Position numbers and translations under genes: made by a program | The notes under the pieces: model-generated | Seen by the model: only the letters and a program-made list of their open reading frames with translations | What the model was told of the DNA's origin: nothing | The model's database searches: none | Source of the DNA: Spizellomyces punctatus DAOM BR117 | Taxonomy: Eukaryota > Chytridiomycota > Chytridiomycetes > Spizellomycetales > Spizellomycetaceae | Length of the DNA stretch: 64,000 nt | Direction of reading: 5' to 3' | NCBI RefSeq assembly: GCF_000182565.1 | Contig: NW_015971539.1 | Coordinates: forward strand, 1,297,219 to 1,361,218 | Shown here: positions 1-64,000 of the stretch, piece after piece | Numbering within the stretch: the stretch's first letter is position 1 | How the letters are laid out: every line of letters starts with the position of its first letter

Positions 1-893
1 CAAAGATCCGTTCTACACCATCCTTTGTAATAACCGCCAACCGAATGACACCTCCCGAAGATCCATCCCTCGACATTGCAAGCGCGATAGCTGGATGATG
101 AGATGCACAATTAGATCAATACCTTCAAGAATCAAAAACCATGGGCGATTGCATACCTTTTTTGGTGAAGTCTATGGCTTCGTCTCGGTCCATTCCCTCC
201 CGATATGCTGCATCACAGTACCCGTAGATATAGGTTGACCCAGATCCACCGATCGAGAAAGGTTGTTTGTGAATGGATCCGCCCAAAGGGATGGCGTACA
301 CGGAGGGTCCGTCATACTTGTCCCATCCGGCGACGATAATACCCGCTTGCAGTGCGTCCTTGTTCTGGTAGCAAAGTTCTTGGAAGAGGGAGGCTGCTGT
401 GTGGACGCGAGGGCGTTCGCCTTCCTGGACACTGTGAAAGAAACGGCAGCGTTAGAGCCTTGTGATTGAATCTCGGCAACATGATCTCTAGCCACTCTTA
501 CGCGTAGAGTTGCAAGTAGTAGTGCACAATATCTGCCACAGCCTGTGTATCTGCAGCACTTCCACTTCGGCAGCAGTAAATCAAGTCGTGGACGGACGTC
601 AGCTTGTCGGTAACACGATTGGCTGTTTGAAAACCAAGTCAGATAAAGGTCAATGCTAGAAAGACAAACAAAAAACAAGTCTATGAGGGGGTTGAGTGGC
701 ATACCAATATACGAGCCGGTTGTTGTCCGTGAGTCGGCACCAATGATAACACCATCTGCAAATTGGACGGCCATGATGGTTGTCTGTCGTAAACCAACAA
801 TTGAGCTCCTTTGGCATCAATTAAACCTTTTGAGATTCCAGGACTCACCCCGAGGTCCACCTCTCCCGGCTTCAAGCGAGACGTTACTTCCAT
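1..893 (-). CDS. PRE3: 20S proteasome subunit beta type-1 (PRE3/PSMB6), 3' end outside window
   Basis: Catalytic beta1 (caspase-like) subunit of the 20S proteasome core. Five exons read on the minus strand: 893-849, 783-705, 622-502, 431-157 and 90-1, all with GT..AG introns of 65-82 bases and consistent phase. Exon 1 gives a short propeptide (starts [15 protein letters not shown]). The splice then yields [12 protein letters not shown], so autocleavage after Gly would expose the N-terminal catalytic Thr. Later family landmarks are [69 protein letters not shown] and [16 protein letters not shown]. The last residues and the stop lie before base 1. An ATG at 774 is internal, just after the processing site, and is not the start. 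Confidence 0.95.
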
Positions 894-1172
894 TGTAAAG
901 AACTTTTAAGAGTCTTGTCCGTCGTTTTGTCCTTTTGATGAGTTTGCGAAACGAGAAAAAGATTGCGAAAAACGAACGCGCTCTTCTAAGTGACGAATGG
1001 CCCTCTTGAAATGCGGAGGGGGCATGTTGAATGTGCTAAGCAATAACTTGGCACCTTTGTCTCGCCCAATTCATTTCACCGAATTTATTCAAAACAACTC
1101 AAGCATCTCGCAGCGGGAGGTAATTAATTGGACCATAACGGCAAGCAGGCGTGCAGTCTTGGACCCTCCAAC

Positions 1173-4100
1173 ATGGACGACCTTGGAGACCTTGCGTGGA
1201 AGTCGGCGGGGCTCGCCACAAAACCATCTGCAAGGTCAAACACTCCCCTCAGCCAACTCTCCGCCTCACAATCCGGCTCAAGCACTCCACAAAACCGAAC
1301 ACCACCTTCCTTCTCTCCATCCTCGACTCCTCGAATGGCTGCCGCTACGAGCCCTTTCATTCCTCCTTCTAGCGGACAATATCACAACGGCCTGTCTCCG
1401 AGAACTGTGGGTGGAGTCCCAGGCATGGGAACCAGTGGACTGAAACCTGCTGCACCTTTAAATAGCCGCTCGGCGTCTCCGGTACCTCCAGCAGGCGTAA
1501 GGCCTGACGACGTTTTCGGTAACTTGGTGTCATTTGGGAGTGGAGCCAAACAGAGTATGGCAAACGTGTCGTTGGAGCAACAGCGACGTGCTCAAGAACA
1601 GCAGAGACAACAGCAAACGGCAGCTGGTGGAGTGTCAAACTTTCAACAACCGCATCAGCGGTCTTTTACACCACCTGCACCTGGCGGACAATCATTGAAG
1701 GGACAAAGTACGGCCAATCCGTCAACAGCAGCCTTTCTTGATGCTCTTGGGCCAGGACTACCAACAGGATCCGGCAGGAGTAGTGGAGCAAGTACTCCGA
1801 GTGGACACAAAACATATGCTGGGGTTCCAACAAAGCATGATTTCTCCGACTTGTTCGGAGATACGTTGAATAAGCCTTCATCGCCCACAGCTCTTCCTGC
1901 GCAGAAGTCATCAGGCATGCCAAGTATGAACGTGGGGTTGACTAATGCACAGCCGCACCAACAGCATATTGCAAGCATGAATCTGCAGAGTGGAAATGGT
2001 ACTGGACAATGGGACCTGGATTTCCTTGCACGCGGACCTTCTTCTAGTCCTGCGAATGTTAATGCAGCTGACGATCCGTTTGACTTGGCATATCTGTCGC
2101 AACCCGTATCTACTGGAACTACATCCCGATATGTCACGGAAGATGATAATCCACTTGGTTTACTGGCCCAGCCCGTGTCTGCCATGGCAAAGCCTGTGAG
2201 TAAACCGGTACCTGTTTCCGAAGCACCATCGCCGCCCCCAGTGCAAGCACGACCATTATCACCTCCATTATCAACCCCGTCGAATGATAACACCTCACTA
2301 GATTTTGGTATTGCTCAGATTATGGACATGGGCTTTGATGATCAGTCCGCCAAGGCCGCGTTGGATGCTACGGGAAACAATGTGTCAGCGGCCATTGACA
2401 TGCTAGTGCAAAATCGTGAAGCAGAGCAGCAATTGAAGCGGGGATCTCCAACTCGGCAGCAGGGATTACCCTCGCAAAGCGGTGAAGGGCGACCAAATGC
2501 ACACCGAGTGGCCAAATTTCGCGATGACTATGAAGACGAATCGTCCGACTCGGATTATCCAGGGTCACGTCGTAAAACCCAGGCAGATCACGGTCGCGCA
2601 CCTAGTGCAGGATCAGACCGGACTGGCTTGACGCAGGAGAAACTTGTGCAGACTGCTACTGCTATTGGTGCGTCCGTTATCAGCAATGCGAAATCCATGC
2701 TAGCCTTTTCAAAAAAGAAAATATCGGAGGCGGTTGAACGAGCCCAGTTAGAAAGAGAGAATGCTGCAATTGGGAGGTCAAGGAAGGAAAGCTTTGGACG
2801 TGATGGGGATGAGAGCGAATACTACGCAGCGCGAGAAAGGGAAGGTCACCAGCGTTTTAGGGACGAGAGTGACGAGGAGGACGATCTCCGACGACATTCT
2901 CCCTACCAGCGGGGGGCAGATGCCCCACTCAGCCGCTTCCGTGATGATTCTTCGGATGAGGAAAATGTGCCAAAGTCGCGTCCACAACCCGCCAAGTCAG
3001 CTTCTCCCGCAACCACCCTCTTTCAGCAACATCCACAGTCATCGAGCACTCCTCGAAGACCTTCTACACCCCAGCCCGTGTTTCAAAATCCACCACCTCG
3101 CCAACCAACCCCGCCACCACCAGCAGTTGTGGCAACACAGCAGCAACTTAGTGAATCGGACATGCATAAGACGAAAGGGAATGAGTTCTTCAAGCAAGGA
3201 CAATTTGCAGATGCCGAGACATCCTACTCTGCCGCCATCAATTGTCTTCCTGCTCGCCATTTGAACCTAGTCGCCTTGTACAACAATCGCGCAGCGGCAC
3301 GCCTGAAAACTGGAAATTATAGAGAAGCGGTGGAAGACTGCAACCAAGTGCACGAATTGGATAAAAAGGACCTGAAGGCCCTGTTGCGGAGAGCCACTGC
3401 TTGGGAAGCGTTGGAAAGGTGGGAAAGTGCCCGCGACGATTATCGAATGGTGATGGCGATCGATTCAAGTGTGAAAGCGGCTAGCCAAGGGCTGGCGAGG
3501 GCCAACAAAGCGCTACAACCTCCTGAGGTGGCCGCCAAATCGACTCCACCCCCAGCAGTTTCTACTGCATCGAAACCGCAACGAAATGCTTTGGCAGATA
3601 TGGCTGGTTTCGAAGGTTCATCAAAGTGAGTATCGATCTATCTCGCGCTTCGCAGTCATGCTTGTAAATTAACAGTTACTGTAGACCCATGGATCCGTAC
3701 GTTGCGAATGCGGTGAATACAGCCGTCCAAAAACTACGCGAACAAAATCAGCAATCCGAAGATGAGGAAGCTATGAAGCTCGCTCTTAAGGACCAAATTG
3801 ACGATCAGGTAGCATTTAATGGGTATGGTATATATAGAGTGGACATGTATTCATTCTTTATAACTCCACTTAGATTAATCGTTGGAGACGCGGTAAAGAG
3901 GATAATCTCCGAGCGCTTCTCTCATCCCTCGACTTGGTTCTCTGGCCTGAACTCCAGTGGAAAACAATCAACCTCTCAGAGTTGATAACCCCTCAACAGG
4001 TCAAAGTGAAGTACATGAGAGCAGTTGGGAGGGTTCATCCTGACAAGGTGACTACAACTTTTCTTTTGGTCCTGGGTTGAGCCGGTCTCTAATTGTTATC

Positions 4101-4215
4101 TTTACTCCAGTTAAGCCAAGATTCTTCAGTTGAGCATCGATTGATTGCGAATGCGGTATTTAGCACGTTGAATAAAGGGTGGGATGCGTTTAAAGCGCAG
4201 AATGGGATAAATTAG
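1173..4215 (+). CDS. SWA2: Auxilin-like J-domain protein (SWA2/DNAJC6 type), clathrin uncoating
   Basis: Probable cofactor that recruits Hsp70 to clathrin-coated vesicles for uncoating. Exons are 1173-3625, 3685-3808, 3874-4047 and 4111-4215; phases agree and give about 951 residues. The long N-terminal half is low-complexity, rich in Ser, Pro and Gln, with DPF/WDL-like clathrin and adaptor binding peptides (AADDPFDLAYLS, WDLDFLARG). A UBA domain follows (IAQIMDMGFDDQSAKAAL), then an acidic linker, then about three TPR units (KGNEFFKQGQFADAETSYS, ALYNNRAAARLKTGNY). The C-terminal auxilin-type J domain is assembled only after splicing (LRALLSSLDLVLWPELQWK ... VGRVHPDK, with the HPD triad). UBA-TPR-J order matches yeast Swa2. 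The frame is open upstream of 1173 but only from a TTG; the ATG at 1173 starts MDDLGDLAW. Confidence 0.9.
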
Positions 4216-4515
4216 ATGTGATTGATTGTGCAAAATATTTTTATTGGACCTCGCCAAAGGATCAATGGCCTTTGTGTTTCTTCGATTCATTTATACGGTT
4301 CAGTCACAGCGATGCAAGAAGGTCTGATATAAAAGTACAAATATTACATGAAGAACCCATCACACCACCTGAACACCGTCCCTTCGCAGAAACACAGAAT
4401 CGCCATCGTTTGTCCCCTGCAACCTAGATCCAGTCCAAGTCCTGCCGCGACGGTCGTTCGAAGTCACCAGATAGTGCAATTGGTCGTCCAGAATTGCTTC
4501 TGACTGTTTAGACAA

Positions 4516-7500
4516 TTAACAAATTGTCAAAATTAAGCAACAGTATGATGATAGATTACGTACATCTCTGAGGCCACCAACAAATCGATTGAGTTTTGAA
4601 AAGAGCTGCCGTGCAGACGTAAGATTGATGTTCGTTGGGAGATTGGGGGGCTGGCTTGACATATTGTATGAAGGTTTTACTGTGGAGGAAGTCGGAGCGG
4701 AGTCTGTCCGCATATTATTGGTCGTTTCGTGGGCGCTGGGCAATGGATTCGTTGGCGACGTTGTCCATTTTGATGGTGGGACCTGGAGTTGCTATACCAA
4801 ACAATAGCAGCATCAGATTCGTATGCAAGGAAATCGGGCATAGTCGAATAGGGCCATCCTACCTCTTGATCCGATTTGCCTAACATGGTTCGGATCTGGC
4901 TTTTACGTCTTTCGTCAGCCAATGCCACTCGCTCCTCAAGGAAGCGTTTACGTTCTTGCTCTAAACGTTTGCGTTCGGCTTCGAGCTGCGTGAATCAACC
5001 ATCAAAAATAAAATTCGCTTATTGACCATTCCTTCAGAGCGCAAACCTCGGTTTTTTTGGCTTCTAAAGCTAACTTGGCTTCTTCTGCTTCCGAATGGAA
5101 TTGGTGGGCTTGCTGCCGTTCCTTCACTGTGAAAATCTTCAGATGGCTGGTAGTGACGGCTCGCTCAAAAGCTAATATACCTGCAACATCCCTCATGCCT
5201 ACCGCCTCCCTTACGGCTCGCTCAGTAGCATCCCGTCCTGCCTCGAACAAACTTCTTTCTGCATCCAATTGGGCTCTAAGGGCATCTAATCGTAATCTTT
5301 CTGCTCTGAGAGCGGCAGCTTCTTTGTGAATATCCGTGAGGCGCGAATGCAGGTTGTGAGTTTCGCGATCGAGAATCAACCGATCTGCCGGTGCAGCGTG
5401 AGAGGTATGTCTTAGATGAGAAATGCGTTCACGGACTCACCAGCGTGTAGTTGGGTTTCTTCTCGCGCACGTAATTGCTCTACCTCGCGCTCAAGCTCCA
5501 CCACTGCGTGCTTTTGGGATTCTATGGTTGCTCTTTCCATAGCCAGAACTTTTCGTTCCTATTTGCACAACAAATGTGAGTACCTCAGCAAGCGCTCATC
5601 GGCCATATGCCGACTGACCTCTGCGATTTGTTGCGTGATTCTGCGCCTCTCTAACGCCCATTCTTCCTTGGATTTCAGGAATTCTACGCGTTCGGTATGG
5701 AGTTGCGCAAGTGTCTCGTCTTTATCCGCTTTGAGTTCTGCCTAAAAAGCAGCACACAAATCTGTCATGTCTCCCGCGTCAACTTCACATCAGGAATGTT
5801 CTAAATACCATGTGGGCCTCCAATCTCGCTCTTTCCTCAACAATCCGTCTTCGCTCTTCTTCCTGATGCTTTTTCGCCTCCCACATGTTGTTCTCCATGG
5901 TTTTAACCAGATCTTGGATCTATGTTGAATTTTAGTCATTGTCAAGTGCAAAAAGGGTAGCGGTGGATACAACCTTGACTCGTTCTTCATCAAGTTCGCG
6001 TTGTTGGTCAATCAAGTGCTTTTGCATCTGTCACAAGAATAGACGTTAATGCTAAAGGGATGATACTGGACGATATTTATATCATACTTCATTGATCTGA
6101 CGCTCCCGTGCTTGGAAAGATGCTTCACGTTCCTGGCCGTGAAGGGGAATAACATTAGGCATTCGCTCACCAAACCGAAAAGTGATCTGACACGCCATGT
6201 ACCTTTACACTATAGGAATGATCGCTTTCTAGTCGCTGCTGCATAGAGTCCACGAATCGAGAGCTATCCGCAATCTTTTCAGCCAGCATCTCCAATTGCC
6301 GTGCGCCTTCTGCATTGGAAATCACTTTGGACATCTAGATCCACCTGTCAGTGTGCGCCTTTTTGGATTGTAAACTGAGTAGCCAAATGCGACCTCTTTA
6401 AGATGCTCCTGTTTTATATCTGCAAGAGCTCGGTCATGTTCTACAGCTGCCTTTTGAAGTTCCAATACCACGCGCCTATCCATCTGCACATGAAGGTGAG
6501 AACAGCGGAATAATGAAGATTATAATAAGCTACGCACATCTTCCTTCAATACAGCTTTGATCCGGTCAATCTCAACCGCATGTGCTTCTTTGATGCTGGA
6601 TACAAGCGCGGCATTCTCTTCTTCGATCTTTTTCTTTTCTGCAGAGCATTGATCGTACAAGGTCGCGCGCTCCTCGCAAAACTATCATTTCTTTTAGGAT
6701 ATTTGATGATTTAGCATTCTGGTAGGTCACGCTCGCAACTAACCTTGGTCTGTATCTCTTTTAACTGGAGAGTCTTGTCTTGGAGCTCATTTTGTGTTGA
6801 TTGAAGCTAAACGAAAGCGTTCAGCGTCGGGGTTGGGCCGTAGGCATTCAGCATAATGAAGCGATCACCTTTGTCTTTAAATCTTCTTCCACCGATTGAC
6901 GCTCCCTTTCTACCTCCTTTAAGCGGGTCTCTGCTTCTGCCAACTGCTGTCTCAGTTGGCTGACTTCTTCTGTCGCACGAGAAGCCCACTATGTATTAGA
7001 TGTGAATCAGAACAGCGCCAGCAACAGTGGTACCTTGTCCTAAAGAGGATCTGCCCCCTTCCTTGCCCCTCGATTTTGTTCTGTCACGGTCAACCAGCGT
7101 CGTGGACGCTGTCCGCGCCATTGGCTTTCTCGCCAGTATAGGTTCAGACGTCGTTGCATCTGTTTCACTCAATTCTACATCCTGGACTTCGCTCTCTTCT
7201 ACACTTTCTAGGGGAGAGGATTCTTCCTCCTCTTCTTCATCGTTGGCTTTGTCATCTATTGCACTTAGATCAGCGATAGAAGAAAGGGAGGTGTCGGTGC
7301 GGACGAGCTTGTGCTGGTTGATGGATGGCGCAGATTTTGGTGCGGGCTGCGTTTGCAAACGATCAGCACCCCAGTTTATTAGCACTGTGAAGAGAATAAT
7401 CACCTGTTGTGATAAAGGTTTTGATTCTGTGGAAGTACTACTTTGTGTCAAGCGTGGCTCCTTTGTTGTGACCGGAATGGTTTTCTATCCATCTTGTGCG

Positions 7501-9330
7501 TAAGTAAACTGATAAGAAAAACTGCTGCTTTAGTAGGTACCTTTGGCGAGGATGGAATAGAAGTATCCACATCATGTTGTTTCGCTGGATTCAAAGCAGC
7601 TATAAATCGATTGGTGATTACCGGAAACGCTACCATCTAGAGCAAAATTGTAAATACCAGATGATGGGGTTGCTGGTGGTAGATGCGCTGGAACCGCTGC
7701 TCGCGGTACTGCAGGATTTGGCTCCTGCTTAACTATACTGGGCTTCGCGTCCAAAACTGCATGGCATGACCATTAGTTGCAATCAATGATGAGATCTACG
7801 AAAGATCTACCCACACGGAAGATTGATACGACGTGGTTCGGGTGCTGATGATAGTCCAAAATTAGCACATTTGCATTAGCCATTCCTCAATGACCTACTC
7901 AAATGAAAGATGCCCACCTGTTTCTGCAATGATGGGAGTGGGTGGCTCCTCTGCGAGTGTGACTTGGTTAGTCACCGTTCAACAGTACTGTCGGAATACT
8001 GAAACACACCTCTACGAGGCCTCCCTGCTCGACGAGGTCCAGATGCTTCTAAAAGAAAGGCAGGGACAAATTCATCGTCATCGCTGGCTGCCGCTTTTGG
8101 TTTTGACGTTGTGCCTTGCTGGGTTGCTGATACTGGACGAACTGGGTCTGGCATAGCGGCAGGAACAGTTTTCGTAACTGGTGTAGCGTTCCTACCAGTG
8201 TCTGCCATAGCAGGGACAGTTTTCACAACTGGAGTAGCGTTCCTACCAGTGTCTACCATAGCGGCAGGGACAGTTTTTATAACTGGTGTAGCGCTCCTAC
8301 CAGTGTCGGCGACTGTTGTGGAAGCACTACTTGCGGCAGCCCTTTTCTCCCAGGGTAAGAGGGGCTTTCGTGCCGCACCGGTATTCACCGCATTTTTTGA
8401 CAGGTCAGCTTGTTCATCGTTCTGTGGCTTCTCTTCCGCACGCTGCCGTGGGCGACCGGCAAATCCCATGGAATCTCCCGCAAGACCTGTGGATAGCACT
8501 TTTTGACTGGGCGGAAATCCGACACCTGACTCATTTTGGCTAGATGGAGCAGTCAAGGGTTCTGTTCGCTTAAAAGCTGTGGTCAAATCCGGAGCTAAAG
8601 AGGGTAATAAAGAAGACTAATGAGCTGGGAAAACGTACGGAGACGCCTTTGCAAAACCCTTTCCTACCTTCTTTTGGTATGGGAGAGTTAGTTCTTGGGT
8701 TTATTGTTACACCCGTGGATTCCTTTATTGCGTTTCCCGCAGGTTGTTTTGAAATTTTGAACAAATCAGCATCCAAATCATCCATATCCTCCAATCCCTT
8801 AAGAATATCATCAACATTATTCGCATCGGTTGACGCTAAAGGCTTATTTGTGGCTAATGAAACAGGTTGAGGAATGGAAAACGAAGGTCTCGCATGATTT
8901 CCCGAGCTGGCGCTTGATGAAGGCCGCGGCGATGACGTTGATGCCGACGGCAAGGATGTTTTGGCAGCCGGAAATGAAGACGTCGCTGCCTTGCCATCAA
9001 AATGCTCAGCTGAATATGTCCCGTTAGACCGCAAAACGCAAACCCCTCCTTACTGGGGCTGTTTCCCCTGATTTGAATGCTCCATGTTCTAATGAACAAA
9101 AAGTTTATACATGTCCATAAATGAATTGAAACCTCCATTAGGTCACCTTTATTGTCTTTCTTGGCGGTTACGCTATTTGGCTTTCGTTTTCTCTCTTCAT
9201 TATCGCTGCTGAGCAGCAAGTCATCCAGATCCTCGTCATCAAAATCAAAGTCCAAGCCGGATTTCTTCTTATTTTCTCCTTCAGATGACTGCTTTCCAAT
9301 CGGTGGAGGTGGCCAGCTCATGGTGCTCAT
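4516..9330 (-). CDS. FBF1: FBF1-like transition-fibre / distal appendage coiled-coil protein (multi-exon)
   Basis: Likely Fas-binding factor 1 homologue, a protein of basal-body transition fibres that gates cilium entry. It reads on the minus strand from ATG 9330 (MSTMSWPPPPIGKQ) through about a dozen exons. The N-terminal part is disordered with an acidic FDFDDEDLDDLLLSS block, a DDILKGLEDMDDLDADLF block, and FVPAFLLEASGPRRAGRPRR resembling the family's PSFL..R..R motif. From about 7000 down to 4600 almost every residue is charged coiled coil, e.g. RERQINEMQKHL, IDQQRELDEERVK, EEERRIVEERARLEAH, ALRAERLRLDALRAQLDAER, a register typical of the FBF1 C-terminal half. The last exon contains LTSARQLFSKLNRFVGGL. 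Exon borders in the coiled-coil part were read only roughly. Another centrosomal coiled-coil protein is the alternative. Confidence 0.72.
8154..8312 (-). repeat. Three tandem ~51-54 bp coding repeats inside the FBF1-like gene
   Basis: Three adjacent near-identical units on the plus strand, each containing GTAGCG(T/C)TCCTACCAGTGTC. They translate on the minus strand to repeated DTGRNATPV(V/T)KTVPA peptides in the disordered N-terminal part. Units keep the reading frame, as expected for an expanding coding minisatellite. Confidence 0.85.
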
Positions 9331-9539
9331 CTACACATGTAAGCAGGTGGATAGGATTGAAGCCTGATATGATCAAGTTTTGTTATGTAAGATCTACGCG
9401 TGAAATCGCGTGCTTAGCAACATCGGTGGCTGTGCAATCTCTTTTTCCAGTTGAGGAGGCCCTCAGCCTTTCAGCACAGCGTCTACCAAAGTCATCCTTT
9501 AAGCAAAGGGCAAACCGAATCAACTCAAATGCAACAACG

Positions 9540-10578
9540 ATGGAACAAACGACGATAATAATAATACTATCGACAGGATGCGGCATCCTTCTCCTCGTCC
9601 TCATAGTACTGGCGGTTCTCTTGCGCAAGAGAAACGCTTCTTCAGCTGCGAAATCACAACGTTACGTCCATCTCGAGGACGCATCCACGCTCCCTATGGA
9701 TAAAGTGCGAGTTGTGGCTGAAGAGGACGATGTGAAAGAAGCAGGACATCGCTCAGGTGCAAATTCGCAATTACCGTCGTTTTTAGTGGATCAGGAAGAA
9801 CTACCGAGCTATACGGTGATCAAAGCCTTTGAGAAGCGAAAGAGGGATGACATGATATTAACGGTGGGAGACAAGGTCACTATCTCAATGGTAAGCTCAG
9901 CTCTAAAGTCTTTGAGAAAAGTCGAATAACTGTATCATTGTGTCTTACAATATCCTCATTTCAAAGACATTCACTGATGGCTGGTGTCATGGCTACAATC
10001 ATACCACGCATACAATGGGCATGTTTCCAATCTCTTCTGTTGCGGTAATTGATAGAAAGCATAGTAAATCCAAGCCGCGGCAAGCATCAAATGAAGAAGC
10101 AAATTCTCCTGAGAGTAATAGTTCTGCCACCCTTACGTCTCCCGAAACGCCATCATCAGTTAACGAAGTTCACCCGCCGACCCAAAAACCGGAGAAGGGC
10201 AAGCTGTTGTTCTCAATGGTGCCCCCAGAGCAAGCCATGGAGATTGTAGCTGAGTCATTGAGTGCCGAGCGGCGAGCACATTACTTTGAAACTATGCTCC
10301 GGGATGCGAAAGCAACTCCATCGCCGAAAAGTGAAGAGTTGGACCCGTTGGAAAATCAACTTCGTGCATCGATGGAGGGAGCCGCTGGTCAGGAAAGCCG
10401 GGCCAAGCTGGCGTGGCGTAAGCTCAGAGTGGGCTGGAAAGATGCTGTTCGCAAACAATTAAGTGATGGTTATGATGATTGGCTTGCTCAAAAGGAGAAG
10501 TTTGATATTTGGGGTTTCATGGCGGACAACTACAGAGTTGACAACGGTGAAGGGTGGAGCGGCTCAGATGATGCATAA
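9540..10578 (+). CDS. Membrane-anchored SH3-domain protein
   Basis: Two exons (9540-9890 and 9967-10578) give about 320 residues. The N-terminus MEQTT is followed at once by a strongly hydrophobic helix (IIIILSTGCGILLLVLIVLAVLL) and RKR, a signal-anchor segment with a cytosolic C-terminus by the positive-inside rule. The SH3 domain is split by the intron: YTVIKAFEKRKRDDMILTVGDKV in exon 1, then DGWCHGYNHTTHTMGMFPISSV in exon 2, with the usual ALYDF-like start, DGWC and GMFP landmarks. The remainder is acidic and helical, without a recognised domain. Fungal proteins with TM plus SH3 often act in cell-polarity or stress sensing, but the role here is inferred only from architecture. It diverges from the FBF1-like gene across about 210 bases. 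Confidence 0.85.
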
Positions 10579-12390
10579 GACGGGCAGGCAGTACTGACCT
10601 TTTATTTTGTGTTATATATATATCGGCGTTGTATAGTTCAGCTTTATAGCCGAGGCCGTTTTGTAGAACATTCGTGTACCCACGTACGTGATAGGTTTGT
10701 CGAAGGCGTACGGTTTACCATCGTGTGGGTAGCCTCCTTTGGGTGTAGTGCTTCGTCGGCTTCGGCCGGTCCTTGATCGAAATTTGGCTTGAACGCGAAT
10801 GTACTGTACATGTTGACTCGATTGATCCAGTGCTATGAAGGGATAATTGAGGGCGAGTTCCGGATTGGGCCGTCCAGTAGAGAAGGTTAAGAAGTGTAGT
10901 GAGGGTGACTTATCATTTTTAAGCCAGTAGAATAGTCTCCTTTATCGTGTATTCCATAGCCGCAGTTCATGCAGTTCAACTGTTCAAACGTTATAAAGGC
11001 CGGGTAGTGTAAACATTGTGACTACAGTACATGCCCTGCACCCAGGAAAACGCGCTCAAAGAAACAGTTGGCAGGATTCTTTGTCTCCATCCTCTTAACC
11101 GGCCCGTAACATGAACCAAATACCTCTGACCTCCTGGACCAAAGACGAATGTGAGAGCACTCGTAATCACGACGTCCGCTCTCCATCCTATCACTTAACC
11201 CCCATTTACACATCAAATGATGTCGTCGTGGTCAACAAGCCCTAGTGATCTCTGCTTGGGCGGGGAGTATAGCCACAGCTGAGAAGTCTAGTTGAGAGTT
11301 GACAAGCGCATGTAGAGATCGAAGATTTTGCCATACACTGGACCACGAAACCAGTGGTATTACACACAAGGCCGCTCGTGCAATAAGCCGGGTGTTCAAA
11401 GCTAGCAGAACCTTCAAACCGTATTTGGCGTTTAATATGGGGAACAATCGACGAATTTTCAACATGCACAAACAACTTGATGCAAAAAGAGAAGAGATCG
11501 TTGATTCGGAACTTCACACATTCGTAAAACAACAACGAAAGAAGAATCAGTCAGTGAAAAGTTTTCGTTGCATTGACAAGACAAAGTAGCTACTGCTCCG
11601 GACATGCATCTCTAATAAAGCGGAGAACGCTGATTATTCGCACCACTCATTCAATCCTTTACCTGGCAAAAAAGCCCTACCTCAGTAATCGTGTTGGGAA
11701 AGCGCGACTGGTGATAGATTAACATTCCAAGCTGATCCTGATCCCTTTGAAAACATGCTGGCGGAATGGAAATTGCTCTGACCTTTGACAGGCTTGAGTA
11801 GTCGTCGGAAATCATTGAAGGGACGCCGTTAATAACTATGATATAACACCCTTGGTAAGGATATATAATATTAGTGTAATTTGAAGAACAATGGCTTTTG
11901 TGCGGCGAGCTGCTGTCGAAGTCTGAGCGATGCAGACGATGAGAGACATGACTCGTATACAGACTTTGTCTAACCAGCTTCGATGGTGCGCACTGTAGCG
12001 TATGAGCCTCTTACTAAAGGAGAAACGTAGTTGGCAACTGCAAAACATTGGGTTTGTGTAATCCATGACCTCGTCAGAATATTTTCCACTCGAGCCCCCT
12101 CTCCTTTCATCGTTCCAGTTCGATTAAGAGGGCGACGACGACTACAAGGAGAAATGTAGTAAGGCGGTAGAAAACTATCGTAATGGGACCTAGATGTCAA
12201 AAAAAAGGAAAAAAACCTCAGAGTAATGGCAGTTTCGCTGTCTGCAACCGTTTAAATTCAAACCCATCTTGGTAGTCGTAATTACACCTGCATATAAACT
12301 GAATGTGAGGTAAATTTAACCTTAATTTGATCGCTTTAATATGTCCTTTAAAGGCTAATCCCTAATTAATCTTATTTTCAGCAGTTTCTT
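10579..12390. other. Intergenic stretch, no convincing gene
   Basis: About 1.8 kb between the SH3 gene and the left end of the accessory island. Short ORFs occur on both strands (the longest 96-97 codons near 11.2-11.6 kb) but they overlap each other in antisense and show no domain or splice pattern. No tRNA B-box was seen. A TATATATAT run near 10,613 fits the 3' flank of the SH3 gene. Only the pre-integration allele would show whether any of this belongs to the island. Confidence 0.6.
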
Positions 12391-12392
12391 TA

Positions 12393-12500
12393 GTGCGGAG
12401 CCGATGGGTATTGGCACTAGCACCCGCACCAGGGATTGAACCGGCGACAACCAGTTCGGAAAAGCTAATCTAACTAAACTACGCTACGCTACCGCTGGAA
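12393..12500 (-). repeat. tRNA-like (A-box/B-box) tail and terminal hairpin of Fanzor copy 1
   Basis: On the minus strand, directly at the Fanzor stop, lies an A-box-like TAGCGTAGTTTAGTTA, then a B-box-like GGTTCAATCCC about 30 bases on, then a segment bounded by GTGCGG and CCGCAC (6-bp inverted repeat, 37 bases overall). The same tail occurs at 38233-38326, and similarity between the copies stops right after CCGCACTA, so this marks a real element end. A T-arm-like stem can be drawn, but no acceptor stem matches, so it is not a functional tRNA. Confidence 0.7.
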
Positions 12501-13449
12501 CACCCCTGCTGAACACCTCTGGTCTACCGTGCCCATCCAACATTGATTGCACGATCGTTAGCATATTACAGGTTGCCAGCGTATCTCGGTTCCAGTAGCG
12601 CATTCTCGACGTCCAGTCTTGCTGCAAACAGTTAGGGTTGGTACAACCCAGCAATCCATGGACTTTTTCAATCTTGCCTTCGCGTCACCGCCAAGGTCTT
12701 GAATGAGGTCATTCTTTGAAGCCTTTCTCGACAAACTCAGATGAGGAACAGCGAGGGCAAACAGATGAGGTCTTGTATTCGTCGAGAAGAAAGCAGTTGA
12801 TCCTGTTCCACTTAAAGAGGGTGCGCCAACCTTTCATCTTTGATGAGGTCTGAAATCTCGCAGTTCGACCGGCATCACTCCAATCACCCATCACAATGGT
12901 AAAGTTCCCAAACTTGTTGCGCATGTTGCTTATGAGGTCTGATTCACTCTTCTGACGGTTTATAAATGCATGCCACTTCCACCGCATGTGGGCAGGATGC
13001 AAATAGAAGTCCTTGCGGCAGTTCCAGTCGGCACGGCGAACGAGGAGATAGCGAGTAAAGTCCATGAGGTTCATCGTCTTGTGAGATGGTATTCGTGATT
13101 CTATGAGGTCAATACCGCCGGCTTTCATCTGCTGCCGTTCTTTTGCAAATCGACGGCTTCCGGTCTCCATGGCTCGCTGGTTGGCAGTGTAGCGAAACGT
13201 ACCATTGCCGTCTTGGCAGTAGAGAATGTCATGCTTGTTTGGGTCGATAACAATGACATTCTCTGCTGCTCGACAAGCAGGTAAGTTTTTCTCCACATAA
13301 AGTGCTGTCACCTCAGCTGTAAGAGTTGTTGCTGACTTTTTCCCACCACTGCGCTTCCCATACTTGTCTGCTTCTGGGTGCTTTAGGTATACAGACACCG
13401 AGGTTCCATCCATGGTGATCGAGCCTTCAAACTGCATACCGCGGCGAGT

Positions 13450-13485
13450 GATACAGTGCATCAGATAAGTCATATGCACTGTATC
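13450..13485. repeat. Perfect 11-bp inverted repeat
   Basis: GATACAGTGCA and its exact complement TGCACTGTATC are separated by 14 bases, near the 5' side of the recognisable Fanzor copy 1 coding part. It could be a hairpin in RNA or a DNA binding site. Confidence 0.8.
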
Positions 13486-13490
13486 AGCCG

Positions 13491-13551
13491 GCTTATAATA
13501 TGATATACCCAGCTTATAATATGATATACCCGGCTTATAATATGATATTAA
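13491..13551. repeat. Three 21-bp tandem repeats (GCTTATAATATGATATACCC core)
   Basis: Three consecutive units, the last partial, next to the inverted repeat. They create the ISYYKPG-type peptide repeat in the open frame of Fanzor copy 1, which is probably not genuine protein. Confidence 0.9.
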
Positions 13552-13874
13552 TAAGCCGTATTGAAGTGTTTGCCCAATGCATTGGAGTGTTTCAAAGTGT
13601 TTCAAAGTGTTTCGAGTCTTCCAAGGTGTTTGTCCAAGTCCGGGACTATTGATGAAGGGATGTGCGCATCTACGCCGAAAATTTTCTCTGACATACATGT
13701 AAAGTTTTATGCATCTAATATTTCGCGTGTCCAAACTCCACCTAATTCAAAGTCAACACTGGTTCTAACTTGACATTCACTTCTTCTCAAGACTCCATGG
13801 TTCGTTTCCCTTGGGCGGTTCATTTGGTGATTTTACTTGAGCAAATTCTTGCCACTAGGTTCAAATGCCACACT

Positions 13875-14273
13875 TTATGAAATCACTTTATCTTGGGACT
13901 CCATCTCTCCACCTTCCTTTACTGATGGTACTCGGGAGACCTTCAGTCTCAACACTTTTCGTTGTTTGCGGTAGATTGTGGAAATCTCCATCACTTGGTC
14001 TTCTGTATATCCTGCCTCCATCAGCCCCTGCTTGACGTCATCCACCAAAGCACTTAGCTTCTCCTCTACTAGTGATGCCACATACATATTTGAACCATCT
14101 TCGCCTATGATTGTCCTCACATCCTTCTTAACCATTTTCCTTTCAATTGCCTCCTTTCTACGGCGATTCGTTGTTACGACTGCTTGGTGCATCTCATTGT
14201 CAACTGTGAGTTGGTAGAACCTCTTCATCTCATTTAGCTCTTCTTCACTTGCTCGCCTCATCATTTTCTCCAT
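13875..14273 (-). CDS. Unrecognised small charged helical protein (132 aa)
   Basis: ATG-started frame, rich in Glu, Lys and Arg, predicted helical (MRRASEEELNEMKRFYQL, KLSALVDDVKQGLMEAGY). No domain is recognised and no membrane segment or signal is visible. It is read towards Fanzor copy 1 and lies just inside it. About 110 bases upstream is a palindrome centred on TATCGATA that recurs upstream of the viral fibre gene, which suggests it belongs to the viral segment. It could instead be a remnant of a Fanzor-associated gene. Confidence 0.5.
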   Translation of the reverse strand: MEKMMRRASEEELNEMKRFYQLTVDNEMHQAVVTTNRRRKEAIERKMVKKDVRTIIGEDGSNMYVASLVEEKLSALVDDVKQGLMEAGYTEDQVMEISTIYRKQRKVLRLKVSRVPSVKEGGEMESQDKVIS

Positions 14274-14381
14274 TGTTAATTGCAGCTGTATTCGAATGTT
14301 GTATATGGAATCATTTTTGAAAAGAAGGCTTCGAGCTGGGGAGACCGGTGACCCTCTTTTATAAACGGAAAAGGAACTCTC

Positions 14382-14401
14382 CCATCTTATCGATATGATG
14401 G
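14382..14401. promoter_or_regulatory. Near-perfect palindrome centred on TATCGATA
   Basis: A 20-base site with arms CCATCT/GATGG around TATCGATA and one mismatched pair. It shares nearly the whole sequence with the perfect palindrome at 23107-23128. Each sits 58-110 bases upstream of a minus-strand ORF. A further TATCGATA is at 14465-14472. Confidence 0.55.
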
Positions 14402-14799
14402 CCTTCTTTTATGTCCCATCTGATCCATATGTTTCCTTATGTTTCCTTTGAAGAATAATGATTCTATCGATACTTTCCCTCATATTTCATGTGACCTTTC
14501 TATCAACAGTAACCTTTCGCAAAAAAGGGAAACTAATGGAGATGCTGGAAAAAATCCTAGAACTAGGGCTTTTTCGCAACATGCCCATTTTCGCTCACTG
14601 CTCCACAAAAACAGCTCTAGAATCCTAGCCCTTTTTTTGCCCGGTCTTCTCTACTTTTCAAAAAATTTTCATTTTTTTTTTTCAAAATTGAAATTTGATT
14701 CCATTTGTGAGATTTGACCCGGGAAATGGGCTAGAATGGCTAGGATTCTTGTCTTTCGCTATGTAGGGTATTTTATACTACTAATAAATAAATATATAT

Positions 14800-15252
14800 N
14801 NNNNNNNNNNNNNNNNNNNNNNNNNNNNNNNNNNNNNNNNNNNNNNNNNNNNNNNNNNNNNNNNNNNNNNNNNNNNNNNNNNNNNNNNNNNNNNNNNNNN
14901 NNNNNNNNNNNNNNNNNNNNNNNNNNNNNNNNNNNNNNNNNNNNNNNNNNNNNNNNNNNNNNNNNNNNNNNNNNNNNNNNNNNNNNNNNNNNNNNNNNNN
15001 NNNNNNNNNNNNNNNNNNNNNNNNNNNNNNNNNNNNNNNNNNNNNNNNNNNNNNNNNNNNNNNNNNNNNNNNNNNNNNNNNNNNNNNNNNNNNNNNNNNN
15101 NNNNNNNNNNNNNNNNNNNNNNNNNNNNNNNNNNNNNNNNNNNNNNNNNNNNNNNNNNNNNNNNNNNNNNNNNNNNNNNNNNNNNNNNNNNNNNNNNNNN
15201 NNNNNNNNNNNNNNNNNNNNNNNNNNNNNNNNNNNNNNNNNNNNNNNNNNNN
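14800..15252. other. Assembly gap (453 N)
   Basis: A run of N in the viral segment, preceded by an AT-rich stretch. Reading frames spanning it are meaningless. Part of a gene may be hidden, but the stated length is too short for a polymerase or helicase gene. Confidence 0.99.
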
Positions 15253-15265
15253 TTCACAAAACAGT

Positions 15266-15667
15266 ATGACGAGTTTCAAGGAATTCTTCAATATCACATT
15301 CAGCGCGCCTACGGATGGCTCTCTTCTTATTCCTACAATGGGCTACAATGCTAACTCGGATGAGGAAAGACGAATCGTAGCAATTGTCTTAGACATCATT
15401 AATTTCATCGTGACAAACCCAGAGAAGAGTCCTTATACGAGGGTTCCTTTTGTTGACAACAAAGAAAAAGTGAGAAAATATGGAGAAGAACTTGACGAAG
15501 TTGGAGAGGAAATCGGTGTTGTTGACATGTTGTTCAGCGTCCATAGTTTTCTGATGGAGTGGATAGCTGAATGCAGTCAGCTAGGGAATCCCGACTGGCA
15601 AGCATATCGAGTAGATTTATGTAGTCTGGAGTACCACTGGGATGGGATTGGAGGATGGCAGGCTTAA
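15266..15667 (+). CDS. Unrecognised viral-segment ORF (133 aa)
   Basis: Intact ATG-to-stop frame just after the assembly gap (MTSFKEFFNITF start). The composition is acidic and mixed helical (SDEERRIVAIVLDIINFIV, GEELDEVGEEIGVVDMLF), with a C-terminal aromatic-rich YHWDGIGGWQA. There is no transmembrane helix or known motif. It is followed after 135 bases by another plus-strand ORF with similar base composition, so both may be early or accessory genes of the integrated virus. True upstream extent cannot be judged because of the gap. Confidence 0.5.
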   Translation: MTSFKEFFNITFSAPTDGSLLIPTMGYNANSDEERRIVAIVLDIINFIVTNPEKSPYTRVPFVDNKEKVRKYGEELDEVGEEIGVVDMLFSVHSFLMEWIAECSQLGNPDWQAYRVDLCSLEYHWDGIGGWQA

Positions 15668-15802
15668 GAAAAGTAGAATGGAAGCTGTGGGCATCTGTAT
15701 CGATGATAGCAATGGCCACATGATGTAGAACACGATGTAAAGCGTCATTATTATATAAAGTATCTTAACGTTCACATGTTGGCAGTATTGTATAACTAAA
15801 AA

Positions 15803-16156
15803 ATGTCGTCTGACCAAGAACCTAAACATACAAAGCAGTTCCGATGTGCTTTTTATTCCCAGACTATTTACCGAGCGATAGATGGAATACTCTCTGCGGC
15901 GGATGATGAAGAAGACCATCTCAAGGCTGCACTTGAGGCACTTCAATGGGCGGCTCAACATATTTTCGAATATCCTACACATTTTGAAACTAGTTGGCCT
16001 GGTATGATTCTCTTACTATCTACCACTATAGGAACATATCGTCAAATGCAGCATAAGAGTGAAAAGGAATCATTTGTTGTCGAACAATTAGACTTAATCC
16101 TTCATTGTACTAAGAGTCTATCTAGTTCGATGGATAATGAGGTTGTTGTGTGTTGA
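15803..16156 (+). CDS. Unrecognised viral-segment ORF (117 aa)
   Basis: Intact ATG-started frame (MSSDQEPKHTKQFRC), mostly helical (HLKAALEALQWAAQHIFEY, EQLDLILHCTKSLSSS), with no recognised domain. It shares orientation with the 133-aa ORF before it and converges on the 104-aa ORF that follows, with a hairpin between the two 3' ends. Probably part of the viral accessory set; function unknown. Confidence 0.5.
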   Translation: MSSDQEPKHTKQFRCAFYSQTIYRAIDGILSAADDEEDHLKAALEALQWAAQHIFEYPTHFETSWPGMILLLSTTIGTYRQMQHKSEKESFVVEQLDLILHCTKSLSSSMDNEVVVC

Positions 16157-16315
16157 ATAGAACTGCGGATGAAACATTAGTTTCCAGACCCGTGCATTGC
16201 TGCACAAAAAGCTGTGTTGGCATCTGTGTTTCAGATGCGTGTGGTTTCTTTTTCGTTTCTTTTTGTGGTCAGTCCAACGAAAGAAGCCATGAAAAGGAAA
16301 GGACTGTATGACCCA

Positions 16316-16347
16316 ATGGGGATACAGTTCTCCATCTGCATCCCCAT
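16316..16347. terminator. Hairpin followed by T-run between convergent viral ORFs
   Basis: ATGGGGAT and ATCCCCAT form a perfect 8-bp stem with a 16-base loop, followed by CTTTTT on the plus strand. It lies between the convergent ends of the 117-aa and 104-aa ORFs, a position suited to ending transcripts or stabilising their 3' ends. Confidence 0.5.
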
Positions 16348-16379
16348 CTTTTTATAGAGAAAAAAAAGGGAAGCCGCGT

Positions 16380-16694
16380 TCACGCACTTTCCATCCGCAT
16401 TTCTAGAACAAAGAGCCTTTCATTATGATTGTGTCCTAAGAGAACGCAATCCTGCAAGATGGCCAAGTAGCCGGAATTTCGAAAGCAGATTTCATCCAGT
16501 TTCTTCAAGTGGACGATTGACAAAATCTCTTTGAAGATGTGTTCATTCTGGTCTGTTTTCGGAAGAAACAATATGATACGTTTTTTATCTCCTGTCATCA
16601 TACCTCGACAGTACCTCCAGAATTTATCCATGTCACCCTTCACAGCGTCCTTGATGTTCAATACTGAATGACCTTCAATATCCGCGTGTCGCAT
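16380..16694 (-). CDS. Unrecognised viral-segment ORF (104 aa)
   Basis: Minus-strand frame that follows the fibre gene by about 50 bases in the same direction. It begins MRHADIEGHSVLNIKDAVK and shows a beta-alpha pattern (KKRIILFLPKTDQNEHIFKEI, GYLAILQDCVLLG) that might be a small compact domain. No family is recognised. The 104 codons are free of stops, so it may be a genuine small viral gene. Confidence 0.45.
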   Translation of the reverse strand: MRHADIEGHSVLNIKDAVKGDMDKFWRYCRGMMTGDKKRIILFLPKTDQNEHIFKEILSIVHLKKLDEICFRNSGYLAILQDCVLLGHNHNERLFVLEMRMESA

Positions 16695-16746
16695 TCTTAT
16701 CTTGCATAGCTTCTTTTTTAAATGATGGCAAATGAAGTTCCTTTCT

Positions 16747-19700
16747 TTAAGACCCTAATTCCATTACCTCTATAATGGTTACATCTGCGCTTGTGTCCAG
16801 TGCTGCATTTACTGCTGAAAAATTGGTAAAATATGCTACATCAGGAACTAACCCCGACACAATGAATGAGGCATAAATTGTTCTGTTCACTCCAGCATTA
16901 TAGTTAAAATCACTGGAAAAGACTGACGGCATCGAACTGGCATTAGTTCCTAGATACACATTGAGCGTTCCTCCTGCATTATTGGTGCCATGCAAGTTGA
17001 TGGTATAGCGTATCAACGCCCGGCCGGCTGTAGAAACATAGAACGTCTTTGTTCCGCTACCAGTTGTGATTACATCTTTAGTTAGCATTTTGAACACCTG
17101 AACCTTAGGAAACTGTACTTGAGATGACACCCATGCTTGAGTAGCGCAGACCTGTCCGTTGCTATACACAGCACCATTTGAATACAGATTCCCACCTGAT
17201 ACGACATGGGCACCGACCGCAATTCCACCTGCAACAACCAAAGCGCCAGTTGTACTCGATAACGCTGGAGTGGTGCTTTCAACAACGACATTACCTGTGT
17301 TAGGATAAACGTAAATACCTTTTGCTCCCTGAGATTGAAGGCGTACGGCACCAACGTCATTCCTGAGTGTGAGTGTATTAGCGCCTCCATCTACTGTTCG
17401 ATTTGAGCCATTCATAAAAAGAACGGAAGAACCCACGGCCGTCGTTAAATAGTAAATTGGTGCTGCATTCGAACCGAGGTCTACATTCTTGACCTGAATG
17501 CTTCTTAAACCATTTACACTGGTGTTTCCGATGATGACATCTCTATCAAAATAAGCATTTCTGGTTGCTCCATTAAGCGACATACTTCGAATAGATGCGT
17601 TGCTTTGTCCGACATAGAAATTCAGGTCAACATTGTTACTACCAGGCAAATAGGATTGTATAGAACATATATTTTGTGTTGCGTGTGAAAACATGAGGGT
17701 ATTGGTTTGGCCAACACTATAGTTAGTATTTTGGACGGTCATTTGTGCACCAGAAACCCATAGTTTCTTAGCGATTCCTGCTCCACCCTTCACTTGAAGT
17801 GCTCCAGTGATGGCTGATGTGGAATCAGTTATGTCATTTACAACAAGTGTTCCTGTTGATAATGCGGTACTACTGGATATGGTATCCTGCTTTGATGATA
17901 CTGATGTTTGTAGGGTTGCAACGCTTCCTTGCAGTGCTGATATGCTGGGGGCATAGTCGACAATGTTTAAAATGCTTCGTACTTCGATGTCATTTGTGAG
18001 AGTGAATCCTTGGACATCATCTCCCATGAGAAACATATTGCTCATTGGTGACATCGCAGCGAGAGTAGAGAGTAAAGGACTAGCATTTTGCTTCCCTGAG
18101 ATGTCGACATTCATAACTCCTAGAATTGACTTCACCTCTTCAACGGTTTTCGTGGAGAATGATGTAGCAGAACTTCCAACAATAAATGAATTTGCAGATA
18201 TTGCGAGTCCACTGATAGAATCTAGGAGCGGACTCAATGTCTGTTTTGAAGCAATGGCTGTACCTACATAACTCTCGGTTGCTAGTTTTATACCATTTGA
18301 GAAAACATTTCCACCGACATAAAGCGCTTTACTAATTCCAACTCCCCCTTTGACTTGGAATGCGCCAGTTGTTGTGGAAGTACAATCTGTCGTCGTATTG
18401 ATAATAACATTCCCAGATGAGAGAATATCTAATTGAGATGAACTATTTGTAACACCAAATCTCATGTTAGTATTCCATGCCCGCAGGCAGACATCGTTAA
18501 TCTGATCGTTGAAGAAGGCTTGTCCATTCAAAGATGGGGAGAAGAATGTCATGTCACCAGTATTGACATTTCCACCGATGCTACCCCATCCAAAACCATA
18601 GCCAGTCCCTTTTCCACTGGTTACCTTATTACCAACCCACAGAGTCTTCGCAATTCCAACACCCCCAGATACCTGCAAGGCTCCTGATGTCGCAGACGAG
18701 GAGTCTGTAGCAGTCAACACCTTAACTTCATTCGAAATGGATACAATCTGTAGACCTAATCCTAGACCAGATTTTCCTTGGATGTTCATGTCTCCACAGT
18801 CATTCCAAAGTGTAGCGTTGTTCCCGGCTCCATCTGCAGTCCTTGTAGAAGAGTTGAGGAAAAGTAACGCACCATTGCCGCTGTCATTGGCACAACCAAT
18901 GGCTGTGTAGGCATTAACGCCAGACGAAACGTTTCGAGATTGAACCCAGTTTGGAGCATCCACAGAGGAGTTACCAATTACATTTCCTCCAGCATACAAG
19001 TCCTTTGCAACACCTAAACCACCACTTACTAGAAGTGCTCCTGTAGTCAAACTAGTTGACTGTGTGGTATTTGTAATATATGTAATACCAGTATTAGAAA
19101 TCTTTAACACATAACCGACGTTGTTATATGAAGAGTTGATCCCAAACCCACCTGCTGGGTTAGAGCCATCGGCTGAAGAACCTGCTACTCGAAGACCCCA
19201 AGTGATATTCGATGAAGAGTTGACCAGGGACATATATGTTGGATTGGCACCATTAATTACTGTTACATAACCACTAGCCGTAACTGAGGCAAGACTCAAA
19301 TTAGTTGATGTGGTGATGTTGTTCTGTTTACCAGAAAGGAGTGTATTCACGTTAGCATTGGTTGCTATATTGAGGATGCCTTTCACTTGAGTGGAAGTAA
19401 CATTCTCGAACGTAGTCCCAGCAGAAGAATAAAGCCAACTGTCAGGCTGTACCGTCATTGTGTACAGAGAGTTGGTAGCGCTGTTCATTGGTTGCTTCGA
19501 TGCGAGTGCAGTATTAATGGCATTATTGTTATTAGTAACAGTTGTTGATAGTGAAGACAAGGTTTGACTTATTGGAGCGGTGTTATCAATTACAAATTTT
19601 TGAGATGCAACTTCGAGACCTCCGATGTAAGCCATTCCACCGATATATGCATCAGTTGATACTCCTAGGCCGCCACTCACGACCATATTACCTGATGGGT

Positions 19701-22700
19701 CAATTCAGAACACGTATCCTTTATCTTGGTATGACGAGTAAAAGCCTAATGCTCCAGAAAGTAGGTTTCCATTTGAAGTACCGGAAACATGAACGCCCCA
19801 TGTCTGTGCAGTGCTAGTGTTCCCTAGTGTGAATGCTGTAGCATTGGTGTTTGAATTTTGTACCGTTAAACCGCTCAGGTTAAGCGAACTCGCAGGTGTA
19901 ATCAGGGGCTGATATGTGCTGAGGATTTCATCTTTAGGTACGATCCGGAAAAAACCACCATTTCCCATTAAAAAAGTACCATCGGTCGGGGTCAGACTAC
20001 TTATATTGTCGAGCAAAGGAGATAAGTTTTGCTTCGATGCTAATCCTGTTGTTACAAAGGATTCTGTGGCTACCTTCATATTGGTGGAGGCGAAGATATT
20101 ACCACCAATGAATACATCCTTTGCAATACCAACACCACCAGGACTTACTAGGGAACCGGTTGTTGGAGAGGTTGATACGCTTGTGCTATCCAGTGTAATG
20201 ATACCAGTGTTTGCCTGTATTGTTAGTCCTCTAGCAGTCTGTGCTTGAAGCCGAAGACTGCCTGCATCATTCCTTAATGTCATTGTTGATGCTCCTCCAT
20301 CCACTGTTCGCGAGGCACCGTTCAAAAACATCACTCCAGAACCTCCTGAGGCCGTAAGATAAAGAATGCTACAAGCATTGCTTCCTGAAGAAAGGTTGGA
20401 TACAACCAGCGAACGTAGACCGCTCACAGAAGATGATCCGATAGTAAGGTCACCCCCTACAACGCACGAACCATTTGTGTCCACTCTTAGACCTAGAGTA
20501 GGCATGCTAGATGTCCTAGGATATATGAACATTGGTAAATCCTGAGCACCGAGCCATGTTGAAGCACCGGGGTTGTATCCTAAAAAGCCTGTGCCATCGA
20601 GCCTGAACCAGGTGCTTTTTGTTGAATCAAAACTGTTCGAAATAAAGACAGATGATTGTCCTGCTGATGAGGCGGTAGTTTGAACTCTGCTTCCTGTAAT
20701 GACTTTCCCTGATATATTCACTCCAAATACAACATTATTTGAAGTCAAATTAGTTATCTGTGATGTTGTCCATGGCTGTATCACTTCCATGTTAAAGTCT
20801 CTTAACATTCCCAAGTTGATTGCTTGCTGAGGGTATTCATATTTGATGCCTCGATAACATGAAGGCGTATCAAACAAGAGACGAGTACAACCTCCTATTG
20901 GATCAGAAGCAATTGCGACATTGCTCCCGGGTTCAAGTGGTGGCATGAAGGTAACAGGGTCTATTGGTTCGTAAACGGGGTTTCCATTGCCATCGAGTAT
21001 AGGTTGGCCTTCCGCATCTCGTTGAACCTTACGTTTGCGTGACCCTCCGAAAATCATAGCCCATGGAAATGCACTTGTAATAGGAAGAATTGAATTGACA
21101 GCCATGGGAACCGTAAGAGGAGGACTAGCCATGGCTGGAAAGGGTATAGTTGAAAGAGGGGTAATACTGCTTGCCACCACCACATTTCCATCCGGGATAT
21201 CAGTTTTCAAGATTTCAGCCGTGTCAGTTTGCTCTGTATTGTCTGTATCCCTTTGCTTCGATAATGGCGTAGGGTCAATGAGGGTAAAGTTATAAAGCGG
21301 ATACGAACCTGTAATGATGAGATTTGGACTGTTACTTACAAATTGAGGAGGAATCATGTTATACTGAATCGTATTTCCAACAACAATAATACTTCCATAT
21401 GAGTTGGTACTGCCCACATAATTACCTCTTAAGGAATCGCCTACGCAAAGAACGGTATCACTTCCTGTAAGTGAACATGAAATCAAGTCGCCGCTGACTT
21501 GTACACCATTTATACCTCGGAGATTAGTAGATAGAATGGCACCGTTCTTCTGGAGGCCTATCCCGGCTGCTATATTAGAACTTAAAACCCTGTTGTTGAG
21601 GGTTAAATCTGGAGACTGGGCTGTTAACGACAGCCTATAATTGTTGCCCACCCGTGTTACCCCTTGGGAGGCTGTGAATGTATCCCGTATGGTACCCCTG
21701 TTTACCATGGCCAAACCGCTGTTAGCATCAACTTTTAGATCGAGTTGAAGGTCATTCTGTACTCTCTCGATACCATTGCTGCAAGTCAGTACATCTTTAA
21801 TGGTATCTGCTTTGACCATTTGGAGACAACTGCCAGCCTTGCATTTAAGAGATAATACCACATCATTGGTCGTTCCAGGTCGAATAGATACGCCATTAAA
21901 GTCCTGAAAAATGTACCCACCTGTGAGTGCATTTCCAACAATTCTGATGGTCTGATTATCGACCAAACAGCCTATCTCTCGACGTCCAGCAGCCTCCGGA
22001 CTCACGGCGATTGCTCCTGTTTGAGAGCCTTGATAAAATTGTGAAAGATAGTCTTTACTTACAGCATACGAGCCACCTCCAATCGCAGGCAATGTTCCGC
22101 TTAACTTTACATTGGGTACACGCAACTCCTGAAGCGTGGACGAATAGGTGAATGAAGAACTTCCCGAGTAGCCATAAGTAAGGTTCCCATACATGATTTG
22201 TTCATATCCGGGTGATTTCAGGGACAATCTCGATCCCGCTTGACTGAATGTCGAAGAATCGACCATTAAGCGTATTGCTGTGGTGTCTACCTCTCCTAAC
22301 ACATTAGTCATTTCGGTCAGACTACCAAATCCAAAGTCGAGCCATGAAGACCTGATGTCTAACAGCGTATCCGCACTGCTGGATGTCTTTATAGCCCCAA
22401 ATGCTTTGAACAGTTGGCTTGAGTTTGTTTCGAGTTCATCTGAACTATTCACCTTCAAACTCTTGTGAAGTTTGACACCAATTCCATTATCCCGATATAG
22501 AGGTTTCTTCAGTGTTTCTAGAGGCGGCGGTGGTGGAAAGTTCACTGAAAGTCCGTTTTCGTTAATGGATAATGTCTCATCCACTCTAATACCAACCGTC
22601 CATGATTCATCATCATGGTACATTGGGAACTCATAATTTTCGGGAATCACTTTCAGTTTTTCTTCTTCTACAGATAAAGATGAATCATCAAACTGAAGTT

Positions 22701-23049
22701 GGATATCATGACCCTCTTTTGAGTAGACAAGAGGTTGATGCGCAGATATGTCGATTGTGGTCAACTGACTCTCCTCATCAATTTCAAGCCTCTTGTTATC
22801 AACATTTAATCCAATGGATATGACGCCATGTTCATTCATACAAGGTAAGCATTCAGAGGTGGTTTCAACCTCGTTGACTTTAAGTTCACCATTTTCATTA
22901 GATAAATGCTTAAATTCTCCAACATCGAACCCCTTTATCTTGGCTCCAGCATCGAAGCCAACCATTTCGCCTGTCACATATGGAGATAAGAGATTTGTGT
23001 TATCTACGGTATGTAACCCCGTAGAAGTTCTACTATTAATTCCAGACAT
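16747..23049 (-). pseudogene. Very long fibre-like virion protein, one in-frame TGA
   Basis: Two open frames (23049-19705 and 19686-16747) are in the same phase, separated only by one TGA at 19707-19705 and six sense codons, so together they are one gene of about 2,100 codons. The N-terminal third has short beta pseudo-repeats (SLSVEEEKLKVIPENYEF, ETLSINENGLSVNF) like adenovirus-type fibre shafts. The rest has at least six modules of the form TTGAL.V.GG.GIAK.L.VGGN, interleaved with FMNGS.RTVDGG..T and ATESYV...ASKQ units, as in tail-fibre-like proteins of phages and large DNA viruses. A beta-rich C-terminal domain ends in VTIIEVMELGS. Presumed receptor-binding spike. In an internal copy the residue matching the TGA is Lys (GYVLKIS versus GYVF-stop-ID). 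The gene is either recently inactivated or makes two products. Confidence 0.72.
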
Positions 23050-23106
23050 GTTATATTGTAGCTAGGAAGTAAAATTTGAGGAGCTTGGCAAAAGTGCTCG
23101 AGGGTG

Positions 23107-23128
23107 CCCATCTTATCGATAAGATGGG
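23107..23128. promoter_or_regulatory. Perfect 22-bp palindrome upstream of the fibre gene
   Basis: Each half is CCCATCTTATC, joined at the centre of TATCGATA. It starts 58 bases upstream of the fibre-gene ATG and directly after the end of the proline-rich pseudogene. The shared core with 14382-14401 suggests a binding site, or a combined terminator/promoter hairpin, of the virus. Confidence 0.6.
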
Positions 23129-23139
23129 ATGATAAAACC

Positions 23140-24572
23140 TTACGATATCTTCTGTTTCTTCCTCGGTGGAAGTGTGACATCCTCTGCTCCTTTTCTCCTT
23201 CTACTTCGAACTGTAGGTTCCACACGCAGTGTCGATTGTGTTTGTGCAGGAGGGACAACATATTCCGCTTCACGTTGTCCTCGCAATCTTGTGAGTGGAC
23301 GTACTTCACTTCCCAAGTCCGCGGTTAGCGGTACTAACGTTGGAGGATTGACAGCAACATTCGGAGGTGCTGGTGCAAAATTGACTTTTCTCCTATTTTT
23401 GGCTCATATATGTTTTTCAACTTCTTCAGGGGATGTTAATCTAATTTCCTCTACTTCCTCTCGTTCGGGTATAGAAGAATCTATTCTTTGTCTTTTTACC
23501 GTGGTCTGCTTATCATCTGGTTGTTTGTACTGTCTTCTTTTGGTTCCATGAGGAGCAACTCCAGCAAAAATCACATCCGGTGGTGGAGTTACTGGCTCTG
23601 TTTTTTGCTTCTTTTTGTTTAATCGAGGAATCGGCGGGGGTGCATTTGCTTTCCTTTTGGAACCTGCTAATATGGTTGCTTCCTTACCTTTGAAGTGAAA
23701 TGGAGTTCTAGCAGGAACCAGGATAAATTTTTCATTGACGGAGTTCTCTCTAAAACATCCGCTACACCAGACGGATCATGGCGGTCATTCAGGAGTACTG
23801 TATCATGCGGAATTGGTGCGGCACTACGAGGCATTGTTTCCATGGAGGCATCGATTTGAGGAGATTCCACATGAACCTCTGGAGTCAAGCCAGGGAAACT
23901 GCCTGGAATCGGTGGAATATAAGCATCGGCCATTGTCATCGCATCCAATGGAACAGCAGCGCCAGTCCCATGATTGACATGGTCATTTCCAACTGCATCT
24001 CGTCTAATTTCTGTCTCCCTTGTTAGAATTACAGGTTCTAGGGGAGTAGAATTTACATTACGTGGCTGTGCTGGAATCTCATTTCCATTAGGTGGTGCTT
24101 CAAACATTAAGCCCGTTTGGGAAGTCACTGATGCGGGATAGGAAAACACATGCCCCGATTCATCAGGAATCGGTAATCCTGAAAGGGAATTTTGCGTTCC
24201 AACAGTTAGAGCGTTCCCTCGACGACTTGGTGTAATAGAATCAAGATACTTCTGTTTCTTCCTGTAATCTTCCTCTGCTTTAACATATTCAAGACCGTCC
24301 CTGTAAGCCTTGGTAGTTCGTTGGGCAGCCGATAATTTCAGAACATCAGAAGATGAGAGCCTCGGTTCATATTTCGGTGCTGCATAGTTCGTCTTTGTTG
24401 CTAGGTCTTTCTCATGGACATTGCGGTTCCACGAATAGACAACTTGTGGTCGTCCGAGGATATCAATCTTTGAATAGTCTAGTGCGACACCCACTTGACG
24501 TTTTTGCAGATTTGGAATCGGTGGCGAAATAGCATATGTATCACTCAAGTAATTGGCTCGGTAATATGCCAT
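23140..24572 (-). pseudogene. Proline-rich viral protein, frameshifted and with one TGA
   Basis: The frame opens at ATG 24572 (MAYYRANYLSDTYAISPP) and runs 301 codons, but the last ~25 codons look non-coding. Moving to the adjacent frame at an A-run near 23,725-23,732 continues a coherent Pro/Lys/Arg-rich sequence (e.g. KRKANAPPPIPRLNKKKQK), crosses one TGA at 23406-23404, and ends PPRKKQKIS-stop at 23140. So one gene of about 475 codons carries a one-base frameshift and one nonsense codon. It contains an amphipathic piece (EDYRKKQKYLDSITPSRRG) and long disordered regions; the basic tail could bind DNA or localise to the nucleus. No family is recognised. Its position between MCP and fibre genes suggests a minor virion or scaffold protein. 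Confidence 0.6.
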
Positions 24573-24637
24573 ACTAGGTTTTTTCCTTTGCTATGTAGAG
24601 CTGAAAAAATAATATCTCTTCTGTTCTATAAATCAAG

Positions 24638-24934
24638 ATGCCTAATTGGTTTTCTAAAGCGAAAGCAAAGGCAAATGTTCTGTGGAATAACGCACCGTCA
24701 TATGTTGCCAAAGCAAGGAACTTTGCTAATCAAGCAGTCCGGCACGCCACCACATTGAATAAACACGTGCAGCACGTAAATCGCCAAGTACAAGAGTCAC
24801 CACTTTTCTCAGCAGGAGTCCGAGAGAAAAGTCAAAAGATTTCTAGTCATGGAGACACTGGGCTGAGGAAACTTACAGAACTTCACAAGAACGCTGACGA
24901 CTTTGTTGAAAGAGTGACTGGGAAAATTGAATGA
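24638..24934 (+). CDS. Small basic amphipathic viral protein (98 aa)
   Basis: Intact ATG-to-stop frame on the strand opposite to its neighbours, divergent from the proline-rich gene across 65 AT-rich bases and convergent with the MCP gene. The N-terminus is an aromatic/basic amphipathic helix (MPNWFSKAKAKANVLWNNA), followed by helical, Ala/Gln/His-rich sequence (NFANQAVRHATTLNKHVQHV) and an acidic/basic tail. Size and composition resemble small internal or membrane-active virion proteins of polinton/adenovirus-type viruses, but this is only a resemblance. Confidence 0.55.
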   Translation: MPNWFSKAKAKANVLWNNAPSYVAKARNFANQAVRHATTLNKHVQHVNRQVQESPLFSAGVREKSQKISSHGDTGLRKLTELHKNADDFVERVTGKIE

Positions 24935-25012
24935 ACATATTTGTTTAGGCTGGTTGTTCAAGAAGCAGTAAGAAGCTAGAGCTTTATGTAGACGACAAGC
25001 TGGGAATTAAAA

Positions 25013-25027
25013 CATCTCAAAAAGATG
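25013..25027. terminator. Small hairpin between convergent ends of the 98-aa ORF and the MCP gene
   Basis: CATCT-CAAAA-AGATG, a 5-bp stem with 5-base loop, followed by A-runs on the plus strand. It uses the same CATCT/AGATG arms seen in the TATCGATA palindromes. Weak on its own. Confidence 0.35.
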
Positions 25028-25048
25028 GGAAAAAATGCCAAGGCAGCC

Positions 25049-26302
25049 TTAGACCACAGTCACGACCACACCAATGCTTAAAGTGACATTTTCGTGGTAG
25101 CACGTTACCATACGCACCTTTTGCGTAGGTGCAACAGCATGTTGCATATGTACTCTTAATAAACCGTCTGTCCCTGTAAAACTCAATGCCGCCTGACTGC
25201 CTTCATCCTTGCTGGCAAAACTCCATCCAAATGAAAAGGCTTTTGAATCATAGTCGGCGAACGACATATCCATCTCCCCGAGTTGGTCAAAGTTGTTATT
25301 TGATAACTGTGTGACCAGTAACGTTTGATTATCAGATGGGCTATGGCTGAACCCTTGCGTTCCACTTGGAATGGTAAGATTTGCCCCCAATTGAATTCGC
25401 CACTCGCGAAGCCCTTGTGAAGAATACATTAGCGCCTTATCTTTCGTCTGGTCATTGAGAACATCATCGTCCACAAACGACATTTCGATCCCTTGAAGTG
25501 ACCTTACACCACTCATATGAAGCAAAAATGTATTCCGGTTTCCGCCACTACATGCGTTTTCCGTTTGGGTTGAGCGCACATAGTCATAGAATATTGGCTT
25601 TCCATCACTTATAGCGCGTGTTGAATTGATGACACTGCTTGGTGGTGGTGTCACATACGAAATCAAAGTCCTGATATTTGATACTCTAATCTCTCCAACT
25701 CCAGCCGATGTAAAGACGGTTGAAGGATCCGCAAGCGTGATTATGATTTCGAGTGCTTGATTTGGAAGTGCCCAAACAGGGAAGAACTGGTCATTTGTCA
25801 GATGAAAGAAACCCACAAAAGGGTGATGGTTGATGGAGATGGTACTCGATGTTGCAAAGATATTGGTGTTTCCATATCCGGAAAGTTGGCTCAACAATTT
25901 CTTACTACCAGCAGATAGATTGCGGTACGTTTGTACTAGATAAAGAGGATAGTTTGGTATATTGACAACTGTTTCTCCTCCTGCTTTGATGGTCAATGAT
26001 TGAATAATGGATTCCAAGCCAAGATACGTGTTTTTAACACCTGTACCAGGAGTTATCAGGTTCCCTGCATTATCATATGCAGAAACATCCATTGACAGAA
26101 TTAGTTTCTGCAAAATGAAAGAGACCGAATTCGAGTTGCAAGTGATCTTAATCGGAGTCAGGTTTCTTGACTTTGTCGTATATGTACTTTGACCTATCGG
26201 AGAATAGATTGACACCCCCTCACCGCGAGGATCGGAGTAACTTTTGGCGAAGGAATTTGTTGAGAAGATCCAGTTACGTGGTACAGCAACTTCTTCTGAC
26301 AT
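25049..26302 (-). CDS. Major capsid protein, probable double jelly-roll type of a polinton-like virus
   Basis: Intact 417-residue frame with ATG at 26302. The whole protein is beta-rich with Asn/Gly/Ser loops and no signal or membrane helix, the look of a double jelly-roll capsid protein. Landmarks include YLGLESIIQSLTIKAGGETV, FFPVWALPNQALEIIITLAD (PNQ.L in the first roll), GGNRNTFLLHMSGVRSLQGI, GLREWRIQLGANLTIPSG, FSFGWSFASKDEGSQAALSF and a C-terminal ENVTLSIGVVVTVV strand. Length is within the range known for PLV/virophage MCPs. The assignment rests on composition and on neighbouring packaging ATPase and penton-like genes, not on a search. A structure prediction showing two stacked eight-stranded rolls would settle it. 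Confidence 0.68.
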   Translation of the reverse strand: MSEEVAVPRNWIFSTNSFAKSYSDPRGEGVSIYSPIGQSTYTTKSRNLTPIKITCNSNSVSFILQKLILSMDVSAYDNAGNLITPGTGVKNTYLGLESIIQSLTIKAGGETVVNIPNYPLYLVQTYRNLSAGSKKLLSQLSGYGNTNIFATSSTISINHHPFVGFFHLTNDQFFPVWALPNQALEIIITLADPSTVFTSAGVGEIRVSNIRTLISYVTPPPSSVINSTRAISDGKPIFYDYVRSTQTENACSGGNRNTFLLHMSGVRSLQGIEMSFVDDDVLNDQTKDKALMYSSQGLREWRIQLGANLTIPSGTQGFSHSPSDNQTLLVTQLSNNNFDQLGEMDMSFADYDSKAFSFGWSFASKDEGSQAALSFTGTDGLLRVHMQHAVAPTQKVRMVTCYHENVTLSIGVVVTVV

Positions 26303-26344
26303 CTTTGTTTACTGATTGCAGGAAAAAAAAAAATGGAAGATTTT

Positions 26345-26755
26345 TCAGCCAAAAATACCACCATAGTTGTCCTCCTCAACATTGTCCTCCTCAAAGAATG
26401 GTGATCTAGAGTCAAAGAATGGTTCATCATCACCGAATTTCAAAATTACGCTCTTTTTTTTAGATGGACGTATTGCTGCTGGCTGCGCCTTTGCTGCTGG
26501 TTTGGATCTCTTGCTCCTAGTTGGTGTTGGTGTTGGTGTTGGTGTTGCCTTCTTTCCTCGCTTCGTGTTTTGTCGTTCTTCCCTCGCCAACCGCTTCTGT
26601 TCCTTCTCCTCTTCAAGGATGCGTTTGGCCTCATCGATCCTCCTTTGTTTATCCTGCTCCTTCCGTTCCTTCTCGCGTTTTGCTTGCATTAGGCGCAATT
26701 GTTCAGCCCTCGCTTTCTGCGCCTTCTCCAATGCAGCCCGTTGCTTGTCCGTCAT
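26345..26755 (-). CDS. Highly charged coiled-coil/Lys-rich viral protein
   Basis: Minus-strand frame upstream of MCP in the same direction. The first half is a long single alpha-helix or coiled coil (QRAALEKAQKARAEQLRLMQ, RIDEAKRILEEEKEQKRL), followed by a TPTPTPTPTRSKR hinge, a basic stretch (KPAAKAQPAAIRPSKKKS) and an acidic C-terminus (FFEEDNVEEDNYGGIFG). The ATG at 26755 (MTDKQ) is the first available, but the frame stays open upstream to a TAA next to the assembly gap and has a plausible Pro/Glu-rich composition, so the N-terminus may extend into the gap. Basic body and acidic tail suggest a DNA-condensing core or scaffold protein; no family is recognised. Confidence 0.5.
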   Translation of the reverse strand: MTDKQRAALEKAQKARAEQLRLMQAKREKERKEQDKQRRIDEAKRILEEEKEQKRLAREERQNTKRGKKATPTPTPTPTRSKRSKPAAKAQPAAIRPSKKKSVILKFGDDEPFFDSRSPFFEEDNVEEDNYGGIFG

Positions 26756-26885
26756 CGGGCGTTTCACCTTTTGCTTTGGAGGCTGTTCTGGTATAATTTC
26801 TGCTTTTTGAACAGGTGCTTGTTCAGCGGGTGGTTCTACATTATCTTGTGGAACGGCACTCGATTCTTGATGATTTTGATTTTAC

Positions 26886-27054
26886 NNNNNNNNNNNNNNN
26901 NNNNNNNNNNNNNNNNNNNNNNNNNNNNNNNNNNNNNNNNNNNNNNNNNNNNNNNNNNNNNNNNNNNNNNNNNNNNNNNNNNNNNNNNNNNNNNNNNNNN
27001 NNNNNNNNNNNNNNNNNNNNNNNNNNNNNNNNNNNNNNNNNNNNNNNNNNNNNN
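26886..27054. other. Assembly gap (169 N)
   Basis: A run of N that cuts the 3' end of the penton-like gene and possibly the 5' end of the coiled-coil gene. Sequence just left of the gap fits the coiled-coil protein better than the penton frame, so the true junction lies inside the gap. Confidence 0.99.
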
Positions 27055-27681
27055 GAATTCGATTTTGGAGATAGTGTCATCAACAGGGAGCCATTCACCT
27101 CTGTCGTTAGTCCACGTGACTACATCGCCGAAACTATCAGGGACAACCGCAGCAATTACGGATTGGGCGGAATCATTGAAGTCACTGAGGAAACGGCTTC
27201 CTTGGACTTGGATGTTGCTTGTGACAAGCATTGGATACGAACCGGACAAATTGACAGCATTCTTCAGTGTGATAGTCTTGTAATATCCCGTTTCACTCCA
27301 TCTTGACATTCCTGTTAGAAGATAAGAGGATGTTCCTCTCGAAGCGGCAAGAACCTTGAAGTTCTTGCTACCAGATGTGGAAAGTGTCAATCTCCTCATA
27401 ACAGAGTTGTATGTGGCATTGTAGGCTTGTGTCCCGGCTGAACTCAACGCTTGAGCAATGGCATTTGGAAAATTTGCTATGCTGTAGTTACCATTAGGTA
27501 TTTTCGCAGATAAGATGGTTGGATCGCCTTCTTCAACAAAATTAATCGTGTTATTAGAATCGTTGACCAGATCCCAATCTTGAAGGAAAGAAACCGAGAG
27601 AACCTTCATCATTTCCATCCTCCGAGGAGGTATTGAGAATGATCGAGACTTTAAGGAGCAGTATGTCACTTCGTTAATCAT
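27055..27681 (-). CDS. Minor capsid (penton-type) protein, 3' end lost in the gap
   Basis: ATG at 27681; about 209 codons are readable before the gap (MINEVTYCSLKSRSFSIPPRR). The pattern GNYSIANFPNAIAQALSSAG ... YNATYNSVMRRLTLSTSG ... KNFKVLAASRGTSSYLLTGM is typical of penton/minor capsid proteins of polintons and PLVs: a 'time to discretise' strand-helix followed by a beta hairpin and an L.G. motif. Later SNIQVQGSRFLSDFNDSAQSVIAAVVPDSFGD and WLPVDDTISKIEF fit a single jelly roll. It diverges from the ATPase gene by 41 bases. Presumably occupies five-fold vertices and anchors the fibre. The apparent continuation past the gap to 26836 is not trustworthy. Confidence 0.62.
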
Positions 27682-27722
27682 GATATTTCCTTACCTTTAT
27701 GTAAAGACAAAGGAAAATTTAA
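27682..27722. promoter_or_regulatory. Short divergent promoter between minor capsid and ATPase genes
   Basis: Only 41 bases, strongly AT-rich, separate the two divergent ATGs, with TTTCCTTA and its near complement TAAAGACAAAGGAAA on either side. Both genes must be driven from this stretch or from within each other. Confidence 0.5.
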
Positions 27723-28328
27723 ATGTCCTATAAACCACGCCCAATCTTTCCCGTAGGGAAAAAGAAGAGAGATCCTCGTGTTCCACGTGACCTGGCATCA
27801 CTGCCTCTATGTACAACTCTTGTCGCTCCGAGGAAAAGTGGTAAAAGTGCATTAGTCTGCGGTCTGATTGAGGATGTCTATGCTAAATTACACGATCGAG
27901 TCATTATCATGTCCGACACAGTTGAATATGATGCTTCTGTGAAGGTACTGGCCGAAACCACAAAACATAAAAATATCTACTTTACAGACGAGGTTTCCAA
28001 TGCATCCATCGCTAAAATAGTAGAAGAACAGAAGAAAACGCCTGAGAAGTCACTTCTATTATTCATTGACGACGCTGGTGATTCTGCGCAAAGTAAAGAA
28101 CTCAACAAGGAGTTATCGAAACTCTATACAAAAGGGAGGCATTTCAATATAGGAAATATTGTAGCCATCCAGAGTGTAACCGGACAACTTTCATGTAAAA
28201 TGAAGAACTGCACCACTGAGTGGGTGGTGTTTAAAAACAATGCAGAGGACATGAAACTTTCAGCAAAGTTACTTGCTTCCGCCTACAAAGATGATAAAGA
28301 AGTTCTAACATTTCTCACCGAGTTGTAG
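27723..28328 (+). CDS. FtsK/HerA-type (A32-like) DNA packaging ATPase
   Basis: A 201-residue P-loop ATPase expected to pump viral DNA into capsids. Walker A is APRKSGKSALVCGLI (GxxxSGKS-like, about residues 34-48). Walker B is SLLLFIDDAGDSAQS with the Asp-Asp pair. A downstream sensor-like segment NIGNIVAIQSVTGQLSCKMKNCTTEW fits the A32/packaging family (..Q....R..). The size is near the short end for PLV ATPases. The last codons TTG-TAG overlap the outer end of the chromovirus LTR (LTR starts 28324), so the native C-terminus may have been replaced by retrotransposon sequence. Confidence 0.82.
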   Translation: MSYKPRPIFPVGKKKRDPRVPRDLASLPLCTTLVAPRKSGKSALVCGLIEDVYAKLHDRVIIMSDTVEYDASVKVLAETTKHKNIYFTDEVSNASIAKIVEEQKKTPEKSLLLFIDDAGDSAQSKELNKELSKLYTKGRHFNIGNIVAIQSVTGQLSCKMKNCTTEWVVFKNNAEDMKLSAKLLASAYKDDKEVLTFLTEL

Positions 28329-28923
28329 CGGATTTTTTGTTGGTAGACTACGGTAAAGACAACTTGGGTCTCCTAGCAGGTTGTGTGGGTGTCCGTACTA
28401 GGAATCGTAGTCTCCAAATCCTTTCTTTGGGCGTCGGTAGCGACTTGGGGGCGAGAGGCAAGGAGAGTCGGTTAGTTGTGAACCGAGCAGGATTTAGAGG
28501 CTTCGGTACGGGTGATCAGGCCGTTGAAGCGCTCTGTTAGGTTCCTGTTAACCTAAGATTGGAGTTGAGAAGCGAGTTATGGGGATTTTGTGTCGCTACG
28601 GCTTCTGCCCCCGACTTATTTTATTGAATACCTCCTTTTTATACAAGATTCTTGGATAAACTGTTAAACTAAACTAAACTAATGGGTGTCGCTGCACCGC
28701 AACTGATTTATTGGTGGCGGTACCGATCTCTTCCTTTTCCGCACTGGCTCGGGCCTCCACAGGTTGTACGAGGCACGCTGAAATCTAATGCGCCAATTGC
28801 CATTCTCCGAACCGGTTTTTTCGGTCGCGGTAACCCAATCGGTGGAGTTGGTCACGCGATTCGTGCTTCCCGCGTCCGATTTGGGCTTACTCGCGATCTC
28901 TCGAAGACGTCCTCGTCGTTACA
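28324..28923 (-). repeat. 3' LTR of the chromovirus
   Basis: A 600-bp direct repeat of 36615-37214, ending in TGTAAC on the minus-strand 5' side and GCTACA (GTTACA in the partner) on the other, the usual TG..CA form. About seven substitutions were seen between the LTRs, three of them CG to CA. Just inside (28924-28933) is the purine tract AAAGGGGGGA on the minus strand. Confidence 0.95.
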
Positions 28924-28933
28924 TCCCCCCTTT
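28924..28933 (-). promoter_or_regulatory. Polypurine tract of the chromovirus
   Basis: AAAGGGGGGA directly abutting the TGTAAC start of the 3' LTR on the minus strand; primes plus-strand DNA synthesis in LTR retroelements. Confidence 0.85.
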
Positions 28934-28980
28934 GAAGAGCCAACACACCGGCGCTCCGAGCGGGGGTGTTGGGACGTCAA

Positions 28981-31900
28981 TTACCAGGTCGGTACCGGAT
29001 CTGTGGGGTCCGCTTCATCTGCATCTTGGTTCACGACCCAGATGATACTGGCACGGCCACCGACGTTGCAACAAAACCAGATTTGATCTGTTGCGGTACG
29101 AACGATGGTACCCGGGGTCACGTCGGGGCCAGTTCTGGTTACGTAGAGGGCCGTAAAGGTCTCCGCGGCCCTTTTCAGGTTTGTCGCGCGGAAATGGTAC
29201 TCCGCGTGCTCGTGATGTCGGGGTCTGGTGAGCCTTGCAGAGGCTTCCGCTGCGTTCGCCGTCCTTAGGAGCACCGTCCTAGCTGCTTCAATGACGGCGG
29301 ACGCAAACTCGTGGGCGTCGTCGTTCGGCCAATCGGTGAACGGAGCCGTTTTTCGGCTTCCCGCCTCGTGTTGGGGAACCCCGCGGTCGAGCCAAGCGGC
29401 GCACGGAGCTGGGCGCCCTCTTTTTCCGGGTTTTTTCGCGTCGGCAACTATTCCGACCGCTGCTTCACCACCATCGGTGGCCTTGCTGTAGGGGTCCGCG
29501 ATGTGGTTTGTGAGGGGCTGGCCCACCGCGTAAGGTTTCGGAGCGTCGACTCCCAGCCAAAACTCATGCCCTGGAGTCTGCAGCGGCGCGTTGGGGTTGG
29601 TCCGAAGCTGATGAACCCAGGAGTGAACCCAGGTAGCGATCGCAACCCCAAGGCGATCCAGCATGCCCTCGGCCTCGAAGTCGCCCGAGTCTTCCTCCCA
29701 AGGGTAGCCGGACATGTACGTGGAAGGTACGCTCACTCCTGCTTGTCCTCTGAGATCGGTGTTCATTGTGTTAGAAATGGAAGTTTTAGTTTCGGTGTCG
29801 ATAGAAGGGGTTTGCGAAGCAGAGTGAGTGTGTAAGGGAAGTAGGTCGTGGGCGGTTGAAGAAGAAAAAAGAGGGGGAGCGTGCAGGGGCGTCCTTTTAA
29901 GGTCGTCGCCGGCTGATTTTGACAGCTCGGACGCGCGTAAGCGTGATCGGGAGGCTTGGTGTGGCGTTCTCGACTGGTGAGGTAAGCCACGCGAAACTGG
30001 TTTTCTTTCTGGTGAGAGGGCGTGATTATCACGTGAGCTATCGTCCGGATAAACCGCGAAGCATTGGTGGTCGGAAGCATAAGCCGTATCTTCCGGGGCG
30101 TCGCCTGCAAGGCTGACTACCAAAGAGTCCTCTACTAGCGCGCTAGTGGGAGCTCTGGATCTCCAGTACTCTTCTAAGGCTTCGGAAGCCTCTGTTAGGG
30201 CTTCCTCTGGTTCCCAGGTATCCTCATGGGGTGGGTATCCGGACCAACGTATTCGAAATTGACGTTTTCCGCGCCTGGTTCGATGGTCTACTATCGCTTC
30301 CACTTCAAACTCGCCATCTGAAGCGTCGGAATCCTCCGCTTGTGCTTCCGCGACCTTTTCCTCAGTTTCGGCGTCGACAGGCTTCTGGTACGGACGTAAT
30401 TTCGATATGTGAAACCATGGATGAAGTCGTCTCATCTTGTCTGGCAGTTTTAACTCGTAGTTGTCGCGGAGAGGGTTACAGTCGGTCACCGTGACTGGTC
30501 CCAGCCATTTCGGAGCGATCTTGGACTCATACCCTGCTAGGTTTTTCGTGCTCAGAAGCACCTTATCTCCTCTCCGGAACTCCAAATGTCGTCGCGATAA
30601 ATCGTAATATCTTTTCTGCGAATCCTGGGCTTCGATCATCAGATCTCGGATAAGGATGTTTAGGTCGCCGAGGTGTTTACAGAGCTCCTCCGCATCTGCA
30701 TTTCTGGTTTCTGACGGCCTTTCGACGATGTCCGCCAGTGGATTGTGGGGCTCATAGCCTAGGTCCATTCTGAATCGCGTCATTTTTGTCGCCTCGTGTA
30801 CCGTATCGTTGATAATGAATTCCGCAACCGGAAGAAAGGTGTCCCAGTCGTCTAATCGGGTGTTGACCATTGTGGTAAGGACCTGCAAGACCGTTGCGTT
30901 GTCTCTTTCTGATTGTCCATCACCTTGAGGGTGGTAGGCTGTGGTGAGCTCTTGATTAATCTTTAGGTTTTTGCAGACCTCCTGCCAAAATCGACTCGTA
31001 AATTTGGAGTCGCGGTCCGAGATAATGGTCTCCGGGATGCCGTGCAATGGGACGTAGCGCTCTATAAAGAGTTCCGCGACCTGAATAGCTGTCGCAGTGC
31101 TCTTGAGGGGCCATACGTGGATCCTCTTTGAGCATTTACATGCTATTAACCAAAAGGCGTCGTACCCTCTGGAAGTAAGTGGGAGCTTGGTTACGAAGTC
31201 AGTCGTGATGACTGTCCAGCGTCCCGGAGCTGGTGGTATGGGTTTCAGCAACCCCGGAATCAGTTGCGGTACCCTTTTTGAGCGTTGACAGGTTTCACAT
31301 CCTGCGCAGTGTTTTCTGAAATCTTGTGCCATTTTCGGCCACCAGACTTGCGCTGCAGCTCTAGCGTAGGTTCTTTCGAATCCGAAGTGTCCTCCCCCCT
31401 CGTGAAAAAGCTTGCGCACCTCAGGGGTGCAAGCAGGGGGCACGTAAAGGCGCCAAAGGTCTTCGGAGACTGAAAAACGGTGCCACAGCAGGTTATCTGC
31501 ACGTTGCCAGTCCTGAAGAAAGCGCGTGTCGGCGGTAGTGTACGTGTCGGGGCTGGTCTCCCATAGAAGGGTGCGGGCCTGTTGGGCGATGGGGTGGAGT
31601 GGGCCGGTGAGGCCAGCGCGGATGGCGGTGATGAGTGCGGGCTGTAACGCCAAACGAAAGATGGCATCTGCCAGTGTTGAGGAGGGTGCGGGACCGGCTG
31701 GCGGGGTGCGCGGCCGTCGTCCTTTGCGTTCCGACACCCATATTTCGGTCCCGGTAGAGCAAAGAAGAGTTTCCGCGCCAAGTAGCCGCGAAAGTGTATC
31801 AGCGACTATGTGGAAGCGTCCTGGTTTGTGTACGATTGTCATCCATTCGGACCAGTAACTAAGATTGAGGGCCCAGCGGAGGAGCTTTCGGTTCTCGCCT

Positions 31901-34900
31901 TTGTATTTGGCGAGCCACAAAAGAGCTCGGTGATCGGTAATGACCGTGAAAGGCAGGCCTTCGAGGTATGGGCGGAGTTTTCCGAGGCCCCAAATGAGGC
32001 ATCCGGCCTCGAGTTCGACAGGTGGGGCCTTCTTTTCCGAGGTGGTGGTGCCTCGGGAATGGTAGCACAGCGGGCGTTTAGAAGCATCCGGCTGTAACTG
32101 TTCGAGCGTGACATTAAACGCTGTGTAGGAAGCGTCACTGTGAAGGGTGTAGGGGAACCCTTTTCTGGGTGCCGCAAGCACTGGAGCTGTTGTCAGAGCC
32201 TGCTTGGCGGCTGCGAAGGCAGAGTTTCGGGAGTCGGTCCATGAAACTTCACGCTTCGCGACGAATCTGCGCAGACCTTGGTCGGGGCGCTTGCGAGCAA
32301 GGCGTCCGACACAAAAGGGGTCAATGGGCAAGTCGGCCAGCGATGATTGGCGTAGATTGACCGCCGGTAGGTCTGAGGAGCTAGATTTAAGATGTTGCGA
32401 AACCTCAAATCGGGCTCCGGTTGCTGTGATTGTTGGGGCCACTGCCGTGTCAAGCATGGACGGTGAATTGAGCTTTTCAGCTCCTTTCCTTGGGTCAGCG
32501 CGACCCTTTTTAAGGTCTCGATATTCACGAACGCCCTCTTGGATAGCGTCTTGCAGGGGTCGGACGAGTTCCGCGTAGCGAGGGATGAATTGGGCATAGA
32601 ACCCAAGGAGACCCACGAAGGACCATAGGTCACCAATAAATTTAGGTCGTGGCCAATCGACTATGGTTGCGACCTTGTCTGGATCGGTAGCGAGGCCCTG
32701 GGAAGAGGCAACGAAACCGAGGGCCGTGAGCTGGTGAAAGAGCCATTGACACTTGTCGAGCCTTAGGGTGAGTTTGGCCCTGGAAAAGCGGTCGAGCCAG
32801 TCCGCGATGGCATCTAGGGCTTCCGCGGCTGTCTCCGCTCGTGTATGGATATCGTCGACGAAGTTGTTGATATTTCGCCATTTGGAGGGACCCAAGGTGT
32901 CGTCCATCACCCGACAGAAGTGCGAGGGGGCAGTCTTGGGTCCGAAGGGCATGAAAAGTGGTTCGTAGATGCCATCGTGGAGTCTGATCGCGAGCCATTT
33001 GCGTACCGACGTATCAGTGATGGCGATTTGGTAAAATCCTTTGTTTGCGTCACCTCCCGATATGTATCGGAATGGGACTGCAACGATCCAGTTCAGGATG
33101 TCGAGCATGATGGGAAAGGGATATGGATCCCAGGCCATGCAGTCGTTGGCTCGGCGATAGTCGAAGGCTACCCGCGGGGGTTTGTCTGCGTAGCGAATAA
33201 TAACAGGATCGCTGGCGAAGGTTACTTCGGTGGTTCGTTTCCACCTCTGAAGCCCCATCATGGTGTCTCGCTCCGTCTCGAGGGCTGTCCGCTCCAACGG
33301 AGAGTACGACCGTGGCCTCGAAAGGGGTGGCGGAGCCGAGATAAATCGAGGCGCATAAGGAATCTTGGTGTAGTTCCCTATGAGATGACCCTCATAGCTG
33401 AAGGCTTGATGGAAGTGTCGTAGAATGTTGATTAGGGCCCAGACCACGGGTTTGGGTCGTTTGAGATCGACGTGGAAACGTTCCGCGTCTTTTAATTGGG
33501 CTTCGAAGGCCCCTGGAGCCTTCTCTGTAGAGTTGAGGTTCCATTTGTTCCGAAGTGTCTGCCATTCTTCTTCGGAAATGTTCTCTTCGGGGTCCGCGAC
33601 CGAATTATGGGTCGCGGTGGACAGTTTGAGGCCTAACGGGGCCGTTGTGCTAGCTGCGGTGGCATCAAGAGGGTTTTCGATGAGGAAAGTTTGGGCTGCC
33701 ACGCGCGTCTGTCCCGTGATTAACATGGTTAATCTAGACTTCTGAGCTTTGGCTTTGGTCAGCCGTGGCATTGACACATCCTTCATGAATTCACCCTGCT
33801 TGGTTTTGTATGGCGTGCCGCGCATGTGATCGGTATCCAGCTCATCCGTTATGGAGCAGGGGATAAGGATGTCTGGATTCTTGAGCGTCACCGCGAAACT
33901 GGGTAACGGGGGTTCCTGAACCAAGGTTTGGAGTTTCAAATGTCCCAAAACGTCGTTGGCTAGGATGATGAGAGGTTTCCCGTACGCGATGACCCGAAAG
34001 TAGGCGCGGAAAGTCAGGTATTCTCCGCCGCGGCCTCTGAGGGAAGTTTCGAGGCATACTGTCTTGGTAGATGAGATACGTCCACCAATGCCGTTGAAAG
34101 CCATCGTTTCCGCATCCTGCAAATCGGTTTCGGAGAACAGAAGGCCTTGGTACGTGTCGGAAATCAGAGACTCGCAGGCCCCTGTGTCTAGTACCACAGG
34201 TGCCCAGAGCTGCGCGATGACGGCTAGCGTCCAGCAAGGCTGCGTTTGGGTCTTAGTCTGGCTTTTGAGTACATCGCCTAAATCTACTGAGTAGAAGGCG
34301 TTGATAGAAGGCACCGCGATCTCGAAATGGGGCGCGATGTCGTTAATTGTTGCTTCCGTAGCCTTGATCACACTCTCAAAGTGTTCTCTAGTTTTGTCGT
34401 TTTGTGGTTTTGTTGTTTTATTCTGGCGAGCAACTTGTTCGATAGCCAGCATGACTATACGCGTCCGTTCGCTCTCTTCGTGTCTTTGGAGACGTGGATG
34501 GTCTTTAACGTGCCGAAATTTGGGGTTTCCGCGACGATAATAATAGTCTGAGCGAACGATATTGCCTGTCAGGAGAAATGCCACCAGTTGCAGGTTGGCG
34601 TACGCATCAAAGATAACAGGATCTTCAGAGCTCCACATCAAGAATTTCTCGCGCTCGTCGAGCTTTATCCAGGCAAGGAGAATCAAACGAGGGGTACCGT
34701 CTTCTCGGACCTTTCGCAGGATTCGATCCTTGTCAGCTTCGGCTGCGGCAGCGATGTAGAGGTGGTGGGAACTCCACGCGACTGCGTAGGGGTCGTTCCC
34801 GAGGTGCCCGGCGCCTCGCTTCGGTTCTTTGGCGAAGAAGCTGAGCGCGCGGGGGTTGTTGCCCATCATCAGAGCCACTTGCGGGGTGCCCCAGATGATG

Positions 34901-36459
34901 GCTATGTTGTCCCAGACTCGGTCCCAGCCCTGCGTGGGCGTGCGGGGGTCCTCTTCCTTGGTCACCGTGACCTTGGAAAGAGGTGCGGTCATCAAAATTG
35001 TTGATTCCGAGTGCTTGGGTGAATGAAAGAACCCGATGGTGTGGAATCCTTGATTAGCGGCTTCCGTTCTTTCCAGTTCCGAAGCCGAAAAAAGAGTTTC
35101 GGTGGTAGCGGACGTCGAGTCCAGCTCCACTATGTACGCCTTCTTCGATTCCTGTTTGGGTTTCCAACCTGAGGGCATGGGTGCTCCATATGGTCCTTTC
35201 TTTCCATCTTCAGGATCTTTTCGGTTCGGGTTCTGCCAGCAGAAAACATTCCAATGCTTTTTCTGACAGAATTTGCAGGGTGCCGGTGGTTCCTTGTTGG
35301 GGTCCGGAACCATCTTCTGAGGACCATCGCGACCCTTTTCGGGGTTTCCGGTTTTATGCGGAGCCGTCTGCTTAGGGCCTTTGTCGGTTCCGGTCTTTTG
35401 TGACTTCTTCTGAGCTTCTGCAGCACCGCTGTAGCAAGGGTCTCGTTTTCTGGTGTCATCAGAGCCGAAATAAAGGCGCAGGAAGTCTTTTAATTTGGTC
35501 AGGTTCGTGACGTTACAGGATTTGACCATGATTTGGATGTCGCTGGGCAATTGTTCGACTATTAGGTCGAAATGCTGGTCAGCGGGACATTCTATGTTTG
35601 CCCGGTCGCCATAAGCGAGGCGCCGGAGATGAGTTTTGTGGTCGATGAACGCGAGAAAGCTGCGAAATTCTTTGGGGTTCGCATGGCAGCGCACATATTC
35701 GGTTTTGCGCTTGGACTCGGTTAGGGGATCTCGGAACTCTCGAAGCAGTTCCTCTTTCCACCTTTTCCAGGTCCATGAGCGAGTTTCCTGGGCTTCCAGA
35801 GTGTAAAACCAAGCGTCAGCAGGGGTTTTCTCGGCTATCATGGCTGGTAGGAGCTGTACCATCCTGGCATCCGACGTTGCGCTAACGTTTTGAAGAAGTT
35901 GGACTTTGTTAAGCCATTCTTCAACGTCTTGGTTTCTTCTGCCCGTAAACTCGGGTACGTCCTTTGCTTTCAAGGAATCGACCTTGGTGTCGCTGGCCCA
36001 CGGGGCCGCTGGCACTTGGATTGGAGGCACCGCACCTGAAAAACTTGGTTCGGTACGCTCCCTTGGTGTGTCCGCCGTTTCCCACGGGGTTGCGGACCGT
36101 TCTCTTGTAGCTCGTGCTATGGGAGGTTGTTCAGGCAGCGGGCGATGCGCTAGGGCTTCTAAGGCTCGTGCGAGGCGCTCATCCGCCGCTGTCTGACGTT
36201 CGGAAAGCCTATGAAGCTGTTCCGTAAGGTTTTGAGTTGCCAACTGCGTTGCAGCAGTCGAGCGGGCAATGTCTTCTTTTAACGCTGCCACTTCAGAGGC
36301 CATCGTGGCCAAGTTAGGGGCTTCCGGTTCGACGGAAGTGGTCCCTGAACGCCTTGGGCGTGTTGCGGGAGGGACTTCGACGTCCTCCGCAGGACCCTGA
36401 CTACGAGTCTGGATCACAGGTGAGCGGCCTCGCGTTGGTGAGCGTTCGACCGGCATCAT
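28981..36459 (-). CDS. Gag-Pol polyprotein of a chromovirus with C-terminal extension
   Basis: One uninterrupted frame of about 2,490 codons from ATG 36459 (the frame extends slightly upstream from a TTG). Order: Gag capsid-like region (VPEFTGRRNQDVEEWLNKVQ ...), zinc knuckle CKFCQKKHWNVFC, aspartic protease VVLDTGACESLIS, reverse transcriptase with MPFGPKTAPSHFCRVMD and catalytic NNFVDDIH, RNase H (LHSDASYTAF ... ITDHRALLWL), integrase with HHCC zinc finger (HEGGGHFG ... CAGCETC) and DDE core (TTDFVTKL, SDRDSKFT, YHPQGDGQSERDN), and a chromodomain (VEAIVDHRTRRGKRQFRIRW SGYPPHEDTWEP, shown in two parts). About 320 residues follow the chromodomain with no recognised fold. All catalytic motifs are intact, so it may be active or only recently silent. 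Confidence 0.95.
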   Translation of the reverse strand: MMPVERSPTRGRSPVIQTRSQGPAEDVEVPPATRPRRSGTTSVEPEAPNLATMASEVAALKEDIARSTAATQLATQNLTEQLHRLSERQTAADERLARALEALAHRPLPEQPPIARATRERSATPWETADTPRERTEPSFSGAVPPIQVPAAPWASDTKVDSLKAKDVPEFTGRRNQDVEEWLNKVQLLQNVSATSDARMVQLLPAMIAEKTPADAWFYTLEAQETRSWTWKRWKEELLREFRDPLTESKRKTEYVRCHANPKEFRSFLAFIDHKTHLRRLAYGDRANIECPADQHFDLIVEQLPSDIQIMVKSCNVTNLTKLKDFLRLYFGSDDTRKRDPCYSGAAEAQKKSQKTGTDKGPKQTAPHKTGNPEKGRDGPQKMVPDPNKEPPAPCKFCQKKHWNVFCWQNPNRKDPEDGKKGPYGAPMPSGWKPKQESKKAYIVELDSTSATTETLFSASELERTEAANQGFHTIGFFHSPKHSESTILMTAPLSKVTVTKEEDPRTPTQGWDRVWDNIAIIWGTPQVALMMGNNPRALSFFAKEPKRGAGHLGNDPYAVAWSSHHLYIAAAAEADKDRILRKVREDGTPRLILLAWIKLDEREKFLMWSSEDPVIFDAYANLQLVAFLLTGNIVRSDYYYRRGNPKFRHVKDHPRLQRHEESERTRIVMLAIEQVARQNKTTKPQNDKTREHFESVIKATEATINDIAPHFEIAVPSINAFYSVDLGDVLKSQTKTQTQPCWTLAVIAQLWAPVVLDTGACESLISDTYQGLLFSETDLQDAETMAFNGIGGRISSTKTVCLETSLRGRGGEYLTFRAYFRVIAYGKPLIILANDVLGHLKLQTLVQEPPLPSFAVTLKNPDILIPCSITDELDTDHMRGTPYKTKQGEFMKDVSMPRLTKAKAQKSRLTMLITGQTRVAAQTFLIENPLDATAASTTAPLGLKLSTATHNSVADPEENISEEEWQTLRNKWNLNSTEKAPGAFEAQLKDAERFHVDLKRPKPVVWALINILRHFHQAFSYEGHLIGNYTKIPYAPRFISAPPPLSRPRSYSPLERTALETERDTMMGLQRWKRTTEVTFASDPVIIRYADKPPRVAFDYRRANDCMAWDPYPFPIMLDILNWIVAVPFRYISGGDANKGFYQIAITDTSVRKWLAIRLHDGIYEPLFMPFGPKTAPSHFCRVMDDTLGPSKWRNINNFVDDIHTRAETAAEALDAIADWLDRFSRAKLTLRLDKCQWLFHQLTALGFVASSQGLATDPDKVATIVDWPRPKFIGDLWSFVGLLGFYAQFIPRYAELVRPLQDAIQEGVREYRDLKKGRADPRKGAEKLNSPSMLDTAVAPTITATGARFEVSQHLKSSSSDLPAVNLRQSSLADLPIDPFCVGRLARKRPDQGLRRFVAKREVSWTDSRNSAFAAAKQALTTAPVLAAPRKGFPYTLHSDASYTAFNVTLEQLQPDASKRPLCYHSRGTTTSEKKAPPVELEAGCLIWGLGKLRPYLEGLPFTVITDHRALLWLAKYKGENRKLLRWALNLSYWSEWMTIVHKPGRFHIVADTLSRLLGAETLLCSTGTEIWVSERKGRRPRTPPAGPAPSSTLADAIFRLALQPALITAIRAGLTGPLHPIAQQARTLLWETSPDTYTTADTRFLQDWQRADNLLWHRFSVSEDLWRLYVPPACTPEVRKLFHEGGGHFGFERTYARAAAQVWWPKMAQDFRKHCAGCETCQRSKRVPQLIPGLLKPIPPAPGRWTVITTDFVTKLPLTSRGYDAFWLIACKCSKRIHVWPLKSTATAIQVAELFIERYVPLHGIPETIISDRDSKFTSRFWQEVCKNLKINQELTTAYHPQGDGQSERDNATVLQVLTTMVNTRLDDWDTFLPVAEFIINDTVHEATKMTRFRMDLGYEPHNPLADIVERPSETRNADAEELCKHLGDLNILIRDLMIEAQDSQKRYYDLSRRHLEFRRGDKVLLSTKNLAGYESKIAPKWLGPVTVTDCNPLRDNYELKLPDKMRRLHPWFHISKLRPYQKPVDAETEEKVAEAQAEDSDASDGEFEVEAIVDHRTRRGKRQFRIRWSGYPPHEDTWEPEEALTEASEALEEYWRSRAPTSALVEDSLVVSLAGDAPEDTAYASDHQCFAVYPDDSSRDNHALSPERKPVSRGLPHQSRTPHQASRSRLRASELSKSAGDDLKRTPLHAPPLFSSSTAHDLLPLHTHSASQTPSIDTETKTSISNTMNTDLRGQAGVSVPSTYMSGYPWEEDSGDFEAEGMLDRLGVAIATWVHSWVHQLRTNPNAPLQTPGHEFWLGVDAPKPYAVGQPLTNHIADPYSKATDGGEAAVGIVADAKKPGKRGRPAPCAAWLDRGVPQHEAGSRKTAPFTDWPNDDAHEFASAVIEAARTVLLRTANAAEASARLTRPRHHEHAEYHFRATNLKRAAETFTALYVTRTGPDVTPGTIVRTATDQIWFCCNVGGRASIIWVVNQDADEADPTDPVPTW

Positions 36460-36614
36460 TCTCGGTTTCGTGAAGTTCTGTCTCCGAAACGAGAGAAAAG
36501 GTTTCCGAGTAGCTACCTGAGCGGATCTCGGTTTGCGCAAGAGTTTCGGTACGACCGAATAAGGTTTTCAGCTGAATTTGAGAGGGGAAGGCGGTTCGTC
36601 GCGCTTCTCCACCA

Positions 36615-37214
36615 TGTAACGGATTTTTTGTTGGTAGACTACGGTAAAGACGACTTGGGTCTCCTAGCAGGTTATGTGGGTGGCCGTACTAGGAATCATA
36701 GTCTCCGAATCCTTTCTTTGGGCGTCGGTAGCGACTTGGGGGCGAGAGGCAAGGAGAGTCGGTTAGTTGTGAACCGAGCAGGATTTAGAGGCTTCGGTAC
36801 GGGTGATCAGGCCGTTGAAGCGCTCTGTTAGGTTCCTGTTAACCTAAGATTGGAGTTGAGAAGCGAGTTATGGGGATTTTGTGTCGCTACGGCTTCTGCC
36901 CCCGACTTATTTTATTGAATACATCCTTTTTATACAAGATTCTTGGATAAACTGTTAAACTAAACTAAACTAATGGGTGTCGCTGCACCGCAACTGATTT
37001 ATTGGTGGCGGTACCGATCTCTTCCTTTTCCGCACTGGCTCGGGCCTCCACAGGTTGTACGAGGCACGCTGAAATCTAATGCGCCAATTGCCATTCTCCG
37101 AACCGGTTTTTTCGGTCGCGGTAACCCAATCGGTGGAGTTGGTCACGCGATTCGTGCTTCCCGCGTCCGATTTGGGCTTACTCGCGATCTCTCGAAGACG
37201 TCCTCGTCGTTACA
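36615..37214 (-). repeat. 5' LTR of the chromovirus
   Basis: Partner of 28324-28923, with perfect TGTAAC/GTTACA ends. Contains promoter and polyadenylation signals by position. Small plus-strand ORFs inside both LTR copies are repeat shadows, not genes. Confidence 0.95.
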
Positions 37215-37347
37215 TTAGGATGACATGTATGAGTTCTGATTGGTTGCAAATGGTGCAATAGGCTGACAAATAGTTTAGGATGATGTGGGTGAGATCTGAT
37301 TGGGTAGTTAGGATATAGCATTTGTCAGCCCCTTTGTCTATAAAAAG
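37215..37347 (+). promoter_or_regulatory. Promoter-like region before Fanzor copy 2: direct repeats, inverted repeat, TATA box
   Basis: Starts at the LTR edge. Two 29-base direct repeats (TTAGGATGA...TCTGATTGG) at 37215-37243 and 37275-37303, 60 bases apart. A perfect 11-bp inverted repeat GGCTGACAAAT/ATTTGTCAGCC at 37261-37271 and 37320-37330. A good TATA box TATAAAAAG is at 37339-37347, about 100 bases before the region that matches Fanzor copy 1. It has no counterpart beside copy 1. Confidence 0.55.
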
Positions 37348-37439
37348 AGGACCTCTCTGAGGCCGCTCAAAGGGAGAACAAGTAGTAACCAAGTCTTCCC
37401 TAGTTTTCTGTTGTCTTCTTGTCCCTGCTAGCCTGTTAC

Positions 37440-38240
37440 ATACCTGCTTGTCAAGCAGAGAATGTTGTCGTTATCAACCCAAACAAGTGCAACATTCTCT
37501 ACTGCCAGGACAGCAATGGTACAACATTTTGCTACACCACAAACCAGCAAGCCATGGAGACAGGCAGCTGTCGGCAGCAAAAGGAACGACAGCAGATGAA
37601 GAAGGAAGCGGGAATGGACATCATAGAATCATGAATACCATCTCACAAGACAATGAACCTCAGGGACTTCACTCACTACCTTCTCATTCACTGCGCAGAT
37701 TCAGATCATCACAAGGAATTCTACTCCCATCCCGCCCACACATGGTGGAAGTGGCATTCCTTCATCAGTCAGCAGCGAAGCGAATCAGACCTCATAAGTG
37801 CCATGCACAACAAATACAGTGAAAACTTTACCATTGTGATGGGTGATTGGAGCAATGCCGGTTGAACTGCGAGATTTCAGACCTCATCAAAGATGAAAGG
37901 TTGGCACACCCTGTTCAAGCGCAACCACATTGATTGTTTTCTTCTTGATGAACACAAGACCTCATCTGTTTGCCCTCACTGTTCATCCTCTGAGTTTGTC
38001 GAGAAAGAATTCAAAGAACAACCTCATTCAAGACCTTGGCACCATCACGAAGGCAAGATGGAAAAAGTCCACGGATTGCTGGGTTGTACCAACCCTAACT
38101 GTTTGCAGCAAGCCTGGACGATGCGCTACTGGAACCGAGATATGCTGGCAACCTTTAATATGCTGACAATCGTGCAATCAATGTTGGATGGGCACGGTAG
38201 ACCAGAGGTGTTCAGCAGGGGTGTTCCAGCCGTAGCGTAG
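37440..38240 (+). pseudogene. Fanzor/TnpB-like nuclease, copy 2 (decayed)
   Basis: Clear relative of copy 1, inverted relative to it. The alignable part begins at ACCTGCTTGTC. RuvC-I reads VVVINPNKCN, so the catalytic Asp is Asn (ATCGAC in copy 1, ATCAAC here). Frames change or stop at a TGA after MDIIES (TCACGA in copy 1, TCATGA here) and at a TGA after GDWSNAG (GGTCGA in copy 1, GGTTGA here). Beyond these, MKGWHTLFKRN, LDEHKTSSVCPHCSSSEF, GCTNPNC and RYWNRDMLATFNM are open to TAG 38240, so the zinc ribbon and RuvC-III region missing from the open part of copy 1 is seen here. The N-terminal wedge and REC parts are absent. Non-functional. Confidence 0.85.
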
Positions 38241-38326
38241 ATTGGTTAGATTAGCTTATCCGAACTGGTTGTCGCCGGTTCAATTCCTGGTGCGGGTGCT
38301 AGTGCCAATACCCATCGGCTCCGCAC
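38233..38326 (+). repeat. tRNA-like (A-box/B-box) tail and terminal hairpin of Fanzor copy 2
   Basis: A-box-like TAGCGTAGATTGGTTA overlapping the stop codon, B-box-like GGTTCAATTCC at 38277-38287, and a GTGCGG...CCGCAC inverted repeat at 38290-38326. Nearly identical to the tail of copy 1, with both copies ending at the same base (CCGCACTA). Could be the guide-RNA (omega-RNA) region expected at the 3' end of TnpB-like genes, a Pol III promoter, or a tRNA-derived element end. Confidence 0.65.
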
Positions 38327-38419
38327 TATGAGCAGCATACACAGATTGCCTTGTTCAACAACAGGTGGAATACCAAAATCAAAAGCACAATTTTCCTGCT
38401 GCAGTGGCATTAACAATTG

Positions 38420-39994
38420 CTATACAATCTCAAACGCCAGCTGGATGGGACTCTTCAAACCAAACAAGCCCTCTGAATAATACATCAAATCCGCAATGTG
38501 GAGAGCATTCATCAGTTCCTTTCCTGCGTAGAAATCCTTGCATCGCTTCCACAGAGCCCTAATTTCGGGGGTAGCTTCATGAATTCGACAATGCTCGATG
38601 TTGAGGTAATCAAGACGATCCAGACATAAGTGCACCGGTACCAGGGCTTCAGCAGTTAGACCTTGGCAATCGTAAAGGCACAAGCGCTCTAGACGCCGAC
38701 AGCTGGTTGCAATGCGTGAAACTCCCGTATTTGTGACATTAGGAGATGAGAATATTCCTAGCTCCACAAGGTTGGGAAGGTATTTAGAGATGGATATGAG
38801 TGAAGCGTCGGTTATGTGGCGAAGAAGAGCCAGGGTGAGACCCGTAAGGTTACGACAGTGGGTAGCGAGGGTATAAATGGAAGGGTCACGAATATGCTCG
38901 CTGAGCCCGATGGTAAGCTGTGTGAGTCGAGTGCCGATATTGTGTGCAATATACTCGATCGTCGCATTCGTACACTAGAGATATTGCCATATGTCAGGGA
39001 GAGTCATACGAGTGAAGATTGGACGTGGGGCTTACCTGTCTACAATCAAGTAACGACAAGTCCGTTAATTGGGGACAGGATTTTAGCAGTCCAGCTATTG
39101 TATCGTCGCGGAGCATGTCACAGTGCTGAATCCATATTCGTTCCACGTTTGGAAGAGCAGACAAGGCCCGCACTAATCCAGGCCCCGTCACCTCAGGAGA
39201 AAGTGTTAAGGATATGTTCTTCACATTCGGTCGGAGCTCAGGAAACATCTCTCGGAGAGCTTCATCATTCAGAGTCCGAATTCCCGTCAAGTCCATTTGT
39301 TCCAATGATAAACATCGCACAACGATCCTCCCTATTCCATGGGCAGTGGCCCTCTGACATCGTTCGACATTGAGAACCCGCAGGCTGGGACAAGCCTCAG
39401 CAATGCTTATCAACATCCGATCTGTGACGTTATCGGCAATGTCCGACAGATGCAATGTCCTGACAAAACTTCCATACACTATCGGACATGGAACGCTCCG
39501 AAGAACACGCCGTCGAATGGGTGACACTGCAGTATCCGAGACGTTTCCGCCACGCCGTAAGACGTACAGGAAGTCTTGCCAAGTGTCTGGTCGCAGCGGA
39601 GGTTTGCGCTATACAGATAACAAATGGGTTGGTCTTAAACTCTGGCTTTAGGCCCTGTCATTCCCATACCACCTACCCAAAGCAGTCGGACTGCAGCATG
39701 GAACCATGCCCGGTTGACTCTCGCTGGACTAAGAAGGTCACGCTCTGACCCTACTCGGACAAGAAAGTTAAGGATATGATTCAAAAGCTCTGGTGCCAAC
39801 GTCGCAGCCAGTGCGGGGAATGTCCCAGTTGTATGCGGCTGGCACGGCTCCCGCATTTTCGCTTTTGAGCGCCGTTTGTTGTGCTTGTGCGTTGGGCTTT
39901 CTGGACGGCTTGAAGCAGATAGCGGTGACTGTATGAGTTCCGGTGCAGCAGCAAGAAGGCGCTCTCGCCTGCGCAGACCAGCCGACGACGACAT
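38420..39994 (-). CDS. F-box / leucine-rich-repeat protein (Grr1/AMN1-like)
   Basis: Probable substrate adaptor of an SCF ubiquitin ligase. Three main exons on the minus strand from ATG 39994: exon 1 (basic disordered N-terminus, then F-box LAPELLNHILNFLVR ... LLSPARVNRAWFHAAVRLLW), a middle exon from about 39527 (PIVYGSFVRTLHLSDIADNV, EACPSLRVLNVERCQRATA, CLSLEQMDLTGIRTLNDEAL, CPQLTDLSLLDC), and a last exon from about 38767 (GVSRIATSCRRLERLCLYDC, LDYLNIEHCRIHEATPEIR) ending in AFEIV at 38420. The repeats are of the cysteine-containing LRR type used by Grr1-like F-box proteins. The exact exon 1/2 junction is uncertain. The stop lies only about 90 bases from the right end of the accessory island. 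Confidence 0.82.
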
Positions 39995-40209
39995 TTTCTT
40001 AATGCCGCAAACTATTTCCTACGGTGCCTTGCCAGCTTAACGCGTCCAAAAACTTGCAACAAAGAGATCGCACGGGGCAAAGCCTGCAGCGATCAGTCAC
40101 CAGCAACAGTCCTTCCTCCCCAGCAGGCCCGGCTCATCACTTCCACATTCTTTCGCAGGCTTCTGGCCGACTCGCTGTGCCTTGTTCAGCGCACTAGCCC
40201 CAGCACAAC

Positions 40210-42448
40210 ATGTCACCACCGTTGAACGAATCTACCAACAGTCTCGCTGGGAGTCACTTATTCGGAAGCAGTGAAGGGCTTACTGGACGGGATCTCGAGA
40301 ATGGAGGCATATGGGCGTCCATCCTAAAGAGCGTATCATCTTCAAAGACCGTCCAGTCAAAGAATGTCCTGGTCATTGGTAAATGACTGTGCTCTACAGA
40401 TCACACACTTGGATGCTACCCACTAGCTGACCCAAACCATTCATGCCTCAGGGGCTCCACAATCGGGGAAGACAACCCTTATCAACAGCATTCGTCAGCA
40501 AACAGTGGCCACTCAGGAAGTGGACGAGGAAGACACAGGGTTAGCGCTGTCCTACTCATACACGGAGGTCGCGGACGAAGAGCATGAAGGTTAGTTCCGG
40601 GCGGTGGTGGGCGTAGTTGAGATCGCTAACCCGCTACTACTGTTGCAAAACATAGACATTGTCGCCAGGATAGGCTTCTACCATTTAGCGAGTGAGACGG
40701 CGTTTGGAAACCTCTTCCGTTTTGCATTGAAAGCGGACACATTAGCGGATAGTTTGGTTATTCTGGTTCTTGATTGGGCTCGGCCATGGACGTTTCTCAA
40801 AACATTGGAAGATTGGCTTAGCATTCTGGAGAAGCACATTGCCACATTGGAAGAGCGGAATCCCGAACTGCTCGAGGAGCTGAAAGACCGAGGTGCGTGA
40901 TGCAAAGATTCTTCGCTTTTGGAGGGGGCTGGGCAGAATCGCTCATCGTGGTGAGAATGGACTATAGGTCAGGCCTATGTACGCAATTACGCTGAGCCGC
41001 TAGATCAAACGACTCTATCGGGCAAAGAGGGAGTGGAAGGAAAGCATGCGGGAGGCGTTGGTCCTCAGCACTCGGTAGCATTGCCATTAGGTTCCGGAAC
41101 ATTGACTAAGAATCTCGGCATACCCATTGTTGTAGTAGCTGCCAAGGTAATTGTCTGTCGTCTATCATCTTCTCATCTTCACTTAACGGGAAACTTTTCG
41201 CTGCAGTCGGATGCCACCTTTTTGCTGGAACGGGAGCGGGATTACAAGGAGGAGCAGTTCGATTTTATACAACAAAGCCTGCGAACCATCTGTTTGAAAT
41301 GTAAGTATCGCTATGCTCTTGTAATGGTTTACCATTTTTGTTTACGGTGAAATATTTTCTCTCTCACAGACGGAGCCGCCCTTTTTTACACATCCACCCA
41401 TCGACAGCAAACACTTGAAGATCTCCGAACGTATGTTATCCATCGACTGCTCGGACCGCCGAGCACAGCAGGGGCACCAGTATCTGCACAATCTGCCGCA
41501 AATCCTTTCGTCTCCAGTCTGCGGGCACAGGTTGTCGATCGGGATACTGTATTTGTTCCCAGCGGGTGGGACAGTTGGGGGAAGATCAAGGTCCTAAGGG
41601 ACGGGTTCAATTGTAGTGCCATGGCTGGGGAAGCAAATAACGACGGAGATGTTAAGGACGGAGGCTTGTCCAGTGCCCGCGCCTTGTATGAGAGCGTAAT
41701 AGTCAACCCGTTCACGGAAGCGGTAAGAGCCGCACTAGCAGTCTTGTGCGAACTAGAAGCTTCGTACGTACTAACTGTTCCCAATAGGCTTTCTCCGTGG
41801 AACCCATAGTAACTGCAGAGAGTGAGCAATCATTCTTGGAAAGACAACTGGAACTTTTGCAAAATGCGGCTCGATCGCCACAGTCGCCACATGTAAGCCC
41901 TGCATCGCCTGCAGGCGGGGACCCAAGCGCGGCTTTGAAAGCTCGGCTTGGTGGAGCGCAAGTGACTTCGTCCGCTAATTCTCTAGAAGATGTCGCGTCC
42001 AAGGTGGCCAAGTTGACAAAAGCCAAGGTATGTTGATCGCTTCATCCCGTTGCAAAACTGGACCATGGTCCAGATGAGGCATCGTCTGACGACAAACGAC
42101 TCTTCCTAGGAACAAAGTGCACTAGCCGCATCGCGTGACAAAATAAAATCTCCCACTGGTGACATTCCATTGCCAGCAAGTCTTATATCTTCAACCGCGG
42201 TATCGCGGGCAGCTGGTGCTCTTGGGGCTGGAAGTGGACCACCCGCAAGTCAAAACGAGGTGCTCGCCAATTTCTTCCAATCTTTACTGGCCAAAAAGAC
42301 CACCGTTCCTGCTGCACCTGCGGTCGGCACGTCCTCCCCCGCCAGCGTTCCAAGCCGAACTTCACCGGCAGGGTCCGTTGAGAATGCGGGGGCTGCTGCG
42401 GCCGACAAATCAAAAAGTGCTCCTTCGTCAGGAGACACCGGTAAATGA
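40210..42448 (+). CDS. Cytoplasmic dynein light intermediate chain
   Basis: Non-catalytic dynein subunit that links the motor to cargo adaptors. Eight exons (40210-40378, 40452-40589, 40656-40892, 40968-41146, 41207-41300, 41370-41722, 41788-42027, 42110-42448) keep phase throughout and give 582 residues. The Ras-like domain has a P-loop created by splicing (VIGAPQSGKTTLINSI), then ADSLVILVLDWARPW and LGIPIVVVAAKSD, the usual DLIC landmarks, then YGAALFYTSTHRQQTL and VFVPSGWDSWGKIKVL. The C-terminal part is disordered with a short helix (NEVLANFFQSLLAKK) that matches the adaptor-binding helix of DLICs. Whether it serves the cytoplasmic or also the intraflagellar motor cannot be told. Confidence 0.93.
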
Positions 42449-42591
42449 TAATCTACTGTCTTTCGTGGGCTTCTTCATTTTACAGTGCCAGAGATGAAGG
42501 TAACTATATATTCATATGTAATTGTAAACTATTGTACAAAATGTGACTGGTATTATATCAACGAGCGACCTGCATATCGCATGATTTGAGC

Positions 42592-44591
42592 CTAAATTTT
42601 AAAATGCGTAAGGGATGAGGGGCAGTTGCGCGTAATCCTCAAGCAAAATTCTTTTACCTTCACCGGAGACAGAGAGTTTGTCAGGTTGAGGCCAAATGAC
42701 CGCAGGGCGGCCACGGGGCCCAGGTCAGTCCCGAATAGACGTCCGATACTATCTATTGCCTTCATCATGGCCAAATTTGGTACATACCGCGATTGGGCGT
42801 ACTTCTCCAAAAGATGTATGTGACCTGTCCGTTATAACAAATAAGAATGCGCGTCATGATTTCCCGCACGAAGCGGACTTACCAATGTCCTGCCCTACTT
42901 GCAGACCATCAGTAATGGCCTGCGCCAAACTTTCAACATCTGCTAAACCCAGATTTAATCCCTGTCCTGCCAACGGATGAACCGTATGTGCAGCATCTCT
43001 GTAACAATTTTGGATATGAGAAGATGAAAAAGGGACGATACGGTGCCGTGACAGGCAGAGTGACAGGCAGAGCTCACCCTATCAAGGCGACCCGGCTCTT
43101 CACATAAAACTCGGAATTCCTCAATCGTAAAGGAAAAGCAGCCCGGCTGCCTGCCTGCACACCAACAACCTGTGGGGGAATTGGTTGTGAGGATGGATCA
43201 TAGGCAGCCTCACGTTGACGTCCCCAAGTCGATTCCTCCTTGAAATCAACCAACGGCTTTCCGTCAGGCGAAATGTGAGCGCAGAGATATTGGATATCAG
43301 CCGACGGTGAGGTGCACGCGGCGTTGAGGAGCTCAACAAATTCTGCTTCAGGTAAAGAGCAGACACGTGATGCGAGGGTAGGAGTGATTGACCAGACTAA
43401 TGAACTGTAGCCGTTGTTCAACTACGAAGTGGTCAGGACGGTGATACTACCTTGTGATTGTTCTGAGGTTTACTTACAGGGAGGAGAGCAATCGGACCGG
43501 TAGGTAGAAACCGTTGCCACGCAGTATCATTTTCAACACCGGGAGCCAGCTTGAGCGTTGCTACCACGCCCATTTGCGAGTAGTCCCATCCAATAGAATC
43601 GATGCCAGCAAACGTCCGAACTTTGGAATTCGCGCCATCTGCGCCCACCTTTACATCACGTTTAGCATAACGTTGGTGCGCCTGGTAAAGGAGCACGATT
43701 GAGTGCATGCTCACCAAGAGTCTACTTTGAATGGTCCGACCATCCTCTAACTGAACAATTGGCCAGCCGGTTGCGCTCTTCCCTTCGTCAGTCACAATAG
43801 ATTGCACCTTGGCGCGATTGAACACACTGACTGAGTTTCCCGCCTCTTGGAGTCTTTCAACCAGAGCTGCTTGGAGATGGTTGTTTTCTACAATGTACGC
43901 AATAGAATTTGCGCCAATCGTAGCTGCATCAAAGGCTATCTTGCCCTTTCCAATGGCATCCCACACCTGCAGATCTCGCGTTAGGTTAAATGGAATACGG
44001 CGATCCTTTCTTGGAAAGTTTTTCATCAACCTGCATTTTCTTGTATGGCCATCGTCGTGACGCTTCAATTCGCTCCCACACCTGCAAATCTTGAGGACGT
44101 TCAGCGAATCATTCTGAACCAGAAAATGGCCCACATGTAAAAAATGACCAAGAACCTTGGAGGAGACCAACTGTTCCTTGAGTCAGGGAACTAACGCGAT
44201 TGGAATAGATGCCTTCTTGAGCATTTAGAGGACGATACAGATCACCCGCCTCCACCAAGGCAACGTTCAAGGAGGATGCAGCTGGAGATGACGCTAATAT
44301 TTCACACAAACAAAGCAAGATGAGATGACATTTATGGACATGTATTCCAGCTCACCAATGTCACATACCCAGCGCACATGCAAGTGCTGTGCCCACAGTG
44401 CCCCCTCCTACGATGCAAACGTCGCAACTGTGCGATTCACCGGCGGGCAACGCATGTGTTGACGTGGAGAGGCTGCTGCAGGACGTGGGAGGAAATGGCC
44501 GGTTCCCAGCGGCGATTGACAGAAAGGGCCATCCCACCAGACGTCGCCCTCGCAGGGATCTGACGCCGCGTGCCAAGGCGATTGGCGTCAT
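42592..44591 (-). CDS. COQ6: Ubiquinone biosynthesis monooxygenase COQ6
   Basis: FAD-dependent hydroxylase of the coenzyme Q pathway (C5 hydroxylation of the ring), mitochondrial inner membrane, matrix side. ATG at 44591 opens an Arg-rich presequence (MTPIALARGVRSLRGRRLVG) suited to mitochondrial import, then the FAD Rossmann motif CDVCIVGGGTVGTALACALG. Later exons give NRVSSLTQGTV, NSIAYIVENNHLQAALVERL, the second FAD motif LLVGADGANSKVR, GWDYSQMGVVATL and RFLPTGPIALLPVS. DG-type FAD/ribityl motif DAAHTVHPLAGQGLNLGLADV is spliced near 43,000-42,900. The C-terminal exon reads EKYAQSRYVPNLAMMKAIDS. About six exons; the last junction near 42,660 is unclear, so the terminal residues may differ. 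Confidence 0.9.
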
Positions 44592-44777
44592 TTTTCCAAA
44601 CGGAATTCGTTTTGTGATCTCGATAACTTGGCAATTTCAACCTGCCACACACACATCCCGTCAAGTGATGATCCCAAATGTCACTTGTTGCCATAACAGG
44701 ACAATAATACCGCGTCTGGGTGAACTTGGCAAGTTCGCTCCCCCCCCTTCCTTTTGTTCGCAGTTTCTTTTTATCAG

Positions 44778-46521
44778 ATGGCCGACGACGCTTCATTGGC
44801 AAACGACAACAACGGTATCGCATCGTCTGCTGCTGCTTCTGCATCACCCTCTACACCCACCACCAGCGAGCTCGGTTCCACCGCTTCTTCCAACCGACCG
44901 CGCATCATTGTCGCAAGCCCAGAACCCATGAGAATGGCAGAAGCTGGCCACAAGTTTCCCAAAGGCACAGACTCGTCGTCGTCGCCATTCTTGCAAATCA
45001 GGTCCACGGACGATAAACACATTGTTTCCTCTTCGGCCCCATCCACCACTATGCTAGACGAGCTAGATGAACCTGTGGGGGCAACCTTAGCAGAAACACC
45101 TACTGGCTCCGAAACCCAAAGTACGAGCCCGCTGAACACACCGGATGAACGATCAATGGTCTATAGCCCGGGTGAAAGCGAAGTGGAGGATGAAAAGTAC
45201 ATACAGAGCCCGGATAGTGTTCATAGTCCGCTGACGTTTGACGACGAGGTTTCTCGCTCGAACGGCTTCAAAATTGGATTTGCAGAGGATAAGAACAAAA
45301 AGTACCGACGAACGATGGAGGTAAGGGGTCAATCTGTTTAGCTTTGAGAGAGGCTGTTTGTAAATCGACTCTACGCGCTGGTTGGCAGGATGCGCATGCT
45401 TACATTTATAATTTCACCAATACAAATGGATCAGGTGAGAACATTTGTACAAGGTGCTTGGCTATTCGTGTTATTGACCGTTTTATAGGGTGGTTTGCCA
45501 TTTATGACGGCCATGCAGGGAAAACGGCCGCTGAATGGTGCGGAGAGCATCTCCATGAGGTGGGTTACATGACACTGAATGAGAAGCAATTGCCCAGACA
45601 GGGTGGGATCTAACGACCTTGCTGTTTGTGCCGCGAAAGAATTTTGAGAAACTGCTACAAGAACGTCCATCGACGGCTGTTCCAGAACTGCTAAATGATT
45701 CATTCCTCGTTACCGACTCACAACTGGGCGAAAGAAAAGCCTCGTACTCTGGTTGTACAGCAGTAGTCGGTTTCATACGAACAGAAGATCGACCAAGTCC
45801 AAATGCAAGCAGCGACAGCGGAGCAAAGACACGAAAGCGAGTAGGTACCTTCTCGAACGTTGCATTACTGGTATTTTAATAACGCGACACTCCACAGAGA
45901 ATATTATATACTGCAAATGTGGGGGATGCAAGAGCCGTATTAGGGTGAGTCACAAATGCAAGAACCTACATGTCAACGACGTCGTCTCAAATGAGCCCCA
46001 TGCAGTCGAGACGGAAAGGCTATTCGATTATCGTACGATCATAAAGGATCTGATCCATTAGAAGCAAAACGGATCGTTGATTCCGGCGGATTCGTTATGA
46101 ATAACCGAGTCAACGGTACGTCATAAATTGGTTCAATTAGAGGGACCTACAATTGATTAGCGGGCATTGTTTAGGTGTTTTGGCGGTCACTCGTTCCTTA
46201 GGAGATATCACAATGAAAGACTGGATTATTGGGAGCCCGTATACAGCAGAAACGATATTAGACGAGAAAGACACATGTCTGATATTAGCTTGTGATGGCG
46301 TAAGTCCGATTGGTCCCCTCCGACATTAAGCAACGCCTGACGCATTCCTGTAGATATGGGACGTTTGTTCCGACCAAACTGCAATTGATCTGATAAAGGA
46401 TGTGACAGATCCGCAGCAGGCTGCGGAAGACCTTTTGGACTATGCGCTGGAGAACTTTTCGACGGACAATTTGAGTGTGCTAGTTGTCCGATTCGATCAA
46501 GAATATCTCTCACGATCGTAG
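44778..46521 (+). CDS. PP2C-family protein phosphatase (PTC1-like)
   Basis: Metal-dependent Ser/Thr phosphatase. A disordered Ser/Thr-rich N-terminus of about 180 residues from ATG 44778 precedes the PP2C core. Splicing at 45320/45389 makes [17 protein letters not shown], the first metal-binding motif, and the next exon gives [22 protein letters not shown] (DGHAG). Then [72 protein letters not shown] read in pieces across introns, ILACDGIWDV (last metal ligand), and [12 protein letters not shown]. All four metal-binding acid positions are present. Order and spacing match yeast Ptc1, a negative regulator of stress MAP-kinase pathways. Divergent from COQ6 across about 190 bases. Confidence 0.9.
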
Positions 46522-46672
46522 TCTCAGCCCTTGTACAATAGTAATCCACACAGACACCACACACACACAATTCGTTTGCAGTTCATAAAGATGCCCGAGA
46601 GAGATGCTTCACAGGATCATATTAAATCCAACACATGCTACGCAACATTTAGCACATCAGAGGCATTAACGC

Positions 46673-47160
46673 TTAAGCGTTCTGAATGGTGACCTCAACC
46701 TCGACTCCGGGTTCAATGGAGATGGAAGTCTACAAGAATTAGACATTAGACAGATAGTTTCAAATCCGTGCCAGAAATATACATACAATCTGCTTGACAA
46801 TCTCCGAGGGGCTGTGGAGATCGATGAGACGCTTGTGGATACGCATCTCGTAACGGTCCCAGGTCTTGGAACCCTCACCACAAGGCGATTTGCGGGTGGT
46901 GATGCGGAGCACCTTGGTGGGAAGACGGACGGGTCCCTTGACCTTGAGCTGCTTGTCCTTGGCACGGTGGATCAAGTCAGCGCAGACTGTATTGAGAAAC
47001 AAGTCAGACATTTGCTCGGTTTATATGAAGCACGCTTTTGGTACGTACCCTTCTCGAGGTTCTTGACGTTGCGGCTAGTGAGGGTAATACGAATGCGGTG
47101 GATCTTGGGCTCAACAGCCTCCTCGTAACCAGCCTTTCCCTTGGGAGCGACGTAAGCCAT
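46673..47160 (-). CDS. RPS20: 40S ribosomal protein uS10 (RPS20)
   Basis: Three exons on the minus strand (47160-47049, 46986-46787, 46729-46673), 122 residues, phase consistent. N-terminus [18 protein letters not shown], then [20 protein letters not shown] across the first intron, [20 protein letters not shown] and [20 protein letters not shown], and a C-terminus [16 protein letters not shown]. These are the universally conserved uS10 segments; the length is as usual for eukaryotic S20. A small-subunit head protein close to the mRNA entry side. Confidence 0.97.
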
Positions 47161-47431
47161 TTTGTCTTTTGTTGGAATGGACGGAGATGGACTCAGCGGT
47201 GACTCCCTTAAAATGAGCAGAAGGAAGAACGAGAAAAGCACGACGACGACACATCCTTAAGTTGCGAACGAACAAGAAATTTTCAACTGAAGGCACAGTC
47301 ATCAAAACCGTCCAATCAGCGCCTTAGGTTAACACTATATCCGGCTTATAGCTGACGTAAGCGAACTCATCGTTGAGTTGGTGGAGCTTCCAGTTGCGCA
47401 TTTACAACAACACGGTGGGAATAGGAGGGAC

Positions 47432-48240
47432 GCCATGGCAGATAGGTCGCACGATCTCATACAGGCTGCTTTGGTGGGTACCGTCTCTGTATCACGACGT
47501 GAAGATCACGTTTATAACGTTTGCTGAATATCAGCTGCTGGCGATAGCAAAGCATAAGCCGGACCAGGTGTCTGCACTAGGTAGGAAGCGGGTAACAGCT
47601 GACGATCCCACCAAACTAATCAATGTCAAAGACTTTGTTGATCTGTTATCGCAACCGAATGTTTTGAACGAGCGGCTGACGAGAATAACGGCGGATACTC
47701 GTCTACTGGCGAAATCCGAGTTGGCTCGAAACGTTGGCGAAAACTTAGGGAAGGGGCAGGATCTGGAGTCCGCCCTTGCTAGTCTGCAAGTCAATAAGAA
47801 GGCGCGAGACGTCCGTAGGCAGACGGAACTGGAACAACGCGTGGAAGAGCTCGAGCAGGAGTTACTCGAGAAGAACAGGAAACTTTGTCAGGCAGAACTA
47901 GGTCGAGATTTGTTGATGATAATGGCCCTCAGGCAATCTTTGGATGCTATTAGCTGCTGACAACGCTTGCGTCTCATGCACCGGGGACTGGTGCGTTTTT
48001 GTAGAAGTCAGATCACTTTTTCTAAAACAACAAGAAGCAACTGGTAATGGGAAACGCAAGCAAAAGGCCCACAAGTATCAGAAGGCGAAAGCCGCAGAGG
48101 CAGCCAAAGCAGGTACAACGCGTACAAAGTCTGTAGTCTGTGTGATAGCTGAACACGCGGTGCTAACATCATCACGATCGATCAGAGTGTTCACCGTTCG
48201 AAGGGGAGACTGGCCTACGCGAGCGGGTAGAGTTTCTTGA
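47432..48240 (+). CDS. Unrecognised coiled-coil protein (multi-exon, borders uncertain)
   Basis: A likely first exon contains ATG 47432 (MADRSHDLIQAALVG) and the donor GTACCG. A main exon from about 47532 encodes LLAIAKHKPDQVSALGRKR, INVKDFVDLLSQPNVLNERL and a coiled coil (RRQTELEQRVEELEQELLEK). A later exon encodes a Lys/Ala-rich stretch (GNGKRKQKAHKYQKAKAAEA), and a last exon may end at 48240. The frame upstream of 47432 is also open (ELIVELVELPVAHLQQHGGN), so the start may be earlier. The helical layout recalls ESCRT-I VPS37 (Mod(r)) proteins, but the match is weak and no function is claimed. Confidence 0.45.
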
Positions 48241-48366
48241 GCTTGTCAGACTGCTTGTGAGGAGTTGCGGAGATGGGATGGGGAAAGGTACTGGTAAATG
48301 CTGAGGCGCCTGCCCGTATCTCATCGTAATAGCTGTGCTGAGTGAAGTCAATCTGTTGAAGGTATC

Positions 48367-49678
48367 ATGAGCGACTATGGCGATACAATCGCAACGACAA
48401 TTAAACAGACCGCTGGACTCGTTATGGAGAATTTTCGACGTAAAATAGAATTGTTGCAAATGTCGGTAGAGCGAGAAGCCAATGGTGACGAAGAAGGATG
48501 TAGTCAACCTTCACTGCAGTCCTTGGAGAGGGTGATCTCTGTAGCATCCGAACTTCTATTAAAACTCCTAGGTTTGTACTGAGGGTTTATTTCTCGTATC
48601 CTATTTCAGCTGCTCAATTGTTTCAGGCTTCGCGTCGACAAAGTACCTTTTACCAAATCAACAAGAAGAGCTCATCATCGTCTTTAGCAGCGTTGTGCGG
48701 CAGATTACCGAATCAATCTACGTTGTCGGGCAGGTAGTGAATGATATTCGCTTGTTGCAAGGGACCACAGACGGAAACGAGCTTCCGGAGAACACCACAG
48801 TCTCTGAAGCGGTCCAAAAGCCGTTCGACCTTCGTCAGCAGTTGTGCAATATCATTGTCAATTTGTGTAAGGAGCAAACGATGATTGTTCCCTCGGCTCT
48901 TCTCGTAATGGCGAGGGGATGCGCTGCGATGGCTTCTTTTTTGCGGCCTACGACAACTGTATTGCCCAAGGTTTTTTCCGATCCACTGGCTGAGGATCAG
49001 AACGAACAGGCACGATTGCCTTTTCACTCTTGGCAATCACCTCTCGCAAGAGATAATGAGGAATATGCGACCGCATCGGCATTGGATACCGCCTATTATT
49101 ACCTTCTTGGACTGGATGAGCTTCTGAAGCTCGCAGAACTGAATACATTTGACAGCGCCCTTTATGGGGGTCTTATTACAGGTGCGCTAATATTGGGTAT
49201 CAAAATTTGCGCACTCCAGAAATTGTGATCATCTGCCGCACTTTCCACAGAGAAACTTGCGAAAACCTGCTATTCATTGCTCGAAGACTGCCTGGTACGG
49301 ACGCCACTCGAGTATTCCACGTATGCGTTTCGTGTGTGTATTCGTTTCCAGGAGCTCTTGGGACGTGGACAGTTTTGCGTAGACACTACGGTGATTGCAT
49401 TGATAGATCGCTGTCTCAGAGCAAATAGGTTGGATGATGGGCACGATATTGGCTATTCGAACCTGTCAGATTCGAGGACTATAGACTCGTATGAAACGGT
49501 CTCCAGCAACACCAATCGGATGGACCTGGACATGTATTGGCCTGCCGCAAATACATTGGGCCGCGAGGACGACTCGTCTATACTAGGACCCGTAAATAAT
49601 GAGGAGCATCGAGTTGCTCAGGTGTCATGTTATTGTCAACAGGTGAGTGAGCTTATTCCTGTAAAACACATCCAATAA
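48367..49678 (+). CDS. Unrecognised helical protein (multi-exon)
   Basis: ATG 48367 (MSDYGDTIATTIKQTAGLVMEN) opens an exon joined near 48,571 to a long one (FASTKYLLPNQQEELIIVF, ITESIYVVGQVVNDIRLLQG, FDLRQQLCNIIVNLCKEQT, ALDTAYYYLLGLDELLKLAE). A further exon from about 49,226 encodes STEKLAKTCYSLLEDCLVR, STYAFRVCIRFQELLGRGQF and a disordered tail. The sequence is helical and leucine-rich like scaffold or tethering-complex subunits, without a motif I recognise. It may be one gene with the coiled-coil exons upstream. A short 3' exon near 49,7 kb cannot be excluded. 49,680-50,086 shows nothing else convincing. Confidence 0.45.
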
Positions 49679-50086
49679 CTTTTCATCCGATCAATGTCCA
49701 CCAGCCGGCTTCAGGGAACATGATTGCCTGCAGCGGACTGGTGAGTACAGCATGCCGGATTAGCGAACGGCGTACCGATTAGAATTTTCATAACATTTTC
49801 GCGGATGTAGAGGTGTCCTATTAATTGGTTCCATTATGGTTGCGTGGGCTTAACCACACCTCCTATTACTCAATGGTTTTGTCCGAATTGTGCGTGCGTT
49901 AATACCCAGGAAAGATAGGACCCTATAAAGTAATTTACTTGATGTTCGATGCTCTCAAATGCCTTTGTTTGCTCAAATGAAAAATATATTAAGCGTGCGA
50001 TAAATCCTTTACAGTGTATACTTTTGTGGTGGCAGTCCTTCTGGCAAACTGTCATGGGTCATAGGATCTCAATGTCCCACATATTC

Positions 50087-51223
50087 CTACTCTTCTGGCT
50101 TCTTCCCTTTGTCGGCCGATCCTTCCGCAGGGGTTGCATCCGCTGCTGCTGCTTCTGCCTGCTGCTGCAGCTGCCAAGCAGGAATGGTAGGCTTACTCGG
50201 GATGTTAACCAGGCCCCCTCGTGCAAAGGGACCTGGCTCTGTCACGGGTGTTGTCGAGCCGTCATTCGTTCCAGGCAATGAGGTAGACGGGGTAGGTGCA
50301 GATACAGGTAGGCGACGGTTAAGGAGGAGATTCTTCAGGGATTTGATTTCGGTTTGCAGATCGGATATGACGGCGGTTTGAGATTCTTTGGTCTTGTCCA
50401 GCATCTACCAGGGATAAAAATCAGTAAGATAGTTGCATTTTGTTGCAAATTGGCACCCATTCAATCACCTTGGGAATCATGTCTCTAATGCTGTCAATAT
50501 CGCCTTTTAGTTCCTCCAATTCCTTATCTCTTCGCTCATCTTTTTCACGAAGAGCTTTCAAAGTATCCACCATGCCTTCCAAGGCCTTGCTCACTTTGAC
50601 AGCCTGTGCGTCAACTGCTTTCATAACTTCACTAGTCTCTTCTTTTACCACTTCCAAAACTGAAGACGTGGACTCAAGTTGTGAAGCGATCTGCGCGTTT
50701 GAGGCTTCCAGTGACTTTTCACTGGGGAAACTCAAGAGCGGCAGAAGATAGCGCTAGGTAAACCATGAGTGTTGAGATTTTCAGGACTAAAGACGATGCC
50801 GGTCATTGATCGGCTTACCTTTGCCAATGTATATACGCCATATCCGGCTCCGATCGCGCCCACAGCTCCAAGAGTGTAGTCCTTCCATGTGTAGGGCTGT
50901 ACAACTGCCTGTGGTGGTCCATATGCTACCGGCTGGGGATAGCCAGCGGCATTATAGACCACTGGATAGGCACCAGACTGGGCGTAGCCAGCTGGACCAC
51001 TCGGTGGCAGTGGTGGAGCTCCGTTGGCCACTGCTGCTGACGTCGCGCCAGAAGATGAAGAGCCCGATGTTCGGCTCATAGCTTCCTCAATTTCGTCCGC
51101 ACTGAGTCCCTTGGTTTCGAGAAAGGCTATTCGTTTGGCGAGAGGGGACTCTTGAACTTTGGGATCTTTCAGAAAGCGCACCGCGCTTTGCACAATGTCT
51201 TCTCGCACCCCGGGTTTCACCAT
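50087..51223 (-). CDS. PEX14: Peroxin 14 (peroxisomal docking protein)
   Basis: Docking-complex subunit that receives Pex5/Pex7 with cargo at the peroxisome membrane. The N-terminal Pex14 domain is plain: REDIVQSAVRFLKDPKVQES then PLAKRIAFLETKGLSADEIEEA. A Pro/Gly/Tyr-rich linker leads to a hydrophobic membrane segment (YTLGAVGAIGAGYGVYTLAK), then a coiled coil across two exons (SALKALEGMVDTLKALREK-type heptads; DKELEELKGDIDSIRDMIPK) and a disordered Pro/Ala/Glu-rich C-terminus ending KGKKPEE. Start chosen at ATG 51223 (MVKPGVRED); a CTTTTCTTAG acceptor-like tract directly upstream leaves open a tiny first exon. Confidence 0.92.
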
Positions 51224-51501
51224 TCTAAGAAAAGGGAGCAATGAGGGACATGCCCGTCATAATAACTGTTCCTGGAAATGTTGAGTCGTTCATATACCTG
51301 TCTTGTCAGCAAGGTGGATTGGGCAAAATGCCAGATGTAGATCAGAAACTTGCAGTCTGCCCGGTTGGATTTTCCTCCCGAAAGTTAGTCATGCATTTAG
51401 CTGTAAAGGGAAAGTTTATGCACAGTCATGGAAGCCAACATGCGTTCACGGCCAGTTGGGCTTTTTCGCCGTTTACCCTTGTAAACGATTTCATTTTGAC
51501 G

Positions 51502-52560
51502 ATGGCAGGCCCCAAAGAAGGAGCGAAAAGAGGTATGCGCTTTACAACCGGGAACTCTTGTCATGAAGCAAACTCAATCCTTTCCGTCGACAGGCCCGTC
51601 TGCCCTTGTGCAGCTATATCTCACTCTTTATAACTTCGCGTCTGCCACGGCCTGGGGATTTACACTGTTCTTGCTCGTTAAAAGTGTTCTAGAGACAAAT
51701 GTAAAACAGTCTTATGACGCTTGTGGATGGACGGTGACTGTTGTCCAATCTGTGGCGATTCTAGAGGTACGTTGCATAGGGAAAGTTGATCGGTTTGAAG
51801 TTTTAGATTGCTAAACATCGCGCATGTCCACAGGTCCTTCATGCCATATTTGGTCAGCCTCCACTGTTGTGAAAGCGTTTTTTTGCACACATTCAAATAT
51901 GCTTTGTCTACAGGATTGGTGAAAACCCCGGTCGTAACGACCGTGATCCAAGTCTCGTCGCGTTTGCTTCTCGTATGGGGCGTTACCTATCCTTTCAATA
52001 TCCCCGAGGTACATACTCTGTCCAAAGGGATACATATATAGATGCGGAGCTCTGATACTTGATGTCATCTGTCTCCTAGGTTCGGGAGCACTGGGCGTTC
52101 ACCACGATGGTTGGAGCATGGTGTGTTGCCGAGATTGTTCGTTACCTCTATTATGGATTCAATCTTGTGGGATCCCAACCTGCATGGCTCATCTGGTGCC
52201 GGTAAGCAATCTCATTTTCAAGTAATGTTTTGCCCTGGCCGGTGCTCACATGTTGCATCATTTAGGTACAACTTCTTCTTTATTCTCTACCCCGTTGGTG
52301 CTGGAAGTGAATGGATCTTGCTCATCCAATCCCTGTCCGCCGTCCGACAATTTGATGAACGCCTTTGGGCCCTCTATGTCATCATTGCTGGCTTATATCC
52401 TCCTGGTATGTTCACAAGGCAATTCGTTAAGCTTGGATGCGGCTGTTTCTCATTACATCTGGTTGTTCCAGGTCTGTTTAAAATGTATTCTCATATGATG
52501 GGACAGCGGAGAAAGTACTTGAAAGGAACACAAGAGTCCAAAACCAAAAAGCGCGCATAG
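51502..52560 (+). CDS. PHS1: Very-long-chain (3R)-3-hydroxyacyl-CoA dehydratase (PHS1/HACD)
   Basis: ER multi-pass enzyme for the third step of the fatty-acid elongation cycle. Short first exon 51502-51532 (MAGPKEGAKR), second 51594-51766 (YLTLYNFASATAWGFTLFLL ... VTVVQSVAILE), then VLHAIFG / GLVKTPVVTTVIQVSSRLLLVWGV / VREHWAFTTMVGAWCVAEIVRYLYYGFNLVG / RYNFFFILYPVGAGSEWILL, and a C-terminal exon with GLFKMYSHMMGQRRK. The YPVGAGSE motif carries the catalytic Tyr and Glu of the family. Several hydrophobic helices and the basic tail KTKKRA (KK-type ER retrieval) fit ER residence. Seven exons with GT..AG borders. Confidence 0.93.
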
Positions 52561-52767
52561 AGACTATATCATACATAATGTAGTATTAGAGTTTTCGACG
52601 TTCTCATCTGTATGGATCTTCAATGACATTTGGGAAGGCAAACACCAACTTTTGAAGCCCAACCTCCTCGAGTGGTTCAAACCAAAACATGGGCACGTTG
52701 CATGACGCGTTCTGGACTTTGAGCTCAACCGACCGTTGTTCACACCTTTTTTCGCGGATATGCAACG

Positions 52768-53668
52768 ATGATCTTTCTAAGTCTTCTGACTTACCTAGGG
52801 GGTTTACTTGGGTTTGCCTTTATCACGTTGAGTTTGGGTGAGTTCGTGTCGCCAAGTTGCCGTGGAACATGCATTTCATTTATTTGCGTGATGTGACGGC
52901 CAGCCTGTGGATTGTATTACCTGGCAGAATTAGTCGAGGTACGCATTGGATCTTGTCAAAAGCGGGTATACCTGCTGGTCTAATGAATTTGCAGGAACAC
53001 ACAGTCTTGACAAAGCGGGTCATCAAATATGCGACAATAGTGCGTAGTTGATCACGCCGTCCGGGCCGCCATGTTGAACTCACAAAGACCATTGTACAGG
53101 CAACGATGGCAGCACACGTTCTGCTATGGCTAGTAGACGGCCTCCCATTTCTCCGAATACTCTTTTCGCTGTCTTGTCACCTCTGGTACAGCCAACTCCT
53201 GCGAACTTTCCCAACCATTGAGCTGTCAAGTGTCGCGTTCGTTCTCAGTTGCGGTATGATTGACTACCCCGAGGCAGAAACGAGATACTGGATGGTCGGC
53301 ACTTACATGACCAATGTCTCACTTTAGTTCTCGTAATCGTTGATCATTTTGTGTGGTTCTTTTATTTCACGGATCACTACCACACTTTCATGGAAATAGC
53401 AACGTTCTTTGGACTTATTGTGTGGTTGATTCCGTTCATGTACTTTATTTCGTTGAGTGCCAATGAATATACACTACCGGCCTTTGGTAAGTTCGGATGC
53501 ATACCTGGTCCTTACGAAAGCGAACTTCTCACCATGCTTGCACAGACACTGCCGCACGGGAAACACCACAGAGAAAAAAGACAAATCTGGTGAAGACTAT
53601 CGCTAGTTATTTGGGAGTCATCAAGGGAACCGTCCTTCCAGACGCAAATTCTCGTAAGCCTTTCTAGG
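52768..53668 (+). CDS. SVP26: SVP26/TEX261-family ER-to-Golgi membrane protein
   Basis: Cargo adaptor family for COPII export of Golgi type II membrane proteins. ATG 52768 begins a hydrophobic helix (MIFLSLLTYLGGLLGFAFI). Splicing leads to CGLYYLAELVE and EEHTVLTKRVIKYATI, the family signature, then MAAHVLLWLVDGLPFL, LLRTFPTIELSSVAFVLSC, VDHFVWFFYFTDHYHTFMEI and FFGLIVWLIPFMYFISLSAN. About six exons, with four hydrophobic helices in all. The last intron junction near 53,487-53,570 is uncertain, so the cytosolic tail (KKTNLVKTIASYLGVIKG in one frame, a shorter tail in another) is tentative. Confidence 0.85.
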
Positions 53669-53902
53669 TCGATTTGCACTTCTGGTGGAGGGTGGAGTTT
53701 ATCTGTTTTTAGCCTGCTATATAGCAATAATTTATAGTATCCAATTTACTGGCACTGAAGATCCACAAGAAACTTTCTATTACCGGTCCCCATCAGATTG
53801 GCGCAAGTGGCCCCATCAAGCAGATACCCGCATATAAACCAAAATTACAATGACACTGAACAATGAAAATGAATTATGCACATCATAGGAAACAGTAGGT
53901 CC

Positions 53903-55503
53903 TCAGTTTGACGACAGAGGGTTGGTAAATTTCCGGTACGATCCCGGTCCGGTCCAGTGGCCCTTCACCATTCCGTGCCAGTAGATCGCAGGGATTACCT
54001 ATAAAATGATGAAAATTCATGTTGGTAAAGTCCTCGTCGCGGTGCGCCAAGGTCAGACCAAGAACTTACGTCAGACGTGAGATAGTATGAAAATGCGGAT
54101 TCCTTGCCCTGGTTGAACGGGAAGGTCTAGATGACAATATTAGCACTGGACTGCTGGCTGTGGGGCTGACCCATATGGTTGACCTACCTCTTGAGGTTGG
54201 CCTGTGTATCCAGAGAACTCGGCCAGGATGAGCTTGCCACGTCCAGTAATTAGTGGGCAGCTAGTGTATCCACCATATGTGCTTGGCGTTTCTTTCGCGG
54301 CCTTGATAGTGCTAAGAAGATTGTGACTGGTCACAGCAGATTGGGCAGCGGCAGCAGCAGCCGTCTTTGATGTTGGAAGACTACTAGAGTCACCAAGAGC
54401 GAAAATGTTGGAGTACTTATTGTGCTGCGTTGTTTCCTTGTTCACGTCGACCCATCCGTCAGCATTGGCGAGGCCGCTCTCCTTGATGAACTTAGGAGCA
54501 CTCATGGGTGGAGTCACGTGCAGAAGGTCATACTTGATGGTCTTCTCCCCTCCTTGAGGACCCAGGTTCTTGAACACGGCCTCCTTACGGTCTGGACGAA
54601 TCTCAGCAAGATTGGAGAGGAGATTCACATCGATGTTACGACTTTGGCAGACCTTTGTCAATTCGGCCGCATACTTGTCAATGGCAAAGATTTTCCCCAT
54701 CCCGGTATGGAACTGGACATTCGTCTTATCCCGGATTCCGTTCTGTCTAAAAATCTCTTCGGCAAGATAAGCGATCTTTTGAGGGGCCCCCGCACATTTG
54801 ATGGGCGTGGCAGGTTGAGTAAATATGGCGTTTCCTCCTTTAAACGCGCGAATGAACTCGTTCGTCTTCTCCACAGATTCCGCAGAGTAGTTGCTAGTGA
54901 CACCATCTTTTCCCAGCGTTTCTTGCAGTCCAGGGATTTTGTCCCAGTCCACATTGATACCCGATGCAACAACTAGGAAATCGTACTTGATTTCCTTTCC
55001 GTCGGTCAGCACGACCTTGTTTTCTGGATCAATCTTTGTCACACGCTTTTGAAGCAACTCGGCCTACAAGTACGCGATGGTAAGGATCTGTCACATTGTT
55101 CACCGTGTACACTCTGCAGCAGACTAACCTCCTCGGGCACCAACTCGCTCATGGGCTTCTCACTGTCACTGAAAGGTTTCAAGCCCGCTCCAACAAATGT
55201 CCATAGAGGTTGATAGTAGTGCTTCGCGCTGGGATCCACAACAAGAATGTCCTTCTTTCCTTTGAACAAAGGATCCCGCGCCAACTGAGCCGTCACGGCC
55301 ATACCAGCTGAGCCACCACCGACAACAACAACCTATACAGCCGGTGATAAGAGTATTGCACAAACAAGCAAAGCCAACCGAGTGAGCGACATGTGTGTGT
55401 CGCTGATCTATACCTTATATTTGTCAGCAGGGTTCGCAGAAGCTACGGTTGCAAACCCTCGGAGTGCTGACCGTGAAAGAGGACGAGAGAGTGAGGAAAG
55501 CAT
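53903..55503 (-). CDS. Mitochondrial sulfide:quinone oxidoreductase (SQOR/HMT2)
   Basis: FAD enzyme that oxidises sulfide and passes electrons to ubiquinone. Exon 1 (55503-55414) is a Ser/Arg/Ala-rich mitochondrial presequence (MLSSLSRPLSRSALRGFATV). Exon 2 starts with the FAD motif VVVVGGGSAGMAVTAQL and contains HYYQPLWTFVGAGL, the SQOR hallmark. The large third exon has YDFLVVASGINVDW, FTQPATPIKCAGAPQKIAYL (active-site Cys context), IFALGDSSSLPTSKTAAAAA and TGRGKLILAEFSGY. Two small 3' exons give ESAFSYYLTS and IPAIYWHGMVKGHWTGPG, ending in a TGA at 53903. The family is usually about 440-460 residues and this agrees. It diverges from the PLC-like gene. Confidence 0.93.
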
Positions 55504-55776
55504 GTTGACGACTCCAGATATCTTCTTTGATGATATAACAAAAGCAAGGCTACTCTGTAGATCGCAAAGATCTCTCCTTGAGCAAATGGGATGGCAGAAA
55601 CAAGGACGTCCTCGGCGGCGGGCTGCTGAGGAAGAATGCTCAATGGATTGGCTCGAAATGGCGCGATACAGGTGGCGCAGCCGATCGCCTCGGTGGCACA
55701 GTCGTAAAAGCCATGTTGGTGACAAACGCGGACATTTGGCGAAAGACTTTAGCCATGGCGTCGAGGCGATTGAACG

Positions 55777-56889
55777 ATGCGGTCCATGACGGCGAACGAC
55801 GACGAGACGTGGGCGAACTGGCAGGGGGGTCTGGTACCCGAATTGAAAGAAAAGGCGACGTTCAAGGACCTGGTCTTCCCTGGGTGTCATGATGCGGGCG
55901 CGTATGGTTCTGCCGACCTTGTGCACACAAGTGAAAATAAACCCATTCCAATCCTGCTTCCATACTTCCGCTGGCTTCCCGGAATAAGGGATTTGGTTGA
56001 AGGAATGACAAGGATGCAAGAAACGGACATTAGGACCCAGCTACTTCACGGCAGTCGATATTTTGACCTGCGCTTTGCTCGACCGAATGGCCTGAACGAA
56101 CTGCACGTCGCCCATGCGGTCGCATATCAATCTGCAGTGGCCGTCCTCGAGCAAATTCAAACCTTTTTGGAGGGGCATCCTACCGAGATATTGATTTTAC
56201 TGCTGCGAAATGCATATACGCAAAACACTGACACAGCGGAAATTGCAAGGCTCGTGCTAAGCTACGTCAAGCCATATGTTCATCGTAACCTGGCGCAACA
56301 CAAAACCTATGCCAGTGTATCGGAGATGATTGCCAAGAACGAGCGAGTCATTTTGGTATACGAGGGAGCTCGTGCTGAGGATGACACTATCCGCAACAGC
56401 GATTGGTGGTGGCAAGCTGAGAAGCTCTTCTCTTGGACCTGGATCGTCAACAATGGTGATTGGAAGGAAAGGACGGACTGGATGGTCGAACACTGTCGGA
56501 GATGGAAGTCAGAATTTGGGAGCTGGGATGCTGCTCGACATAACGATCCGCACACACCTAAAAAGATGCTCATTTGGTCACACGAAATATCCCTCAACGG
56601 GGGAGTGGCGGTACGGAATCATTTGAGGCAACGGTGGTTTGGCCGTCCCAACCCCGCCGACCCCAGCCAAATGACATTCCGTCAGCATGCAGCTCAATAC
56701 AATCAACTTTTCCGTGGTCACTTTTTGGAGACGAGTCCTTTCATTCCCCCAGATCTGCGTGACGACATTGGAATCGTACACGTGGACTTTGAGTGGGAGG
56801 TATATCGGCAAGTAATGGAGTATACGATAAAGACCATGGCAGCAAGGTTTTTAGAAATACGAAAGAGGTCAGGCCCGGTGTATGGATAG
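55777..56889 (+). CDS. PI-PLC X-domain protein (PLCXD-like)
   Basis: Intronless, 370 residues. A single PI-PLC X-type TIM barrel without PH, EF-hand, Y or C2 domains, so of the PLCXD/bacterial-like class. Catalytic motifs: FPGCHDAGAYG (first His-Asp), LHGSRYFDLRFA (general R.FD.R), LHVAHAVAYQSAVAVLEQIQ (second His), FLEGHPTEILILLLRN, and NERVILVYEG. Near the C-terminus IGIVHVDFEWEVYRQVME. No signal peptide or membrane helix. Real substrate unknown; members of this class may act on phosphatidylinositol or related lipids. Two ATGs (55777 and 55786) are possible starts. Confidence 0.88.
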   Translation: MRSMTANDDETWANWQGGLVPELKEKATFKDLVFPGCHDAGAYGSADLVHTSENKPIPILLPYFRWLPGIRDLVEGMTRMQETDIRTQLLHGSRYFDLRFARPNGLNELHVAHAVAYQSAVAVLEQIQTFLEGHPTEILILLLRNAYTQNTDTAEIARLVLSYVKPYVHRNLAQHKTYASVSEMIAKNERVILVYEGARAEDDTIRNSDWWWQAEKLFSWTWIVNNGDWKERTDWMVEHCRRWKSEFGSWDAARHNDPHTPKKMLIWSHEISLNGGVAVRNHLRQRWFGRPNPADPSQMTFRQHAAQYNQLFRGHFLETSPFIPPDLRDDIGIVHVDFEWEVYRQVMEYTIKTMAARFLEIRKRSGPVYG

Positions 56890-57003
56890 CGTCTCGCACA
56901 CAGTCTTGCCTCTCTTTTTTTAACTGTCACAGTACATATCACAACGCTACTCTAAGCAACCGCTTCCTTATTAGACAACTTTCATGTTGTGTGCTCCTGC
57001 CAG

Positions 57004-57136
57004 AACGTTTTCTGTTACCAATATTTGTATTGGAAGATGTACGAGTGTTTTCGACATTAAACATTATACCAACGTTTTCTGTTACCAATATTTGTATTGG
57101 AAGATGTACGAGTGTTTTCGACATTAAACATTATAC
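57004..57136. repeat. Tandem duplication, 66-bp units with 67-bp period
   Basis: AACGTTTTCTGTTACC... is present twice head-to-tail (57004-57069 and 57071-57136) with no differences seen, in the short intergenic region between the PLC-like gene and the APSES gene. Recent slippage or a young minisatellite. Confidence 0.95.
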
Positions 57137-57220
57137 AAAAAAGCCAAGTATGTACAACATTTGCCATCGCCAAAGCACAACCGCTCGCGGTGCATGCTAC
57201 AGGGAAAGGCGGAGGACTCT

Positions 57221-58166
57221 TCATTCAGGCAGGTCTAGAATATCCCGAAGAGCCTCATCCAAACCATATTCTGCCGCTAGCTCTCGGGCACGGTAGAGGG
57301 GAATCCTGGTAAATAAAGGTTACCACCAGGCTCTACTGTAACTGGTACTACCCAGCATTCACCGATAACGTGCGACCATCAACTTACCAAGTGCCTTGGT
57401 ACTTCCCATATCCCCCTTGAATCTTTTCATGTTCACCCTGATGTATCTCTCGCTCGAGAACCTTTGTTCGTCGACTCTTTTCCATCCCAGCAGCTTTGAG
57501 GATATGTGTGGCATTCATCCACGAGTCATGCCGACGTCTCATTACACCAACGCCGTTTGGTGATGCCATTTCATATACAGGCACGTTTGAGTATGTCGCT
57601 TCGTATAAGCCTTTGCGGGCGGGGACTGGCATCCTTGGCGGAAGTGAAGGTGTAGGGCGCTTCGCTGGTGTTCCCATATGGCTGGAATTGTTTCGACGAA
57701 GAGCCGGTATGGGGAAGTTTGACGGACGGAAAACAGGGACGTTCACAGGAGGCTGTGCTTGCATGGAGTAGTAGTGCAATTGTTGCTGGTGCATGAGATG
57801 CTGCGGTGGCATCATGTACGAGGACGTCGGAGCTTGAGGTAGTATGTTTTGGAGAGTAGAGGCGGTTGATGAAGGTGACGCAGCCGGAGGTGTGTAGTAC
57901 TCTGGGGCCGGTGGTGCAGGCTGTGGTACGTGCGCTTGATGTTGTTGTACATAAACGGGTTTATAGTGAGGCATGGGACCAAGAGCATATCTGGGGTCTT
58001 CCCATGGTTGGTAAGGTGGACCCACTGGAGGGACTAGCGCCGTCGGATAGGAGGGCGGAGGAGGGGGAGGAGGTGTAGGAAGCACCAATTCAGCCGGGTC
58101 GACAGCGTCTTCCGCGTCGTCCTTTAGGCTCGCCAAAAAGTTTGGTTCATACAGTGAAGTCGACAT
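57221..58166 (-). CDS. APSES (KilA-N-type) transcription regulator, single domain
   Basis: Two exons (58166-57388 and 57305-57221), 287 residues. N-terminal ~190 residues are Pro/Tyr/Gln-rich and disordered. The APSES DNA-binding domain starts near residue 195: [60 protein letters not shown], and after the intron [18 protein letters not shown]. The protein stops about ten residues after the domain, so it lacks the ankyrin repeats of Swi4/Mbp1 and resembles the StuA/Phd1 layout in reverse, with its long tail at the N-terminus. Fungal developmental or cell-cycle regulator by family. The fold is shared with viral KilA-N proteins, but the introns and the host setting argue for a resident gene. 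Confidence 0.9.
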
Positions 58167-58494
58167 GCTTGCAAAAACTTCCGCGTGTCCTCTGCGCGGA
58201 AAACCAGGAATGAAAATGGTATCCGTTTAAAAAAAAATGCAAAATGCCAATGTCCAAAACGAACAATGAGCCCAAGGGCAAAAGGAAGAAGCGGGAAAAG
58301 GTTGCTTAAAACGGACGCAACTTTTTCTGAATGGGCTGCGACTGTGCCACTACTGTGCCATTGTTGGAACGGCACAGTCATGTATTGTCTCAAATCCAGG
58401 AACTGCTTCTGGTGGGCTTTCTGTGGGTTGGGTGGTTGTGTGTGTGCGTGTTGGTGGGGTTTTGCGATGAACAGGAGACTTGAACCATATCGGG

Positions 58495-61400
58495 ATGCAC
58501 CACGGGAACGGATTGTTCACAGCGCTCGACACAGACCGGAAAGGTATGCGCTTCTCTGATGTAGGGAGCATTGGCAGAATGTCCTTGACGCCTTTGTCCG
58601 TTTTCAGTCAGTACGGACAGCGACCGGCGATAGAACGGCCATTTGAGTATGAGGAGGACGACCTGCAGAGACGACATCGCCGCTCCCTCCCAAACGAATC
58701 GCACCTGAGGGATGGAGCTCTTGAAAGGCCTTTGGCTCACCGTGAGTCGGAACCTGGTAGACTCGACGTGGACTATGCGAGATCGTTTAGCGAGGGAAGA
58801 ATGGGCGACGTTAGCAGATATGGTGCACCAGTAGGACGCAATGACGTCGAGTTTGGAAGAAGTAATGATCGTACTGTTCCCGCAACGTTTCGGGAAGGAG
58901 GAGAACGTGAATTTACAACGCCCGTCGCTCCAAGTGCCCATCCAAGAGAGCATGATTCCGGTTATTCGCGTGGATACCCATCATCCTCTTACAGGGACCC
59001 ACGGGACATGGAACATGGAAGAGAGCCCTATAGATACCGAGAGCCAGTTGGGGGGACTCTTTTGCGTGACACACGAGATGTGAGAATGTTTCCCTCGAAA
59101 AGGCCATCTTTGGAGTTGAAGCCAAGGGAATTTCCTGTGGGGCATCCAGAGAGAGAGGTATGTTCGGAAAATTATGTTTTTTAAGAAGCAATGTGATTGA
59201 CGATCTTCTTAGAGCCGTTATCGAGACTATCCCCAACCATTTCCAGATGCACGGACGCGCCCAGCACCTTCCGATGTCATAAATCCCTTTCGAGAATATC
59301 CACACCCGTGGGACAGAGCAGAAATTCCTGAAGACGTTCGTGGCTGGTCCAGAAATGAGGCTCAGGATTTGGAACGACATGAACTGTGGGATGATTACCG
59401 AGGGGACAAGTTTGGTGGATATCGGTCGATGGCTGATCCTCCTGAACGTGGACGAGATATTCGACCCGATGTAGAACGAGAAAGGGAGGCCGCGTTTCGT
59501 GGGTACGTGTGAGTCCTTCAAAATTAACACGATATCAGACCAGCCGACTCAAAATGCTCTATAGATACAGCCGAGAGCGAGTTCAAAGTCACCGTTTCCA
59601 AAGTCATCCTGCTTCAATTCGAGAAGCACACAATGATCCACTGAACTCTGAATTAGACAAGCATCTTCCTATGACGCCAAATGCTAATTACCGATCTGGC
59701 ACTGATTTTCGCTCAGTGCGACCAAGTCCCTATCAACCTCGAACAGAAACTACCGTGTCGCCGGGCAGTGCGCATGATATATGGCAGCCAACTGAACGTC
59801 CTCCCTTTACGTCAAGAGGGTCAAGTGATCGTTCACAGGAAGGGTCCTTACGGGGTGAGGTTGGCTTTAGGGCTGGATTTGGCGGACCACCTCCCAAGGT
59901 CTACGATCCTTCACCTGAAAAGTCGGACGACAAAACGGCCCCGGTGTTGACATCACCACATCCTGCCAATCCAGCATGGCAGAAACCTACAAGCGAAAAC
60001 AGGTTCAGTTACTTCTCGCGAGATGTACCAGAGTTGCCCCTAGACCGCGCACAACCCAGGCGGGCTGACAAAGGAGTGGAACAAAATGAGGAGGAAGAGG
60101 CGTCACTTCCGAGAGATCGCCATGCGGTTGAAGAAACGGCCTCGTCCGTTATCACACCTGACACGCCGTCGGCGACCAGGAAGGCAAGTCTCAACGAAAG
60201 TAGCCAGAGTTTGGAACGATTAGCAAGACTTGAGGATGAAATTGCAGAGTACAAAGAGCTATTGGCGTTAGTGAAGGAGCAAGCCGGCACAAAGCGAGAT
60301 GACAACGTTGCGGGACCGAATATCAAGACTGAAAATGATGATGAGCCCGCGTGGGAAAGCGATACACATCAAAGGTCGGGTAGTCCCGCAGCTAATGAAG
60401 ATGGAATGGACGTTGATTTTTCGGTAGAAGAGAATGATGGGGAATCAGGGAGTGACGGTGATGTAGGGGAAAGGGATACCGACAAGGAGTTGCAACTATG
60501 GGAGAGGATTACGAGAAAGAATCGAAGAAGAGCACGGCAGGTTCGGAAAAACATGTGCAAAAGGACAGATGCAAAGGTTTTCTATCTTCCGATCAAAGGC
60601 CTGTATACTGAACCATGCGACTACAATTTCTACCTACCGAACACGGAGATACACGCAACTATACGGGCACTTGTTTCACAGAAAATCTGCCATAGATTCT
60701 CGCAAAATGGAGAAAAGCGAGCGTCGTTACGGCAGGAATACAAGGAGCGACTTGGAGAGTGGCGTCGAACATCAGAACTAATCGAACAGGACGAGGCTAG
60801 AAAGAAGAGAAAACTCGGAAAGACTGGAGGAACCGTGCTAGGGAATACATCGACGACTGTCACATTCGCTGCAACTAGTTCCGGATCTAATGCTGGAGGA
60901 CTTTATACCAGAGGATCTCGCCGCACCGCAACTTTCACATCCGATACTGTTAGGACCGAAGCAGAATTTCAATACGCGCTTGCGCTTCTTGGCAATGTTG
61001 ATGACGATCCTACGGATCATGACCCAGCGAGATCCGCCGTAGAACCACCTATGGTTATGGATCCTCTCCAACGAAAGCTCCTTTGTTTTCGAAATTACAA
61101 TGATCTAGTGTACGACCCTGTGAGGGATTTGGAGCGCTACAATGCAAGGTTGACAATGACGTGGACGGACACGGAGCAGCGGATTTTCAAAGAAAAGATA
61201 TTGCAATATGGCAAGAACTTTCATTCTATATCCACCCATTTGCCGCACAAAACTCCTCGACAATGTGTCGACTACTATTACCGCGAAAAGAATCACCTTA
61301 ATCTCAAGCATGCTATAAAGCGGGCAATGAGTCGAGCAAAGCGTCGAGCGGCTGCTGCCCGAAAAGCTGGGAAAGAGATTGGCACAGAAGGGCCATCTTA

Positions 61401-62928
61401 CCTATTACTCCCAACCGGTGCCGCTTCCGCTAAGGATTCACCAACGTCGGCTGGTGGTCGACGAGGAGCAGGTCGGCCAAAGGAAGCTCCGCCTGGTAGG
61501 GTCGTAAAGATGGCGGACGAAACTACAGGGGATAATGGGCGCCGAGGCTCACGCAGTCGAATAAGGGTGGATGGGCAAGAAATACCTGGGGATCAGTCGG
61601 ACATTGAAGACGCCAGTAAACGGAGAAAGGGACCGCCATCAACGAAAGTGATGCACAGTGGTGAAGTCACTGAGCTTGGTTCTGGTCGCGCATTCGAGAA
61701 AAGCAGAAAAGAGGTTGTTTTTGAAATTACCCCTGATGCAGGCAAATATGATACGCCTGATGTGACCAGAACTCCCGCAACGACGCACCACAAGACCAAG
61801 GCACGCACTGTCCCCGCTGCTGACTTGGAGTTACCAGATGTGATAGAGGGGGATGACAGCACGACTGAGCGAGGTGTTGAAGATTTCGGTGAAGCCAGTC
61901 CATATGGATCGCTGGACTCACCGATGCCATCGCCGCGGACGGCTCTCAAGGGTTTAGCTCAAAGTGAAGACGTAGCCCTCTCGGACATGAAACAGCGAAA
62001 ACGCCATGGTCGACGAAGAGAGACTGAAGACACTGTCAAAAGCAGCTCTGGAGATTTGTTGGATGCGGACGTGGTTGACGTAGGCCGTTCGTCCCCGCAA
62101 CCAAAGCGAACCATATCGTACTGGAATAGTGAAGAAACAGTGGCCTTCAAGGATGCATATAAGGAGTATGGTACCAATTGGGAGCTGGTTGCGCGCCATG
62201 TTGGAAGCAAATCCGCCAAACAAGCACAGAACTATTACAAGAAGAATCAACTTGAACTGGATAGGCTTCTGGAGGAGACTCGCGCCCGATCTGTGGACGC
62301 GTTCAGAGTTGATGAACTGGGCTCTCGCTCTTATTTCACCGCTCGCCATCGGTTGCTGCATGAAAGTGCACAGCGAGGCTCTCCGGCAATCTTGGACCTG
62401 TCGCCACCTTCGTTCCAGAGAGTAGCTGATATGCTGTCATTGGACGATTCCAGTGAAGAGGCACAGGAGCCAGTTATCCGAAGAACAAAGACAGGAGGTC
62501 TACTCGATGCTGTGCCAAAAACCACAAATGTGCATGTGAAGACCAGCGGTTCGATGGACAACATTGACGAGGTTGCAGCCCAATTGGACATTAAAGCCGA
62601 GGTTATGCTTCAATCCATGTCGCTCCCAGATCACTTACCTCTAGCACCAGTGTACTATCATCCCTCGCTTACTCGAGAAAACCGCCCTCATCCTCAACAA
62701 GCTGCTGCCGCTGCTGCCGCGCAACGTGTCGCCAAAGCCGTGCAGCACAGCGTACATCCGTACGTTGAAAATTTTGTGCGCATGCAAAGACAGCAAGGCC
62801 CGCCTACATCCCCATCATCGAATACACATAGTGTGCCGGTACCTCAAGCAACGACTCCTGGGTCCCAACTCGGGAACATTGGCAACATTGCAATTACACG
62901 GTTTTTGAGGCCCTTTGCTAGTGAATAA
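58495..62928 (+). CDS. SNT1: SANT-domain corepressor, SNT1/NCoR-like
   Basis: Likely scaffold of a Set3/HDAC corepressor complex. Exons 58495-59157, 59213-59502 and 59565-62928 keep phase and give 1,438 residues. A long Arg/Asp/Pro-rich disordered N-terminus, a short coiled coil (LERLARLEDEIAEYKELLAL), a conserved NCoR/Snt1-type block upstream of SANT1 (ERITRKNRRRARQVRKNMCK; RKLLCFRNYNDLVYDP), SANT1 at about 850-900 (WTDTEQRIFKEKILQYGKNF), a basic AT-hook-like stretch (GGRRGAGRPKEAPPGR), and SANT2 at about 1168-1220 (WNSEETVAFKDAYKEYGTNW). Two SANT domains far apart, the first in a DAD-like setting, is the NCoR/SMRT/Snt1 signature. Start ATG 58495 is the first in frame; an earlier exon is possible. 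Confidence 0.88.
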
Positions 62929-63366
62929 CATCCTATAGAGGTCGTTCTCTTTGTATTTTACTTGTTTAATTTTTTTTCCTTTTGTTGTTTATACTTTTTG
63001 GAATATGTGTAAATTTAAATAACGAAATGATCACCATAAGTCCAACTTGTGTGAAAACATTGAAACCGTTTTGGTAAATGAAACGCGGTTCGATAATCCG
63101 CAATATGTCCAAAAAAGGCAAAGTTGCCGCATAACGGATCAGGAGTGACGGGCGGACTGGCGTTTCATTTTTTTGGTCAGAAAGGCGGAGGCTCCTTTTG
63201 AAGGCTTTTCTCCCAAAGGGCCAAAAAAACGAGGCTGGTGCTTGTTGGTGGTTTGAAATTCCTTCTTTTTTGTGCTTTTGACTTTAATCTTTCGAGACCA
63301 CCTTCCCGCCTCCTTCAAGTCAAGTCTCTACGTTCCCGTCCACTTTCATTTCGTCAACTGCATCCA

Positions 63367-64000
63367 ATGTCGCGCGACCGCACGCAAGATCTCCGTCGCC
63401 CTACCAACAATGCTCCCCGCTACCCGTCGCCCGCAATGACGCAAACTCGCCCCGGTGGTTCATACAGTTCTTACGGTGGGAACGGTGGTTACGGTGAGAG
63501 CGACATGGAGATGGGTCGCTACGCTTCGTCATACGGAGGAGGAGGTGGAAACTCGTATGGACGGTCAAACAGCGGGTCTCAGTTGGACAGTTTCTTTGCC
63601 GACGTGGAGCAGGTTCAAAAGGGGATTGAGCGTGTACGACAGAATGTCAGAACCATTGAGCAATTGCACCAGCGGGCTCTCCTTGCAACGAGTCCAGATG
63701 AACAAGCTCGTGAGTAAAGAGAGACTCTTAGTGGCTCTTGCGTGTGAAAAGTGTGTTGATTGTTTTTTTGTTGTTGTTTGGCGTTAGGTTACACTCGCCA
63801 AGTGGACGATGTGCAGGACGAAACAAGCGACCTCATTCAAAGTCTGCGTGCAACAGTGAAAAAGATGGCTGCCGGAACAAAGAATGCATCACAGGCAGAT
63901 GCTGGTATCCGACAGCAACAGCAAGCAGGACTCGCCAAGCGACTCATGGAAGTAGCCCAAGAGTACCAGGACGTTCAAATGAAATCAAAACAAAAGTATC
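63367..64000 (+). CDS. SSO1: Plasma-membrane syntaxin (SSO1/STX1-like), 3' part outside window
   Basis: Qa-SNARE of exocytosis. Exon 1 (63367-63709) has a basic start (MSRDRTQDLRRPTNNAPRYP) and an unusually long Gly/Ser/Tyr-rich stretch (SYGGNGGYGESDMEMGRYAS), then the Habc domain begins: LDSFFADVEQVQKGIERVRQ, IEQLHQRALLATSPDEQA. Exon 2 (from 63788) continues RYTRQVDDVQDETSDLIQSL, AGLAKRLMEVAQEYQDVQMK, the end of Habc. The SNARE motif and tail anchor would follow beyond base 64000. The 440 bases upstream (62,929-63,366) hold only promoter-type T- and A-rich sequence. Confidence 0.9.

What the first reader, a model, noticed from the sequence alone, without database searches (positions are those of the whole stretch)
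13875..28328. Integrated polinton-like virus: structural genes in a fungal chromosome
A capsid-like protein, penton-like protein, packaging ATPase with clear Walker A/B motifs, coiled-coil core-like protein, giant fibre and several orphan ORFs lie together without introns between intron-rich fungal genes. The MCP and ATPase frames are open. Polinton-like viruses are known mainly from algae and protists; a fibre-bearing one in a zoosporic fungus would be noteworthy. Sequence shows the motifs; family placement is inference.
Basis: partly seen in the sequence, partly recalled or inferred. Interest (0 to 1): 0.87.

Follow-up and report, generated by a model that had tools for sequence, protein, structure and literature searches.

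The report
Broken virus copy in chytrid chromosome
A chromosome of the soil chytrid fungus Spizellomyces punctatus holds the structural half of an integrated polinton-like DNA virus, one of several copies lodged inside other mobile elements, whose attachment fibre seems to have been traded with a second, very different virus lineage in the same genome.

Summary
Window 13449-28322 is the structural half of an integrated polinton-like virus (PLV): fibre, capsid and penton candidates, A32-type ATPase, one terminal repeat. The host is Spizellomyces punctatus (200 of 200 residues of its solved Fanzor found). A PLV in this fungus is already in print (PMC7805220): the kind is known. The copy is broken: Ty3 cuts the ATPase, the fibre has a stop, a third gene a frame shift; the capsid frame is open. 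The left end lies in a Fanzor gene; the matching other end (same 5-bp target, repeat 98.7% identical) is on contig C21, so one insertion is split over two contigs, by rearrangement or assembly error.

Beyond the finding: six capsid loci show dN/dS 0.07-0.20; 12 of 12 element ends read lie in other mobile elements; 8 of 11 tips computed are 44-50-bp palindromes; two integrases carry chromodomains. A second lineage, with family B polymerase at 3 of 7 loci, shares the fibre's distal part with the PLVs but not its capsid-side tail, suggesting exchange of attachment modules. The capsid fold was not confirmed.

The parts
12391..13448 (-). C-terminal half of a Fanzor gene (the integration target); 91.8% DNA identity to the Fanzor at C17:397633-398679; its own frame breaks at 12709
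13449..14034 (.). left terminal repeat of the virus; starts TGATACAGTGCA, 13-bp palindromic arms in the first 38 bp (shorter than the 20-24-bp arms of most sister tips), 21-bp tandem repeats at 13491-13548; from 13488 it matches C21:318914-319461 at 98.7% (over the first 352 bp, other matches longer than 200 bp are 76-92%; shorter pieces range from 75% to 97-100% at C5, 99 bp, and C11, 55 bp)
13875..14273 (-). 132-aa frame beside the terminal repeat, unknown function; relatives beside the terminal repeat of C22 (96%), C3:673833 (98%) and C8 (73%)
14800..15252 (.). run of N (gap or withheld); not probed
15266..15667 (+). 133-aa frame, unknown; 96% at C3:672640
15803..16156 (+). 117-aa frame, unknown; 81% at C8:629699
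16380..16694 (-). 104-aa frame, found in C16, C22, C3, C8 (66-98%) and, in two pieces, C15; unknown
16747..19686 (-). distal part of the fibre gene (979 aa), repeats; begins in the same frame 18 nt after the end of the proximal part
19705..23049 (-). proximal part of the fibre gene (1114 aa): capsid-side tail, adenovirus-type shaft repeats (Pfam Av_adeno_fibre 2.1e-5, above cut-off; the C22 copy falls just below it). Ends in a stop where the C15 copy reads open into the distal part
23667..24572 (-). 301-aa frame, unknown structural-region gene; frame shift near residue 276 relative to the C3, C15, C16 and C22 copies, the 3' part of the gene lies in another frame
25049..26302 (-). major capsid protein candidate, 417 aa, open; six loci in the genome counting this one
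26345..26767 (-). 140-aa Lys/Glu-rich frame; 90-91% in C15, C16, C22 and 81% over its first 53 residues in C8 (C3 reads N there)
26836..27681 (-). minor capsid (penton) candidate; contains a run of N (26886-27054); relatives 76-97% in three A copies (C16, C22, C8) and 33-34% in the second lineage (C15, C8)
27723..28322 (+). A32-type packaging ATPase, cut after 200 residues by the Ty3 element (three other copies have 234-252-aa open frames)
28323..37214 (-). Ty3/gypsy-type retrotransposon (2519-aa frame; RT, RNase H, integrase, chromodomain); LTRs 28323-28923 and 36614-37214, 98.8% identical; flanking 5-mers differ (no duplication)
37215..37441 (.). fragment of another repeat, 97% to C22:23365-23594
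37442..38328 (+). second, decayed Fanzor C-terminal piece with in-frame stops, opposite orientation; not part of the virus

Best explanation
The window holds one half of a polinton-like virus of a lineage without a detected family B polymerase, which integrated, by a retroviral-type (rve) integrase making 5-bp target duplications, into a Fanzor mobile element of Spizellomyces punctatus. Shown: gene content, the target gene, a complementary end on contig C21, five sister insertions, purifying selection on the capsid gene between copies. Inferred: intact relatives form particles (capsid and penton, DNA packaged by the A32-type ATPase, a fibre on the penton binding the fungal cell, most plausibly the wall-less zoospore), enter, and insert into silent repeat-rich chromatin, guided by the integrase chromodomain. 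This particular copy is dead as a unit: the right half (integrase, replication genes, second terminal repeat) is not joined to it, Ty3 cuts its ATPase, the fibre has a stop and another gene a frame shift. The insertions measured are young, the lineages are old: the diversity was made before integration and the genome was invaded repeatedly. I saw no sign that the host has put the genes to use, but expression could not be tested.
For: Capsid gene at 6 loci, none with a stop in the matched part (the C8 match starts at residue 25); dN/dS 0.07-0.20 in 15 of 15 pairs, dS 0.09-1.5. ATPase Pox_A32 3.6e-7; penton candidate with a second-lineage relative at 33-34%. Homology of the window Fanzor half ends at C17:398679, that of the C21 Fanzor half at C17:398675, each followed by a virus end; CTCGC at both junctions; terminal repeats of window and C21 98.7% identical over 548 bp. 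Sister copy C16 (387543-411987): two terminal repeats with 4 mismatches and 2 gap openings over 1452 columns, CCGCC on both sides, in a Fanzor; genes include an rve integrase with chromodomain, a response regulator and primase/helicase-type proteins. C8 (606098-632130): ACGTC on both sides, in an element with RVT_2, integrase with chromodomain. Ty3 in the ATPase.
Against: The capsid fold is not shown: AlphaFold2 on six rows gave mean pLDDT 29.5, the penton candidate alone 39.2; neither has a significant Pfam, PHROG, NCBIfam or PDB sequence match (capsid; penton: 74, 91, 69, 68; PDB hits at E 0.18 and 0.9-1.4 only). Seven scans of IMG/VR found no relative, so no free virus is linked to it here. 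The C3/C21 split sits at near-identical 8.9-kb Ty3 copies whose flanks are not reciprocal, so an assembly error is as possible as a real rearrangement. Insertion inside repeats may be survival bias rather than targeting, and the share of repeats in this genome was not measured. CpG depletion is not shared by the Ty3 (o/e 1.08).
Confidence: 0.86

Rival explanations
1. It is a classical polinton (Maverick), i.e. an element with family B polymerase plus rve integrase, of which only the structural half is left.
For: Such a lineage is present in the same genome: seven loci with another capsid gene, a PF03175 match about 5 kb from three of them, rve integrase at C15; it shares the fibre's distal part with the window copy.
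Against: The window copy belongs to the other capsid lineage; its ATPase and penton candidate are only 28-34% identical to the polinton-type ones. Its sisters carry primase/helicase-type genes: DUF5906 in C16, Prim-Pol and D5_N in C21 and C15. None of the 7 PF03175 matches lies near the six A loci; N stretches hide parts, and weak matches can be missed.
Confidence: 0.07
2. The structural genes are kept by the fungus for its own use (domesticated capsid or an antiviral reserve against giant viruses, as proposed for protist PLVs).
For: The six capsid frames are open and under purifying selection.
Against: dS between copies is 1 or more in 8 of 15 pairs while terminal repeats within the three insertions measured differ by 0.3-1.1%: the selection acted before integration. 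In the window copy fibre, a third gene and ATPase are broken. CpG o/e is 0.66-0.74 in the element against 0.90-0.93 in the flanks, which may mean silencing, though the Ty3 is not depleted (1.08). Expression was not testable.
Confidence: 0.05
3. Window and C21 ends are two independent insertions at the same base of two Fanzor copies, not one split element.
For: Some integrases have hot spots; Fanzor is a frequent target here (4 of 12 ends). The C21 tip lacks the palindrome that the window tip partly keeps.
Against: The C16 insertion is at another place of Fanzor. The two terminal repeats match each other at 98.7% but other long matches only at 76-92%, as expected for the two repeats of one element.
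Confidence: 0.1
4. Piece of a giant virus, a virophage or a contaminating phage rather than a PLV.
For: A32-type ATPases and phage- or adenovirus-like fibres also occur in such viruses (recalled).
Against: Element length 24.4-26.0 kb between tips, with terminal repeats and target duplications (C16, C8), is far below a giant virus; the capsid protein has no match in the phage collection (the one protein tried); element flanks are mobile elements of the same genome.
Confidence: 0.04

Closest known systems
Spizellomyces punctatus PLV and the 'S. punctatus group' (Bellas and Sommaruga 2021, PMC7805220; sections 5 and 7 read, passages elsewhere)
   Same: Same host species; integrated PLV; terminal repeats and 5-7-bp duplications in part of the integrated elements described there.
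   Different: One element is reported there for this fungus; here 6 capsid loci of one lineage and 7 of another are listed. Whether the published element is one of these could not be checked (supplementary tables not readable here). A chitinase, found in 52% of that group, was not seen in the frames given to Pfam.
Polintons / Mavericks
   Same: rve integrase, terminal repeats, A32-type ATPase, short target duplication (5-6 bp for mavirus and polintons per a passage of PMC8547959); the second lineage (B) here has PolB matches and rve.
   Different: The window lineage (A) has primase/helicase-type replication genes and no PolB seen.
Cryptophyte PLVs with avian-adenovirus-type fibre domains (PMC12220804; passages read)
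   Same: Large modular fibres with Pfam PF06536, nested retrotransposons, 5-6-bp duplications.
   Different: No endosialidase chaperone domain was found in the four fibre frames scanned here; fibre exchange between a PolB-bearing and a PolB-less lineage was not in the passages I read.
Endogenous virophages of Cafeteria (EMALEs) with Ngaro retrotransposons (PMC8547959; passages read)
   Same: Virus elements cut by retrotransposons; one case of an element inside a retrotransposon; duplications mostly 3-5 bp.
   Different: There no evidence for sequence-specific integration was found (passage); here 12 of 12 readable ends are inside other mobile elements.
Fanzor SPu-1 / SpuFz1 of S. punctatus (PMC3627910 passages; PDB 8gkh)
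   Same: The interrupted target gene is of this family; 200 of 200 residues given of the solved protein found in this genome.
   Different: It is the target, not part of the virus.

Membership tests
Polinton-like virus (PLV) | A32-type packaging ATPase | tested here: met
   Pox_A32 3.6e-7, above the Pfam cut-off
Polinton-like virus (PLV) | double-jelly-roll major capsid protein | tested here: inconclusive
   417-aa conserved protein in the right place; structure model mean pLDDT 29.5, no significant sequence match
Polinton-like virus (PLV) | penton / minor capsid protein | tested here: inconclusive
   relatives in the second lineage at 33-34%, E 1e-14 to 3e-14; the C15 one has only a weak DUF5901 hit (0.0027, below cut-off); model pLDDT 39.2
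Polinton-like virus (PLV) | terminal inverted repeats and short target duplication | tested here: met
   for sister copies C16 and C8; for the window one repeat only, its likely partner on C21
Polinton-like virus (PLV) | genome of 14-40 kb (range from the abstract of PMC12220804) | tested here: met
   24.4 kb (C16) and 26.0 kb (C8) between tips; the window copy itself is truncated to 14.9 kb
Polinton (Maverick) | family B DNA polymerase (protein-primed type) | tested here: not met
Lineage B: match about 5 kb from 3 of 7 capsid loci
Polinton (Maverick) | rve integrase | tested here: met
   C16 and C8 sister copies, rve 6.1e-11 and 8.9e-12, each with a chromodomain; not in the window copy, whose right half is missing
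S. punctatus group of PLVs | capsid protein in that group's cluster | not testable with these tools
   reference sequences of that group are not held as such; pattern scans of IMG/VR with both capsid proteins found nothing
Virophage (Maveriviricetes) | virophage-type capsid protein | tested here: inconclusive
   no significant Pfam, PHROG or PDB match; sensitive profile comparison not run
Fanzor (target gene) | sequence of a proven Fanzor nuclease | tested here: met
   the C17 relative of the window piece matches PDB 8gkh over all 627 residues given

The most novel reading that the evidence does not exclude
S. punctatus is or recently was infected by two very different capsid lineages, a PolB-less PLV and a polinton-type virus, that meet in the same cell and trade the outer part of one long adenovirus-type fibre while each keeps its own capsid-side tail; that is, receptor-binding modules circulate between a PLV and a polinton as tail fibres do among phages. 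The PLV, lacking a family B polymerase, may copy its ends through self-pairing palindromic tips (hairpin telomeres), and its chromodomain integrase places it in the silent chromatin of older mobile elements.
Probability: 0.4. Interest if true: 0.72.

Novelty: new member of a known kind. Interest (0 to 1): 0.5.

Why it matters
Capsid-bearing double-stranded DNA viruses of fungi are hardly known as infections (recalled); integrated copies with a selected capsid gene and young insertions say that such viruses infected a laboratory chytrid not long ago. The shared fibre with different tails makes it testable whether PLVs and polintons meet in one cell as particle-forming viruses, a long-standing question about polintons. 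The nesting in Fanzor, Ty3 and a copia-type element, with a chromodomain on the integrase, gives a concrete case of a virus that may use silent chromatin as a landing place.

Tried and rejected
Structure of the capsid candidate and of the penton candidate: both models too poor, so no fold search was made. Relatives in IMG/VR: seven pattern scans gave 2, 1, 0, 6, 3, 5 and 5 stretches that matched a pattern and no confirmed relative; the method needs exact short peptides, so this does not show absence. Phage collection, capsid protein only: no match. Second-lineage capsid against PDB: none at E 5.

A simple reciprocal exchange between the window Ty3 and the C21 Ty3 was tested by their flanking 5-mers and rejected: none of the four flanks match. 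That the 12709-13734 frame is one protein was rejected: its first ~95 residues are terminal repeat, the rest Fanzor. The inverted Fanzor pieces on both sides of the window element looked like long inverted repeats of the virus; they are two separate Fanzor pieces, the right one behind Ty3 and another repeat fragment. The name 'TVpol' for the C16 824-aa protein is recalled and not used as a finding: only its helicase part has matches (DUF5906 1.2e-18, PDB 6k9e 'Primase' 1.2e-11). The C16 434-aa helicase call is weaker (DUF5906 2.5e-5, below cut-off).

Results against the tidy picture: the C15 locus is composite, its two ends have different tip types and its Ty3 flanks match places 2.8 kb apart in the Ty3, so its TCATT/TCATT flanks (with a one-base boundary choice) are weak evidence. 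C20/C22 flanks agree at 4 of 5 bases only. The window and C21 Ty3 copies have no target duplication. C16 and C15/C21 differ in replication genes, so 'one lineage' holds for the structural genes only. The fibre comparison by blocks used one second-lineage fibre (C15) in full and a short piece of another (C8).

Full report
Observation. The reported span holds a block of long frames on the minus strand followed by one on the plus strand, with lower GC than the flanks. The 417-aa frame at 25049-26302 occurs at six places, none with a stop in the matched part: the window, C3:661770, C22:9376, C15:28303, C16:397409 and C8:623751 (there from residue 25). Pfam finds Pox_A32 in the 27723-28322 frame (3.6e-7) and the avian adenovirus fibre family in the 19705-23049 frame (2.1e-5); the other seven of nine proteins scanned had nothing above cut-off. 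PHROGs finds phage head-protein families weakly in the distal fibre (3.8e-5, 0.0011) and a terminase in the ATPase (3.1e-7).

Host. The target gene beside the element has a relative at C17 that matches the Fanzor of Spizellomyces punctatus solved as PDB 8gkh; 200 of the 200 residues of that protein that I gave are found at C17:213846. The host is S. punctatus or something indistinguishable from it at this gene. The genome has 23,997,880 bases in 29 contigs.

Anatomy. Left end: DNA homology to the Fanzor at C17 stops at 13448 and homology to the terminal repeats of the C3 and C22 copies starts there. The tip reads TGATACAGTGCA and has 13-bp palindromic arms. Then follow small frames (13875, 15266, 15803, 16380), the fibre in two frames, an unknown 301-aa frame, the capsid candidate, a charged 140-aa frame, the penton candidate and the ATPase. 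At 28323 a Ty3 element starts (RT, RNase H, integrase, chromodomain), its LTRs 98.8% identical over 600 bp (7 mismatches). Beyond it lie another repeat fragment and a decayed Fanzor piece. Integrase, replication genes and second terminal repeat of the virus are not in the window.

How broken. The ATPase stops after 200 residues at the Ty3, against open frames of 234-252 in three others. The fibre's proximal frame ends at 19705 and reopens in the same frame 18 nt later, where the C15 copy is open across. The 301-aa frame shifts near residue 276; the rest of the gene is readable in another frame. The penton candidate holds a run of N. The capsid frame is intact.

The other end of the same insertion. 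On C21 homology to the N-terminal half of Fanzor ends at the base that corresponds to C17:398675 and a virus end follows; in the window the Fanzor homology ends at C17:398679. Both junctions have CTCGC (one search prints the C21 boundary one base off, which I corrected by eye). The C21 terminal repeat matches the window's at 98.7% over 548 bp, 6 mismatches; in the search with the first 352 bp, other matches longer than 200 bp have 76-92%, shorter pieces 75-100%. C21 continues with a relative of a 199-aa C15 frame, an 833-aa protein with Prim-Pol and D5_N, and a RING protein cut by another Ty3. So one insertion appears to lie on two contigs. Neither Ty3 has a target duplication and their flanks are not reciprocal; rearrangement and assembly error both remain possible.

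Sister insertions. C16 is unmasked and runs from 387543 to 411987: terminal repeats with 4 mismatches and 2 gap openings over 1452 columns, CCGCC on both sides, in a Fanzor. Besides structural genes it has an rve integrase with chromodomain, an unknown 364-aa protein, a response regulator, a 434-aa protein with DUF5906 below cut-off and an 824-aa protein with DUF5906 well above it. C8 runs from 606098 to 632130, ACGTC on both sides, inside a retrotransposon with RVT_2 on one side and rve and gag-pre-integrase on the other (I call it copia-type from recalled knowledge of RVT_2); its terminal repeats differ by 4 of 1065, 0 of 131 and 1 of 108 in three pieces and its integrase has a chromodomain. 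The end of C20 and the start of C22 flank what looks like one insertion in a Ty3 (CCCGC and CCTGC). C3:674710 abuts a Ty3 relative. C15 lies between Ty3 pieces. A short tip on C25 abuts a Ty3. In all, 12 of 12 ends whose flank could be read (window, C21, C16 two, C15 two, C22, C20, C3, C8 two, C25) are inside another mobile element: 4 Fanzor, 6 Ty3, 2 copia-type; not readable: the left end of the C3:661770 copy (N), C5:368881 (tip lost), C11:899350 (55 bp, not examined). The share of mobile elements in the genome was not measured. Palindromes were computed for 11 tips: 8 have arms of 20-24 bp, 44-50 bp in all (C16 two, C15 two, C22, C3, C8 two), the window 13 bp, C20 and C21 none; the C25 tip shows one by eye. 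The sequence differs between tips while the pairing is kept.

Age and selection. Between the six capsid genes dN/dS is 0.07-0.20 in 15 of 15 pairs, dS from 0.09 to 1.5, 8 of 15 at 1 or more (simple counting method, near saturation at the high end). Terminal repeats of the three insertions measured differ by 0.3-1.1% in substitutions. So the lineages diverged long ago as functional genes and integrated lately and repeatedly. Part of the difference between close copies is CpG change (19 of 48 differences between window and C3 copies), and CpG o/e is 0.66-0.74 in the element against 0.90-0.93 in the host flanks, but 1.08 in the Ty3; methylation was not tested.

A second lineage and a shared fibre. 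A different capsid gene occurs at seven loci (nine matches, three of these seven loci with a stop). About 5 kb from three of them is a PF03175 match (C9:338743, C1:847162, C22:303556) and the C15 one has an rve integrase: a polinton configuration. Its ATPase is 28-30% and its penton candidate 33-34% identical to the window's. Yet a relative of the window's proximal fibre lies within about 12 kb of 7 of 7 of these capsid genes (at C5 only distal pieces of 51-52%). In the one detailed comparison, residues 1-50 and 51-100 of the window fibre are 14% and 20% identical to the C15 second-lineage fibre, 101-250 are 48-74%, and 251-600 are 80-100%; among four first-lineage copies the first 50 residues are 86-96% identical to the window's, and the C15 first-lineage copy is 81% over residues 1-215. 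The short C8 second-lineage piece has the same tail as the C15 one. Over about 430 codons of the distal part the C15 second-lineage fibre differs from the six first-lineage fibres by dS 0.23-0.81 (lowest: C3), while the window fibre differs from the five other first-lineage ones by dS 0.47-2.07. The simplest reading is exchange of the outer fibre between lineages that keep their own capsid-side tails.

How it works (inferred). From the recalled roles of these families: the A32-type ATPase packages DNA; the fibre sits on the penton and binds the cell; rve integrases join element ends to staggered cuts, here 5 bp. Chromodomains on integrases of Ty3-type elements steer insertion to heterochromatin (recalled; a paper of that title is in the reference list of PMC8547959). 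The PolB-less lineage might replicate its ends through the palindromic tips; this is a guess from sequence.

Prior work. PMC7805220 (sections 5 and 7 read) reports one integrated PLV in S. punctatus, a group named after it, and PLV genes in Allomyces. PMC10120064 excluded fungi from its genome download (passages). PMC12220804 (passages) has adenovirus-type fibres and nested retrotransposons in cryptophyte PLVs. PMC8547959 (passages) has virophage-retrotransposon nesting. PMC3627910 (passages) has the Fanzor prototype from this fungus. In the listings of nine searches, of which I saw titles and abstract starts, I noticed no paper on fibre exchange between a PLV and a polinton, on palindromic PLV tips or on PLVs inside Fanzor; supplementary tables and most subscription papers were out of reach.

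Verdict. A real, integrated, partly broken PLV of a known kind in a host already known to carry one; the census, the nesting, the split insertion and above all the shared fibre are the parts worth following.

Noticed in passing
C16:403807-404421 (L006); C15:22293-22811: These PLV copies carry a response-regulator receiver protein (Pfam 8.1e-21), 91% identical between the two (the C15 one with a stop); the other matches in the genome are 27-38%.
   Followed up: partly
C15:29644-30375 (L015): An HNH plus AP2 protein, of homing-endonuclease type, follows the capsid gene in the C15 copy.
   Followed up: no
C21:325122-326416 (L029): RING-finger protein gene in the right part of the virus, cut by Ty3.
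   Followed up: no
C15:17826-20324 against C21:321608-324106: Prim-Pol/helicase gene open in C21, with two TGA stops in C15, while C16 has other replication genes: replication modules differ among copies with the same structural genes.
   Followed up: partly
genome-wide Fanzor copies: In the listed rows that match the Fanzor part (query residue 88 onward), 27 of 29 in-frame stops are TGA by my hand count, as CpG decay of CGA would give.
   Followed up: no
C20:404315-405129 and C22:1-22912: The end of one contig and the start of another fall inside what looks like one virus insertion in a Ty3, so these contigs may be neighbours.
   Followed up: partly
C2:160957-172663: PF03175 match and fibre relatives without a listed capsid match of either lineage: perhaps a third lineage.
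   Followed up: no
window 57004-57136: 67-bp tandem duplication, two copies with 100% matches, in the host flank.
   Followed up: no
window 14800-15252 and 26886-27054; stretches of C3, C8, C15, C21, C22: Runs of N fall inside virus copies; gap or withheld cannot be told, and counts are lower bounds.
   Followed up: no
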